Assembly: GCA_000827325.1 (NCBI GenBank)
Contig: KN832886.1
Coordinates: 883,479 to 947,478 of the forward strand
Source of the DNA: Oidiodendron maius Zn
Lineage: Eukaryota > Ascomycota > Leotiomycetes > Myxotrichaceae
Direction of reading: 5' to 3'
Length of the DNA: 64,000 nt
Part shown: in pieces, positions 1-64,000 of the stretch
Numbering within the stretch: position 1 is the stretch's first letter
Layout: each line of letters opens with the position of its first letter
Notes under the pieces: generated by a model
Seen by the model: only the letters and a program-made list of their open reading frames with translations
The model's database searches: none
What the model was told of the DNA's origin: nothing
Translations under genes and position numbers: made by a program

Positions 1-2569
1 AAGGCTATCTAGTAGAGTTTAAAGAGAGTAAGATATACTATATCTATCTTCTAAATAAAGCTTAAAAGATTATATAATTATTATACTATATATTTAATAA
101 ATTAAAGCTTTAAGACTTTAAAGAATCTAAAGACTCTAGAAATATAGATAATTTAATCTAGTTATTAGAGGAAATCAGATATATCTCTAAAGCTACTAGC
201 TAAAAGAAAGATAATAGCCTTAATTAGAAATATAACTTTCTTTTAACTATAGTAGTTAATATAAAGATAGAATAGAAGGATAGTAATAATAATCCTAATA
301 TTAATCTAAAGTCTATATTTAGAGAGAAAGGTTAACTAAAAGGATTAAAGAATAAGCTAAGAGTTTTAGAATTACTAACTATTTAATTAGATTTAAAGAT
401 ATCTAATTAAATAAGATTATTTAATTAAATTAATTAAGAAAAGTCTAATTAGAGAAGTAAAGAGATACTTTAAAGTAGCTAAGACTAGCCTCTTTTAAAT
501 CTCTTAAATTATCTAAACTAATAGATTATTTAATTATATATCTAGAGTAATCTAGCCTTATTTATAACTATATTACTAGCTATATAGATTAATAGATATA
601 TAGTAGCTATTTTAGATTAAAAGGAGCTAAAAATACTCTAAAAGACTAAGGATTTATCTAACTAGCTAAAGTAACTAAAAGCTATATATATAGAGCTAAA
701 GTCTTTAATTAAAAATCAGATCTAGAGAGTTATATTAGTTAATAAAGACTACTTTAAAGTCTAGAGCAAAAAGGCTCTAGATATTAAATAGATATTTAAG
801 ATTAAATATAGTATTAATAACTAGATTATCTAGTATAAAGTTATAAGGATATCTCCTAGAGGCTAGTATAAAAGCAGGGAATTATAGGTATAATATATAT
901 AATAATATTATATAAGCTTCTAGGATAACTTCTATATCCTAAAGCAGAAATCAATTTAAAAGATAGACTATTTCTTATAGAACCTTTAGAAAGGATTACT
1001 CTCCTTTTATTAAAGTCTTATTCCTAAGATCTAGAAGTTATTATAGCTAGTATATTATACTAGTATCTTAGCTATACTCTATATTTTACTCTAGCTATAT
1101 AATAACTATTTATCTATAATAAAAGTATACTAGATAGTTAAAGGATATAAATAATAATATAGTCTAGATTATAATTAAACTTTTATTAGTATTATATATA
1201 TAGCTATCTAAAGGATTATTCTAAAGCTAGTAGTAGTAAATAACTAGATAATAGACTAGATAGATATTAAATTAGCCTTTCTATATAATAATATTAATAA
1301 AGAAGTCTATATTAAACTATCTAAAAGCTTAGAGCTATTCTCTAATATATTTAACTTAAAGGATATAGCTTTATTACTTTAAAAGGCTTTATATAGTCTA
1401 AAATAGTTACTTTAACTCTAGTAACTTATCTTAAAAGTAGCCTTTAAAAGGCTAAAGTATCTACTTTTAATTATAGATTAATATATATATTAATATACTA
1501 ATATAAGCTTAATAATTATTATATATATAGATAATTTCCTACTAATTAGACTATAAAAGAGAGTTAAAAAGCTAAAGCAGTAGCTATTAAAGACCTTTAA
1601 TATAAAAGACTTAGACTAATACTAGTATTTCTTAAAGATTAGATTTATATAGAATAGATAAAGGTACTAAATAACCCTTTATTAGGATATATATATATAT
1701 AAGACTTTAGATTAATTCAATATACTAGAATATAAAGCTATATTAATACCCCTTAATCTAGAAGCTAGTAAATCGCTAGTCCTTTATTAGAGAATAGCCT
1801 TTAAGGATTAAATTAAGCTCTATTAGTCTCTAATTAGATAAATTAACTATTTAGCTACTTAAATAAGGTATAATATTATATTTATAGCCTTTATATTATT
1901 ATAGTTCCTAGTTAATCTAGTACTAGCTTATATTAAGTTAGCTAGAAAGGTTCTATAATACTTTAAAGAGACTATAATATATAGTATTATCTATAGAGGT
2001 ATATAGAGACTAGATATTAGGCTATATATAGACTCTAATTATACTAGAGACTATAATATATATAGGTTAACTAGTAGATACTTAAGCTTTATAGTAGGAG
2101 AGCTAGTATTATAGCAATCAAAGCAATAATCAGTAGTTGCTTAGTCTAGTATAGAGGCTAAGTATATAGCTATATTAGAATTAACTAAAGAGGTAACCTG
2201 GATATACTACTTCCTAGAGGGATTAGAATATAAGAGACAGGACTTAAACCCTATTACTCTATATAGAGACAACTAGAGTATACTCTTATTAGCTAAAAAC
2301 CCTACCTTTTATTATAGAAGCAAGTATATAGCTATCTGCTACTATCTAATATACCAGGAAGTCAAAGAGAGTAGGCTATAACTAGCCTATATACCTATAG
2401 ACTATATACTAGCTGATAGTCTAACTAAGGCCCTGAAATCACTAGTATATACAAGGTTTATATGACTTCTAATGCTGGTAAAGGAGGTTAAATAAGGAGG
2501 GTATTCAAGGTGTTTTCACTTAGTTAGGAAGTAGTAGCTGAAGTGTATATATGCACTTAGCCAGGGGAG
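1..2569 (+). mobile_element. RIP-degraded Ty1/Copia retrotransposon, pol region
   Basis: Extremely AT-rich stretch with no open frame, yet the plus strand still reads as the end of a Copia polyprotein. Near 1508-1545 it reads LIIIYIDNFLLI, which matches the reverse-transcriptase YVDD box with the second Asp changed to Asn, a G-to-A type change. Near 2130-2175 it reads VVA-stop-SSIEAKYIAI, the RNase H motif. Around 2265-2350 a DNxSxLxLAKNP..YYRSKYI block follows, and near 2400-2440 ADSLTKAL. The polypurine stretch CCAGGGGAG at 2561-2569 abuts the LTR. The left end lies outside the window. Many stops arise at TAG/TAA where Copia has CAG/CAA/TGG, as expected of RIP. The element is dead. The Copia assignment is firm; boundaries to the left are unknown. 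Confidence 0.88.
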
Positions 2570-2830
2570 TATTGACTAGGTCCTAGGGCTTTAGGCACAT
2601 TTATATATACTATATATCTGCCTATTAGGCTGCCTACCGGTGCCTATAAGGTAACCAGGTGGGAGCCTATTTGGTGACTCAATTGAGTGTATAGTATTGA
2701 GCATAAAAGGCTCTAGTTCTCCTGAGTCTCTTCTTACTTTAGTTGTCTCTGCATCACTTAATATAACACTGAGTTTCACCTTGATTCCTGACTACGACCT
2801 GTGCACCTATATTGCCTCAGTTCAAGAGAT
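2570..2830 (+). repeat. 3' LTR of the Copia element
   Basis: Begins TATTGACTAGG (TGTTGACTAGG in related copies) right after the polypurine tract and runs through GACCTGTGCAC to TTCAAGA. The same sequence recurs at 23527-23790 (same strand) and 46725-46975 (opposite strand), and in diverged form at 2942-3188, 59953-60229 and 18107-18218. A 62-codon minus-strand ORF inside it recurs in the two close copies and is an LTR passenger, not a gene. The exact 3' end is uncertain because conservation continues about 20 bases past the CA of GTGCA. Confidence 0.8.
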
Positions 2831-2941
2831 ACTATCGCGAAATTTTCTTTATTTTGCCGAATCCTAATATTGTACACCTGGTAATAGCGGTGCACGATTC
2901 AATTTAAGTGTTCTAATTTTTTATTGTCGACGAATATATCT

Positions 2942-3188
2942 TGAACAGAGGCAATATAGGTACACAGGTTGTAGTCGGATATCAAGGTGAAACTCAGTTA
3001 TATTGACTATTGAGTGATACAGAGACAACTGAGGGGATTAGACTACAGAACACAACACTTATTATATACCTGCTTAGGTAGCAATATATATAGGCCCTTA
3101 CGACTATTCAGTCATATACTATTGCATATATTACCACTAACCCTGAGACATCGTGATATATGTGCTTGAAGCCCTGACACAGTCAACA
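2942..3188 (-). repeat. Inverted LTR of the same Copia family
   Basis: Reverse complement starts TGTTGACTGTG at 3188 and ends with ACCTATATTGCCTCTGTTCAAGA near 2942. It mirrors the 2570-2830 LTR across a spacer of about 110 bases. The internal third is diverged. Probably a solo LTR from a separate insertion, or the remains of a nested element. Confidence 0.7.
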
Positions 3189-3309
3189 ATATATAATACA
3201 GAATGTTACTTCGATGTCAGGACCTAACTAGAGCCCACACTCCGTTAACGATAGTTCTCTAAAGCAATTCATCTCATCTCTACCTTGTATCAGTTCAACA
3301 TAATAAATC

Positions 3310-4459
3310 ATGACTTGGGGCTCTATCTCACTTTTCTGGTTTGGCCTGCTAGGCGTCTGCAGTAGCATCCTAATATCCCCACAGGCGATGCAAGCAGACG
3401 TGGCGATTTACTTTCCTAATGATCTACTCGTTAACAGTTCTGGCCCGTCGACGCGTCAACGTACTTCTGAGCAATGGCCGATTCACCGTAGGCGCATCGG
3501 GCAACTCAACCGATTCAATCCTCATTGTTGAACCGTCCTCCGGATCGGGCGCAATTTCCTGTGCTACATTTGGAGAGAGCTCCTTGAGCACAGGTTCAGG
3601 AACGTCCTTCAATTGCACTCAATCCGCACCCTTCTCCAACGATGCCTATACCGATAACTCGTCGATATGGTAGACTGAGGTCCAAAGCAGAGGGCACACG
3701 GTTATAGGGTACGTACGATCTACCGAGAATATGAAATGGTGTTCTGATTTGTACCTTCAAGATATCGAGACCGGGCGCCTTTTCGATTTCTTGGGATTCG
3801 ACATGCTCTAAAGCCTCTGCGCTTTGGTTACCTAACACTATTCGTCTCTAATGACTCGAAATCTGCACTCTCTTACAAAGCAAAGTATCTCCAACTCCCG
3901 GGAATTGGAAGTGAGGATTACCTGTTCTTGAATATATTTATGCTATACCTACCTGATACCAGCAAGCCGATTGATGTACAAAAACTAAGGCCTGTCATGC
4001 TATACATTCATAGAGGAAGATTTGTTAGCGGCAGCGGTGGTGAGCCCGTATACGATGGCGGTAATATGGCATCTTGCGGCGACATTGTAGTAGTCACGAT
4101 AAACTCTTGACTTGACCCAGCCGGATTCTTGCCCCTGAATGACACAATTACGAATAGAAACTACGGCCTAGCAGACCAAATTACTGCGCTGGATTGGGTA
4201 AGAGCAAACATTGATGCGTTTGGGGGGGAGCCCAAACCATATTACCATCGCCGGTCAGTCTGCTGGAGCGATCTCGGTCCATGCTCTCCTCGGATCTCCG
4301 CAGGCGATTGGCAAATACGCTGCTGCAATGCCCATGAGACTCCTAGGAGGAATTGGCCTGTATAGTCAATATTTTTCTTTTCCTTCCATCGCGGAGGGAT
4401 CCATAGTCGTTGCATCTCCGGTACTGATCGCCACTGGCTGTGTGTCACGATATGCTTGA
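3310..4459 (+). pseudogene. Carboxylesterase (type B) pseudogene
   Basis: Conserved blocks of the carboxylesterase/lipase alpha/beta-hydrolase family appear in order but in changing frames. GIRHALKPLRF lies near 3787-3820 and SEDYLFLNIF near 3909-3940. An oxyanion-loop segment is near 3990-4040, with the usual HGG degraded to HRG. NRNYGLADQITALDWVRANI lies near 4153-4212. The nucleophile elbow GQSAGA is near 4252-4270, with Q where GESAGG is usual. Breaks include a stop at about 4108 and a frameshift in the poly-G run near 4223-4230. The reading ends before the Glu and His of the catalytic triad. The first 110 codons contain a signal-peptide-like start (MTWGSISLFWFGLLGV) but do not look like the usual N-terminus, so the 5' part may be composite. 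Family firm; inactivation clear. Confidence 0.75.
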
Positions 4460-4589
4460 TAGTGATAAAGGAGCAAGCTTTAAATTAATACCAGCCTAGA
4501 TAGAGCGAATTGCTGAAGATATAACTGCTCTAATATATACTTAGTTGAATGTAATAGATATTTTAGTCAATAGACACTTCCAGGCCGTG

Positions 4590-5557
4590 TTTATTATGCT
4601 TGGCCAAATCAGACAAATATTTCGCCTTCCGCAGCCTTTCTATACTCTTGATGGTACACATACCCGGTAACAATATAACCTTACGCTGCTTCTTGCAGTT
4701 GGAATTGATGCTGAAGATCACGTTCTCCCTTTAGCCTTTGCCTTAGTTCCCGCAGAGAGTGAGTAATGGTAGGGCTGGTTTTGCAAGAACTTTGCTAAAG
4801 CTCTTAAGAGATGGTTCACTCCCACCTGAATATATTATTATAAGCGACCGTGACAAAGGCTTTTTTAAGTGCCGTTGAATCAAAGCTCTTAGGTGCTTAT
4901 TATTCAACGTGTTGTCAGCATATTGCAGAGAATATCCAAAACAAATTTGGAAGGGAATATAGAGCTCGTTCTGGGAAATAGCTCGAGCACGGTCTTAAAG
5001 CACTTTTGAGAAAACTATTCAGGCGCTTAAGAATAATGCCCCTCTAGTTGAAGAGTATCTCAAGTCAAGTAGATATAAAGACTTTGCTTTTGCATACTTT
5101 CCACGACCTTGTTTTGGCTATAATACATCTAATGTTGTTGAGTCAATTAACTCGGTCTGGCGTGAGATACAAGAGCTTCCCCCTCTTCAACTTCTTGATG
5201 GAATTTATCAATGGACTCTTACTATATTTATAAGCGGCAACAAGTAAAACTCGTCCCTGGAAATACAGTACTATTAAATATAGTATATCGACATTATAAG
5301 CATTGAGAATCTGTTGCAAGAGGCTTTCAGGTTTTCCCATTTTCAGATTCTAATTTTATGGTAACAACATCCCGCAGGGTTGATTATATCGTTAGCCTAC
5401 CAGAGTCTCTTTATCAACCAGAAGGTGTACAGCAAGAGATTTACTCATGTGGGAAGTATCAAGATTATCAAGCGCCCTGTTTTCACGCCATTGCCTGTAT
5501 CCAGTTCCTTGGCAAGAATCCATATGACTACTTTTTAGTTATTATACCTGCACGTTA
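4590..5557 (+). mobile_element. MULE-type transposase relic (copy 1)
   Basis: Reads as a Mutator-like (MULE) DDE transposase across stops and frameshifts. A LDGTHT segment near 4650 is followed by ITLLLAVGIDAEDHVLPLAFALVPAE-type sequence with frame breaks. IISDRDKG lies near 4835, and a CCQHIAENIQNKFG block with the C..H ligand pair near 4912-4955. SNVVESINSVWREIQELPPLQLLD is near 5130-5200. A SWIM-type zinc finger (CGKYQDYQAPCFHAIA) is near 5450-5505. No terminal inverted repeats were found. A second diverged copy lies at 53221-54980. Inactive. Confidence 0.72.
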
Positions 5558-8160
5558 AGCTTTTAACAAGCGGTTTTAATTTTATTTAAGAAAGACTAAG
5601 AAATACCTTAATACATGAGGGCGTGTCGAGTCATTTTTCATAAAGTTCCGCTATAAGTTGCTCAACATTCCGATTTCCAGCTGATATGTCCAGAACTGAC
5701 TGTATTGGGCTCTAGAATCCTTGTTAATAATCCCTTCCATGCCGTTGAAATTTGTTATTGCCACAATTGAGCTTTCCGAATAAGCCCTGGGTGAGAAAAA
5801 CATTCCGAATTTGATCAATGTTTACATTCATTTATCCGTATTTGTTTAAAGGCCTCAAACACTCAACTATCACCTTCCCATAGGATAAAAGACGCCTTAA
5901 AGAGATCTCCGAAAATCAATCGGTTAGCGAGAGTTTCGCCAATTGTTCCCTGCACACTACAGAAGCGTCCTGTCGTATAATATAAGCAACCAGTTCCACG
6001 TCAAAAAAGGTTGTTTTGGTATCTGCAGTATTTAAGAGCGTATGCCCTACAGAAGCAGATAGTATGCCCGTTTTTTAATGGCAGTCCTCTGTTCTGTTAT
6101 CGTAATCTTGCGATCGCTTTGGAGCGCCACCCAACAACAATCAGTTCTATCAAATAGAGTAGCACGAACTAGCCACGCTAGCAAGGGAGGGTGCTCCAAT
6201 AATACATTCATTTAACAATTTTAAAGAAGGGAAAGTTCTGCATAATATTGTCCATTTAGGCCAAGAGCAAACCAAATAGAGGATTCGTATAAACCCTACT
6301 AGTGTAGCTAGTTCGTGCCGGACAAAGGGATATGAATCGATAGACGGTGTATTATCGATGAAGTAAGGGGGCTCGTTAACACCTTGATAACAGAGCCTAA
6401 TAGTCACGCATTTACTAGTCATGTTTCTTGGATCCCACTAAGTTCCTATCTCAGCTGTGGCTATAATATGGTAGACAAGGAGAGGTTATTTTACATGTGT
6501 CCCCGGGTGTATAGTTTTATCTCTGTCAATCATCGAGTTACCCGCTCCAGACCTTCTTAGCGACGTCCTCATCTCCATTAATTGGGATGTGTAGATACAC
6601 AAAGAACTATTTTATTTATTCTTCATGTACAGACACGGCTATTGATGGCAAGGAGGAAAATCGGCGCTCCAAAAGTCCACACGAACGGTACATCGTCGTA
6701 CCTGATCATTACCCGTTATGCTCAACCTAGCATTGCCCATGGTGTGCCTACTATTTTCCGAACTATCACACTCGACAGCTTTGGGTTTTGAAGATCTGTC
6801 TTCGTAGAAACATATTCCAGACTTAATTGGTCTGTCTTGGGAGCACGTCAGACTAAAATCATCTCGTCCTCAATAGCATCATCAAGATGGACACTTCTGT
6901 TTTGCGATTGTTTACCCTGTTCCCGAAGTTGTGAGCCTCACTTTGCAGAGGAGAAGAGAGGGTCGTGTGCACTGCAGCGGGGTATAGAATCAGGAAAGCA
7001 GGCAGCGGAGTAATGGATAGAATGAGCGAAGGGCATTTCCTAGAATAATTGATACTGTGGTCAGTTCGACGTGCTATTTCTGTGCCTGGAATTCATAGTT
7101 GTATAGCTGCTTACCTCTTCAGAATAAATTTGAATTATCATACGACACACTGGTCATTGGCACTGTGAGTTGTGGCTGTTACTTTGGGAGATGTAAGGTA
7201 ACAAGTGGATACATTCTCTGGGAGTTTTGGAAGCGACTGTTTACTGTGGATTTATTCGAGGTATGGTTCTGTGTTGATGGCCCCAATCGTGCTCAAAGTC
7301 CTAAATAGGACTGATATGGTTGTTAAGCCCAGGCGACATTCTCGAGCCGATCTAGGTTTAATAGTCGAAAGTTTGCTTAATCAAACATCAGACAGCCTTT
7401 CAGTCTCGGCATAAAAAGCGAAAAAAATTGACCACGTATCCACTCAACATAAGGAAAGTTTTGCGAGAGGGCTATGTTCCAATGCTTATGTGGCAAGAGG
7501 GCTGGAGCCGGGTGCTTAGATGAGGCTAGTGGATTATATTCTGGCGATCTACATCTAACCTCTGCCGGAGGGGTAGATGAATATGGATATCGCAGGGATG
7601 CAGATTGTAATCCAGGCCCGAATTTTAGTCTTGATTCACGTGGCGGGGGATTATCAAAGAACGCTCTGGGTGATGGGTAATTCCGGGCAGGAATTGTGCC
7701 TGGGGTAAAGAGGAAAAGAACGGCACTGCATCGCATCCCAGAAGTGTCAACGATATCCGAAATTCGCAGTACTAATATCCGAGAAATGACTTCCTTTTGG
7801 GTGCGGAATTATTGCGCGCGTACATGTCCTACCCACGAGGTTAGGATCAATACATTCAGCTTTAACAAGCTGCGTCATCTCATGCAAGTGTGCCTTCCTT
7901 CTGTCCTTTCTGCAACGCTGTGAAGAGCCCTCACATACACGTCCCACCCGTCTAATTTGCCTCTGGCAAAGGAAAGGGCTTTATTCCGCTCTCAATTAGC
8001 CCCCTAAAGACTAGTATCATTCGAATATCTCCTGATCATCTTAATTTTGTCCCCACTATATACTACTCCCCAACCAGTACTTCCTCTCTCTCTCTCGTTG
8101 TTGAAAATAGAAGAAAGTTATGTTATGCGAATCATCACCTTGATCTCATAGACACCACAA
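5558..8160. other. Gene-poor decayed sequence
   Basis: No intact gene recognised. Two short readings resemble ankyrin repeats. On the minus strand near 5640-5700 a SVLDISAGNRNVEQLIAELY-like segment occurs, and on the plus strand near 6155-6265 an LATLAREGAPI followed by LHNIVHLGQEQ-like segment. Both are broken and too short to call. Plus-strand ORFs at 6582-6791, 7099-7308 and 7474-7680, and minus-strand 7377-7736, match nothing I know. Confidence 0.4.
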
Positions 8161-8680
8161 CCATACGTCCCAATGATAATGCTATTGTCACGCAAGGCCC
8201 GAAAGTAGTTAGCCCAAAAAAGCTTGCTCATGTCGTCTTTCGCGCAGTGAACTTCCACATCGTGATCGAATTTTACAAGGTCTTTCTAGAAGCCTCTGTA
8301 GCATTTGCGAACGGCCCTGCCGATTTCCGTGCATGACGGGGAAGGTTACAGCCTTCCGCACCAGGACTCGACCGTGTTGCCTTTACCAAGCAGAGTAAAA
8401 TGAACTCACTTTTGTCGCTGCCCGAGTAACCGCCATATTACCTGAAGATGTGGCTTATCTGTGAAGAAGAATTAATGTTCAGCTTAAACAAATATTTCTG
8501 CATTTGTATGCTCTAAATAAGGCAAGAATTATAAGGAGCATATTACCTATAATGCTGCTTTGGAGGAAATAAAGGCAAATATACAGATGTTATCGATCAT
8601 AGAGGTATGAAGAGTTAGTGTTATCTCGTGCCCTCGAAATAACGAAAAGATTGACGGAATTCTTACACAGGGGTATATTT
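8161..8680 (+). pseudogene. VOC/glyoxalase-type dioxygenase pseudogene
   Basis: The plus strand near 8205-8320 reads SPKKLAHVVFRAVNFHIVIEFYK then VFLEASVAFANGPADF. This is the start of fungal vicinal-oxygen-chelate (glyoxalase/bleomycin-resistance) proteins, whose first metal-binding His sits in the LAHVVFR segment. Downstream, RVAFTKQ near 8375 and LHLYALNKARII near 8500-8535 fit the later part of the same family. Stops and at least two frameshifts interrupt it, and no complete chain can be read. The C-terminal GPxxxxYYxDPDGN motif is not recognisable. The family assignment rests on short segments. Confidence 0.5.
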
Positions 8681-10374
8681 GCAATCTTAGAAGCTCGTGA
8701 AATCATGGTAGGGAGGGAAGGTATTGCGTGCAGAGCACTATGACCGGATAATTTAGGATTGTTGTGCGATTAGTGGGAGAGGAAGAGACTGTGGTCAATG
8801 TTTTACAATACTCCAACTACCAACTAGATCACTACCAAGCAAAAGCGACTTCAGACCCTTCTATGATTTCGGATGTTCGTGTTCCACGCTAATGCGTGCG
8901 AACATCTTGCCATTAGCGTGTCGCAGATTCTTCCTCATAGAGACAAGCAGGGTAAGGATACAACCTCTGTGCCTCTATCATGCGACATTGCCCCTTCATT
9001 CCTATTGTAAAAGTACCTTAATGCGACAGCCCGCTAGTGCCGCTCCTACTATGCGGTGTTAGTTAGTGGAGGATTGTATAACTCCAACTTCGAGAGCAAG
9101 GGACACCCAACAACAGGCTATTCAATGGCGCGGTGACCGCCGTTATATAAAGGTCCTTTGCCGAGTGGGGCATGACTGTATCAGCTTGTCTACAAAATAG
9201 CGACGCCCAAACGATTATTCACTCACTCACAGCTTGTTGTCTTATATTTGCGCCTGCAAATATAAATTACTCTACAGCGGTGGGAACCTAGCCCTACGTG
9301 TGTCTTCACTTTGATCGGGGTACTCGCAAAAATCGTGAGGGGGTTCTGAGTAATTTCAAACAATGTTGGGGGTATTAGTAAATAGCCGGAGAATTTAATG
9401 GAGCCTCCATGACCAATAATGAAGACTCTTGGTGAGAAATTGCACATCTTTTGTGCTCCAGTCTGCAATGGCAACAAATTCAAATAGGTCTCTCCTTTCT
9501 TACGACAGATTCGGGGCAGTCATCATCGCAAACAGCGGAAGTTGCTAAATGAGGGTTGTAGCTAGATAAGCTCCAGCTACTTTCGGTTGTTGTTTAGCGA
9601 GCTTTATTTCAACAGCACCGCGTGCTACCGTTAGGCCAGAATACCGAAAAGCACCTAGTCCACTTAATTACATTAATGATAGGCCTACTCAAATCGACAT
9701 GCCTACTTAACGAGAGATCATCATAGTCACTTCTAACCATAGACGACGAGGTTAGGCGAACAGGCGAACAACATCTACCGTAGTCAGAATAAGGAAACTT
9801 TTGCGAACGTGCAACGACGTTTGTTCGGGCAGATCTAATCTAATCACCACCAATAGTCCATGCAGGAACTCGTATGGTCAGGCCTCGTCTTGGACTGGAG
9901 AAGTTCCTCCTGCGTAAACCGTAATGTTTTTTTGCCACCAATCAATAAGATTTGCCCTTTTAATTTAGAGAATGTTTTGCGAAGGCGGTGAGAGTGTTGT
10001 TCTCTGCACATTTTGGGGGCCGCCCTGTTGTCGCAAAGGCTCTAGCGGGGTCCCATTCGTGGCTGTCTCGCCCACTGATACCCAGTACTGCCACTAACGA
10101 GATCACAGCAATCACAGCCATCAAAGCAGTAGCCTCCCCTCACTCCCCCCCGGGACCTAGGTTAACCCTAAGATTTGCATAAAATAAGGCAGCAGGTTCC
10201 ACTTTAGTCAAACTTCGTCCTCGTATACCACTCTTACGCGTATGCCGTTAAGCCACACTGGCGCTTTTATACTTAGTGCAGAATATTTGCTGCATGGCTT
10301 TCTGATATGCCGAGTCACTGTTTGATCGTGCCCTCATCAACTCCAGAACCAGAACTCAAAATTATTTATCAAAG
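8681..10374. other. Intergenic region upstream of tyrosinase
   Basis: No recognisable gene. A GTTATATAAAGG TATA-like stretch lies near 9140. A 64-codon plus-strand ORF at 9988-10182 (SPPGPR-rich tail) has no recognised domain. The region probably holds the tyrosinase promoter. Confidence 0.4.
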
Positions 10375-11711
10375 ATGAGGCCCATCTTCTTCATACCGGC
10401 CGCGAGTCTGATCATAACAGGCTTCTGCATCAGCAATGCTTCTTCAGCCCATACCCCCAGAGTCAGCCTTGCAGAGTTGCAACAACAAGCATATCAAAAC
10501 CAGCTTACTGAATTGAGCAGACGTACCAGTGGATGCACGCTGGAAAACGTGGCCGTACGCAAAGAATGGCAAGAGACTCTAAATCTAACCTTACGAGCCT
10601 GTATTATATTACCTAGATCTAACCATTACGCGTATAGGAGCTCTCTGACAGCAGAACAACAGATCAACTACACTAATGCCGTATTGTGTTTACAATCTAA
10701 GCCTGCTATAACACCAAGGTCCGTTGCTTCTGGAGTTCGCAGTAGATTCGACGATTTTGCTGCAACCCACATCAACCAAACTCTTATCATTCATTTCGCC
10801 GTAGGTTATCCTTCGATTCCATGGGGCGCTGAGCTGATCAAATCGAAGTCCATATTCTTTGCCTGGCATCGATACTTTGTTCATACCTATGAACAGGCAC
10901 TCATCAATGAATGCGGCTACAGTGGTATTCAACCATACTGGAACTGGTCCGACAATGCTGCCGACCCTCTCAAGAACACCCTTTTCGACGGCTCTGAAAC
11001 GTCCATTGGCGGCGATGGGGCCTATATCCCTCACAACGTATCCCTTATCAATATACCGGTTATAAATATAACCGTGACACTGCCAGGTGGTACTGGTTCT
11101 GGTTGCATCTATAGTGGGCCTTTTCGAAACATGACAGTAAATCTCGGCCCCAATAGCGCTCTGGACTATAACCCCCGCTGCCTAACTCGAGACTTTCGTG
11201 GATTCCTCTCTAATGAGTATCTCACGTACGACAATATTACTTCCCTCATAACCGGGTCCAACGATCTGAATAACTTCACTGACACAGTCAACCTGTCTAA
11301 TGGAATACACAGCAAGGCCCACCAGACCGTCGGCGGCCTGGAGTTAGACCTTTATGCTAGTGCCGGGGACCCGGCATTCTACTTCATTCATACACAGTTG
11401 GATCATGTCTGGAACACCTGGCAGTGGCTCGACCCTAAGACTCGCATCAATCAAGTTTCCGGCACCTTGACCTTCCAGAATAGTCAGTATCCCATTCCTA
11501 GACCCTGTGCCACTGCAAGCCATACCATATCCCCAAGCCTCGTAAAATACGTAGCATTTACTGAGGGACAACTCTAACACCCTTAATAGTTCCTCCTTCT
11601 GCCAATGGCACCCTTTCTACTCCTATGGATTTGGGCTATAATGCTGGCCCTGTGTTGATGAAAGATGTCGTATCTACAATAGACGGTCCATTTTGCTACA
11701 TCTATGAGTGA
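10375..11711 (+). CDS. Secreted tyrosinase (type-3 copper oxidase)
   Basis: Predicted exons 10375-10568, 10638-10800, 10849-11482 and 11590-11711 give 370 residues. A signal peptide ends near SNASSAHTPR. The CuA site reads THINQT...IIHF...FFAWHRYF and the CuB site GIHSKAHQT...FYFIHTQLD, so all six copper-binding His positions are present. Known role: oxidation of phenols to o-quinones by the tyrosinase family; the substrate here is unknown. Intron 1 (69 nt, GC..AG) and intron 2 (48 nt, GT..AG) are multiples of three and stop-free, so the unspliced frame stays open and misleadingly yields a 400-codon ORF ending at 11577. Splicing restores KEWSSLTAEQQ and IHFASIFFAWHRYF. Intron 3 (11483-11589) removes that stop and adds the conserved tail ending GPFCYIYE. 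Neighbouring kelch gene converges. Confidence 0.88.
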
Positions 11712-12517
11712 ACTGGAAATGCACTCGAGACTGCAATCCCCCTCTGATGGGGCTCAAGCTTTATTTAATTTTCGTACAAGTAGTTAGGACGAACCTTTCC
11801 TAGAATATTCCTTCAAATGTCTCTTTCATCTTGTATCTAACAAGTCTGTTCGTGATCTTCAATATCTATCTCCAAGGACTAGTCAGATGGTCGTGCATCC
11901 TATACTGTGATTGTATTTTAATCTTCCCCTTAAGCTTTCATTATACGGAATATGGATGCTAATGGATGAGCAATAGGTGGCAACTGATTATAGGCTTCTA
12001 GGCTTGGTTTAGCCGTGTCGGTATACGATCTTACCATCTCGACACCCAGCACGAGCTGTAAATATTTCGAACATCATGATCACAAACTATCGTTAGTTGG
12101 GAGTCTACACTGTTGCCTTACTCGAGATAATTTGTAACTTATAGAGATCGAAAGACACTGGGGATTTAAGATATACACCATAACCCTATCGCTATAGGAT
12201 TACATTATATGGGATCGGCTGCAGTTAATTGATGAGAAATGCTTTCCAATAACTTATTAAGAAAAGTGCATTGGTAACCTAAGTTGTTCCCCTCCCTCTC
12301 TCAAATCCATGAACCCCTCCCTCTTCCGGGGCTCCATTATCCCCTCGATTTGAATGGATGGAGGACAGGGTTCACGATATGATCAAAGCCTTCTATTTGT
12401 ATAGTTCAGCTCGCAGTGCCATCGAGTAATAAATCAATCTTTCAACTATGACATGCTAAGCACGACAAATATTTTACCTTGTCCACCAATCAGATGAACC
12501 GCGCCCGCAGCCTAGAG
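11712..12517. other. Convergent intergenic region
   Basis: Lies between the 3' ends of tyrosinase and the kelch gene. AT-rich, no ORF of note. Presumably carries both 3' UTRs; no specific terminator motif is claimed. Confidence 0.5.
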
Positions 12518-13603
12518 CTAGACACAGTAGGCATCAAAATGAGAGGACAGATTCTCGTAAAGCGTAACATTATTTACGACCACTGACTTTCCATCCTGCT
12601 GAAGGCCGCCCCCGGGGATATACACCTTGTTGCCTACGGCAACAGCATGTGTCCCCTGACGAGGAACCGCCATGGGGACCAACTTCGTCCACTGCTGAGT
12701 CGTGGTATCGAACGCTTCCGTCTCATTAAATACTCCAGTCAAGGTGTTAGGGTTACCCTCGCCGCCAAAGGTGTAGACTATACTTCCTACCACGTCACCG
12801 GATAGGCCCCCGCGCGGAACTGGCATGTGGTCCGGGCTCGTCTTCCAACCGGCAGCTTGATCGTTCAGATGAAGCATGAATACTGTGCTTGTCACATTCA
12901 ACTGGCCGAACCAGCGTCCACCGATCACGTAGAAAGTGTCTCCCACAATAGAGCCCACACCACCCCGGCGGCTGGCTGGGATACCTGCAGCCGCCGGGGG
13001 GAGTCTCTGCCATGAACCAGAGGTGGTGTTAAATGCTGTGACCATGGTAACGGAGTCCTGGTAAAGATTTTGCAGCATTGTTGCTCCACCAGCGAGATAA
13101 ATCATCTCCCCATGCACCCCACTGTGAGCGCTACCTCTCTCCGTCCCATTGGGCATGGGCTCCAGTGCCGTCCACACATCCGCCGTAGGGTCATATACGT
13201 AACATTCTCCAGATGCGACCCAGTTTGTTGACCCATCAGGAAGCTCCGGACCGTCGATCAACCCACCCAGCAAGTATATCTTACCCTCAACGACCGCGAC
13301 GTTGGGGTTATTTACCTTGTAAGGAGCCGGAGTCGCGTTGAGCCAGGTGTCAGAGGATATGTCGTAAAACTGCATAATGTCGGTTGTTTCCGGGGCGTCT
13401 CCAATAGGTATAATGCCACCAACGATGGCGATCGTGGTGTCGTTGATGGCGACCGTACTGTGCTCCTGACGAGGAGCAGGGAGGGCGGTAAGATTCAGCC
13501 ATGTATTGGGGGTACAGGCCTGAGACTTGACGATATCAAACAAGCTCAAGAGAGCTAAAGGCATGATCTGAAAAACGTGCATCGCGGCAGGAAGTATAGC
13601 CAA
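12518..13603 (-). CDS. Secreted kelch-repeat protein
   Basis: Single-exon gene of 361 codons. A hydrophobic leader (MHVFQIMPLALLSLFDIVKSQA) suggests secretion; translation may start at the second Met (13582). Six kelch blades with the GG signature can be counted: IAIVGG, IYLLGG, IYLAGG, FYVIGG, VYTFGG and VYIPGG, consistent with one beta-propeller. Many NxT/S sites (NLT, NDT, NAT, NGT, NTT, NVT) fit an extracellular glycoprotein. It lacks the copper ligands and the C-terminal domain of galactose oxidase, so an enzymatic role is not supported. It starts 1.2 kb from the divergent MRJP gene. Confidence 0.85.
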   Translation of the reverse strand: MAILPAAMHVFQIMPLALLSLFDIVKSQACTPNTWLNLTALPAPRQEHSTVAINDTTIAIVGGIIPIGDAPETTDIMQFYDISSDTWLNATPAPYKVNNPNVAVVEGKIYLLGGLIDGPELPDGSTNWVASGECYVYDPTADVWTALEPMPNGTERGSAHSGVHGEMIYLAGGATMLQNLYQDSVTMVTAFNTTSGSWQRLPPAAAGIPASRRGGVGSIVGDTFYVIGGRWFGQLNVTSTVFMLHLNDQAAGWKTSPDHMPVPRGGLSGDVVGSIVYTFGGEGNPNTLTGVFNETEAFDTTTQQWTKLVPMAVPRQGTHAVAVGNKVYIPGGGLQQDGKSVVVNNVTLYENLSSHFDAYCV

Positions 13604-14790
13604 TGCTTCGGAACCACAGTACTGATGATGGGCTTGGTTTCACAGAGAGGATAACTGCCGGCTTTTATACATCTTTCACTTCCAATTGCCGGACAGTTGA
13701 AGCTCTATAACGAGACCGCTTAGTGCTTCATAAGTGGGCCGGGGACGCCTAGTATCAGTCCCGGACGCGCGGCACTCATGGTGTGGGTTCCATTCCGGCT
13801 CTATGGCTTAGCGTCAGGTATGATTCCGAAATGGCGCTATACTTCGCAAAAATTGCCTATGTTACGAAATATATATCTGTACCCTTGGACAGTGATCCAT
13901 TATGTAGTTTTAAGATGTCTTTTGGCAACTCATAATCAAATTCGGCCATATGTCTTCAAGCTAGACACTTGTGCTGGTGGTGAAAGTGTCTGCTGGGCAG
14001 ACAGCGATGAGAATTATGCTAAATTATGTTTATCAACATTTATTGATAATCAGAATGAGAGAAAATCTGGTCGAGTTGTGATAACCAGGGGACTTCGGCA
14101 GAACCGGCCAAAATATAAGGAATGCCGCGGATTTCTCACTCTGGGTATCCCTCAAACGCATGGTAAATGTAGACTAATCAACTCCTAACTAGTAAAGAAA
14201 ACTTTAGCTAGGAAGTGGCTACTTCTTTTGTGACCTCATATGCGATGTAAATTCAAGCAGGCAATTCTCCTACCACCTTTTGTTGCATGAAGTTGCTAGG
14301 ATAAGGTTTAGGGGCTCAGACTAGCGTAGGCTACTTTAGGTTAGTTTAGCGACCCTTATTTTATGGACCCACTAGAAGTACGTAGGCTACTTGATTATAG
14401 AAAGAGTAAATTATCATCTACTCAAATCGACGAGCTTGTTTGGGGAGAGATCATCAATCGACCTTATTCGATTAAGGTAATGTTTGCGAATTTCGGAAGG
14501 AGGTCATCTAACAATCCTCTTTTAAGTATCGGGCCACGCGTTCCTGACTGTAGGCGTTCATACGTAAACGTAATCGTGGTTCGAAGTGCTAGAAAGGGAG
14601 TATCACATCATGGAAAGTGCGAGGCTTGCTTTCCTCAGATTTAGTGGAGTATTACCACTATGGGCATACCAATAGCCGATGTGCTGGTCATTTTCAATTC
14701 TTGCCTATAAAGAAGCAATAGGCCAACCTGATTTTCGGTGCGCTTTTTTTACTGTTGATGTTTTCGATTACGTAAATAATATACAGCACG
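13604..14790. other. Divergent intergenic region with two unrecognised ORFs
   Basis: Contains plus-strand ORFs 13778-14188 (136 codons, four Cys within LDTCAGGESVCWADSDENYAK and nearby) and 14363-14644 (93 codons). Neither matches a family I know or has a signal peptide, and both could be chance. The region should include the promoters of the kelch and MRJP genes. Confidence 0.35.
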
Positions 14791-15928
14791 ATGCGTTCTA
14801 GCCTGATAAAAATCATAGCAATTGCCTTTGCCAGCCCACAGGGCGCTATTGGCTCTGCTACTTTTGATACCGGACTTACCCTTACCTCACCGTCTACCGG
14901 TATTAGTACTACTCCAGATGGCCGACTCTTTGTTCTGTACTCTCGAGGCCTTGACGGTTCTAGTGGCCCTCAACTTGTTGAATGGAAAGGCAACAGCTCT
15001 GTGCCGTATCCAGATGAGGAATGGAACTCCTATGCACAGGGAAAAGATCCCGCGACTCATTTTATAAGAGTCAATTCCCAACGGGTTGGTCCCGACGGCG
15101 CGTTATGGATCGTGGATCCTGGTGCGAATTTTGGAAGCCCGGTTTTATTACCCGATGGGCCAAAGGTGGTTAAGATAGACCTTGAAACAGATTCTGTTGC
15201 CCGCATTTACCCCATGGGAAATGTAACCGAGTCGGCCAGCGCTCTTGACGACATTCGATTTAATGCGGCTCCAGACAAGGCATACCTGACCGATGTTGAA
15301 ACTCCTGGCCTCATTGTCCTTGATCTCTTTACTGGCGAGGCGCAACGTGTCCTGGGTAAGTTTCACATCTAGCTACATGGGATGCACTAATGATGGCATA
15401 GATAACCACATATCTACAACGGGATATATGCCGATATCTGCCGAAGGGACTTTAGTACCGGACACCTATGCCGCCGCTGACCAGCTTGAAGTCTCACCGG
15501 ATAACCAATGGCTCTATTATCAGCCCAGTTCTGGTGGAATGTGGCGTATTGAAACACGCTATCTCGATGAGGCATTTTATAACTCTTCGCTACGAAATGA
15601 TCTAGGCAGTTATGTCAACCCTTTTGCATCAACATCGACATCGGGCGGTACAGCTATTGATGCGAATGGAACCATTTATGTAAGCGATACCGACCGGTTT
15701 GCGATATATACAATTGCTCCGAATGGGACTAGGAGCGTCCTTGTTCAGGATCCTCGTCTTTCCTGGATTGATGCTATGTGGATTGATTCGACTGGTAGAC
15801 TCTGGATGCCGTCATCACAATTTAACCGTGCGGCCTTTCTTAACAACGGTACCAGCAGATTTTCGGAACCCTTTCACGTCTATGTCATGGATCTTGACGT
15901 TCGCCCATCTCCAATTGACCACGCCTAG
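14791..15928 (+). CDS. Major royal jelly protein/yellow-family secreted protein
   Basis: Exons 14791-15355 and 15402-15928, joined across a 46-nt GT..AG intron (QRVL/DNHISTTGY), give 363 residues. The N-terminus MRSSLIKIIAIAFASPQGAIG is signal-peptide like. Family hallmarks include TPDGRLFVLYSRG, VGPDGALWIVDPG, LDDIRFNAAPDKAYLTDVETPGLIVLD, and late in the chain AIDANGTIYVSDTDR and WIDAMWIDSTGRLWMPSSQ. These are the six-bladed propeller strands of MRJP/yellow proteins. Fungal members are secreted, and their biochemical role is mostly unassigned. Length is close to the usual 380-420 residues. The reading is clean, so the gene appears intact. Confidence 0.85.
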
Positions 15929-17973
<2,045 letters not shown>

Positions 17974-18106
17974 GCTTGATAATACTTGCTCTAGAACACA
18001 TCACTGAGGCCTTTTCAATGATGTACATTCTTTTGAGCATGTCGAGTAGTGATAGTTTGTTACTAGAAATAATAGTTAAAGCAATGGATAGCCAATAATT
18101 GAAGTG

Positions 18107-18218
18107 TACGGACCTATTCGGCCTCTTAGTGACTCACAAGAATCCTCTGAATCCTAGATCCTGAAGGATATCCTGGATCCTAGGGGATGCGTGAGGCGTG
18201 CTTGAGGCCGCGATCAAC
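18107..18218 (-). repeat. Partial LTR of the Copia-related family
   Basis: GACCTATTCGGCCTCTTA through CTTGAGGCCGCGATCAACA matches 60118-60229, with shared blocks such as GAATCCTCTGAATCCT and AAGGATATCCTGGATCCT. Its minus strand begins TGTTGATCGCGGCCTCAAGC, the TG end of the LTR. Only the 5' portion of the LTR is present. Confidence 0.7.
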
Positions 18219-18998
18219 AAGAAGTATATAACTTATATATGAAGTTAGAGCCTTCGCCCAACCAGCTGCAGGTCACGCCTTGTCTGAAGGCGATACTCAC
18301 CCAATACACACCGTTAGTCACACTCTTCTGTCAGATCATGTGAGTGTATAATCTCGGTGGGATTATCGGGTGGGGTAGTGACCGATCCCTTGCTGAACAT
18401 GTATGGGTCTGGACCTCTTACATAAACACAATAAGCTATCATATGACGATTAGTACCCATCTATAGAACGTAACGGAGTAGCGGACGTCTCTTAAAGCGT
18501 GTGAAACTATTACCAGCGAATAACTGTTGTTCTACGTGGACAGCCCATGTTTGTCGTTGGCTAACTACCTCGCAAGACAGTCAAGCTGTTGTGACTGGTT
18601 TTAGCGGAGGTATGAAGAATAATTATGAGCGACGCCCCGGTCAAATTCTCGGTAGTCAGGGGTTGCGTTAACTGTTTTGTGATGGCACCTCCGTCCGTCA
18701 TTGCAATTAAGACTTTATATTATTCAGGCTAAAATAAACTATAGTAGTCTGGCAAAACACAACTGCGGGGTAATAGAGGAGCAATTCCCATCCTTGCTCT
18801 CTACCCACTAGTGCTGGGTTTAGCAGGAGCTGTGGAGGTTGTCGGCCTTCAATATGTGGCTGGATGCACATGGGTCCGAGACAGCATCGCGACTTAAATG
18901 CACTACACCATACCACTTAATCTGAGAACAGATTCTACCGATCTCGAGGTTTACCTAACAGCAACCTAACAGCAAGCTTGGTCGGCACTTGATCCAAC
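18219..18998. other. Upstream region of the glycosidase
   Basis: No gene recognised. A 69-codon minus-strand ORF at 18707-18916 is not supported. Presumably includes the promoter of the downstream glycosidase gene. Confidence 0.4.
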
Positions 18999-20732
18999 AT
19001 GGATGTATCGCTTCAAGTCAATATTTCACTCAATCCATTCAGCTTCAGTGGCTCGCTGCTTAGCTTGTCACAAGTTGGGCTTGCTGGATCGGAAGTACAT
19101 TTAGTATCACACTGTCGCGACGGCGGCGCCCCTCTACTAACCCTTCTTCCTGACATAAGCGATCCGGTCAGCATTTTGACTGTAAAGTCGACTTCATCAC
19201 TCCTGCAGTGGCAGGGTGGTGATAAAGCTGTTGCAGAAGCCACATTCCAAGACGAGCGGTGCATCCGCTTCAGCGGCAGCGTGCCTCTCGCCTTTCAGGC
19301 CGCCGGTGGCGACTTCATGTACCAAAGGCCAACATTTCAAACTGGGTGGCAAACAGTTGAATACTCGCTGGAACCAATCAAGAATCATATATTTATTCTG
19401 TTGAAAGGAAAACTTAACGATGAGCACCTCAGCAATTTGACGCTGCAGGTTGAAGCTGACGGGACGGATCCCAATTGGGGCTTGCTCTTCTGCGAGATAG
19501 AAAATGATGCAAATGCTGTCGGCAGTGGCGTTTTCTGGGAGAACTCCACTATTGATGCCCAATCGACTGAGGTTCTCACCAAGGCGACGGAGAACGATGC
19601 GGAATTCAACAAGTTCACCAATCAACTTTGTCCGTGGTCAGCGAGTAACCACAGCGCGGCAGAGCGCCTCGCTAGTTTTGTGGAATGGTCCTGCACCGTC
19701 CGCGCGGGTGGGAGGTTTACCAGAGATGTGGTCATCATGTCTAAAAATTGGATGAACAGGCAATGGAGCTGGGATAATTGCTTTAACGCGCTTGCCCTCG
19801 AGCCGTACAGCATGGACTTTGCCCTCGATCAGATCCAGATACCCTTCGACTATCAGAGCCCTGAAGGCCGGTTACCTGACTACGTCCAGTGGGGAGCGAC
19901 GGAGTGGGCTTATACCAAGCCGCCTATTCAAGGCTGGGCTCTGGGAAGACTACTCAAGAGGCAGCCTAACATGAACAAGACCAGGCTGCTGCAGCTGTAT
20001 CAACATACTGCTAAGTTCACAGATTTTTGGATGCAACGACGTCGTACTGATCACTCAGCCTTGCCGTGGTACGCCCATGGCGGAGATTCCGGCTGGGACA
20101 ACTCATCCGAGTTCGACGAAGAGAGCATGATTGTGAGCGCCGATTGCGCAGCGTATCTCATCATTCAAGCCGACATTTTGGCGCAAGTGAGCCTCAAGCT
20201 AGGTCTAAGCAACGAGGAGAATGAGAAATGGATACATCTCAAGCAATACCTGACAACGGCTGTTCTCGGGGAACTCTGGAATGGGCAATCCTTTGCTGTA
20301 AAGAACGCTTTCACAGGAGAAACACGGCCGACGACATCTCTGCTCCGTCTTGTGCCTCTGGTTGCGGCTGCCCATTTACCTCCTGACGTTGTGGCAAAGA
20401 TGGCTCAGGATTTGGACAAGCATCTCACCGAGTGGGGGCTGGCAACAGAGGAGCTTGATTCTCCTGTCTATCAGTCGGATGGATATTGGCGTGGTCCTAT
20501 ATGGGCACCACCCACCCTTCTAATTGAATCTGGACTTCGGGAGGCCAATTACACGGGCGTAGCAGACACAATTAGCGACCGCTTTATTGAGCTCTGTGAG
20601 AAGTCAGGTTTCGCGGAGAACTACGATGCAAAGACAGGAGCAGGGCAGAGTGATCCGTCGTATACCTGGTCTGCATCCGTTTTTCTTGTATTAAGCAGAG
20701 AGAGGGCAGAACGGCGAGTACTGCAAAGATAG
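18999..20732 (+). CDS. GH63-type six-hairpin glycosidase
   Basis: Intronless, 577 residues, no signal peptide. Residues 1-190 form a beta-rich N-terminal part. Residues 220-570 carry the (alpha/alpha)6-barrel motifs of the GH63/mannosylglycerate hydrolase-like group: WSWDNCFNALAL, LPDYVQWG, HGGDSGWDNSSEFD, DSPVYQSDGYWRGPIWAPP and FAENYDAKTGAGQSDPSYTWSA. The Asp of GGDSGWDNS and the Glu of FAENYD fit the acid/base pair of the clan; this assignment is by analogy. It is shorter than ER glucosidase I (over 800 residues) and lacks a membrane anchor, so ER N-glycan trimming is unlikely. A cytosolic or secreted alpha-glycoside hydrolase is more plausible. The frame is clean; gene intact. Confidence 0.82.
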   Translation: MDVSLQVNISLNPFSFSGSLLSLSQVGLAGSEVHLVSHCRDGGAPLLTLLPDISDPVSILTVKSTSSLLQWQGGDKAVAEATFQDERCIRFSGSVPLAFQAAGGDFMYQRPTFQTGWQTVEYSLEPIKNHIFILLKGKLNDEHLSNLTLQVEADGTDPNWGLLFCEIENDANAVGSGVFWENSTIDAQSTEVLTKATENDAEFNKFTNQLCPWSASNHSAAERLASFVEWSCTVRAGGRFTRDVVIMSKNWMNRQWSWDNCFNALALEPYSMDFALDQIQIPFDYQSPEGRLPDYVQWGATEWAYTKPPIQGWALGRLLKRQPNMNKTRLLQLYQHTAKFTDFWMQRRRTDHSALPWYAHGGDSGWDNSSEFDEESMIVSADCAAYLIIQADILAQVSLKLGLSNEENEKWIHLKQYLTTAVLGELWNGQSFAVKNAFTGETRPTTSLLRLVPLVAAAHLPPDVVAKMAQDLDKHLTEWGLATEELDSPVYQSDGYWRGPIWAPPTLLIESGLREANYTGVADTISDRFIELCEKSGFAENYDAKTGAGQSDPSYTWSASVFLVLSRERAERRVLQR

Positions 20733-21789
20733 CCCGAAAGCTTTGCCCCGGATAGCCATAAGAGCCCACCACTCAGATAAGATTAAGGAGTATTGCAATG
20801 AATAGAACATCATTACTCTTTGTACGCCTTCTTATTTATTAAGGGCGGTTTTCCAGCTCTTGGCTCTCGTGTTAGGGATCAAACTTGCCAGGCGTCCCTT
20901 ATTTCTAGAGTGAGAGGGTCATCCGGGCAGTCGATATTAGGTAGGTGGTTGCGGATTCTTTCAGCGTTGCTAGAGGTTGGCTGTAAAGAGGTAGCAATAA
21001 AGACTCAAATATCCACTGAAGACGACAGACTGCCGGCCTCATCAGATAGAAGGGCCTGTTAGTACACTGAGTGTTTGCGAATCCGACTAGACAAGAGTGT
21101 TGCCCCTGGTGGTAAGTTCTCAACACTGCAAAGGTAATTTACATTGTTTATATGTTGCCCCTGGGGTAGCCATCGCATCTTTTCGGCTACTAGCAAATGC
21201 CAAGTCTAGCTCTCAGGTACATAGGCAATATTAGTTAAGTAAATCAAATAATCGCATAGAAAGAAGAGACTTCGTATTATTGCTTAGTTTAGTCCTAACA
21301 ACTATAGCTTTAGGAAAAGAATGACTGTATAGTTAGTAAGAGGTAAAGTAGTATCTGCCCAGTAACAATTGAATATACAACACATTCTGTTCCAATTAAT
21401 TTGTCCCTCCTTCTCCACTTTCTTTCATTTGGTATTTAAAATCTAGCATTCTAAGCTTCGTCATCAGACGGATACATTTGCGTACAGTACCGACGCTTAT
21501 TGTTGTCCCTATTCTATAACGCTACAGCAGCGAGCCAGGGACTATCGTCGCGCTTGATATTGTACGGGGATTTTGAGTATTATGACTAGCAGCTTTTAAG
21601 ATACCTATAATCTATTAAAATACCTATAGTCTATCAAAATATCTATTATATAATAAACTATCTATAAGCAATTTAATAGATATTTCAATCTAGAGTTATT
21701 AGTCACTAGTATTAAATATCTATAATATATATTACTTAATCTTTACTTTAAGATAAAGTAGATACTATTATTATTATTATTATTATTAA
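20733..21789. other. Intergenic, AT-rich toward the right
   Basis: No gene recognised. From about 21590 the sequence becomes AT-rich, with TATCTATAATC-like repeats ending in a (TTA)n microsatellite at about 21766-21788. That microsatellite marks the breakpoint of the truncated flavoprotein gene. Confidence 0.5.
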
Positions 21790-22588
21790 TACTCTGCTTA
21801 GCTATCTAACTGGTCAAGCTGCCACTCCGCATGTTGGGATGCCAACGCCCCCAAAGATAGAGGTGACAATATCTTCACTAACCAGTTTACTAAGTCCAGG
21901 TATCCTCTGGGTATAATGTATAACGTTGACGGTGCGCGTTTCGTCGATGACGGCATTGATATGCGTAACTTCATATATACTAAATTCGGTCGTGATATTC
22001 TGCAGCAGCGCAATGGCATTATATTCCAAATATGGGACACTAGTGGCGCCAGCTAGCTGCGGTCAGAAGAGTGCTCCGATGATGTGGTCCAGAAGGTCAC
22101 TGCCCTTTCGATCGAGGAATTGGCTGAAAAGATCAAATCATACGGGCTAGAGAATGTGTATGGTTTTGTGAGCTCGATTAGGGAGTATAATGCGGCTATA
22201 CAGAAGTATGAAGAAGAAAGTCCGAATGCAGTGTCTGATCCGTTACTGAAACATGGCCTCTTGACGAGATTGGCATCAACAGGCCTTATGCTAGACAAGC
22301 CCAACTGGGCTCTCCTTATTGTGCAAGTGCTGTTCCTTGCGGTGAAGGTCACTTGTAGCATCACCTTTACCTTTGGCGGCCTCAAAATCTGCCCTAAGAC
22401 GTTGGCGGTTATCTCAGAAGCTACGGGCCAGCAATCCCTGGTCTCTATTGTGCTAGTGAGATGGCTGGTGGGCTCTTCTATAATAACTGCCCGGGTGGCA
22501 GCGGTCTGATAGCGGGTGCTGTGTTTGGGAGGAAGGCAGGGATAAGTGTAGCAGGGAGGGAATCTGTATCGGAGAAGCAAACGGTATA
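21790..22588 (+). pseudogene. C-terminal remnant of FAD-binding-2 flavoprotein (TcuA-like)
   Basis: From about 21800 the plus strand reads NQFTKSRYPLGIMYNVDGARFVDDG, then NFIYTKFGRDILQ. A long segment follows (SIEELAEKIKSYGL, EYNAAIQ, GLMLDKPNWAL, ITFTFGGLKICPKT), then after a frameshift near 22450 SEMAGGLFYNNCPGGSGL and IAGAVFGRKAG. These are the substrate-binding and C-terminal FAD blocks of the FAD_binding_2 family (fumarate reductase, tricarballylate dehydrogenase TcuA and relatives). The N-terminal GxGxxG nucleotide-binding part is absent, replaced by AT-rich DNA. A stop occurs at about 22055. The tricarballylate-like assignment is a suggestion; the superfamily is firm. Its position next to tricarboxylate genes is notable. 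Confidence 0.75.
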
Positions 22589-23526
22589 ATCGTTATTATA
22601 GAAATCTTGGGCCTGTGTGGTATGAATGGGTATGGTTAGGGTATTGAGATTCAATTTCTTATAACCCCCCTATATGTTTTGTATATAGCTATAGGTAACT
22701 AGCTGCTTATATACCTAAGTTTTTATCGGATTATGTCCGACTATCTATTAGTACTGGTATCTAATACAGCTGAAACGATTTCTTCCTATAACGGAAGAGA
22801 TTCGTGAGTCAAACTGAATGTGTTTTGATCTTTTATTACTATATTCTCCTGGCTGTATGTATTAAGCTTGTTGAGAGGTCGGTTGCCGGTGGTATATGGC
22901 TTCCACTTTATATTCTCTGGTATTAAAGAGACAAAAGCGATCAACGGGTCAACTAAAGTATATGAAATTACTTTTTCTGTTGCGGTAAGACTTGAGTGTA
23001 AGAAAAGTGAGCAATATATCCGCTGTATGTGTTATAGGCTATTCTTTACTCTAGTGAGAAGTCGCTTACCTATAGATATACCTATAGACTTCTCTTTGCT
23101 TGCTGCTTATTGCAGCTAAGGATAAAAACGATTTGCAAACTTGCTTCTCTGGGGTAAAGTACCTGGAATGTCTATTAAAGGCTATAAGAGACTTTCTACT
23201 AGTATTATTGTTTGTAGTCCCTCAAACTAATTGAAGTTTATCTGTTTACTTTTGTAATATTGTAATGCTTTTTCTTATAGACTGTGTAATGGGGGTATTT
23301 GCCCTTTTATAGTAGTCTTAAAATTTCCCTTTTGACTTAGTCTATAAGCGTGCTGAATCTAAGGCTGATTAGATAGTGAGTATATATAGACAATTGTGAC
23401 AGTAGGTCTTCAGGATCGTGTCTCGTTCTGATAGACTTCTATGGCAATTTTCTCTAGACAAGGATCCTATAATGAGCTATTCCGGACTAGTTTATGCGGG
23501 TCAAAAGTTATAGTAATATTATTCTA
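22589..23526. other. AT-rich region without recognised gene
   Basis: A plus-strand 83-codon ORF at 22868-23119 has no recognised domain. The rest is AT-rich with frequent stops. It may be decayed transposon DNA; I see no diagnostic motif. Confidence 0.4.
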
Positions 23527-23790
23527 TGTTGAGCTGGTATAAGGCTTCAAGCATATCTACACATGCGATACAGCTGCCTACTAGGCTGCCCACTGGTGCC
23601 TATAGGGTGACTAAGTGGGAGCCTATTTGGTGACTCAATTGAGTGTATAGTATTGAGCATAAAAGGCTCTAGTTCTCCTGAATCTCTTCTTACTTTAGTT
23701 GTCTCTGCATCACTTAATATAACACTGAGTTTCACCTTGATTCCTGACTACGACCTGTGCACTATGTGACCTCAGTTCAAGATTCTATAT
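23527..23790 (+). repeat. Solo LTR truncating the carboxylesterase gene
   Basis: Starts TGTTGAGCTGG at 23527 and ends CCTCAGTTCAAGA at about 23790. It is close to identical to the LTR at 2570-2830 over GAGCCTATTTGGTGACTC and the following 130 bases. No internal element flanks it, so it is a solo LTR. The minus-strand carboxylesterase reading stops at its right edge. Confidence 0.82.
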
Positions 23791-25006
23791 AGGACGAAAT
23801 GCAGAATACGTGAATGAGGATTTTATGATTAGATCCTTAACGTTACTGTTCGTAACTGGTTTACGGTATTTGTCGCGTTAGGTGATATATTTAGTTTCTT
23901 ATATATCCGATTGTACCAAGACTCGGCTTCTTTTGATTGTATAAGTTCAACGGAGAAGCAGGTTGACGATGATAGAATAATCTGCGGAATTTTTAGGTGT
24001 AGGCCTAAGATAAGTGCAAGGTAGTTAAGTATTCCTATCTGAAAGTTAGTATATAAAGGTTAAAGTGCTATATGTGTAGTTTCTGTGTGTACCTGCCTGA
24101 GCAGATTCTCCAATTCCGTAAATATTTTCTGGATCACCACCGAAGTCATGAATATGTTTCATGACCTAGTAGAATGAGCTTGTCAGACGGTGCGACCTAT
24201 ATCTTGTTGGGGTTGCACAGAAGATAAGTTTTTATGGATGACTTACCCAGTCAAAGGCCATATGCGCGTCTAGAAGACCAAGATTTGCAGTGGATCGAAA
24301 GCAGAGCGGAATATCTGTTTGCATAGACACCTTTTCAGCTAGTTTGCAAGAATGCAAGTAACCTAGGATGCCAACGCGGTAATTGAATGTTACAACAATC
24401 ATGGGCATATTCAACTTGATTGAACGCCTTGCCAATTCTGTTCCATCTGCAAAGTTTCATGGACGTCAGATATCAGACTTACCCAATAATGTCTGCGCAC
24501 ATACCATAAAGATTGAACCCCCCATCTGCACCTACCATATATGACCCTCCATGGACCCAGACTAGAACTAGGAGCCGTGTCTTCATAGCAACCCCATCTA
24601 GATTTCCTTTGGCAGCCACCGGTACCCATATGTTGAGATTCAAGCAGTTAAACTCGTCTACCATGTCGGGCTTGATCAATATTGCGTTCTTGCTTAGTCG
24701 ACCGAACAATGGAATGTCGGCGACGTCGAACAGTGGTCGAGAGATCTGGGGGCAACCGGGACCAAGCTGTGTGCAGGCTTTCAATCCTAGCCAAGGACCT
24801 GTCTCCCTAGGATCCGCCCACCTGTATGCAATTTCTGCATATTTCATACCGTGAACTTTGATAATCCCAGCTGTCGTGCCATTTGGCCCGGTATCTGTCG
24901 CTCCGCTTTGCTCAAACTCGACAGCTACTCTGCCGAGTCCAGTATCAATCTCGACTATATCAGACCCAAGAGTCGTCGGTGTTTGAGACCGAATATGTTC
25001 ACCCAT
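23791..25006 (-). pseudogene. Carboxylesterase (type B), 3'-truncated by LTR
   Basis: Begins MGEHIRSQTPTTLG at 25006. Exons deduced: 24505-25006, 24247-24446, 24093-24165 and 23791-24038. Blocks in order are GMKYAEIAYRWADP, GPGCPQ, FNCLNLNIWVP, VLVWVHGGSYMVG, GGFNLYDGTELARR (restored by the GTATGT intron at 24447-24504), IVVTFNYRVGILGY, NLGLLDAHMAFDWV and KHIHDFGGDPENIYGIGESAQAG, which includes the nucleophile Ser in GESA. The fourth exon reads IPQIILSSSTCFSVELIQ and RIYKKLNISP, then stops at the solo LTR. The later catalytic Glu/His are lost. Joining exons 3 and 4 needs a one-base shift, a second lesion. It is divergent with the tricarboxylate carrier, with which it shares a 302-bp promoter region. 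Confidence 0.8.
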
Positions 25007-25084
25007 GGTAATCTCGCCTATAGATGTATTTATTTTGTCTCAAGACGTTGAACGTTTTACAAGGTCATCATATCTGGAGAGGCG

Positions 25085-25094
25085 GGGGTACCCC
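25085..25094. promoter_or_regulatory. GGGGTACCCC palindrome in divergent promoter
   Basis: A perfect 10-bp palindrome in the 302-bp gap between the carboxylesterase start (25006, minus) and the carrier start (25309, plus). Its core GGTACCCC recurs at 28569-28576 in the PrpF/MFS divergent promoter. Candidate binding site of the neighbouring Zn2Cys6 regulator; inference only. Confidence 0.4.
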
Positions 25095-25308
25095 GGTGGT
25101 AACCCCAGTGGTAAACTAGGTACTTCTGTTTGGCGGCCCGGAAAGAGACTTCCCGCGGCGGTTATAAGATCTTTCTTGACGCAACCCCTTGCAATTTCCA
25201 AGGACCAATGGAATTTCTAAAATGCATTTCTCGCAACTAGAATAACTGCCCTCACAATTTTGGTCATTGAAATCAGTAACGGGCCTTGAAACGATACAAG
25301 GCCACAAG

Positions 25309-26456
25309 ATGGCGACCGAGTTAACTTCTCAGGCACAACCACCAGAGGAGATTCGGATCCAAGATAAAGCAAAGGTATATTATATCCACCCAAAACCGCA
25401 ACCAGGCAAATAAACCGTCTTAGCTCATACTTTGTTAGCAATATGTGTCACCGGCGGTGTCCTTGATAGCGGGCGGTATTGCCGGTGGCGTAGAAGCAAC
25501 CTGCACGGTATTGTTGCCCTATCCTTACAGCACTCGGATCGCCTGCAATTTTGAGACACTCATATCACTAACATTTGGATGTTCCGCCTGTTAAGTATCC
25601 ATTTGAATTCGCCAAGACTCGACTTCAACTTCGTACTATTCAGTCTCAATTGACAACCAGAACAAATCCAATCCGTCTGATCCGTGATATTGCCCGAACA
25701 GAAGGCGTCTCATCCCTGTATACAGGCTGCTCACCGCTGGTGCTTGGAACTATCTTCAAGGCATCAGTGAGGTTTCTGACCTTTGATTCCATAAAAAATG
25801 CTCTCGTTGATGAAAAAGGTCATCTTTCTAAGTCGTCAGGTATCTTAGCCGGCATGATGGCAGGATGTGTAGAAAGCGTGGTTGCCGTCACCCCAACTGA
25901 GAGGATTAAGACAGCCTTGTAAGTCTGACTGACCCATTAATTTTATATCTAGAAGTCGTCGGTCTGTTAATATATCTCTACTAGAATTGACGACGCCAAG
26001 GAACGCAAGCGGTTCCGCTCCGTCACTCATGGTGTTCAACTCTTGGTCCGTGAACGGGGGCTACTTGGCATTTATCAAGGCTTAATTGCTACAACCATTA
26101 AGCAATCCGCCACTTCCGCAGTTCGAATGGGATCGTACAACACGCTGAAAGAAACTGCCAAGAGTCACAAAATCCCGCTCAATGCACTCATGACGTTTGG
26201 CATTGGATCAATTGCTGGCGTCATAACGGTCTATGCTACTCAGCCATTTGATACCATTAAGACACGACTTCAGGGTACAGAGCACACATCGACCAAGGAA
26301 ACTATTGTTGGAGTTTATAGAGAGTATGGGGTAAAGGGATTTTGGAAAGGTAGTACAATGAGGCTGGGAAGGCTCATCCTCAGTGGCGGCATTGTTTTCT
26401 CAGTATATGAGCAAGTTGCTGCTTTTTTGTCTTTAGCTGCGGCTAACAATAGATAG
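25309..26456 (+). CDS. Mitochondrial tricarboxylate/citrate carrier (SLC25 family)
   Basis: Exons 25309-25374, 25439-25507, 25596-25918 and 25985-26456 give 309 residues, about normal for the family. The first exon MATELTSQAQPPEEIRIQDKAK was placed by phase and the GTATAT..TTAG intron. It joins to QYVSPAVSLIAGGIAGGVEAT, the first carrier helix. The three carrier signatures are YPFEFAKTRLQL, TPTERIKTAL and QPFDTIKTRLQG, each ending a repeat. Their wording (Glu/Thr positions) is closest to citrate/tricarboxylate carriers such as yeast Ctp1 and the MttA type. Expected role: exchange of citrate or cis-aconitate across the inner mitochondrial membrane. Intact. Its 3' end converges on the PrpF gene with 245 bases between. 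Confidence 0.88.
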
Positions 26457-26701
26457 ATGATCAGTAGACTATTTATTCGAAAAATTAAGTCATAGACCTT
26501 ATGGAGTGAGAGATACAAGAAGTTATCCGAATGTACTCTAAACCGGGTCGCTCTTTGGCTGTTTTTGACCTACCTCATCCGCCAATAAATAATGCAAGAT
26601 TGATGATAACGATAGGGTTTACGGCATCTCAGTCGGAGCAATGCGAATGAGCTATTATTATTCACATAATCTAACCCGAAATCCAAAGTCGCCCTCTAAA
26701 T

Positions 26702-28148
26702 CTACACAGAAACAAGAATCGTACCCTCAAATAGTCTGCGAGCCGTTCGGAAAACGGTGATGCTCTGCACTTGATTCTCCTCACCGATACTGACTTCAAC
26801 ATCAATCGTACCACTGTTATGACCAATGACTATATGGCGATTTTCTTGATGTGGCTCAGGTCGGGTTTGGATCATGCTACACGGGGTTCCTTCTTTCATA
26901 CTCTGCGGGGTGACGTTTAACGATGATAGCTTGCTAGAATTCACCAATTCTGAAACTACTGTTCCTTCGAGAGAGGCGGCAGCTCCAAGGCAGACAGCCC
27001 CAGTCAGTTGGACGCTGGGATGAACTTTTCCCATGCTGTAGGCAAGTACAAAAACATCGGACGCATTACCAGAGTCCGATAGCAGCGCGGGAGGTTTTGA
27101 GACGAGAGTAATCTTAGGAGTGCCTCTTCGGAGACTGGCGGTTTCGGTATCTTTGGCTAGGCCGTAATCAACAGCTCCTTGACATCGGATAGACTCAATT
27201 ATGTCGAGAGAAATGTCAGAGTCTTGGGCTGCAGCGCAATATGCTGGAGGCATTGTAGATGAATCGACGAATATAAATGGGTTGGAGACGTCTATAAGTG
27301 TCGCCCTAACGGTAAATGGCTCTGGCATGCTCTTCGCTTTCACCAGTAACTCATCACAAGGCCGGCCTGTTGGAAAAACGCTACCAGTCATGCTCCCACC
27401 AGGATTGATAAAAGATACTTTGATGCTACTCCCAGTACCTTTGACACCACTGATCCTATATTCACCGTCTTCTAGAAAGTGACCATCGGAATCAACCTGG
27501 ATTGTCTCTACCAGGGTGGACTGCGTGTTGGTATTGAAAATTGTCACTGACAGCTAGAGTAAAACGTAGAGTAAGCGTATAAGTCTATGACAATCTAGTT
27601 TATCTTTAACATACCTCGGATTGGCCCGGTACTGCAGTCACCAGTCCCTCGTCCAACGCGAAAGCCGCAACTCCAGAAGCCATATTGCCACAGTTCCCCG
27701 TCATATCGACTTTTTCTTGCCCAACGGTAATTTGGAAGAAGGTATACTCAACATCAATCCCGGGTTTATCAGATTTAGAAACCACAACCGCTTTGGACGT
27801 TGTCGATGTAGCGCCACCAACGCCTTCTAACTGTCTGGGATCATTGTTTCGAGAGCCCATGGCGCTTATGAGAATCGCATCCCATTCTGAATGTGACGAT
27901 GGGAGATGGTGACGATGAAGAAATAGTCCTCGCGATGTTCCCGATCGCATTAGCACAGAAGGAAGTCGATAACGTCTTCGCTGGCCGGTCGCCCGAGTTT
28001 GTAGTACCAAACCTTTAGGTTTTGCGAATGCGTGAGGCGTAGGCTGCTGGGGCAACACGGCAGCTAAACTGCGCGTTGTTGACATGGTGAAGGCAAGTGA
28101 TGTTCGACTAAATAAAGATGACAACCTAGTTCTTGAATAAACCTTCAT
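26702..28148 (-). CDS. PrpF-family isomerase (aconitate/methylaconitate type)
   Basis: Exons 27615-28148 and 26702-27553, split by a 61-nt GT..AG intron (PGQSE/LSVTIFNTN), give 461 residues. The start at 28148 (MKVYSRTRLSSLFSRTSLAF) provides a basic, Ser-rich leader that looks like a mitochondrial presequence. The frame is open further upstream (28316), but that extension is less plausible. PrpF hallmarks: SVLMRSGTSRGLF near the start, VDMTGNCGNMASGVAAFALD mid-chain, and GAVCLGAAASLEGTVV late. Known members isomerise 2-methylaconitate, 4-oxalomesaconate or cis/trans-aconitate (Ustilago Adi1). Divergent from the MFS gene. Substrate not determinable from sequence; an aconitate-like acid is inferred from the adjacent tricarboxylate carrier. 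Confidence 0.88.
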
Positions 28149-28568
28149 CTGCCTTTCAAGTGCGATAGTTGCCAGCGTGTGAGTTTTTTGATATCTAAGT
28201 GCTGGCAGAGACCAAGGCAAATGATACCGGGACGGGGCGAAGGAAACACAGAAATTATGCCAAGCCCACAAGTACCGAAGATAAGTGGCAATTACAACTA
28301 GTGACTGTACTTTCATCTAAACAGCTTTCATATTCCGTTTGCCTTCCAAAGTCATGATCCATCACAGGCAACTGGCTGGGCGGTAATTGAGATTCCGCGG
28401 CTAATGACTTCCCGTGGCTGCACACAGTCCGGCACGCCACGCGGACCCCCAACAATGGGGCGGTTCCTGCAGTAGTAGCCTGTGAGAGCTTGATATTTGG
28501 TCAGGATAGTACGTCTGATATAGTAAGACAGGCGAGAATATGGCAACCCCGGCCGCTGTAGCCATGCT

Positions 28569-28590
28569 GGTACCCCACCCCCCGTGGGGT
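28569..28590. promoter_or_regulatory. GGTACCCC with overlapping inverted repeat in divergent promoter
   Basis: GGTACCCC at 28569-28576 overlaps the inverted repeat ACCCCAC-CCCCC-GTGGGGT (28572-28590), 187 bases before the MFS start and within the PrpF/MFS divergent region. It shares its core with the site at 25085-25094. A TATA-like GGATATAAAACAC lies near 28649. Candidate operator; inference. Confidence 0.4.
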
Positions 28591-28776
28591 CATGGGATGA
28601 TCACGTCCGGGGGAGAAGAAAACGGGAATACAACCACAGCCGACCTGAGGATATAAAACACTTCTGGATATCCATCCACCTTTCCCTTGATGCTTCTCTC
28701 CTTCCTCCTCTCTTCCTCTGCTCCGCCTATTTCCTAGTCTATTTAGTAATCCTTGGTGTACAAGACCTAATCAAAC

Positions 28777-30418
28777 ATGGCTGGGCGCACCAGGTTTTTT
28801 GAGCTGCGAGGGACTCGGCTTAAGATAGCCATGATGTTGTGTGTTATAGCACCTAGCTTCGTTCTCTTTGGGTATAACAATGGGTCAACTGGCGGGATTG
28901 CGACACTGCAGTCGTTCGTACATGTATGTGGCTGCACTCTCTAGTGCAATTGTAATCCAGTTGGTCTGAGTTCACCATGCTGATGAAAGGCCATAGCAAT
29001 TCCCATCGATTGACACGGTCAACACCAAAGGGGCCCAGAAGGCTCAAAATGCCAGAGTCAAAGGCGTAGTGACTGGCTGCTACGATCTCGGAGCTGTTGT
29101 TGGATCTCTGCTGTGCATTGCCTATAGCGACCGGATCGGCCGCCTACGGACCACCTTCCTGGGCTTGATTCTGTCCATCATTGGCCTGGCCCTCGAGTCC
29201 TCGGCCTTCAACCTTGCTCAGTTTATTGTCGGAAGATTGGTTGTGGGAGCAGCCATCGGCACCATCAGCAGTGCCATTCCAGTCTGGCAGTCGGAGTGCT
29301 CAGCCACGTCGCACCGGGGGGCGTTCGTGATTCTAGAGGGCCTTTGTATCAGCAGCGGCATTACACTCTCGGAGTGGGTGGCGTTTGGACTGTCCTTCCC
29401 GTCCAGCTCGGCCGTTCAATGGCGGGTCCCGTTGATCTTCCCCGTTATTCTCCCAATCTTTGTGATGCCTTTTCTCTTCCTTATGCCAGAGTCGCCCCGC
29501 TGGTTGGCTAAGAATGGCAGGATGGAGGAATCGCGGCAGGTGTTAGCGGCCTTGGAAGATGTAGACGAAGACTCTGCGACGGTCCAGAGGCAGATGGCTG
29601 AGATTGAAAGATCCCTGGCCCTAGCCACCGGTAAGCTGAAGGAGTTAACCAAGAATGGAGAACGAATGCTCCATCGCACACTCCTCGCGGCGTGCGGACA
29701 GATGTTCCAACAAATGTGTGGTATTTCCGCTCTGGTATTCTACACGAGCAGCGTATTCGAAGATTTGGGCTTTGCTGGAGTGAAGTCACGCGTCCTGGGC
29801 GCCTCCCTCACAACATTCCAGACCTGTTGCGCCATCATCCCAGTTTTCTTAATTGATCGCTTTGGCCGGAGAAATCTATTTATGATCACTGGTGGGGGAT
29901 TGGCTGTCTGTACGGCAGTGATTGCTGGGACGGGTGGAGCTAAACATGGCTCTGCTCCCACTGCTGCGGTCGTCTTCGTCTTCCTCTATGACTTCTTCTA
30001 TCCCATCGGATTCCTCGGCCAAACCTTCTTGTACGCCACAGAACTGGCGCCATTAAGCCATCGCGTGCCTATCACTGCCATCGCCAACGCAACGCAGTGG
30101 CTGTGTCAGTTTGTCGTGGCCCAGGTCACTCCACCTGGTACAACTAATCTGGGAAGCCATTACTGGATCATATACGCTGTGCTAAACGCATCGTTTGTGC
30201 CAATAGTCTATTTCCTCTTCCCCGAGACCAACGGACGCTCCCTGGAGGAGATGGACACCATCTTCAGACAATCCAAGAGTATCTTCGATGTCGTTAGGGT
30301 TGCCCGCGAACTTCCCCGGCAAGACCCTGAAGCAACATCTGATATGTCGTCACTAGAGGGTGCGGCGCCCTCAAAACCAAACGCGGTTGTGAATGAAAAT
30401 GTGGAATCGAAAGTCTAA
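28777..30418 (+). CDS. MFS transporter, sugar-porter type
   Basis: Exons 28777-28923 and 28997-30418 (73-nt intron) give 522 residues. The first exon supplies helix 1 (IAMMLCVIAPSFVLFGYNNG) in the position of the FGYDxGxxGG motif. Other hallmarks are DRIGRLRT after helix 2, MPESPRWLAKNGRMEES before the central loop, FQQMCGISALVFYTS in helix 7, DRFGRRN in loop 8-9, and PETNGRSLEEMD after helix 12. These are sugar-porter signatures. The C-terminal tail is hydrophilic and acidic. Located at the plasma membrane by family. In this setting it may import a sugar or export an acid; known itaconate exporters Itp1 and MfsA are of a different MFS subfamily, so cargo is open. Converges with the regulator gene. 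Confidence 0.88.
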
Positions 30419-30690
30419 TGTCGTTACATATTTACTGGATATAGTACTTAATTCAAACGTTTGATTGTCATCTGGCCAGTTGGATTGTAACCTCTAAGTT
30501 AAGCGCGGTAAATAATACAAGTAGCCTATTCTACATTATATGGCAATTATTCGCGTGCTTGATGACAGTAGTACTGTTTTAATCCAAATTGGCCGATGTT
30601 CAGTGCCATTAAACCTCAATATTCCCTCGCAGCCTTCTACCGACAGGTCTTCGATGAAATTGAACAGACAGAGAAGCTAGCGCAACGCGG

Positions 30691-33627
30691 TCAGAATACA
30701 CGGTCATCAAACTCCCACCCAATACCTTCAGTCGCTGAGCTATTAAATCCGAACAGCATATCATCGGCCAAAAACTGCGTGGAAAGTCTGTCGGGTATAA
30801 AGGTGACACCAAAAGTATCACCCGGGGAGCTGACAATATTCTGGCTATGCGAATCGTCGGCCAATATGTTCTCTTGCGAATAAGAAGTAGAAGGGAGCCA
30901 CTGGTTAGTGGTGGTGGATATATAGTCTGCTGGATCTTCTCGTGTTGTTTGAGCTAATTGTCGGTCACTCTGTTGTTCGCGGAAAAAGCTTTGGATAATA
31001 GCATCTATGTTCAGATCGGATGCAACATAATCGGACATCTCTGCATCATAGGGACTAGCAAACATTGCGGAGCTTTGACCAATGTCTGAAGCATTGACCA
31101 ACTGATGTGATTTTTTGTGCCTGGCCTGACTCTGGGAATCATTAGGCAGCTCCGGTGGCAGTAGTCTGTCCTCACTCGTCACGTTTGGTTGGGATATCGA
31201 TTCTTGACTATAGCGAAGTCCAGTAACGTTGGTATCATCGATGTTCACATGCATACGTTTCATGAGATTTTGAATAATATGGTTGGCCCTCCTCACAGCC
31301 CAGTTGGTCTCTTGGTTCTTTTTGAAGACGCTTAAGCACGTCGCGAGACAGACGTGTGCCTCGGAGCCGGGATCCCTCTGTGCTGCGACTCTTACGTGGA
31401 TTGTCGCACTTACATACGTGGCATAAGAGATCAAATATGGTGCTCGCTGGATCGAAAAGGCGGCATCATAGGCTCTCAATATCTTAACAATCATCTTGGC
31501 GGCGGTAGCACACACCAAGAAAGAGTTGATGGCATTAGACGGACTAGAGTGGAGGTCACCGTCAGATACGAATGGCCTGTGGAGCAAGATGAGAAGAACA
31601 TTATGCATTGCCCTTGCATCATATTAGCCAAACACTCAGAGCCAGGACAAGGTAAGCTTACAGCAAAGAAAGAACGTGCGGTGGAGGAATTGGAAGCGAC
31701 CCATTGGATGGATCATAGTTCAAATGGGGTGGTAGATCAATCCACCACTGATCGAGAGTTGCGTGCAACGATTTTAAATCTTCGGCAAGTTCACTTGGAG
31801 TCCTTTTAGAGCTTCTCTCTCCATACACCTTATTCAAGATACGATTCATAATGAGGCTAAGTTTGCAGAGCTCCGTGAAGGTAGAGACACTGTATGCAGG
31901 AGATCCAGGGTGGCTCTGAGTCGCAGAATACGCGAATGGCTTCCAGTGCTCGAGCTCTTCATAGTTATCTAGGAAAGAGATAGAGACACTGCATTCAAGC
32001 TCTTGTAAACTAACAGGTCTTCCTTGGTATAAACTTTGAATCTTGTCAACCACTGCCACGGTCATCGACACTGCGTTAGCCAATTTATTGAAATTGTAGG
32101 AGTCCGTACAGATTCTCTTACCGAATGCACCCCAGAACACTCGCCGCCGTATTTCTAAGTCCTCATCTGTAAATCTCCGATAGTTTGGTAACCTCGAACC
32201 ATCGACGTGCATTCCTAAATCTGTAATCATGCGGAAGGCTGTTCCAGCATAGAGCCAAGCAGCGCTCCGTTCGTCACCGAGGGCAAATAACGAGCTAGCC
32301 ATCACTAGCAGTGCTTGAATAGTTGTGACGTCGCTCCGATCAAGAGCTCCGCCGAGCAGCTCCCTTACTCGCTGTCGATACAGCCATCCGGCGGTCCGGA
32401 CATCGCTGGGATCGCGACGAACTTCCAAACGGGAGCTGAATTTAGATGCTCCAAAATATATGGCGTTCAATAAGAGCTTAGAGAAATATGGCCCACAGCA
32501 GGCCATGTCCCGCATAAAAGCAGGACGGTATGTGATTAGGAAAGCGTGATGTTGACGGTTCCAGTGCAGATCTAGAAGGTGCAGTCCCAGTTCGGGATCG
32601 ACTCCATCAAAATCCAGCTTCTTTTGGGATAGATTTATTACTTCCATGTGGCCTAAATTATAATCTTAGTTAAAAACGACACACAGAGTAGTAAGGGTTC
32701 AATGGCATACGTTGGCTTGCCGCCTCGGCCATCAGACTCTTTTGTACCCATGCAGGTGGAATTTTAGGCATGGCAGGTACATTCTGCTGCGCTCTCCGGT
32801 CCCCAGAGCTGTCTTCGAAGAGAGTGCTGGTGGGGCCGTGATATCGCGGCTCTCCTTCAGCTAAGACAATTCTTGGTTCCATATTTGATGGGTTGGCACT
32901 GGGCTGCTCATTTTCAGGCATGGATGCAGGTAGGACATTTTCAGCCGTTGATCCGGCCAGAGTTGGCACTTGGGGCGACGAGCGTGGACAATCAGCGGGC
33001 TCTATGCTCCTACTTTCGCTCGATGGATTATCAGGAGAGCGCTGCTTGGATGAATTTTCTGCTAAGTGACCGCGGCCTTCATTACGATGGCCAGTTTGAC
33101 ATGCTAAGACCGACAGTGACACTCTTAGCTGCTCATTCTCCTCCTCGAGTTGTGAAATGCGCGAGTGAGACGGTCTGGAATCGTCAGCTGTATTTATAAA
33201 TCCAAGTCCAGGTTTCTTGAAAGTGCTAACAGAAAACGTAAGATGGTCACTTTTTTTGGAGTACTGACCTTGGTCGTCGGGGGAGTTCATCATAAACGCA
33301 GGATTTCCCGTGGACATCACAAACTTGACACGATGGCTGTCTATTATCACATTTCATCTATAAGATTTATGAGCATATTCCATAAACACATGCCATCTTC
33401 TCAAAAACAATGCCCGTCTATCCTACCAGGAGGACCAAGAATGCATTGCTCCGCCCACGTCAAACCGGCCACCACTTCTTAGGTCTTGAACGCAAATATC
33501 CCATAGGCGCTTGAGAATGAGTTTGACAAGTAGAATAGGGACAGCCCAGACGCCCCAAGAAGCTCACCTTCCGCTGCCGGCAGAACCGACAAGCCCTCAA
33601 GGCTCGTCGAGCACCGTGCTTCTTCAT
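30691..33627 (-). CDS. Zn2Cys6 transcription factor with fungal-specific domain
   Basis: Five exons deduced: 33568-33627, 33269-33357, 32711-33174, 31662-32652 and 30691-31612; 841 residues. The zinc cluster is split by a 210-nt intron. ACRFCRQRK (exon 1) joins MKCDNRQPSCQVCDVHGKSC (exon 2), giving Cys-x2-Cys-x6-Cys-x6-Cys-x2-Cys-x6-Cys. A linker and coiled coil (ISQLEEENEQLRVSL) follow in exon 3. The fungal_trans domain spans exon 4, with TTIQALLVMASSLFALGDE, MITDLGMHVDGSR and RRRVFWGAF. The tail is Ser/Gln-rich and could be activating. All junctions keep frame. Expected role: nuclear regulator, probably of the adjoining carrier/isomerase/porter genes, because such regulators commonly sit in the clusters they control. 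Confidence 0.9.
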
Positions 33628-34819
33628 TTCACGCCACTGGAAGGTCCTCTAAAGAGACGAGGCCGGTATGAGACTTCAGCTCGAGCAGCTAATAAGCAAG
33701 TGGAGTCGCTGTTTCTGTCTTCAATCATCAACAAAGGAAGTGTTTGACGGTAAGTTCTTCTCCACGGAAATGTGGGCGTAGATGAATGGCCAGGTCCTCG
33801 GGAAGTGAGATCCCGCGGCAGCGCGGAAATATCAATGGACAGGGTTGGCAATAAGTCCCCGAATCGAGTCTTTACGCCTGCTCGGCACGTGGCCGGTCAA
33901 ACAATGGAGAAATTAGCGGGGCGAGAAGGGAAACCGAAGGTCAGTCCCTCATTTACCATGAGTGGTTTCATGGACCTCCCAATTGTATGGTTATTCAGAC
34001 CGCTTCCCAAGCTCTTGTTGGGCGAGTGGGAGGCGGGGATTTAGTTTTCAGTGGTAGGAATACAGGAATACCTCTCTGTGCGGACAGACAGTTTTGCGAC
34101 GGTGTCTGATCCAAGTACGGTGGGCTCTGGCCTACGGGGCGCCTGTAATAGTGACAGCATTGATCGCCGTGATTCTCCGTTGTATTTTCTGTCCAGCTCC
34201 GGAAGCGTTATGATCGCATCTATGAGGAGCACTAGGCGGCCCAGATGCGCTACCGTATCAAGAAGAAGAATTTGTAAAAAGCGAGGCTTTTCTTGACTCC
34301 GACCCCCCGCCCGCGGGCACGTGAGCCAATTCTACGGGGGGTCGGTTTGTATCACGTGTTTTAGAGGCTTGTGATTGGCTAATACCGCATTCTTATTGGT
34401 CCATTGCAGAACTCGACCTCACCTGACCTCGTGTTAACCTGCGCTTGCAGTCCTCTAGTAGAAGACAATGTAATAGTTATATTGTAGTATATTACTATAG
34501 AGCTCTGCCGGACTGCAATATATAGAGGCCATTTGCGCTATCGAATTATTTGCAGCTCTTATCAGCCAGCTGAAAGTGCCGGCTACTGCAACAGAATGAA
34601 ATTGCAAGTTAATAGAACCTCAACTCTAACACAATTAAAGTGCCATGTTGACGTGCTCCTTTCCACGAAATGGTTCCAAACAAGATAATGGTTTGGATAC
34701 CGATGGGTCATGAGTTAAAGAATTTCTCAAGTTTGGTGAAACCAGCAAAGACTTATTATATCTTCCGACTCGGCCACTAAGTCTGTCATTTCTTCCTGCC
34801 AGCCCTTGCATCTATTTGG
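33628..34819. other. Regulator upstream region, GC-richer intergenic
   Basis: No supported gene, although several short ORFs exist (33772-34044, 34051-34296). Two CACGTG E-box-like sites are near 34318 and 34355, and ATTGG/CCAAT boxes near 34327, 34375 and 34397. Together with the inverted repeat at 34299-34345 this looks like promoter DNA. Confidence 0.45.
34299..34345. promoter_or_regulatory. CCGACCCCCC ... GGGGGGTCGG inverted repeat
   Basis: Ten-base arms at 34299-34308 and 34336-34345, with a 27-base spacer containing CACGTG and CCAAT. Inverted CCG/CGG triplets are the classic target layout of Zn2Cys6 dimers. It lies about 670 bases upstream of the regulator start and 475 before the small secreted ORF. 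Possible autoregulatory site. Confidence 0.35.
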
Positions 34820-35086
34820 ATGACTAGTGACCCCAGGCTACTTGTCATTACCATCTATATTGCATTTCCCTTCTGTAAGTTTAATGACCCAGCAGCTGGC
34901 CAGCATAATATGTCAATGTCTTCCCAAAATTACACAAAATTCAGCGCACTAACCACATCTATATTTGCTGTCCAAGACTATAACTGGCACTACGACTGCA
35001 AGAGCCTACCCCAGGGAGCAACTTGCGCCAAGGAATATGCTCAAGAAGCGTGCACTCCCTGGCCTTATAAAGTGTGCCAGAAATAG
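34820..35086 (+). CDS. Putative small secreted cysteine-containing peptide
   Basis: 88-codon ORF. The N-terminus MTSDPRLLVITIYIAFPF is hydrophobic and could be a signal peptide. The mature end carries four Cys in YDCKSLPQGATCAKEY and ACTPWPYKVCQK. A TATA-like TTATTATATC lies about 65 bases upstream. There is no recognised family and no introns. It may be a small secreted protein, but an isolated ORF of this length could also be chance. Confidence 0.4.
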   Translation: MTSDPRLLVITIYIAFPFCKFNDPAAGQHNMSMSSQNYTKFSALTTSIFAVQDYNWHYDCKSLPQGATCAKEYAQEACTPWPYKVCQK

Positions 35087-35564
35087 ATGTTCTCCTCCAT
35101 GCCATACTTTACTCCTTAAAACAATTGTATAGCAATAAGCCCAGTGCTAGCCCCTTACGAGTAGTCAATGTCAGTTAGTACTATCTAGTGGTTAGTGCAA
35201 ACACAACATAGCCTCTCATGTTCGTAACACTACCCTACTTGGCCCTTGCTCCACAGCGAATCCTTTCCAGGATTTGGCGTATCTATTTAATATACTGAAC
35301 GCATATACACCCTGCCAAGTAACTGGAGGTAGGCAGAACGGTAGAACCCTAAATAATGAGTAGTAGGTGAGTTACGATACGCCAACTACAGGGGTTACCA
35401 TAGATCTTTCACTTGTGATGGATAGGGGGTAAGTAGTATCTGCATTTTGATAGAGCCGATGCACCATTGAGTTCATGTCTGGTCGACCGCCAAACGAGCA
35501 GGGTCTCTTGCTATTTATATGCTAGGCATAAGGTATATACATGAAGAACTCAGGTTGAAGTGCC

Positions 35565-36768
35565 TTATTGCAGTGTCAGCACACCAGGTTGGTAAGGTAG
35601 CAGGTTGTAGCTCGGGTTATCATTAGGGTTGCGTCCTTGGTAAAGTAATTGCAGGCTGCCGCTGCAAGCATTGATGGGCTTAGTCTGATCATTCGTTGCG
35701 CGGACGAGGTCGCCGCTGCTGATATCGTTGGTCCAGGTGGCGCCGCTGTTGGCCTTGCCCGCGAAAGGAGATGACTCGCTCGTGGCCCCTGACTGCGCTG
35801 TCCAGGTACCGCCGAGACTGGACGCTGTGAATGAACGGAAGTACCGCCCGTTGGCGCCAATACATTCGACAATCATGAGATATTGGTTCTGGCCCTGGAC
35901 GCTGTAGACTTCGACTGCTTCGAACAAGTTATTAGTCGCGTCAGTCAGGATAGTCTCGAACGATGTCCCAAAGCTGGAAGGGAAGTCTCCAATAGGCATA
36001 CTTGCCCGGTAAATGTGACCATTATCACCAGCAAAGAATAGATACATGTTATTGTCATCACCAATAAGAGCTGGATCAATAGGGCCAGTGCTGCTGCCTA
36101 TGCTCCCAGTAAAGAGGGGCTGTGGCGAAGACCATCCATTGGGATTAGTAGGGTTGCTTGACGTCATGTAGTTGAAGGGGGCTGCTCCCCATTCCTGAGC
36201 AAGAACCCAGATGTTCTTCGGCGCGAAGTAGAAGAGGTCGGGCGCAACGGCACTGTTGGTCATAAGGGTCTGACTAGCCGACGCCAACCCGCTCCAGCTG
36301 GAAACAAGGCCGAATGCCATGGATGCGTAGTCTCCATTAGAGTCTTTGACTGTTGATGCATACACGAGATGCTCGCCGTTGAACGGGATAGTGCTGAAAT
36401 CCTTGAGCGAAACCCATGGAGACTTAGGGGTTGCTAGAGAGTTGGTTGATGTCCAGCGATATGTTGATGGGAGAGGGCATCCTGATGAACCCGTTGTACC
36501 TCCACTTGCAGTGCTGCTCGAAGGTTTCGCTGAAGTGGCTGCTGATGACGACCCACTTCCGCATGGAAGGCATTGTGAATAGTAAGGGTTAGAGACGATG
36601 CAGCATGACCCAGAAGCACAAGTTGTTTCCCCAACCCATCCATCTCCGCCGCCTGAAGCTGTCAGCCACGCTTTTAGAAGATATGGGTGACTTACATTGA
36701 CCCCATAGTGGTGATTGTCCCGCTACCAGCGGCAGGGCCGTAAGCAATGCAACGGCAAAACCTTTCAT
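35565..36768 (-). CDS. GH62 alpha-L-arabinofuranosidase with CBM1
   Basis: Exons 36696-36768 and 35565-36652 give 386 residues. Exon 1 holds the signal peptide [18 protein letters not shown] and LWGQ. A 43-nt intron ends CTTCAG, and the join restores [16 protein letters not shown], a fungal cellulose-binding module (CBM1) continuing to YYSQCLP. A Ser/Thr linker (about residues 55-85) leads to the GH62 domain, which opens [11 protein letters not shown] and has [68 protein letters not shown] and [16 protein letters not shown]. Known role: removal of arabinose side chains from arabinoxylan, extracellular. Intact. Confidence 0.93.
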
Positions 36769-38473
36769 GGTGGCAGAATTCTGAAGGAAAGCTAGAGGAA
36801 GAGCAGATCTTGTTGACGACTATACGACTTGAAGCCTCACGTACCCCTATTTATAAACCCAACGAACGATCTGTATTCTGCACACCGGATATATTATTAG
36901 CATGACTCCGGGATAAAAGATATATGGACATAGTATGCAAGGTAAACAAGGTCCACGAGCCGAAAACAACGACGATCGCCGTCACGATGCGCGCGAATCG
37001 CTATCGTAGCTTGTGCATTCCGGCTCATTTACCGTGAGGGGAAAACCTTGGCGGCCATTTAACCGCTGGTAGCTATGGTCAGACTTCGCAGAGATATTAG
37101 CTTTAAGCAGCAGGCAAGTACCCTGTATTCTCCGTCAGGTTGCAGCAGGTGTCGCTGAACTGCGTGGCCAGGAGTATTTACCTATGAGATGTGGAGAATA
37201 TTTAGTGAATAGGGAGGACCTCGTGCCTTTGTACAGGTATAATACAGCAGAGCGAGCTAACAGACTTCTAATAATCACGTGACTTCGTCTCTGGGACTAG
37301 CCTAGATGATTCTACCCCTTTCATTTTACTATAGTACCTTTACTTAGCCAGTTGGACATCTTCAAGATTATATAGATAAACCTATTATATAGTCCCTAAT
37401 CTATAAATTTAATTATATACTATGTCGAAGTACAGATAAAAGCACTCGGTGAATGCAACGCCAGAATGGGATGTACTCACAACTTGAACACAGACCTGGT
37501 TCATGGTCCTGGTACGATTCGATGGTTACATCAAGAACCAGGGACCAATAGTGTAAAATTATAATGCGACACTGGTAGGGGCTATGAGAACTGTAACTTG
37601 ATTGATACTACTGAGTATCGCACCGCCACGTATAAAAAGACGGTTTTATTCATCTCTAGAATACAGGAATGAGCCAACATTCTCTCCCCACAGGCAACCT
37701 TCAAAGGTTTTGGTATTGAACATTGTTTTGAACAAAATGTCAAATCGCTCCAGAGCTGCTGTAACAGCATCGTCGTTAGCAATTACACTCAGCCCTGGGA
37801 TCGGATAGGAGCTTTCCATGCCCGTTTGTTTTTCGGGTGAATGGTATTGAGTGATGGCAAGGTTAAAACTGTTGTCAATTTGTCTGAGACGATTATCTTG
37901 ATCTGCATTCAGTATATCAAGCGGTAAAGCATATAAAACCCGATGTCAATCATTTTCGGAGGGATTGAAGTAGCATTACGGAGCTACTTGAGAACATAGC
38001 GAGATTATACTACTGCACCAAAAATCTAAAACAAGAATCTCGGCTGCTAAAAACAACGGCTCTTCATATGTATATAATAACCGCAAAAAGGTCATTCGAG
38101 CGCGTATAATTATATAACAAGTAAAGCCATAAAATACGGAGAAATTAAGGTCTTTTAGCCTGGAGCGGTTAATGTAATCATACTGTATAAATGTAAATCG
38201 AGACGGGGAAGACACCCGGTATCCTCATATACGAGACATCCTATTTGTTTATAACAAACTTCTTAGCCTGTAGCCGCAAGAATAATCCATAGACTGATGC
38301 TACTTATTATCCGCCTGGATAGACCCCGAGGAAAACCTACCTCACGTTCATCAAATCAAGCACCATAGCAGCTGCGGCGTGGGATAATTATCATTCGTCG
38401 AAATTGTTTCGGCTCTCAGCGTAGTCCGTATTTATCCGAGCAACTTATATAACCGTCTTCTAATCTCATCCAA
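36769..38473. other. Intergenic region
   Basis: Promoter side of GH62 (TATTTATAAACCC about 90 bases before its start), then 1.6 kb of AT-richer DNA with no supported gene. Short ORFs at 37582-37782 and 37976-38215 carry nothing recognisable. Confidence 0.45.
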
Positions 38474-39506
38474 TTGGGACGAAATAGCAGTCCAAACTTG
38501 TACACAGCTCAGGCCAGTATAAAGTCATGCGTGACAAAATTTTTCTTCCAGGGGGTAACTGTGAGTTTCGTAGGTATCGTTAGTGGAAGTCCACATCTTC
38601 AGATGCGAATTTCCAACAGAGTAGGCAAAACGCCAGCTTTAAGATGGAACAGTTGGGTAAGTTCTCGATCTATTCGTACATGTTTAATTTGGAAAGAGCG
38701 GTAATCGCTAATTCTATGCAAATAAGAATGCATTCGGTTGTAACGGTGCTTCAGCATCATCAGCTATTACAGCGGCTAACTAGTTTGTTGATCTTGGCCT
38801 TAAGCAGCTTGGTTACAAGTATGTTAGTATCGATGATTGCTGGTCCCAGGAGTCATGTAATGGGTCTGGCTATCTAGTGCCTGATCCATCCAAGTGGCCG
38901 AACGGCATTCGGGCGGTTGTGGATAAGATTCATGGTATGTGTCTGAAATTTGGTTTATATAGCGATGCTGGTATCGAAACATGCGCTGGTCATCCCGGAT
39001 CACAGGGCTATGAGCAGCAGGATGCAGATTTGTTGGGAAGTTGGGGTGTGGACTATTGGAAGTACGACAACTGCTATACCCTATGTAATGGAGAGAATCC
39101 AGTTCCTCAGAGGTGCTGCATTCCACGAGACTCTCAGGCATGGTACACTACTCTCGGAAATGCCTTCAGATCTGTCAATTACCCAATATTGTATTCTCTA
39201 TACTCTTGGGGTCTCGACAATGTTTGGACTTGGGGTGGATCAGTAGGTAACTCATGGAGAATGCACTCTGATGTCTCTAACGCATGGTCGTCGATTGTTG
39301 GAATTGCCTCGGCCGCAGCGGGCATTTCACAATATGCCGGTCCTAGAGGGTTCAATGACTTGGACATGATAGTGCATATTACCCTGAATGTGTCTGAGTG
39401 GAGCTAATCCCTCCAGGAAATTAGCAACGGCAGTCTTACTGTAGAGGAAGAGCGAGCCTATTTTATCTAAGTAATATCAAAATCCCCTATTATTCTTAGC
39501 ACTTGT
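38474..39506 (+). pseudogene. GH27 alpha-galactosidase pseudogene, 3'-truncated
   Basis: Reads GVGKTPALRWNSW-type sequence near 38620-38655, where GWNSW has become RWNSW (GGA to AGA). A GTAAGT intron is followed by NAFGCNGASASSAITAAN-stop-FVDLG. YKYVSIDDCWSQ, KFGLYSDAGIETCAGHPGSQGYE, WGVDYWKYDNCY (catalytic Asp in KYDNC) and MHSDVSNAWSS follow, then FNDLDMI. A last intron (about 39372-39418) leads to NGSLTVEEERAYFI-stop-VISKSPIILST. The reading ends there, at a Copia fragment. Lesions: stop near 38782, stop near 39469, and loss of the C-terminal beta domain. The Gly-to-Arg change and the stop could both come from RIP-type changes. Known role of the family: alpha-galactoside hydrolysis. Confidence 0.85.
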
Positions 39507-39765
39507 AAGGGTGCCTATACAGAGGCTGGCGTAAAGGCAGGGAATCACAGGCGTAATACAGGCGATGATACTATGTGGGCTTTCAGGACGACCTGCGTCC
39601 TTAGCAGAAATCAATTCAAAGGACAGACTATTTCTTGCAGAACCCCTAGAGAGGGCCACTCTCTTTTTATCAGAGTCCCACTCCTAGAATTTAGGAGTTG
39701 TCGTAGCTAGTGCGTCGCACCAGCGTCTCAGCTGCGCTCTGTGACTCGCCCTAACCACGTGACGA
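39507..39765 (+). mobile_element. Copia fragment, little mutated
   Basis: Matches 845-1090 of the degraded Copia over about 245 bases, e.g. shared AAATCAATT, AGACTATTTCTT and TAGCTAGT. Nearly every difference is C or G here against T or A there, so this copy escaped RIP or is younger. It sits directly at the truncated end of the GH27 gene. Confidence 0.75.
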
Positions 39766-40074
39766 CCATTCGGCCCTAACACCTGATGTATATATGGATA
39801 TTGTAAGGACTTATATATTATACCTCCTATTAGATGTGTTTGAAAGCAGGCCCTACTAGACAGACAGTAAGTTTAAGGAGTATCTAGAGTCAAATTAGCT
39901 CCATAGCTATACTGTGTAGAAGTAGGGCTATTATACTTAGCAGTCCCTTAAGTCTCTTATATTAAATCATATTATAGACTTTCTTTAGTATGACTTAAAG
40001 GTGGAAGTATCGGTCTAGGTGCTTGTAGCTACTAAACGGTACCTATCGTGCAGCAATTACAGCTAAGAGTTCCT
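39766..40074. other. Sequence before ankyrin reading
   Basis: AT-rich with frequent stops. It may be the degraded 5' part of the ankyrin gene; no motif can be named. Confidence 0.35.
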
Positions 40075-42179
40075 GAGAAGTATGGCTGGATCTTATTTGG
40101 CAGCCTTCTTTGGACTTGAGGGGCCTATGGAAGACTTTATAAGGCGTGGGACTAACTTGAATCTAAAAGATTCTTACTATAGAACGCTACTATTATAGGC
40201 AGCAAAGAATAGGCATGATGCTGTTATTGCCTATCTTGCGGCCTAAGGTGTTGATATTAACACAAAGGATAAATTATATGAGACTCTAGTATCCCTTGCT
40301 GTGGGCTATGGACACAAGGCGGTAGTCCAGCTTCTCCTTAACCAACAGGGTATCAACCTAGAGCCAAAAGATATTATGGGAAGAACGCTGTTGTCAAGAG
40401 CTGCGATGTTCGGGCATGCAGCTGTAATTGAGATTCTTCTTGCATGAGATGACATTAAGTTGGATTCTGAAGATAACGAAGGCAGGACACCGCTGTTTTT
40501 AGCTGCAATGTTTGGCCATGGAGATGTCGTTAAGCTCTTGCTTGACACTGGAAATACCACGAGCAGAGACCGGACCAAGCAAATATCTACTAGAGCAAGG
40601 CGCTAGCTCCATGATAATCGATATTCATCGGAAAAGTCTACTCCACCATACCATTTTCGGACCGGACCGTAACCTTGAAACTATCAAAATGCTCCTAGCA
40701 CTCAGTGCACTAAAATATTTAGTAGACGATGACAACATGGCACCGCTATATTATACATCTGTGTACAGTGGACCGGATATCGCAAAGCTGATAATTCAAA
40801 ATGAGGTGCCTGTGGATATAGCGATACAGAGGAGAACACGGCAGCAAAATGAGCACGAGGGTGGGAAGATATTGAAACCTGTCGATTGTCGAGAGACGCT
40901 AGGCACTATTTCTGGAGGGCTAACACCTCTGCACTATATAGCATTGGTTGGAAATGGCCGAATAGTGCAGTTCTGCCTTGACCATGGGGCAAATCCAAAT
41001 GCCAAGTCCCAGTATGGTGAAACACCTCTACACCTTACACTTCGCAGGACCGTCCTGGCGCATCAAAATTTCCTCGATCATGGAGTAACGGATGCGCAGC
41101 CCCAGGATGGTGAAAATCTGTCACACCTTATACCGGGGCCTACGCATCGAGATAGTTGGGAAGATGACCATAACCGGCTTGAATATGTGCTGACTCTTAC
41201 TGATCCCGAAGGAGATGATGCTGGCGAAATTTTTGAGAACATTACAAAGGAGCGAATCTGCCTACTAGATGCGCTTCTTCGCCACCCCCGAATTGATGTC
41301 AATATACAAGACATTAAAGGAGTATAAGTACTACATTATCTCAAGTATAGGTATGAAAAGTGTGATATTCTTATCTCTAAGCTAATCAAAAGAGGCCCTA
41401 ACCTCTCTCTTAAAAATTCGGAGGAGTGAGCCCTATTGCATTTTGCCTGTCGTAGCAACTACTATTCGTCTGTGGAAGTGCTTCTGAGTCATGGTGCAGA
41501 CATATCACACACTGATAGTGATGGCTTGAACTCTCTTCACTGCGCTATATACAGTACCAACGTAGAGACAATTTCCTGCATCCTTGAAGCAGCTGACACA
41601 AGTTGCTCCGATATAACTGCCTCAGTGGACAGTAACAGTAGAAATGCTCTACATCACTTGCTAGTCAATTTACCCAACATCTAGGGAGTCCGGCTGCTCG
41701 TTTGCAAAGGAGTTGACGTTAATGGCCAAGATATCGATGGAAATACGCCACTGGCTGCATATCTCAGTAACCCATGTGTAGTTTACAAGCAAATTTATCG
41801 GCTACTGCTCTCGAGCGGATCAGATGTTTTGGCCATAAATCATGAGGGGCTGGCTCTTCCGCACATATTCTCCAGCTGGCTAGATCCTAATATGGAGGAT
41901 TTGAAGGCTATAATAGACTTCAGCATCGACCTAGCTGCAAGAGATAGAGACGGAAGGACTCTTTTGCATCACAGTGCCCTCAACGGTTCTATTACAGAGC
42001 CGAATTTGTCATATCTTCTCGATAATACTAGCTTTTGCTGTGAAGACCGAGATTCTTTAGGGAGGACGCCAAGAGAGTATGCTGTAGAGGCAGGGAAAAA
42101 GCGCCACAAGTTTTCCTATGAGCGCAAGAGGTGGTCAAGGAGTTTGGGAATACTCAGGGGGCACGAAGAATCCACGTAG
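40075..42179 (+). pseudogene. Ankyrin-repeat protein pseudogene
   Basis: At least ten ankyrin repeats can be read, including GRTLLSRAAMFGHAAVIEILL, GRTPLFLAAMFGHGDVVKLLL, LTPLHYIALVGNGRIVQF, YGETPLHLTL, LLHFACRSNYYSSVEVLLSHGAD, LNSLHCAIYSTN, GNTPLAAYL and GRTLLHHSAL. Stops interrupt it at about 40196, 40241, 40446, 41325, 41430 and 41683, and the frame changes near 40550. Long open stretches (40512-41327, 41829-42179) suggest recent decay. Ankyrin proteins bind partners; no catalytic domain is left to show a function. The 5' end is unclear. Confidence 0.82.
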
Positions 42180-43361
42180 AAGTGGATTATTATCTAATTT
42201 TATGACCTTTTAACTCACTGATTGCAGTGTGTAGCAATTAATACTGCGGGGCATTGATTATTTGTATGGGAATCCATCCCAAGTGTAAAGCTAGCTAGTA
42301 CGAGTCTGGCGCTAAATGGCATAGAGTTCAGCATGGATCCTGGAATTGGTTAGACTCTTCCACTGGAAGACGATCAAATTTGTCACCCGCTTTTCCTGTC
42401 GACGACTTCGAAAGCTAAACATTTATAATTAAAGCAGTAGCATTGACTTGAACGTTTTGACTGTAAACTGAAGTTCCAAGGTGGCAGCGCATCACATAGG
42501 TCTAGTTGCAATGGAGAATAAACAAGTTCAAGTTACTTGTTCCACTCTGTCTCTAAATCGGAACCCAAGATCCTATCACGCTATACCGCCTCCGAAAAGC
42601 CTTCAAGTAGGCAGTCCATATGCATCTTCAGTCCAACGTGCTCCACCGGCGTAAAACTTCTAGCAGAGCCCACAAACATATTTGGGCCGTCATGAATCTT
42701 AAAGGCATTAGTTGAAGCGATATAGTCTCCCCGAATTGTAGGTTAAGTACTTATAAGTATAATACTATAATAGACGGAAGTGTCGAAATCCGATCGACGC
42801 CAGATCATACCTAGCCGCAGCAAGAATGCGAAGAAAGAACTTTTCGGCACAAAAGAGGAAAGGATGTTGGGATCTAGCTAAGTGCTGTTGGGATTTAGCT
42901 GCGTCCTAGATACAATCCAGGTGATCCTACTGTCAGAGGTTGTTTGTGTAATTGATACCCAATCCGGTGGGTTGGAGCCCAACCCTAGAAGCATATAAAC
43001 CCCTAAGCCAGAGGGTTGTATCCTGAATTAATTGAAGTATATACACGCCCTTTACAGCTGTATTTACGTGCCCTTTTTACGGTTCATTGTTCTGCCTGTA
43101 TAATCCGTATCTTTGCCTATAAGCATGAAACCTTAGAGTCCGGATGGTATGCTTATAGCGAAGTTTAACTGTATAATACGGAACTATATCAATGTTTCAG
43201 GTAGTAGACACGGAAATCTCTAGCAACTAAACTTGCCTTCGCAACTCCATCTATGCTGGTTGGAGACCGTACAATCATGAGAGCAGAACCGATCTTGAAA
43301 CGAGTGTCTAATGAGACTCTAATTCTGTAGGGTCAATATCAGGACCTAATAAGGGAGGCGT
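42180..43361. other. Intergenic with one possible coding scrap
   Basis: On the minus strand at about 42585-42745, an open stretch reads DYIASTNAFKIHDGPNMFVG then LKMHMDCLLEGFSEAV before a stop. It looks protein-like, but I cannot assign a family and no upstream exon was found. The stretch 42870-43160 has an LTR-like look (GCATATAAACCCC, GTATCC) but no partner copy in the window. Confidence 0.3.
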
Positions 43362-45094
43362 TTACAGATACAATGCCTGAATCTCCCTGTTGTACACCTG
43401 GTACGTCAAACTTCTCACAATGCTACCTTTTCCAGCCCTCGGGAACGACATCGGAGCCACAATGAGGATCATATTCCTTTCCACGCGCGCATGTTCTGGT
43501 AAAGTCGCATTTGCATCGACCACATATCGCCACACCTTTTCAATCAAGTCCTCGGACGGCACATCTTTACTTTTCGGTTCTACCAACAGTCCACATTTTG
43601 GCTTATCCGATCCAAAAACCAAACAACCCGACAGCAAAGGATGGCCCGACACCATCACCTCCAGATCCACGGGATTGACCTTCAGGCCCGTTCTCAAAAT
43701 CAAGATGTCGTCGAGTCGGCCTTGGAAATTGTACAGCACATCTCCATCCAATTCTAACCTGGTCACCAGATCGCGCGATCGCCATTGTTGCAGCTCAGGG
43801 AAGATGTCAAAAACGACCTGAAATGCTCGGCCAGGGTCAGAGTCTGCCTTGCGGTTCTGGACAATCTCGTATAGTTGCCTTCCGTCAGCAGTTGAGGCGC
43901 CTGGCAGCAGTTCGGCAGTCGGCCCGAGGGTGGGGTGGAATAATAGGTGCATCCAGTTCTGAGAAGGTGGGATAAGATAGGGATGAAGATGAGTTTCGGT
44001 TGAAGCCATTATTTGCCACAGGTGCGCAGATGTGTGGGAGGTAATGAAATCTCCAGTCGCCTGGGCGATGGGGCCTATGTATATGCTTAGCATGGAGATA
44101 TCTAGTCATTTTCTGAGATTGACCTGCCTCCAAGCCAGCAAACGTGAAATAACTCCTTCATATAGGGCAACAGTTCGCTGCCGTAATCTATGAAGACGGT
44201 ATCGCAGAGTGAGGGAACCAAGACAATGCCGTGGATGTCATGCAGGGCTTTGATAATATCGCCGATGATTTTGCCACTGCCTGTCAACATTGGGGGTCCA
44301 ATCACAGCAATAGAACCACGAAAAAAGACAGCGACGCTGAAGGAAATACCAGAAAGATGGAAGAAGGGTGTACCGATGAATGTCAACTTGCTCTTGCCTA
44401 GCAGTGTCGTGTCAGCTGATATACGGCCCCTAACAGGTTCCACGAGGTGATCCCGATCGGGGCGGTTGAGGTGGATGTGATTATAATATATCGGCTTTGG
44501 GGCTCCAGTCGAACCGGAGGTATGGACTATCATTGCCGTGTCGCGTTTGGCTTCTTCCCAAGTTTTTGTGTATGAATAGTGATCCGTAACTTGGTGAACC
44601 ATAAACTCAAGGTCTGGGATCTCAAAGGTCCCCAATCCATCGGGCGTGGCATCTGCAATTTTCTGGGCGTGTGCTGCGAGAGGACCAGCATAGAACAACT
44701 TCGAGCACTTGGTAGCATTTAGCAGAGACACGGTGTTGCTCACAGCATTGCGGGTGCTTGGAATAAGAATTGGATGGCCCGTCTTCATGGCCGCAAGCTC
44801 CATCACCCAATATCGGAAATCTTGGATTCCAATAAAGCAAATGGGTTCATTTACTTCGTTATTGGATCCGAGTTTCGCATCTATCCAGTGCGCTGTGAAG
44901 CTGATTGCATTGGAGAGCTGGGAATAGGATAGTGTGGAGAAGCCCGCGGATATATCCTCTGATTTGGCCATCATGCCAACCACATCGTCAGGATGAGTTC
45001 TCGCTTTCTCATCTATTAGTTGTGGAAGCAGCCTTTCGCCATACTTCATGCCGTCCTTGGCAGAGCCAGTTGAGGTTACGGGTACCAAGTCCAT
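43362..45094 (-). CDS. NRPS-like adenylation-domain protein, A domain only
   Basis: Exons 44128-45094 and 43362-44074 give 559 residues, starting MDLVPVTSTGSAKDGMKYG. Adenylation motifs: A3 MIVHTSGSTGAPKP, FFHLSGIS, the A5/A6 region around WLGGPIAQATGDF restored by splicing, A8 YNFQGRLDDILILRTGLKVNP, and A10 PRAGKGSIVR with the catalytic Lys. The intron (44075-44127) must be read as GC..AG (GGAG/GCAGGT) to keep frame. The chain ends about 15 residues after A10, so the carrier-protein, reductase or thioesterase domains of fungal NRPS-like enzymes are missing. Either a free-standing acid-activating enzyme or a truncated relic. Known reaction of the domain: ATP-dependent adenylation of an aryl or keto acid. 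Confidence 0.82.
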
Positions 45095-46089
45095 CGTAGT
45101 TGTAAGCAAGTTTGATAATACAAATGCGAAGAATAAAGCAGAACAACGTCTCAACGTGAATGCTGCCCCTACATATAACTGCAGATTACTCAGCATAGTA
45201 TTATATGTGGGGGCTTAGGCCAGGGTTACCTTGTGTATCTAGTGAGCTCATAAGTATCCTCCTTGTTGCTCGCTCCCGCTCTCATGAAATGTACAGTACA
45301 TACTCATAAAATTAGCACTGTTCAAAAATAGTCCGTAAAGCTTATCGAAATGGAATAAGCAAGGCTGACTCACTGCATTATTAGTTTTTCTGTCGTAGAG
45401 GCGTCTGACCATTTTCCCAAAACGAGCCGGCGCCACGAACTCAGGCCCTGAGTGCACTAATTCCTATTGGGACATCGGTCCTGCAACGTGCGGAAGCGCT
45501 GACGAGAACATGATAGATATCAACATTTGTAAGAAGACATCATATTAACTGGTAAGGCGCGCTCCGCACGCCGACACCCTGAAACAGCGGGTGGCTGAGC
45601 AACCGGGGGAGGGCGGCAAAATAACCAGGGAGGAAAGACCAACTTGACCGTGGCCCCAAGAGCTCCCACCTAGCCGACGTCGTCTAGGTGGGCTACAGCA
45701 CTTTTCCATGAAAATCAAGAGGCCACCACAATAGTATCTTCTAACTCAGCCAACACAGCTATAATAGACTTTCTGTCTAGCATAGCTGTGATCTTCCATG
45801 TGTCAATATTTTTACCCATTTCCGATATTCCTTCTCGGGTTTTTGACGCTTAGCCCCAGTGTTGGCAGTAGTATTTGACTGCTGCAATATATGACTATGA
45901 TATTGCAATATTAACAGGGATAACAAAGAGTTTTCAGTAATCTCTCGTGCTCTGGAAACTGAAGCCTTTAATGTAAATACTCCTGCGTCAGGACGAAATT
46001 GACCCTTCCGGCACATCATCGCCACCCCCAGAATCTGTTGATTTTAGTGCTCGGATTGGTTGGCCATCAAGTTCTTATTATTTTAGAAT
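45095..46089. other. Intergenic region
   Basis: No recognised gene. An ORF reading 34 codons further upstream of the adenylation gene (to 45196) is probably 5' leader. Minus-strand ORFs 45248-45457 and 45777-46025 are unsupported. Confidence 0.4.
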
Positions 46090-46546
46090 ACAAGAGGGGA
46101 TCGCTGGCTATATGCACAGTCTCGATCAGGGGCTTGAAATACTGACAAATTCAACAGAATCCAGTGCTCTTTCCAGCCACGACACTCCGGACTTCAAACC
46201 TTTCGACCCACTCACATCATCTTCTACAAAACGATATGGGCGAAAGCCAACAGAAAAGCGTTGGACGCGGACATCCTTTGTATGGAAGCATATGCTAGAT
46301 CCGATTGATACAATATATCAACGGGAAGGCTCTGATGCTATATACTGGCGTTGCAAGTATTGCCCAAAGGAGTACAGAGAGTCTGGTAGTACGGCGTTTA
46401 TTGCAGTCTATCTATAAACTGTACATTCAGCAGCTGAGTATCTCTAGTGCGATGGCAAGAGGCCTTGAAACGCAATACAAACGACGTTATCTTAACTTGG
46501 CTCAATCAACTATAATCAATCCTGCTGACTTGGTATATACTAGGTA
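46090..46546 (+). mobile_element. hAT transposase N-terminal fragment (BED finger)
   Basis: Reads TSFVWKHMLDPIDTIY, then IYWRCKYCPKEYRESGSTAF, the BED-type zinc finger of fungal hAT transposases. After a frameshift near 46395 it continues MARGLETQYKRRYLNLA. The catalytic RNase H-like domain and C-terminal dimerisation region are absent. No terminal repeats identified. Confidence 0.7.
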
Positions 46547-46724
46547 GAAGTGTTGTCTAGCTAACACTTGATATTGATTAAGTAGTGACTTACTGCCTAT
46601 ATATATATATATAAGAGCTGTCAGTTAAGTTAAATAGAAACTAGTTCAATTGTAACAAATCTATTAACTCTTAAGCAGCTCTTTATTCAATAGATATTAT
46701 ATTATTTAGTCTCTTTTCTTGAGC

Positions 46725-46975
46725 AGAGGTTCAGGTTAATGTGCACAGGTTGTAGTCAGGAATCAAGGTGAAACTCAGTGTTATATTAAGTGATGCAGAG
46801 ACAACTAAAGTAAGAAGAGATTTAGGAGAACTAGAGCCTTTTATGCTTAATACTATACACTTAATTGAGTCACCAAATAGGCTCCCACCTAGTCACCTTA
46901 TAGGCACCGGTAGGCAGCCGAATAGGCAGATGTGTAGTATGTATAAATGTGCCCGAAGCCCTAGGACCTAGTCAA
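46725..46975 (-). repeat. Solo LTR of the Copia family
   Basis: Minus strand begins TATTGACTAGGTCCTAGGGC and carries the same CTGCCTA.CGGTGCCTATA and GAGTCACCAAATAGGCTCC blocks as 2570-2830. No internal sequence is adjacent. Preceded by a (TA)n run at about 46601-46612. Confidence 0.82.
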
Positions 46976-47115
46976 TAATATCTATTAGTATTATAGATCT
47001 ATCTAAAGCTATAATAGAATAGAATAGATATAATAGATTAGTAGATAAGTCTATTATATTAATAGTTATTAATTATTAAAAAGTAAAGTTATTTATAATT
47101 ACTTTCTTATATATA

Positions 47116-47536
47116 ACGTGCATGTATAGCGAGCCAACCAGACAAGTGAGTCGACCACTCGATTTTACCGCAAAAATCGCAAAATCGTACCCTTGCATTT
47201 TTGACCACTACACTTTACTGTCACTTAGAAATTTAATAGGATGTATTATATATATAGTCAATTAAGTTTTTAAATTTTCAAGATACTACAACCAGTGGTT
47301 GAGATCTAGAGTTTTGGGGGCCAAATTCAGCCAGCAGCCTTAGATCTCAACAACCACCAGTCGCAGTAGCTTAAAATTTTGAAATATTACTTCTCTATAT
47401 ATATAATATCTACCATTAAATTTCCAAGTAATAATAATATACAATGGTTGAAAATGCAAGGGCACGATTTTGCGATTTTTTCGGTAAAATCGAGTGGTCG
47501 ACTCACTTGTCTGGTCGGCTCGCTATACATGCACGT
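47116..47536. mobile_element. 421-bp foldback MITE with TA target duplication
   Basis: Arms start ACGTGCATGTATAGCGAGCC at 47116, and the reverse complement ends at 47536. The first about 95 bases pair almost perfectly. Pairing resumes in the interior (TTTTCAAGATACTACAACCAGTGG against its partner near 47350-47390), so the whole element can fold into one long hairpin with its loop near 47330. TA flanks both ends (47114-47115 and 47537-47538), as for Tc1/mariner-type elements. No ORF, so non-autonomous. AT-rich DNA lies on both sides. Confidence 0.85.
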
Positions 47537-48080
47537 TAGCTTTTATTTATCTTTTTAAACTATACTATTATTTACTTTTAAAGTTTAATATCTATTATAT
47601 AAGCTATCTTAAAGTTATCTTATTCTTTTACTATTAAAATAAAGAAAGAGTTTAAATCTTAAATATACACAGATTGCTCTACTCTGAGCAAATATTTTGC
47701 GACTAGGAAGCTAGGAAATTTTTAACATCGGAACTATCTAGCCAGAAACAGTAAATGGCCCCCTTCAATTGGGACGATAATATTCCTCTCACGTTCTGAA
47801 ATCACTGTTATAACTGATAGCTAGCGCTCGAAAATTCCACCTGTCTATCTTGATCCCAAGCTTTTCCCACCTCCTCCAGCACCATTGCCGTGGCCTTTTC
47901 CGCAGCTTGGTGATGCTAAAAGTCGTTATTTCGTTCACGGATGTTCAGTGAGGAGCGGAATGCGGCAGTGCCGAGAGGTCGAGGACGGTGGTGTATTCCT
48001 GGATTTCGAGAGCGCCAAACAATACCTTCTGTCAACTTCAGATCCTGAATCGTACACTAAAATTGTAACGAATGGTATTA
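47537..48080. other. Downstream of regulator, AT-rich to GC transition
   Basis: AT-rich up to about 47660, then mixed. A plus-strand 84-codon ORF (47885-48139) overlaps the regulator's 3' end and has no recognised content. Confidence 0.4.
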
Positions 48081-49920
48081 TTACAATGGCCCATAACCTC
48101 CAAACCGACTTCCTCCTAGGAAATGATCAACTGCAATGAATGGATCTACGCCATTGCACAACTCCAGGAACATCTGGTCATGAACATCATCAAACCACAA
48201 GATCTGTCGAAACTTATCTGGCAGGCATTCCCACCTACCAACGCCCACTTCCGCCCTGGACTTCCCAAGCTCTGCGAAAAACCACTCCCGATCGCATCCG
48301 CGGCTCTCCATTGCACCCATGGCTAGCACCCAAGTCTTCAGTAGTGCAAAGGGCTCCCAGTCCTGTGTCTTCTTCTCTAGAAGTGCCCGGAGCTTCGCCG
48401 CTTGGTGAGAAGATATCACGCCCATAATACCAAAAAGACGTCGGATTTCTGCGATGCACAACGTGCATCCGAGACGCAAGATATCGACTTTCCGCTGGGC
48501 ATTATCATTGCTTGGTGATACTAGACTTAGTAAACGGTGTTGTAAGGGGAGGATATTTGACGCGAATAGTTCGCCGCTGCAGTATACATTTCCGCGAGTG
48601 CGTTGGACTTCGCCTTTGAGGTAGAACATGAAGGAGCGAATATCGTCCATAATAGTCATGATCTCAGCATATTCTGGATTGGTTTCATTCCAAGAGTGTG
48701 AAAGCTGCTCTGCCAATAGAGGTAACGGGGTGAGATCGTCAGCGCCCAAGCTTTCGAGAAGCATCGTTGTAGGGATAGGAAAGATGGGCTGAATGTCTTC
48801 AGTGCAGGATCCTCCAACATCGACCCTACATGACCGGGTTAGCAGGTCAGAGTTTATAGCATATCAATGTAATCCATACCAGAACAAGGCCATCCGCAAA
48901 AGCCTATTCGAGTTGAAATTGTCAATACCACCCCTGAGGCGAACTATCTCTTTTACTGCATTCATGTGAATATGCCATCCAGCCTGATTTCCTATGACAT
49001 GCTAAATAGTATTGTCAGTATATAGTTGCGTCCTGCCGACAGGAAATTCTGACCGAATAACAAGCAAATGCAGTAATGCTAGCAATAACGCTATCGCTGG
49101 TTGCATAGATTTTGTTAGATATCTTTTGTTTAACTATCATGACCGCCCTCGTGTGGTACATCATCGGCACACGGGTCTCTGGTGCAAGATATCTGGCACG
49201 AAGAGATGCTAGATTCAGAGCTGCATTTGATAGGACCTGGTAAAAAGTTGCAGCATCTGTCATACCAAGCGGTAGCCATGCATCTCTGTAAGGCGGCGTA
49301 TTCCCATATCTGTCATCAAAGACTAGGGATAAATGTCAATTATAAGGTGCCAGAATTCTCAAAAGGATTTAGTTTACCATGATCTATAAGCTGCAGAGAG
49401 TGTTGATCCATCTTAATTGGGTATCGAACAAAAGGATCCAAGCGTCCTGTCCATAATCGTTCGATGGGAGGGACGACAACGGCAGCTGGTTGGCTAGTTT
49501 GTTGGTGTAGAAAAGGCTCTGTGCTATTGTGAAGGCCACTGGACTCCAAGGGCATGAACGTATTTTGATTCACTCTAGAGATATCCCCGTCACGCACCGT
49601 TGGTCGGTTCGGCTGCTGCACTGAATAATGTGGCTCGGCTGGCGGCCTATTAAGATCTAGAGAATCCGGAACCCCGAGAGTAAATCGAAAGAGTCCCTGT
49701 ATCTTCCCATACTTGCGCCTCGCCTTGCCAATATCTTTCATAACATGCTTACGGATTTGAGGAAGCACGTCCTTGCTCGTTTTTGGCGTTGTCTGGGTTA
49801 TAAACATCAGATCAAGGTTGGTGCCTGCATCCTGCAAGGGCCTTTGATTGTTGTTAGGAAATAAGTCATGCCGACCTTGTCTAAGGAGTCTACCTACTTA
49901 GCTGGAGGATCTTGACTCAT
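48081..49920 (-). CDS. Fungal-specific transcription factor (Fungal_trans_2 type)
   Basis: Five exons deduced: 49897-49920, 49378-49831, 49054-49322, 48880-49001 and 48081-48825; 537 residues, all phases consistent. The first exon is only MSQDPPAK. Exon 2 reads LDLMFITQTTPKTSKD and VMKDIGKARRKYGKIQG, the opening typical of this family. Exon 3 has NTPPYRDAWLPLGMTDAATF, exon 4 GNQAGWHIHMNAVKEIVRLRGG, and exon 5 a helical C-terminal part. No Zn2Cys6 motif is present, as is common in this group, so it may act as a cofactor-like regulator. Targets cannot be told from sequence. It lies downstream of the foldback MITE. Confidence 0.85.
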
Positions 49921-50399
49921 GTTTTGGCCCCCACAAGCCACACTGGACGAAATTGGTATCCAACTACCGAGTTAAGACCGTTGGGCGAATATGTTTCTTT
50001 TGCGCAGAGATAAGGATACGGAGGAGAAATAGGGTCGTAACAAGATCTGGCCTTAGCAAACATCTGTTTAACAATTTAAATCATAGGGTAGGATTTTCAG
50101 ATCAAGGATGTCGTTCCCCGAGCCATCTTGAAAGGCGCGATGATTAAGTGACTTGCGGAGTTGACTAACCGACAACGACACACGTTATTCTCATTCAGAG
50201 CTATCATGCTTACCAAGCTGAGGTGTTGTTTGCCAGACACCATTTTCCACATCTAGACCAGTTCCAGCAGGGAATCCCTGCAAGGATACTCTCACACCCA
50301 GTGCATTTATCCTCTTCTGCACTAGTTGGAAAGTCTACACGAGTGGGGTGAACCTGAGTAAACATCTACCTTATTAATCTTTTAACGGCAATTTACTAA
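49921..50399. other. Intergenic region
   Basis: Between the regulator start and the oxidase remnant. No coding signal recognised; an ORF at 49953-50147 is unsupported. Confidence 0.4.
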
Positions 50400-50823
50400 T
50401 ACTAACCTTGCAATAAAAACGGATTATGGGTTGACATTATCGTCCTGCTGCAGGCTCCCCTGCAGCCTCTGTATCCCCTATATAAGCACTCTAACAAATT
50501 CTACATGATTGGCGCTGGTGTTGGCACCTGGAATTTTTCCTCGGTGGCTGAAGCGATGGAGGTTATGCCGCATAATTTTAACCTCATCAATCCGCCAATT
50601 CGCGATATATACCCTATACTCCCTGTGCTACCGGGAATAGATACCTGGGTCGTTTATCGCTATCAGGTCGTGAATCCGGGAGCTTTCCTGTTCCATTGCC
50701 ATATCCAGCCTCATCTGGATGGAGGGATGGCGGTGGCTTTGATAGACGGGTATGATGTATGGCCCGATGTGCCAGAGCGATATTTGTATAACAACGGATT
50801 TCCATTGGATCCCAGTTATGCCT
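50400..50823 (+). pseudogene. Multicopper oxidase C-terminal remnant
   Basis: Reads NGLWVDIIVLLQAPLQPLYP then LYKHSNKFYMIGAGVGTW, followed by PHNFNLINPPIRD, WVVYRYQVVNPGAFLFHCHI and QPHLDGGMAVALIDGYDVWP. This is the third cupredoxin domain of a laccase/ascorbate-oxidase-type multicopper oxidase. The HCHIQPHLDGGM copper motif is intact, but the upstream HPxHxH ligands read YPLYKH, i.e. His-to-Tyr changes (CA[CT] to TA[CT]). Domains 1 and 2 are absent from 49950-50400. Inactive. Confidence 0.82.
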
Positions 50824-51694
50824 AACCTAGGCTGTAGAACTTGTTTCCCGCCTCCTATTGGACCATGCTATGCCATTCCGAACTTGACTGGAACAGTTGG
50901 TGCGGTTACTATGCGGGTTCAGACCACTCAATGTAAAATATTGAAATCGTTATGTGTAGCCTTACTCGGGACCCGAATGGCCTTATCATAGCTGAGTTGA
51001 CTTTACTCTCTGTATTACTATCACCATACAATCTTTTATACAAGACATCCGCCTGTAATCTGTGCGAGTGTGTTATCTAAGCTATGGGGGACATAAGTTT
51101 TCCATGCTTGATTCATGTGATAGGCAACGGGTAGGCAACTGGCACCATATACACAAAAAGGAGTAGATTACGCTCGCCACGAGTGCGGGGCGGCAGCCCT
51201 TACATGTGAGTCCAACCAAGGCATCGCTGTCAAGGCGAGGCATAGAACTAGGCCATAGACTTCTATTGCTAAAACGAACACAAGGAGAGAAGGTTGTGGC
51301 TGGCAAACTTCACTCCTTTTATTTACAGAAAATGGGGCATCCGAATTGGGACGAATCACGCGACTAATCCCCTGACAATTGCCTACATTCCGGGAAGTAA
51401 GTGGGGAATTGGGTGGTTAGGACCATTATCCGCATTCAATTAATTACTTTCTAGGTAGGCAGCAGGTGGAAGGGTAATGCTGTAGTGAGGGAAGCTACTA
51501 CAGTCTAATCGGACCAAAATTTCACTCTCTAAGTACGCTACAACCTATACTCCGCTCGAGATTGTGCTCTCGTGCTTGAATCCTTCGGCGTCCTTCGAGT
51601 GGATGACGAATTTGTGCCAGTCAAACGCCGTATGGATGTCGGACGCCGAAGTATACGTTAATAAGATCTCCCAAGAGCTTGTCTGGGTAGAGGG
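50824..51694. other. Intergenic region
   Basis: Nothing recognised beyond short unsupported ORFs. Confidence 0.4.
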
Positions 51695-51979
51695 GTGAGG
51701 TCGGTATTCTACACAGCGATAGAATCTGACATGACCAAAGTTGTAATAGATATAATAGAGTGTACAAGGTGTCGATATGAAACAAGGTGTAAAGCGGCCT
51801 TGGGAAAAGGGAATATAGGTCAGAAAAGAGCAAAGCGAACTGTATACGAGTGTGCGTTGTGTGAAGTCGCGATATGTACGGAGGGGCAGTGTTCAGCTCG
51901 ATATCATTTAAACTATACCACTAGCTGCGAAATTTATTATGTGGATCCATTCATCACAGCGATGGTCCCTTACCCATAA
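51695..51979 (+). mobile_element. piggyBac-like transposase C-terminal finger fragment
   Basis: The 94-codon ORF reads RCKAALGKGNIGQKRAKRT, then VYECALCEVAICTEGQCSARYH. The spacing resembles the cysteine-rich C-terminal finger of piggyBac-type (DDE_Tnp_1_7) transposases, usually C..C.V.LC...CF..YH. No DDE domain is nearby. Short segment, so tentative. Confidence 0.45.
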
Positions 51980-52214
51980 AAGACGGTACGTAGTTCGTAC
52001 CAGAAAAAAGTACCAACAGAAAAATAGTAAGCTTACTAAGTGGCTTACTAGGGACCATTTCCCCAAGACTGATATGCCCGCTCGAAGATATAAGATGTAT
52101 CGTGGTCGTCATCGATAGGACTGCCGCAGTACATTGCATCCGACTTTTTATTACGTCCCTTCCGAGAAACCTCGCTGGCTTGCTAACTCACTTTTCTGTC
52201 CTATTATTTTCATC

Positions 52215-52880
52215 ATGATGCACGCTAACGTCGACCTCGTCTTCTCCTTTGCAGCACTGCTTTCTATAGTAGCTGCTCAGCAAATCATGTTGACTGATTG
52301 CCGCACTTGGTACGGTATCGGTTTACATGATTATAAGGAAACGTCCGCTATGGAGGTAAGAACTTCGTCTTATACGTTATTCGTAGATCTAGACGACTGC
52401 TCTCTCAGTGCTCTAGACAGGTTGTTACCATGTAGAGACATTCCTCTAACAGAAGAATATTAGTTCTATGACGACCAAGTCAACTTTAACCAGACGTACC
52501 CGGAGCCCCTGAACCTCTGCAACTTGAACAAGACGATTGAGTGGCAAGGCAACCCGATTTCATGCGTCTATGGGGACGGTGTTAATGTCACCACCTACAT
52601 CAACCCCCATGCTGGCTCTCACAGGCCCAATATGTTTGCTGGGTAAGTGTCTTGTCACCGCTCTACTCTAGTTGGGGTATTGTCCCTAATATAGTTCTCT
52701 TACAGAACTGCCACAGCTTTCGGCGTGAACGCTCTAGGCTTTACCAATTGGGCATGTGTCACAGGCAACCAAGATGTTTGGTTTGATAACGTTATCGAGT
52801 TCTGGCAGTGCAAGCAGAGGTTTGTGTGCGTGCCGAATACCAACAGTTCTGGAAGCGGAAGTTGCAGCGGATCTGTATAG
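52215..52880 (+). CDS. Secreted cysteine-containing protein of unknown function
   Basis: Exons 52215-52355, 52464-52642 and 52706-52880 give 164 residues. Both introns (108 and 63 nt) have GTAAG donors, and the second has a clean TTACAG acceptor. The leader MMHANVDLVFSFAALLSIVAAQ is a signal peptide. The mature part has seven Cys (DCRTWYG, LCNLN, SCVYGDG, WACVTG, WQCKQRFVCVPN, GSCSGS) and three NxT/S sites. No recognised family. The unspliced frame is stopped at 52461-52463, and splicing restores it. Could be an effector-like or cell-wall protein; no function is claimed. Confidence 0.7.
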
Positions 52881-53220
52881 CTTCTTGACGTGGACCTAGT
52901 AAGGCCGTTTTCAGGACAGTCAGGACATCATGATCTAGTGGGCTTGTGATAATCCTTTAATTATAGTAGCTTATATATCCTCTTTTCTTTTAGAAGACAA
53001 TTCACGTATCTGTTCCAGCCCACCCACCAATATACCATATTCATGAATAGTCTAGGCCACCCACCAATATGGGGCATTGGCCAGTGGTCTGGTCAATTCA
53101 TGAATGGCCTGATCCACTCAGACGATCTACCAATAAAGTAGCGGTGTAGGATATAATTATAATATATTAATTAAAGAGTACACAATCTAATTTATTATGC
53201 TTAGCTCCTAATTCTCAATT

Positions 53221-54980
53221 ATGGTGACTCACACTATAGCTACAGTTGCTTCAATTAATCCCTTCCCAAATGATGTACGCCTTGCATTCCAATCCTATAT
53301 CCAAGACCCGGATTATATTAATCGGGAGCGTATTCCATATACAAAATGGCGACAAATGCATATATTTATCGATGATCTGTTGGAACATCGATATCAACAC
53401 CACTGTTAGGAGACCTTACATCACCTGACTACATAGCCAAAGCGTATCTTGAAACACGCATGTATATCTCACCTAGCTAGTACAGACTAACAACAAGCAA
53501 TCAATGAACACAGTACAGCCGTTATATGTTTCCTTTCACTTAGTGATATCACTATGATTCCCTGTAAAACCACCAGAATCGGACTCTTTTGCTTTATTTC
53601 CTGATTATATTGCAAGATTCAAAGCAGCCAATCCTATCAACTTTACAGCTATTCATGAATCAAACGGAATGTTTGAGGCTGTATTTTTTGCTTCTGGTGG
53701 ACTATGGAAGAGTGGCCAGTTCCTACATCCATTTATCGTATGATACTATTAATAGCATATGGGATTGATGCCAATGAGCATGTAATTCCATTAGCAAGGG
53801 CACTAGTCCCTATTGAGAATCATGAATAGTGGCTCTGGTTTTTGATATATCTAAAGTATAGTTACCTAGTCTTCAAAGAAGATAATCATCTCTTTATTTC
53901 AGACAGAGAGAAGGGCATAGTTACTGCTATTATAGCGGCTTTCCTAACTGCTCTCCACTTTCATTGTTATCAGCATATTGCAGATAATCTACAACAACAA
54001 TATAGGAACAAGGTCAGACCTTTGTTTTGGATTACTACAAGGGCTAAGACTAGTACTACATTTACAGCTGCAATAGATATTATTCAAAAGGAGAATAACA
54101 ACGCCTTTTATATCTAAAAGATATAGATAGAAAGCTTTGGATTCGGGCATATACTCTATATCCAAAGTGGGGCCATGATACTTCACATATTATTGAATCA
54201 CTCAATAGCTCTTGGTCAGATATTCGCCATTTACCTCCACTTCAACTAGTCAATACAATATATTCGACTATAATAAGAATAGTATACTATCGGTGTAAAG
54301 AACCCCAGAAATCCGCTCTACTTATAAATATACCTATAGCTAAGTTCAAGGCTCGAAAAACTACAGCTTGTCAATTCAAGGTGTTTACGTCTAGCAATAG
54401 GATATATCAAATAGAGCAAACTGACTCTAGTTAAAGATTTATTGTTAATCTTACAGAAACAAAGTGTAGTTGCAAGAAGTTCTATAAGTATCAATCACCT
54501 TATTCTTATATAATTGCAGCTATAAGATATAAAGAAGGAGACCCTATAAGTTTATTTTTTGATCAATATACTGTTAAAGCTCTACAAAAGACTTAGAGTC
54601 GCCTACTAGTTCCTATTTTATTGAAGGGCCTTATAGTTGATATTATAATCCAACCTCTAATTATCAAAAGGCAAGTTGGAAGGCCAAGAACAAAGAGAAT
54701 CCGCAAAGGTGCTTGGAATAGAAAGCAGACTAGATGCACTACTTATATAGACTGGGGTTATAATCAGAAGGGTTATTGAAATTAGCTAGTATCAAGTAGA
54801 CGGAGATAGAGAGCAAGAGATTAATTAGGAGAAGTTATAGCCGAGCTTAGAGATTTAGAGACTGGGTCAGAACTTGAGAATGAGGAAGGATATAGATCGT
54901 CGGATTTGTCAGAGTTAAATGACTCTGATATCGAAGTGTTGAGATTGAACTGGTTTCTATTCAACTTTGCTGACAGCTAT
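53221..54980 (+). mobile_element. MULE-type transposase relic (copy 2)
   Basis: N-terminal part near 53221-53400 (INPFPNDVRLAFQSYIQD, YTKWRQMHIFIDDLLEHRYQH). The DDE core includes FISDREKGIVTAI near 53895 and CYQHIADNLQQQYRNK near 53963. SHIIESLNSSWSDIRHLPPLQLV is near 54184-54255. A degraded SWIM finger (CSCKKFYKYQSPYSYIIAA) is near 54460-54520, with Cys/His lost. A C-terminal GRPRTKRIRKGAW...RCTTYIDWG tail is near 54680-54760. Many stops; inactive. Related to the relic at 4590-5557 but not a close copy. Confidence 0.78.
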
Positions 54981-56404
54981 ACATATAGGCAGTGAGTCAT
55001 CACTTGACCAATATCAAATGTTGGCTAGACAACACTTCTACCTGGCATGTACCAAGTCAACATGAAGAAATAGACGCTGAGGATAGAGTGGAGGAGATAG
55101 CTAAGGGACGGGTCACTAGATCAGGTAGAATGTTTTAAATAAGGGCAGTGCATAGGGAGTCAGAAAAAAGTATAGCATGGCCAGATATTGAGGTCGGAAA
55201 ATTATGTCATTTAAGATATATTAGTACTTTTTATGCATTTGAGATATTTGCCGTAATTATTATAACGCCCGGGTCTATACAGCTTTCAGGCACTCGAGGG
55301 CTTTCCTTGCCTCTTTAGCCTCTCCCTTACTCTTCATACCGCAATACAGGTCTTAGGCCCCATTCTATATCCTGGTCGCTCCGGTTAAACAGTGCACCAT
55401 GCAATATCGGTACTCGTCCTCTTTTACAGGTAACTGTGTAGTAATCTGTCATAACGCCAGATTTGCATCTTGCCCAGCTGCAGGTGCTTCGGCGAGGGAG
55501 GTCCTGAGGCGCAAAAGGAGTCGAAGCCTGAACCGTTACTTCCCCCGTGATCATGTGGAGCACCATCTTTAGTGGACTTTTGCTGAATGATCTTTCTAGA
55601 GCTCAGAATAGTTTTTTCTTCTCTGGTTCAACCAGTCTCCTATTGAAAGCATCCTCCCTTGATTGCCATTTGTCCAGGATGGCACCATTCTTTGGCCAGA
55701 TGCCCCTCTCACCAAAGACTTTGCATCCTGAAGTCATTCACTTGATCAAACCCCTGCGTCAGCTTCAGCTTTTCTTTGAATGATGCCTGCTAGAATAGGC
55801 TTAGTTTATCTGTTATATTTTCCATGTGTCGGAACAGCACCATTGCCCCAATAAGGAAGTTGAGTTCGTGGAAGATGCTGTCCTTGTAACGAGCATGAGT
55901 CGCTTATGTAACGACTTATAATGAGCCCGATTTCTCGTACTTCAAGACCCTGCCTGGGTGTGCGACCCACGGCTAATCGTGGGTTTGGCAAGCAGTATGA
56001 CGCCAATAACCCAGAAGCCCGAGGAGCTACGCTGGATCAGCTGGAGGGTGGTAAGCTTGAACTGTCAAATGAGTCTTGTATTGGGTCTTTTATGAATTCT
56101 GCTGGGTCAAAGGTAGTTAAGTATTAAATCGTGACAGAGTGGGTTTCAGCATATCTTGCAACTCTAGTTCTAATGCATTACTCAAAGCAAATCAGACCTC
56201 TAAGAGCTCCATGCATTTAGAATGTTCCTCGATTCCCCTTTGCCCAATGATCTTGGCATACTCTCAAAGTCTTTAAGTAAGTCTCAAGCTCCAAAGAAAG
56301 AGGCCTCTGACTGCCGCTGTGAGATTAAAGGTTTAGCATAGACGATATATCCAGGATTGTTACGGGTTGACAGCTTCTCCAACTCGCGCTATATGGTGCC
56401 TCTA
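54981..56404. other. Gene-poor region
   Basis: A minus-strand reading from about 55790 to 55327 is open in pieces (ERGIWPKNGAILDKWQSRED; CKSGVMTDYYTVTCKRGRVP) and looks like a decayed protein of unknown family. A plus-strand ORF 55921-56127 is unsupported. Confidence 0.35.
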
Positions 56405-56955
56405 TTATACAGTATAGGGGTGTGTGCTAACACCTTCAATCATAGCGTACAACTCCTTTACTCTTCCGTCATCATTAATAACTATAATATCCCAGCCCTT
56501 CATTCCTGGCTCCTCACCTCTGCGCCCAAATATCCACGCCTGCATGATTACGTTAAAATCCAACCACAGATCTCCCGACGGCTCGAATACCCAAGAAGCT
56601 TTGTCATCGGCATGGAGACCTAGCAATACGACAGATCTTGTCAGTAACTGCAATAGTCTCAATGTCACAGGGCGTTCAGAGCAGTTATGTCCCACATAAA
56701 TAGCAAAATACGTGGGCTATAGTGGTCAAATAAAACAGGGAAGACAAAATACTCACCATTCCATGTTTGGTCCAAAGCATCGTAGCCGGTGGAAGCCCCA
56801 AATGGCGAGTAGCAAGTAATACCCGGAACCCAGTACTTCTCCATGAGCTGCCGGCGTTTTGGTTGATCGTGTTCGTTGAAAATATCGAAGGTCGTAGCCT
56901 GTACAAGGGCGCGAGCTTGATCGACAGTCAGTTTGTCTAGGCCTGGGGTCGCCAT
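56405..56955 (-). CDS. SnoaL-like/NTF2-fold protein
   Basis: Exons 56757-56955 and 56405-56619, separated by a 137-nt GT..AG intron (DQTWN/GLHADDKASW), give 137 residues. Start MATPGLDKLTVDQ. Content fits the small alpha+beta NTF2/SnoaL fold: an N-terminal helix (DQARALVQATTFDIFNE), then YWVPGITCYSPFG, WVFEPSGDLWLDFNVIMQAW and ending KGWDIIVINDDGRVKELYAM. Family members are isomerases, cyclases, dehydratases or ligand-binding proteins, frequent in secondary-metabolite clusters. Divergent from the O-methyltransferase gene, with a MITE in the shared upstream region. Activity cannot be assigned. Confidence 0.78.
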
Positions 56956-57328
56956 TGTTTTTCGTCTTCGCTGAAGTGTCGCTGAAGTGAAGGTAAAGTT
57001 CTTGCTGGTTGGGGTGGTCTCAAGTGACTGTGTACCTTGGAAATGATGGAGGCATATGTCTCTACACAAGTACAAATTTGCGAGAAGGACCAGCCTCTTA
57101 TACTCTGACGCCGGGAAACGTCGATCTCTATATCGTATATCAGCTGACGTTGAACTCCGCACGTACTGTACCTAAATAGGTAGCCAGCAAGCCGCACTAT
57201 GGGGGTGCAGGTCGCAGCAGTTCTATAGCGACGGGTGCTAAATTAAAACCGTAAGAACTGACCAAGACGGCAATAGGTCCCTTGACCACGAATCCCAAAA
57301 TACGGCATTAGTCATCATCACCCTTGCA

Positions 57329-57544
57329 GCACCAGTGGGTGCATTAATTCATGGGACACCTGAATTTTATCACACGCTTCTAACTTTACAACACAATATA
57401 ATTAAAGCATCTAAATTGATGAGAACATTCGCAAAACTGAGTTCTCTACTTTTACAGCTTTGGTTTTGTTTTAAGCTCGAAGTTGTGAAAGAAATCCCGA
57501 TTGTAAATTTCACGTGTCCCATGAATTAGTGCACCCACTGGTGC
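57329..57544. mobile_element. 216-bp MITE with 40-bp terminal inverted repeats
   Basis: GCACCAGTGGGTGCATTAAT at 57329 and its inverted partner ending at 57544 match over about 40 bases (TTCATGGGACAC continues the arm). The interior is AT-rich with no coding capacity. No clear target-site duplication. It lies in the SnoaL/O-methyltransferase divergent promoter region. Confidence 0.75.
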
Positions 57545-57782
57545 AGCTAACACATCACAGCAGTAATCGTTGACTCGCTTACGATGGCCTTCTACCCGAG
57601 CCGACGATTATGTCATTAATGGCACAAGCTGGTAAGTTAGGCGGTAAGTTAGTGTTAGTTAAGTGATTGTAGCCCTGACAGTGAGTGGTCTGACTGCAGG
57701 ATATCGGTTTCTGATACAGTCTGGGCATTAAATACTACTTGCCTCCCTTAGTAATTTTGACATCCACTCCCACTCTCTCGCA

Positions 57783-59720
57783 ATGGCCTCTGAAATCCTC
57801 CAGCTCGCTGAACTCATCTCCAGTTCTGCAAAAACGCTCATCGAAAATGCGAGGAAGGATAATGTTACTCTGCCCGATCTGAATGACCCATTCACAATAC
57901 CGTCTGAAGCATTCCGAGGGAATCCTGAAAGCGCACTTGCTGCTAACGTTATCGTTGCTGCAGCTTCTCAATTGGCCACAGCAGTTGGACCTCCGCCATT
58001 GTCTATCTTCACGATGGTTGCTGGGGTAGATATATATGTTACATGTTACAATTGAGTTCGTTAAGCTGACTTCAATTCTAGCATTTCCGATCTGCCGCTC
58101 TTCGTGTTTGTCTAGAGCTTAATGTCACGGAGATCTTGAGGGAAGCTGGTCCCCAGGTAAGTAATTTCGTTTGTTCGAGTTCTTTGTTCATTGGCCGATC
58201 AAAGTACAACAGGGTCTTCACGTGGATGACATCGCTGCGAGAGCTGGAGTTGATTCGATGAAACTTGGTATGCAAATGTCTATGACACTAAAGACAACAT
58301 GTTTATACTATGTCAAACAGGTCGTCTTATGCGTATGATTTCTAATCAAAACGTGTACCGTGAGCTGACTCCAAACATTTTTGCTAATACTCGTTTATCG
58401 AGCGTTTTGGATACTGGAAAGTCTGTGGAGGAAATACAAGCGCAGTAAGTATACAACGGTAAATTTATCAAATATTATACTAAATTGCGATGCCTTTAGC
58501 CCCGAGAACAAGCACGAAGGAACAATGGGATTCGTTGCTCTCGCAGAACATTCGTCAGTCCTCTACTTCTTATGCTAAAACAATTCTTATGTATTCATCT
58601 CCAGTCTCGGCGATGCTCACAAGCTCTCCGCATTCGTATTGGAAAACCTCAAAGACCCTAAGACTGCTATGTCCGACGAACCCAACTGCGCACCGTTTAA
58701 CAGGGTCTTTGATGTCCACGTTCCTCTCTGGGAATGGTATGAGCGTCCTGAGAATAGCTATCGTCGCCGTAGATTTGCTGTTGCCATGCACGGGATCGGA
58801 CTAATGCAGCCACCCGATACCTTGCTCAAAGGTCAGTATTGACTCAGCCTCTGTCATTTTGTTAAACCTAATTTTATGTTGGTAAATGGCTCTGGACTGG
58901 AATGCTCTTCCAGATGGAGCCAAAGTAGTGGATATTGGCGGTGGAATTGGCACTTCATCTTTGCAAATTGCTCGAGCCTTCCTGAAGGTTAAGACCATTG
59001 TGCAAGACTTCCCTGAAGTTGTCGCACAGGCTAAGACTGTGAGATAATCATTTGCACCCATGATCCACTGAAACTGATCAGGCTCGCATCCTTCAAGCTC
59101 TGGAGCAAGGAATACCCCGAGGCTCTGAGTTCAGGGCGGGCTGAATTCCAGGCACACAACTTCTTCACGCCTCAGCCAGTCAAAGATGCATCCGTGTTCG
59201 TTCTGAAGCAGGTATGTCCTCTCTTTCTATACAATGTGGGTTGATAGCGCTAACCACTGTACTTTGCAGATCATGCACGACTGGGCTGACCCGTACGCAT
59301 CCAAGATCTTGACCGAATTGCGCAAGGTAGCCCTACCGGACACCCGGCTTCTCGTCGTCGACAACATCGTCGCATACGCTTGCCATGATCCCACATACAG
59401 TAACAATAATAGAATTCCCGGAGCAGCAGCTAAGGATGCACCAGTGCCTCTTCTCGCCAATTTTGGAGCAGCGAATGAATTGTCTTATTCTATAGACATG
59501 CTCGTGAGTTCTTCCAGTCATCAGTATTGCACAAGATATTTATTAATTTGGGCTGCAGATGTTGGTCTACCTCAACTCGCAAGAGCGTGCGCTCGGTCAT
59601 CTCACCAGATTATTTGAAAGTAACGGCTGGCGCATCATTCGGGCGCATCGTGCCGATCCTCCCAGCAACTTCTATGAACCAGTTGTAGCGATACCAATCC
59701 CTGGGTTCAGATTTGAATAG
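57783..59720 (+). CDS. O-methyltransferase (family 2), nine introns
   Basis: Ten exons deduced: 57783-58025, 58082-58156, 58213-58267, 58321-58444, 58500-58553, 58605-58831, 58914-59038, 59098-59211, 59270-59503 and 59559-59720; 470 residues. The SAM motif reads VVDIGGGIGTSSLQIA, followed by TIVQDFPEVV, HNFFTPQPVKDASVFVLKQI and HDWADPYASKIL, with the catalytic His in HDW. RLLVVDNIV and a C-terminal RALGHLTRLFESNGWRI follow. Exon 7 is odd: coding-looking ALDWNALP (58890-58913) precedes the usable CAG acceptor, but the expected acceptor at 58888-58889 is GG instead of AG. Using the next one drops eight residues in frame. Acts on a phenolic or other hydroxyl by family; substrate unknown. The intron density and the wording resemble basidiomycete enzymes. 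Confidence 0.82.
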
Positions 59721-59952
59721 CTTAGTAGTATTCTGAACCTTGACTCATGGTTATAAGTTGGTTAACTTTGAAATCCGGCTGAATGGCTGGTTGCATCGCT
59801 TATAATGGGTAGAACTACACTTTGTCACCAAGATATCACCCTATTTTCTGGGTATTTGCACTCCATTAAAATTACAGCCAACATTATTCATACCCTACTT
59901 TTAATATATTATTATTTGTATCCTGCTTTTAAAGATTAGTTATCTACTATCT

Positions 59953-60229
59953 TGAGCAGAGGTTCAGGTTAATGCGCAGGTTGTAGTTGGATATCAAGGT
60001 GAAACTCAGTTATATTGACCATAGGCTTTCGGCATAGCAGAATGCCGAAAGCAGTAGGTAAAGAGAGTGATGCAGAGACAACTAATTAAGCACAGCTACA
60101 CTGGAGTAAAGGCCTCTTTATATTGACCTATTCAGCCTCTTATTGACTTGCATGAATCCTCTGAATCCTGGATCCTAAAGGATATCCTGGATCCTGATGG
60201 ATGTGTCATGCATGCTTGAGGCCCTGATC
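59953..60229 (-). repeat. Diverged LTR with small palindromic insertion
   Basis: The right part matches the 18107-18218 LTR fragment. The left part (CAGGTTGTAGTTGGATATCAAGGTGAAACTCAG) matches 2962-2999. So it is a nearly full LTR of the family, in minus orientation, starting TATTGATCAGGGCCTCAAGC at 60229. Confidence 0.75.
60025..60052. repeat. Perfect 11-bp hairpin within an LTR insertion
   Basis: GCTTTCGGCAT, six-base loop, ATGCCGAAAGC. It lies in about 44 bases (60020-60063) present in this LTR but absent at the same point of the 2942-3188 copy, so it appears inserted. Confidence 0.7.
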
Positions 60230-60369
60230 AATAATAAATAATAAAAACTTTATAAGGTAAAGATTCTAGATTTTTATTATTTATATAAAATATTACTTAT
60301 CTTATTTAATTGTTATCTCTTTATTATATACTAGAGAATTAATCTATATTAATATTTAATATAATTTAT

Positions 60370-61175
60370 TGACAATATTTGAAATGGAGTTGACGACTTA
60401 ATTTTTGAAACTAGAGAGGGAGGAGCTACCCTATATATACAAGGGTTGTATAAGCAACATGTCTGCACTATATAGTGTTGCATATACTGTTGTACTAATC
60501 CTAGGCAATACTTAACACGCCCCTTATACAATGCAGGGCCCGGTATACTGTGAGGTTGCGAGGTTGTATATAGCAGCCTTATACAACAAAGGCCTATAAA
60601 GAAGAGAGGTCCATAACGTATGCCTTCTGGATCTATGACGCCCCTTGCTAAATGCTTCTTGGCTTCACTTCTCTTAACAATTCTCGAGTACATCCTTCTA
60701 ACCTCTAGCGCCCCTTGTTCCTGGCTCTAGCTCTCTGGCTCTGGTGCTCTGGCTCTAGCGCTCTGGCTCTAGCTCTGGCTCTGGCTCTCTGGCTCTGGCA
60801 ACTAGCCGAACGGGTCACTATGCTTCGATTGTCTATCGTAGATCGTATCGAACTGGCTTAGGTGTTATTTGCGAGGGAATGGCTTTTCGTGGCAAATATG
60901 ACTCCGTACGTCACTCGTTACCTAGATCGTACAATATAGCTACTCTCTCCTGCAAGTACTATAAGGGAAGCCGCTAATATTATTATATAGGTAGTGGGAT
61001 TTGTACAAACCCGGGCTTATAACCTATTGATAATATTTGAAATAGAGTTGATGACTTAATTTTTGAAACTAGAGAGGGAGGAGCTACCCTATATATATAA
61101 GGGTTGTATAAGCAAATCGTCTGCGCCATATAGTGTTGTGTATACTGTTGCACTAATCCTAGGCAACACTTAACA
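60370..61175 (-). mobile_element. TRIM/SMART-like miniature LTR retrotransposon
   Basis: Two direct repeats of exactly 148 bp (60370-60517 and 61028-61175), each TGTTAAG...TCA on the minus strand, flank a 510-bp interior without coding capacity. Right inside the 5' LTR (minus strand) is AGGTTATAAGCCCGGG (about 61012-61026), a candidate primer-binding site. Before the 3' LTR is AAGGGGCG, a short polypurine tract. These are the hallmarks of a terminal-repeat retrotransposon in miniature. No matching 5-bp target duplication was seen (TTTAT against TAAAA), so ends may have diverged. Mobilisation would need another element. Confidence 0.75.
60712..60798. repeat. CTCTGG/CTCTAG simple repeat
   Basis: Irregular tandem of TGGCTCTAGC/TGGCTCTCTGG units inside the TRIM-like interior. 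Low-complexity tract; no coding role. Confidence 0.7.
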
Positions 61176-61758
61176 TAAAAGGATCTTAATAGATACTATT
61201 ACTAGTGAAATTATTATACCTTTCTTAAATATAATAGAGAGTATTATTAAGAAACTTAGTAGCGGAAGTATTTATCTAATAGTAAATATCTAAGCAGTTA
61301 TTTAATCTCTTTAACTTTGCTAGCCTGATTATCTATACTAGTAGGATAGATAGAGAGAGCTAAACTTTACTACAGCTTATAGATACCAGAACTTGCTATA
61401 TATATATTTCTGCAAATTCAAGGAGTAAATAAGAAGAGTAGTGAAGGTTGCAGCTTTATAGATGAGGAGGAAAAGGTTTCCCGAGTGTAAGGGTGTCTCT
61501 ACTTATTGTCCTTAGAACATTTTTGAATGTATCCTCCTCTGAGATAAATGTGAGGAATTTAGAGAAGCGTAATGAGGGAGGTATAGAAACTTGTTGGATT
61601 TAAATATATAAATCTAGTCAATCTGAACACACTTGTCCCTCTCCTCCCCCTTCTTGCATACATTATTCATGCTCTTAGTCGTAGCTTTTCAAATGACTTA
61701 AGTAATAGTAGCGGTACGCTCTATATGCCTCAACCTGCCACAAAGTATTGCCTTCTCA
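61176..61758. other. AT-rich intergenic region
   Basis: No gene recognised; AT-rich up to about 61420 and mixed afterwards. Probably includes the 3' UTR of the dehydrogenase. Confidence 0.45.
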
Positions 61759-62848
61759 TCACTGGGTACAGTAACCTCCATCCACATTCAAGACTGAGCC
61801 AGTAATCCAGCTGGCGCCATCACCACTGAGGAAAAGAACTGCTTTCCCGATATCTTCCGGCTTTCCCAGATTTGGCCACGGACTGGCACCATGTATCTCC
61901 TTGTTGAGCTTCTCATCCTCCAATGCAGGACGTACCATGGCAGTCCGTAGGAAACCGGGACAGACAACGTTGACGTGGATCTTATCGGGAGCATAGTCAA
62001 GGGCAACCTGACGGGTTAATGTTACAACAGCCCCTTTACTGGCGCAGTAGGATGCTGCCCTTATGTCAGCGAATAGACTTCTTTCAGATCACCTCAATGG
62101 AAAATAGAGTTTCATACGTTCCATTGACAACCCCACCAAGCCACCGATTGAAGAGATGTTAACAATCCAACCTCGGTCTCCAGAGAGACGAGGCTCTTGC
62201 TTCATCATTTGTGAAATAGCATACTTCATTCCAAGAAAGACACCACGAGTATTCACTCCCTACAAGATCAGTCAGCATCAGAAGGAGCTTTTCCCTTCTC
62301 GGATTTTACAGGCTTTTTCAACATACAATTGTTTTGTCAAATGCCTCTATTGGTTCCTCTGTAACCTTGTTCTGCCCGCAGAAGATTCCAGCATTATTGA
62401 TCATGCTTTTAAACATAACTCATCAGTAATCAAAGTTACGGAGGAATAGAGAAGGATTACTCAGTAGAGCAGCTTTCACGTACATGTCCAGACGGCCATA
62501 TTCGGCCACTGCTGCTTCAACTAGGGCCTCCACATCTTCCGCTGAACTTACGTCTGCGTATTTAAACATTGCCTTTCCCCTTCTTGCAATCACCTCATGC
62601 GTTGGCGCAATGTCCGTCTCATATCCACCTGCTCGCAAAGTTGGCGTGACATCGCTGCATACAATGCAAGCCCCTTCTGAAGCCAAGGCCAAAGCTATGG
62701 CTCTGCCAACGCCAGAGGACGAACCGGTGACGATAGCGACCCTCCCTGCTAAACTTTTCGATTGAACGGGTCTTGAATAAGCTTGACACCCACCATCACA
62801 TAACCACACGACTCGGGAAAGGCTGACATACTTCAAGATATTTGACAT
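61759..62848 (-). CDS. Short-chain dehydrogenase/reductase
   Basis: Four exons deduced: 62484-62848, 62327-62405, 62118-62259 and 61759-62054; 293 residues. A short hydrophobic N-terminus precedes LAGRVAIVTGSSSGVGRAIA, the Rossmann TGxxxGxG motif. Exon 2 reads IMINNAGIF (NNAG motif). Exon 3 gives GVNTRGVFLGMKYA and WIVNISSIGGL with the catalytic Ser, and exon 4 PSYCASKGAVVTLTRQ with the YxxxK pair. PGFLRTAMV and a terminal GSVLNVDGGY follow. Asp after the second strand (SDVTPT) suggests NAD(H) preference; this is inference. Classical SDR of unknown substrate. The last intron is read to the CAG acceptor at 62055, because the earlier AAG would break the frame. Confidence 0.88.
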
Positions 62849-64000
62849 GTTTGGGCCTGCGACAGTTGCACAGCGTCGGTGAGAAGACCTTTTTTCTATC
62901 CCAAAAGCTCTGAAATATGCTGTGACTTATAAATTACGACTGCTAGAGGTCCCATGAAATCGCGGGTCCTTCTGGGTTGGGCGCTTGTAGGGACCAGAGC
63001 CAATTCGGATACGAGTTGATATAGAATGAGATTCACCAACTATGAGTGTATATTAGACCTGTCAACAAAGTTCTAAGTATATCTTCGTATCTATATGGTG
63101 GCAATCACACACAGAGTAGCTAACTGATAGAGTTCTTGAGGTCGGATTGTTAGAGTCACTGTTTCATCTGGATACTGGACTGGAAGCTAGGATCCAGTCC
63201 ATACTCGGTGAGAAGTGTGGAACTTCCACCTAAATTTTGGCTCTAGTGAGAGCCTGCCTCCGGAAATATTACGTCTCATTAGATTCGGGGAAGTTAAGAG
63301 CGACAATGTGGTGTGCCTCTACAAGAAAAGAGCTAGTGCAGATTTGGGAGACTAAATTGTGGCGTAGGTTTCTGCTCGCTCTTGACTTCTACTTCTGAAC
63401 TTTCGATGTGCAGCTAGCTATATAATGGGTGTGAAATTAGATTTACAGATAGAGATGTGGTGATGGTCGCTAAAGAGTTTACGTAAGTCACAATTCTGGA
63501 TGGTGGATCGGTGGATTTTGGGTAAAATAGAGATTTCCAGGTGCGTAAGTAAAATTACTATATATATCTATACACTATATCCAGCTAAATGAATGAATGC
63601 GGTCCGAGTCAAAGGATCTAACACTCTCCAGATCGCTTGGCTAAGGTAGCGGCTTTATCACGAACACCACTCCTATGAGGAAGCATTTCGAGTACTCCAT
63701 TGACAGCTTGTCAGGAAAGGAAAGGTAAGCGTATAACAGATACAACGAGGTTCTTCTGTCAAGCATGCTGCACGCTCAGGTTGCTGACTCTTGCGCAGAG
63801 TTTGCGCAACATGAATGTTAGAAGAGTCGATTACCACAACCTAGTGGCCAACACATGAAAGAAAGAAATAAGGTCAAAATACAATGCCTTTAGACTATTA
63901 TCAGTCAATCTGCAGCAACTTATTAGATATCACTGCCGACGAGTGTAAGAACAATCATAATGAGAGTGCTTCTAGGACCTTTATTATGGACTACTGTATC
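62849..64000. other. Intergenic to window end
   Basis: No ORF, repeat partner or RNA gene recognised in this 1.15 kb. It begins with the promoter side of the dehydrogenase; the right-hand end remains open. Confidence 0.4.

Follow-up and report, generated by a model that had tools for sequence, protein, structure and literature searches.

Four neighbouring intact genes of Oidiodendron maius Zn (contig KN832886.1; the 64,000-nt stretch that we analysed is called the window here) raise the question of whether a fungus would use such a set to make and export a tricarboxylic acid or to take one up and degrade it. A sequence-only reading had proposed a module for aconitate or tricarboxylate metabolism and export, in which a mitochondrial carrier, a PrpF-family isomerase, an MFS transporter and a Zn2Cys6 regulator lie side by side, flanked by a remnant of a TcuA-like flavoprotein and a broken carboxylesterase. 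This inventory stands: all four neighbours, located within 25309-33627, give family matches and uninterrupted gene models, and both damaged genes were recovered in the flank (Table 1). The left flank is decayed, and between 21 and 22 kb and between 23 and 24 kb its base composition is RIP-like.

Table 1. Features of the locus in window coordinates; intron positions are those of GT-AG models predicted from the sequence
Feature	Position	Strand	Remarks
TcuA-like flavoprotein pseudogene, C-terminal half	21811..22553	+	relic resembling a tricarballylate dehydrogenase (FAD-dependent)
Carboxylesterase fragment, N-terminal part only	24479..25039	-	PF00135, 7.3e-14, profile 25-120 of 515
Candidate zinc-cluster regulator site TCCCGCGGC	25151..25159	+	upstream of carrier
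Mitochondrial carrier, 309 aa, probably for tricarboxylates	25309..26456	+	substrate class inferred
Carrier exons	25309-25374, 25439-25507, 25596-25918, 25985-26456	+	four exons
PrpF-family isomerase, two exons	26702..28316	-	28316 (or 28148, or 28085)-27615 and 27553-26702
Candidate regulator site TCCGCGGC	28394..28401	+	promoter region common to PrpF and MFS genes
Sugar-porter-type MFS protein, 522 aa	28777..30418	+	exons 28777-28923, 28997-30418
Zn2Cys6 regulator, 858 aa, five exons	30691..33627	-	Zn_clus and Fungal_trans
Regulator exons	33627-33568, 33357-33269, 33225-32711, 32652-31662, 31612-30691	-	
Candidate regulator site TCCCGCGGC	33811..33819	+	upstream of the regulator's own gene

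The carrier is a member of the mitochondrial carrier family, with three tandem Mito_carr repeats in an uninterrupted reading frame and three readable Px[DE]xx[KR] signatures; its matches in the PDB are uncoupling, ADP/ATP, 2-oxoglutarate/malate and GTP/GDP carriers. Its substrates are probably tricarboxylates, a label for which we draw on general features of the family and on related carriers encoded elsewhere in this genome. The PrpF-family protein, for which three start codons give lengths of 440, 461 or 517 aa, matches PF04303 above the cut-off and retains, in the alignment, the residues that correspond to Lys73 and Cys107 in 2pvz, a pair that we take to be the catalytic residues. With the 461-aa start its N-terminus is basic and free of acidic residues, which is suggestive of a protein that may be mitochondrial. 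For the MFS protein, the second exon (473 aa) exceeds the cut-off of the sugar-porter model TIGR00879 (254.8 vs 237.8 bits) and falls far below that of the TcuC model NF011656 (27.1 vs 445 bits). Sugar porters are mainly uptake proteins.

The flavoprotein remnant is TcuA-like. Compared with an intact relative of 560 aa that the genome encodes at C22 (L027:812-2491), it is 50.7% identical over 207 aa (E 2.7e-68), and a second frame of the relic adds 43 aa with 74% identity. One in-frame stop near 22054, a frameshift near 22425-22431 and the loss of the N-terminal half make up the damage. Searched alone, the longest relic ORF had no Pfam match and only meaningless matches in the PDB (E 0.06 or worse). 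The intact C22 relative scores above the NCBIfam TcuA equivalog NF006130 (498.9 vs 369 bits) and below a second TcuA model, TIGR02485 (226.6 vs 372.55 bits); both scores are those of the C22 protein, the relic being half a protein that is known by its 50.7% likeness. TcuA is a catabolic enzyme. As the local copy is broken, only half of the chemistry that we propose below would be encoded at the locus itself, and the intact relative at C22 is a 50% paralogue.

The fourth gene encodes a regulator with both a Zn_clus and a Fungal_trans domain. The three promoter regions that serve the four genes all contain CCGCGG, which is the sole one of the 64 palindromic 6-mers present in all of them. Among 5000 random triples of segments none shared CCGCGG, 4 shared any palindrome made of G and C only and 119 shared any palindromic 6-mer. 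An extended motif, GAGAN{1,3}CCGCGG, was not enriched genome-wide (181 matches vs 283 for the reversed control). Outside the window, relatives of the regulator lie within 7 kb of a TcuA or carrier relative at 3 of 27 loci in the same genome, counting C3:1775714 and C7:1494823 among the carriers; these are C22, which is the best-scoring regulator locus and has the TcuA relative, and C17:771 kb and C36, each with a carrier relative. Under uniform placement the chance of 3 in 27 is 6e-4, and that of 2 among the first 5 is 4e-4. None of the searched families was found near the other 24 loci, among them that of the C9 regulator, whose exons are the most similar of all (61-63% identity). Likewise, the best-scoring MFS relative in the genome adjoins a PrpD gene (one of the first 10 loci, P 0.06); the other nine of these ten had none of the searched families nearby.

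Bacterial relatives of the PrpF protein, which are 32-37% identical to it, keep similar company. At least one of the query families (TcuA, aconitase, PrpD, citrate-type transporter, citrate lyase) occurs at 69 of 80 bacterial PrpF loci, and all linked families are absent at 11. Aconitase was found at 28 of the 80 loci, CitMHS at 24 and PrpD at 16. TcuA was matched at 24, with at least 40% identity at 20 of these and no more than 150 bp away at 12. As a background, a count by eye over 40 of those genomes (169.3 Mb) gave about 44 TcuA rows above the cut-off, compared with a TcuA match at 17 of 40 loci, 16 of these with at least 40% identity. Such loci in Acidaminococcus, Lachnospiraceae and others, where PrpF lies with aconitase, a citrate transporter or citrate lyase, share the isomerase with the window, but in the window module no aconitase was recognized. 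With the bacterial genes for tricarballylate utilisation (TcuA, TcuB, TcuC) the window has a TcuA-like flavoprotein in common, here as a pseudogene, whereas its transporter is of the sugar-porter kind.

Because some relatives of the regulator lie near TcuA or carrier genes, a relative of the MFS protein lies beside PrpD and bacterial PrpF genes have the neighbours just described, we favour uptake and catabolism. We give an even chance to the view that the locus is a regulated module by which an unusual tricarboxylic acid is imported and broken down; trans-aconitate is the likeliest candidate, joined originally by tricarballylate. The evidence favours a module that has lost its TcuA and whose substrate would be trans-aconitate, tricarballylate or a similar acid. 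The sugar-porter MFS protein would bring this acid into the cell, and TcuA, when still functional, would have made cis-aconitate from tricarballylate by oxidation. Trans-aconitate would be turned into cis-aconitate by the PrpF-family protein, which would shift its double bond, and passage of the acid between cytosol and matrix through the mitochondrial carrier would let aconitase channel it into the citric acid cycle. As regulator, the Zn2Cys6 protein would bind CCGCGG in the three promoter regions, that of its own gene included, and turn the set on. The aconitate or tricarboxylate theme of the sequence-only reading is supported. Its export half found no support, since the MFS protein is a sugar porter, the lost TcuA was catabolic and bacterial PrpF genes lie beside citrate-type transporters, TcuA and aconitase.

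The strongest competitor, which we nevertheless consider unlikely, is that trans-aconitate is made and secreted along the lines of the first half of the Ustilago pathway, with cis-aconitate exported by the carrier and isomerised by PrpF and the product secreted by the MFS protein, perhaps as an antifeedant or nematicide. In the itaconate cluster of Ustilago maydis a carrier, a PrpF-family isomerase, an MFS protein and a regulator are likewise adjacent (Mtt1, Adi1, Itp1 and Ria1, together with Tad1). Tad1 presumably belongs to the Lyase_1 family, which has nine rows in the fungal genome and none in the window; a Tad1-type decarboxylase, which a cluster of the Ustilago type would contain, was not found there. 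Genes of the Cyp3 and Rdo1 type are also absent among the 20 window ORFs that the family scan covered (of 28 with at least 150 aa), and further differences are the TcuA relic and the regulator, since Ria1 is a helix-loop-helix protein (PMC4720413) and the one here a Zn2Cys6 protein. The Aspergillus terreus cluster (CadA, MttA, MfsA) has a mitochondrial carrier and an MFS protein in common with the window, but here the isomerase takes the place of CadA. The PrpD family, with twelve rows at nine loci of the genome, has no match in the window, where a cluster of the Aspergillus type would have its CadA-type gene. The arrangement was rightly called distinct from both itaconate clusters. For secretion speaks that the protein classes match Mtt1, Adi1 and Itp1 as given in PMC4720413, and that bacterial aconitate isomerases, according to PMC13188880, favour the trans product and serve in synthesis as well as assimilation. 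However, according to PMC4720413 the nearest characterised relative of Itp1 is EmrD, not a sugar porter, and Adi1 was observed in both the cytosol and the nucleus, whereas the N-terminus of PrpF here hints at mitochondria. Breakdown is, moreover, the direction to which the roles of TcuA, left here as a relic, and of the enzymes encoded beside bacterial PrpF point.

It had also been asked whether the PrpF protein would merely group with housekeeping enzymes of the methylcitrate or gallate pathways. It shares family and Lys/Cys pair with PrpF methylaconitate isomerase, Mii and GalD/LigU, but stays below the cut-offs of both equivalog models, TIGR02334 for 2-methylaconitate isomerase PrpF (220.9 vs 440.55 bits) and NF033377 for 4-oxalomesaconate tautomerase (253 vs 440 bits). 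In a tree of 93 rows (a short search with SH-aLRT support only) the window protein forms a long branch without placement, and AU tests rejected none of four placements, i.e. with GalD/YbhH (p 0.35), PrpF (p 0.729), Mii (p 0.489) or the C7 relative (p 0.581); two of the constrained trees even outscored the free one. In the search for reference isomerases the tautomerase model was exceeded in 6 of 12 genomes and the prpF model in 0 of 11, so the PrpF and Mii references of the tree come from PDB alignment text only. A branch of aromatic ring-cleavage catabolism (gallate or protocatechuate 4,5-), in which PrpF would act like GalD/LigU as an oxalomesaconate tautomerase, would agree with the higher score of the tautomerase model, with the unrejected GalD/YbhH grouping and with Amidohydro_2 genes near the C22 TcuA and adjoining the C36 carrier. 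We regard it as improbable: that score is far under the cut-off, neither an amidohydrolase nor a ring-cleaving dioxygenase is among the 20 scanned window ORFs, it is hard to see what a mitochondrial carrier would do in such a pathway and a query with one of the C22 amidohydrolases gave no match at any of the 80 bacterial PrpF loci.

Mitochondrial tricarboxylate carriers are also found in fungal metabolite clusters, and carrier and isomerase could supply a modified tricarboxylate to alkylcitrate, methylcitrate or tricarballylate-ester secondary metabolism. The nine PrpD-family loci and a sister locus at which PrpF and PrpD are fused in one polypeptide would fit such a role, but we rate an alkylcitrate cluster down to very improbable because citrate synthase and PrpD have no match in the window; the 20 scanned ORFs likewise contain no polyketide or fatty acid synthase. 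Least credible of all is a chance grouping of unrelated neighbours in a decaying part of the contig, to which the RIP-like flank and two adjacent broken genes lend some colour, but against which stand the promoter site common to four intact multi-exon genes and the joint recurrence of these families in bacteria and at some of the genome's other loci.

Uptake and catabolism would give the locus a place in the use of plant acids. Trans-aconitate is prominent in maize, sugarcane and sorghum (PMC13188880 and PMC8871043), and it inhibits aconitase (PMC8871043). A wider possibility, which we put forward tentatively, is that the locus is one of several dispersed tricarboxylate modules with related Zn2Cys6 regulators, which would allow the fungus to burn trans-aconitate and tricarballylate from plants in the citric acid cycle via a mitochondrial aconitate isomerase. 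In the literature that we searched, we found neither such a route described for any fungus nor the genes that let a fungus use trans-aconitate. If our reading is true, it would narrow experiments down to a few genes and to a DNA motif that their regulator may bind, and it would make new carriers, isomerases and transporters available for the production of aconitate and itaconate in moulds.

The window (C17:883479-947478 in a genome of 45.9 Mb and 58 contigs) is eukaryotic in character: it has GT-AG introns and regulator domains of fungal type, and its four module genes are real and intact (see the table). Two pairs are convergent, the carrier with PrpF and the MFS gene with the regulator, and PrpF and MFS are transcribed divergently, so that three promoter regions serve four genes. 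In the PDB the carrier matches carriers of other types; by the features of its family it is putatively of the tricarboxylate type. Ordinary enzymes lie nearby, i.e. an MGH1-like glycoside hydrolase (18993-20732), a GH62 with CBM1 (35565-36722), an alpha-galactosidase (38784-39407) and a tyrosinase (10306-11577), and the first 2000 nt have a G+C content of just 0.215, well under that of the remainder of the window.

Module genes and their spliced models (window positions)
Gene	Position	Strand	Model
Mitochondrial carrier	25309-26456	+	309 aa, stop-free; three Mito_carr stretches
PrpF	28316 to 26702	-	440, 461 or 517 aa by choice of start
MFS	28777-30418	+	522 aa; second exon over sugar-porter model cut-off
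Regulator	33627 to 30691	-	858 aa; Zn_clus + Fungal_trans

Beside these genes, positions 21811-22553 align to an intact protein of 560 aa on contig C22, covering its residues 294-541 (50.7% over 207 aa and, in a different frame, 74% over a further 43 aa). The C22 protein passes the TcuA equivalog NF006130 (498.9 bits; cut-off 369), though it stays under the cut-off of a second TcuA model, TIGR02485 (226.6 versus 372.55 bits); thus the sequence-only reading was right to name this remnant a TcuA-like flavoprotein. TcuA oxidizes tricarballylate to cis-aconitate. The carboxylesterase fragment spans profile positions 25-120 of 515, and RIP-like composition is found in the left flank at 21-22 and 23-24 kb. 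Among the best 80 of at least 530 confirmed bacterial PrpF relatives (32-37% identity; loci of 3 to 21 kb, some near copies of one another and many on cut contigs), 24 loci contain a TcuA match of at least 120 aa (20 at ≥40% identity; 12 within 150 bp of PrpF); an aconitase-family gene is present in 28, in 16 of them within 150 bp, a CitMHS transporter in 24 and a PrpD-family gene in 16; TcuA and PrpD both accompany PrpF in nine. At least one query family is present in 69 of the 80 loci, including L070 with a citrate-lyase match alone, and none in 11. As background, about 44 TcuA rows (counted by eye) exceed the cut-off in the 169.3 Mb of 40 of these genomes, so that TcuA would seldom be expected in a 21-kb stretch, compared with 17 of the 40 loci from the same genomes (16 at ≥40% identity). 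Thus bacterial PrpF relatives tend to cluster with genes for tricarboxylate transport and breakdown. TcuA/PrpF/MmgE-PrpD neighbourhoods occur e.g. in the bacterial loci L097 (7038-11140), L042 and L036.

Within the fungal genome, three of the 27 loci with regulator relatives outside the window (E up to 0.001) have a module-family gene less than about 7 kb away: TcuA at C22, the best-scoring of the 27; a carrier relative containing stops at C17 (771 kb); and a carrier at C36. Uniform placement would give this with a chance of 6e-4, a null that ignores the frequent clustering of such regulators. The C9 relative with the top exon identity (61-63%) is near no module family. Only one of the first 10 MFS relatives, the best-scoring (C1, 47%), adjoins a module-family gene, PrpD (P = 0.06); a shorter MFS match is found on C11 (70% over 69 aa). 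The C36 locus combines a regulator, a carrier, Amidohydro_2, a sugar porter, a second MFS and aconitase, with a PrpF-PrpD fusion about 13 kb further.

The C36 genes stand side by side at 20-33.5 kb (L020, L030) as a larger sister locus; the fusion (46.4-49.2 kb, minus strand; L009:2919-5660) joins PrpF and MmgE/PrpD in one 879-aa open frame with one modelled intron, and in the tree the PrpF portion falls with Mii on a long branch (SH-aLRT 90). C17 193-206 kb (L014-L016) resembles the bacterial TcuA-PrpF-PrpD loci, with three PrpD-family genes, an MFS, a PrpF fragment and a TcuA-like flavoprotein (338.5 bits versus a cut-off of 369, its ORF cut by the locus end). At C22 285-302 kb (L031-L032) the intact TcuA relative is found with two Amidohydro_2, an MFS, a DUF1932 protein, a zinc-type dehydrogenase and the regulator paralogue. 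A carrier paralogue at C17 766 kb (L017:5217-5904) has a stop in the aligned stretch and adjoins a PLP-dependent decarboxylase, with a paralogue of the regulator 5 kb away; the locus may mark another decaying module.

The closest PDB relatives of the window PrpF (169-178 bits) are 2pvz (PrpF), 2h9f (hypothetical by its title; presumably PA0793), 5k87, 3g7k (Mii) and 6otv (YbhH), followed at 134-139 bits by what we take to be LigU. Lys73 and Cys107 of 2pvz, to which we ascribe functional roles, have matching residues in the window protein; 5k87 has Glu at the Lys73 position. Since the protein scores below the cut-offs of both the oxalomesaconate tautomerase equivalog (253 bits; 440) and the prpF equivalog (220.9; 440.55), neither name applies. 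The phylogeny proposed by the sequence-only reading could be drawn (93 rows), with the window PrpF as the longest end branch (2.73) and basal to a mainly proteobacterial clade (SH-aLRT 89), but the hoped-for placement was not reached: AU tests reject none of four groupings (p = 0.35 with GalD/YbhH, 0.729 with PrpF, 0.489 with Mii and 0.581 with the C7 paralogue), the constrained trees for PrpF and C7 even outscoring the free tree, and the tree therefore does not place the protein. From the 461-aa start, its first 40 residues contain 5 Arg/Lys, 13 Ser/Thr and no acidic residue; the corresponding counts are 3, 5 and 0 from the 517-aa start, 7, 10 and 0 for the C7 paralogue, and 4, 5 and 1 for the C36 fusion. 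As hydrophobic moments are modest, a mitochondrial location of the window PrpF is only suggested.

CCGCGG, a CGG triplet pair presumably of the kind bound by zinc-cluster proteins, occurs upstream of the carrier (25153), in the PrpF-MFS intergenic region (28395) and upstream of the regulator (33813), and is the sole palindromic 6-mer, of 64, common to all three promoter regions. In 5000 random triples of equal lengths, drawn from the window and the other fungal loci retrieved, CCGCGG was common to none, a G+C-only palindrome to 4 and any palindromic 6-mer to 119; because the promoter segments and the 192-bp limit were picked after the sites had been seen, this candidate common regulator site is a lead, not proof. 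The longer GAGAN{1,3}CCGCGG occurs five times in the window (14125 to 48308) versus 0.14 expected, twice in module promoters and three times elsewhere; the carrier-upstream site does not match it, and it is not enriched across the genome.

Sugar porters are mostly importers, and the export proposed earlier fits less well; because the bacterial parallels look catabolic, uptake and use of an acid would be the better fit. Our literature search of open-licence full texts turned up no account of a fungal module of this kind. In Ustilago, the PrpF-family Adi1 moves the aconitate double bond (PMC4720413). Chance grouping of the four genes is unlikely, and the module is likely a tricarboxylate-utilisation module that has lost its TcuA, with putative substrate and direction. 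A link to aromatic breakdown is possible, since a proposal from 1965, cited in a 2021 paper (PMC10512348), has A. niger breaking down gallic acid through cis- and trans-aconitic acid.
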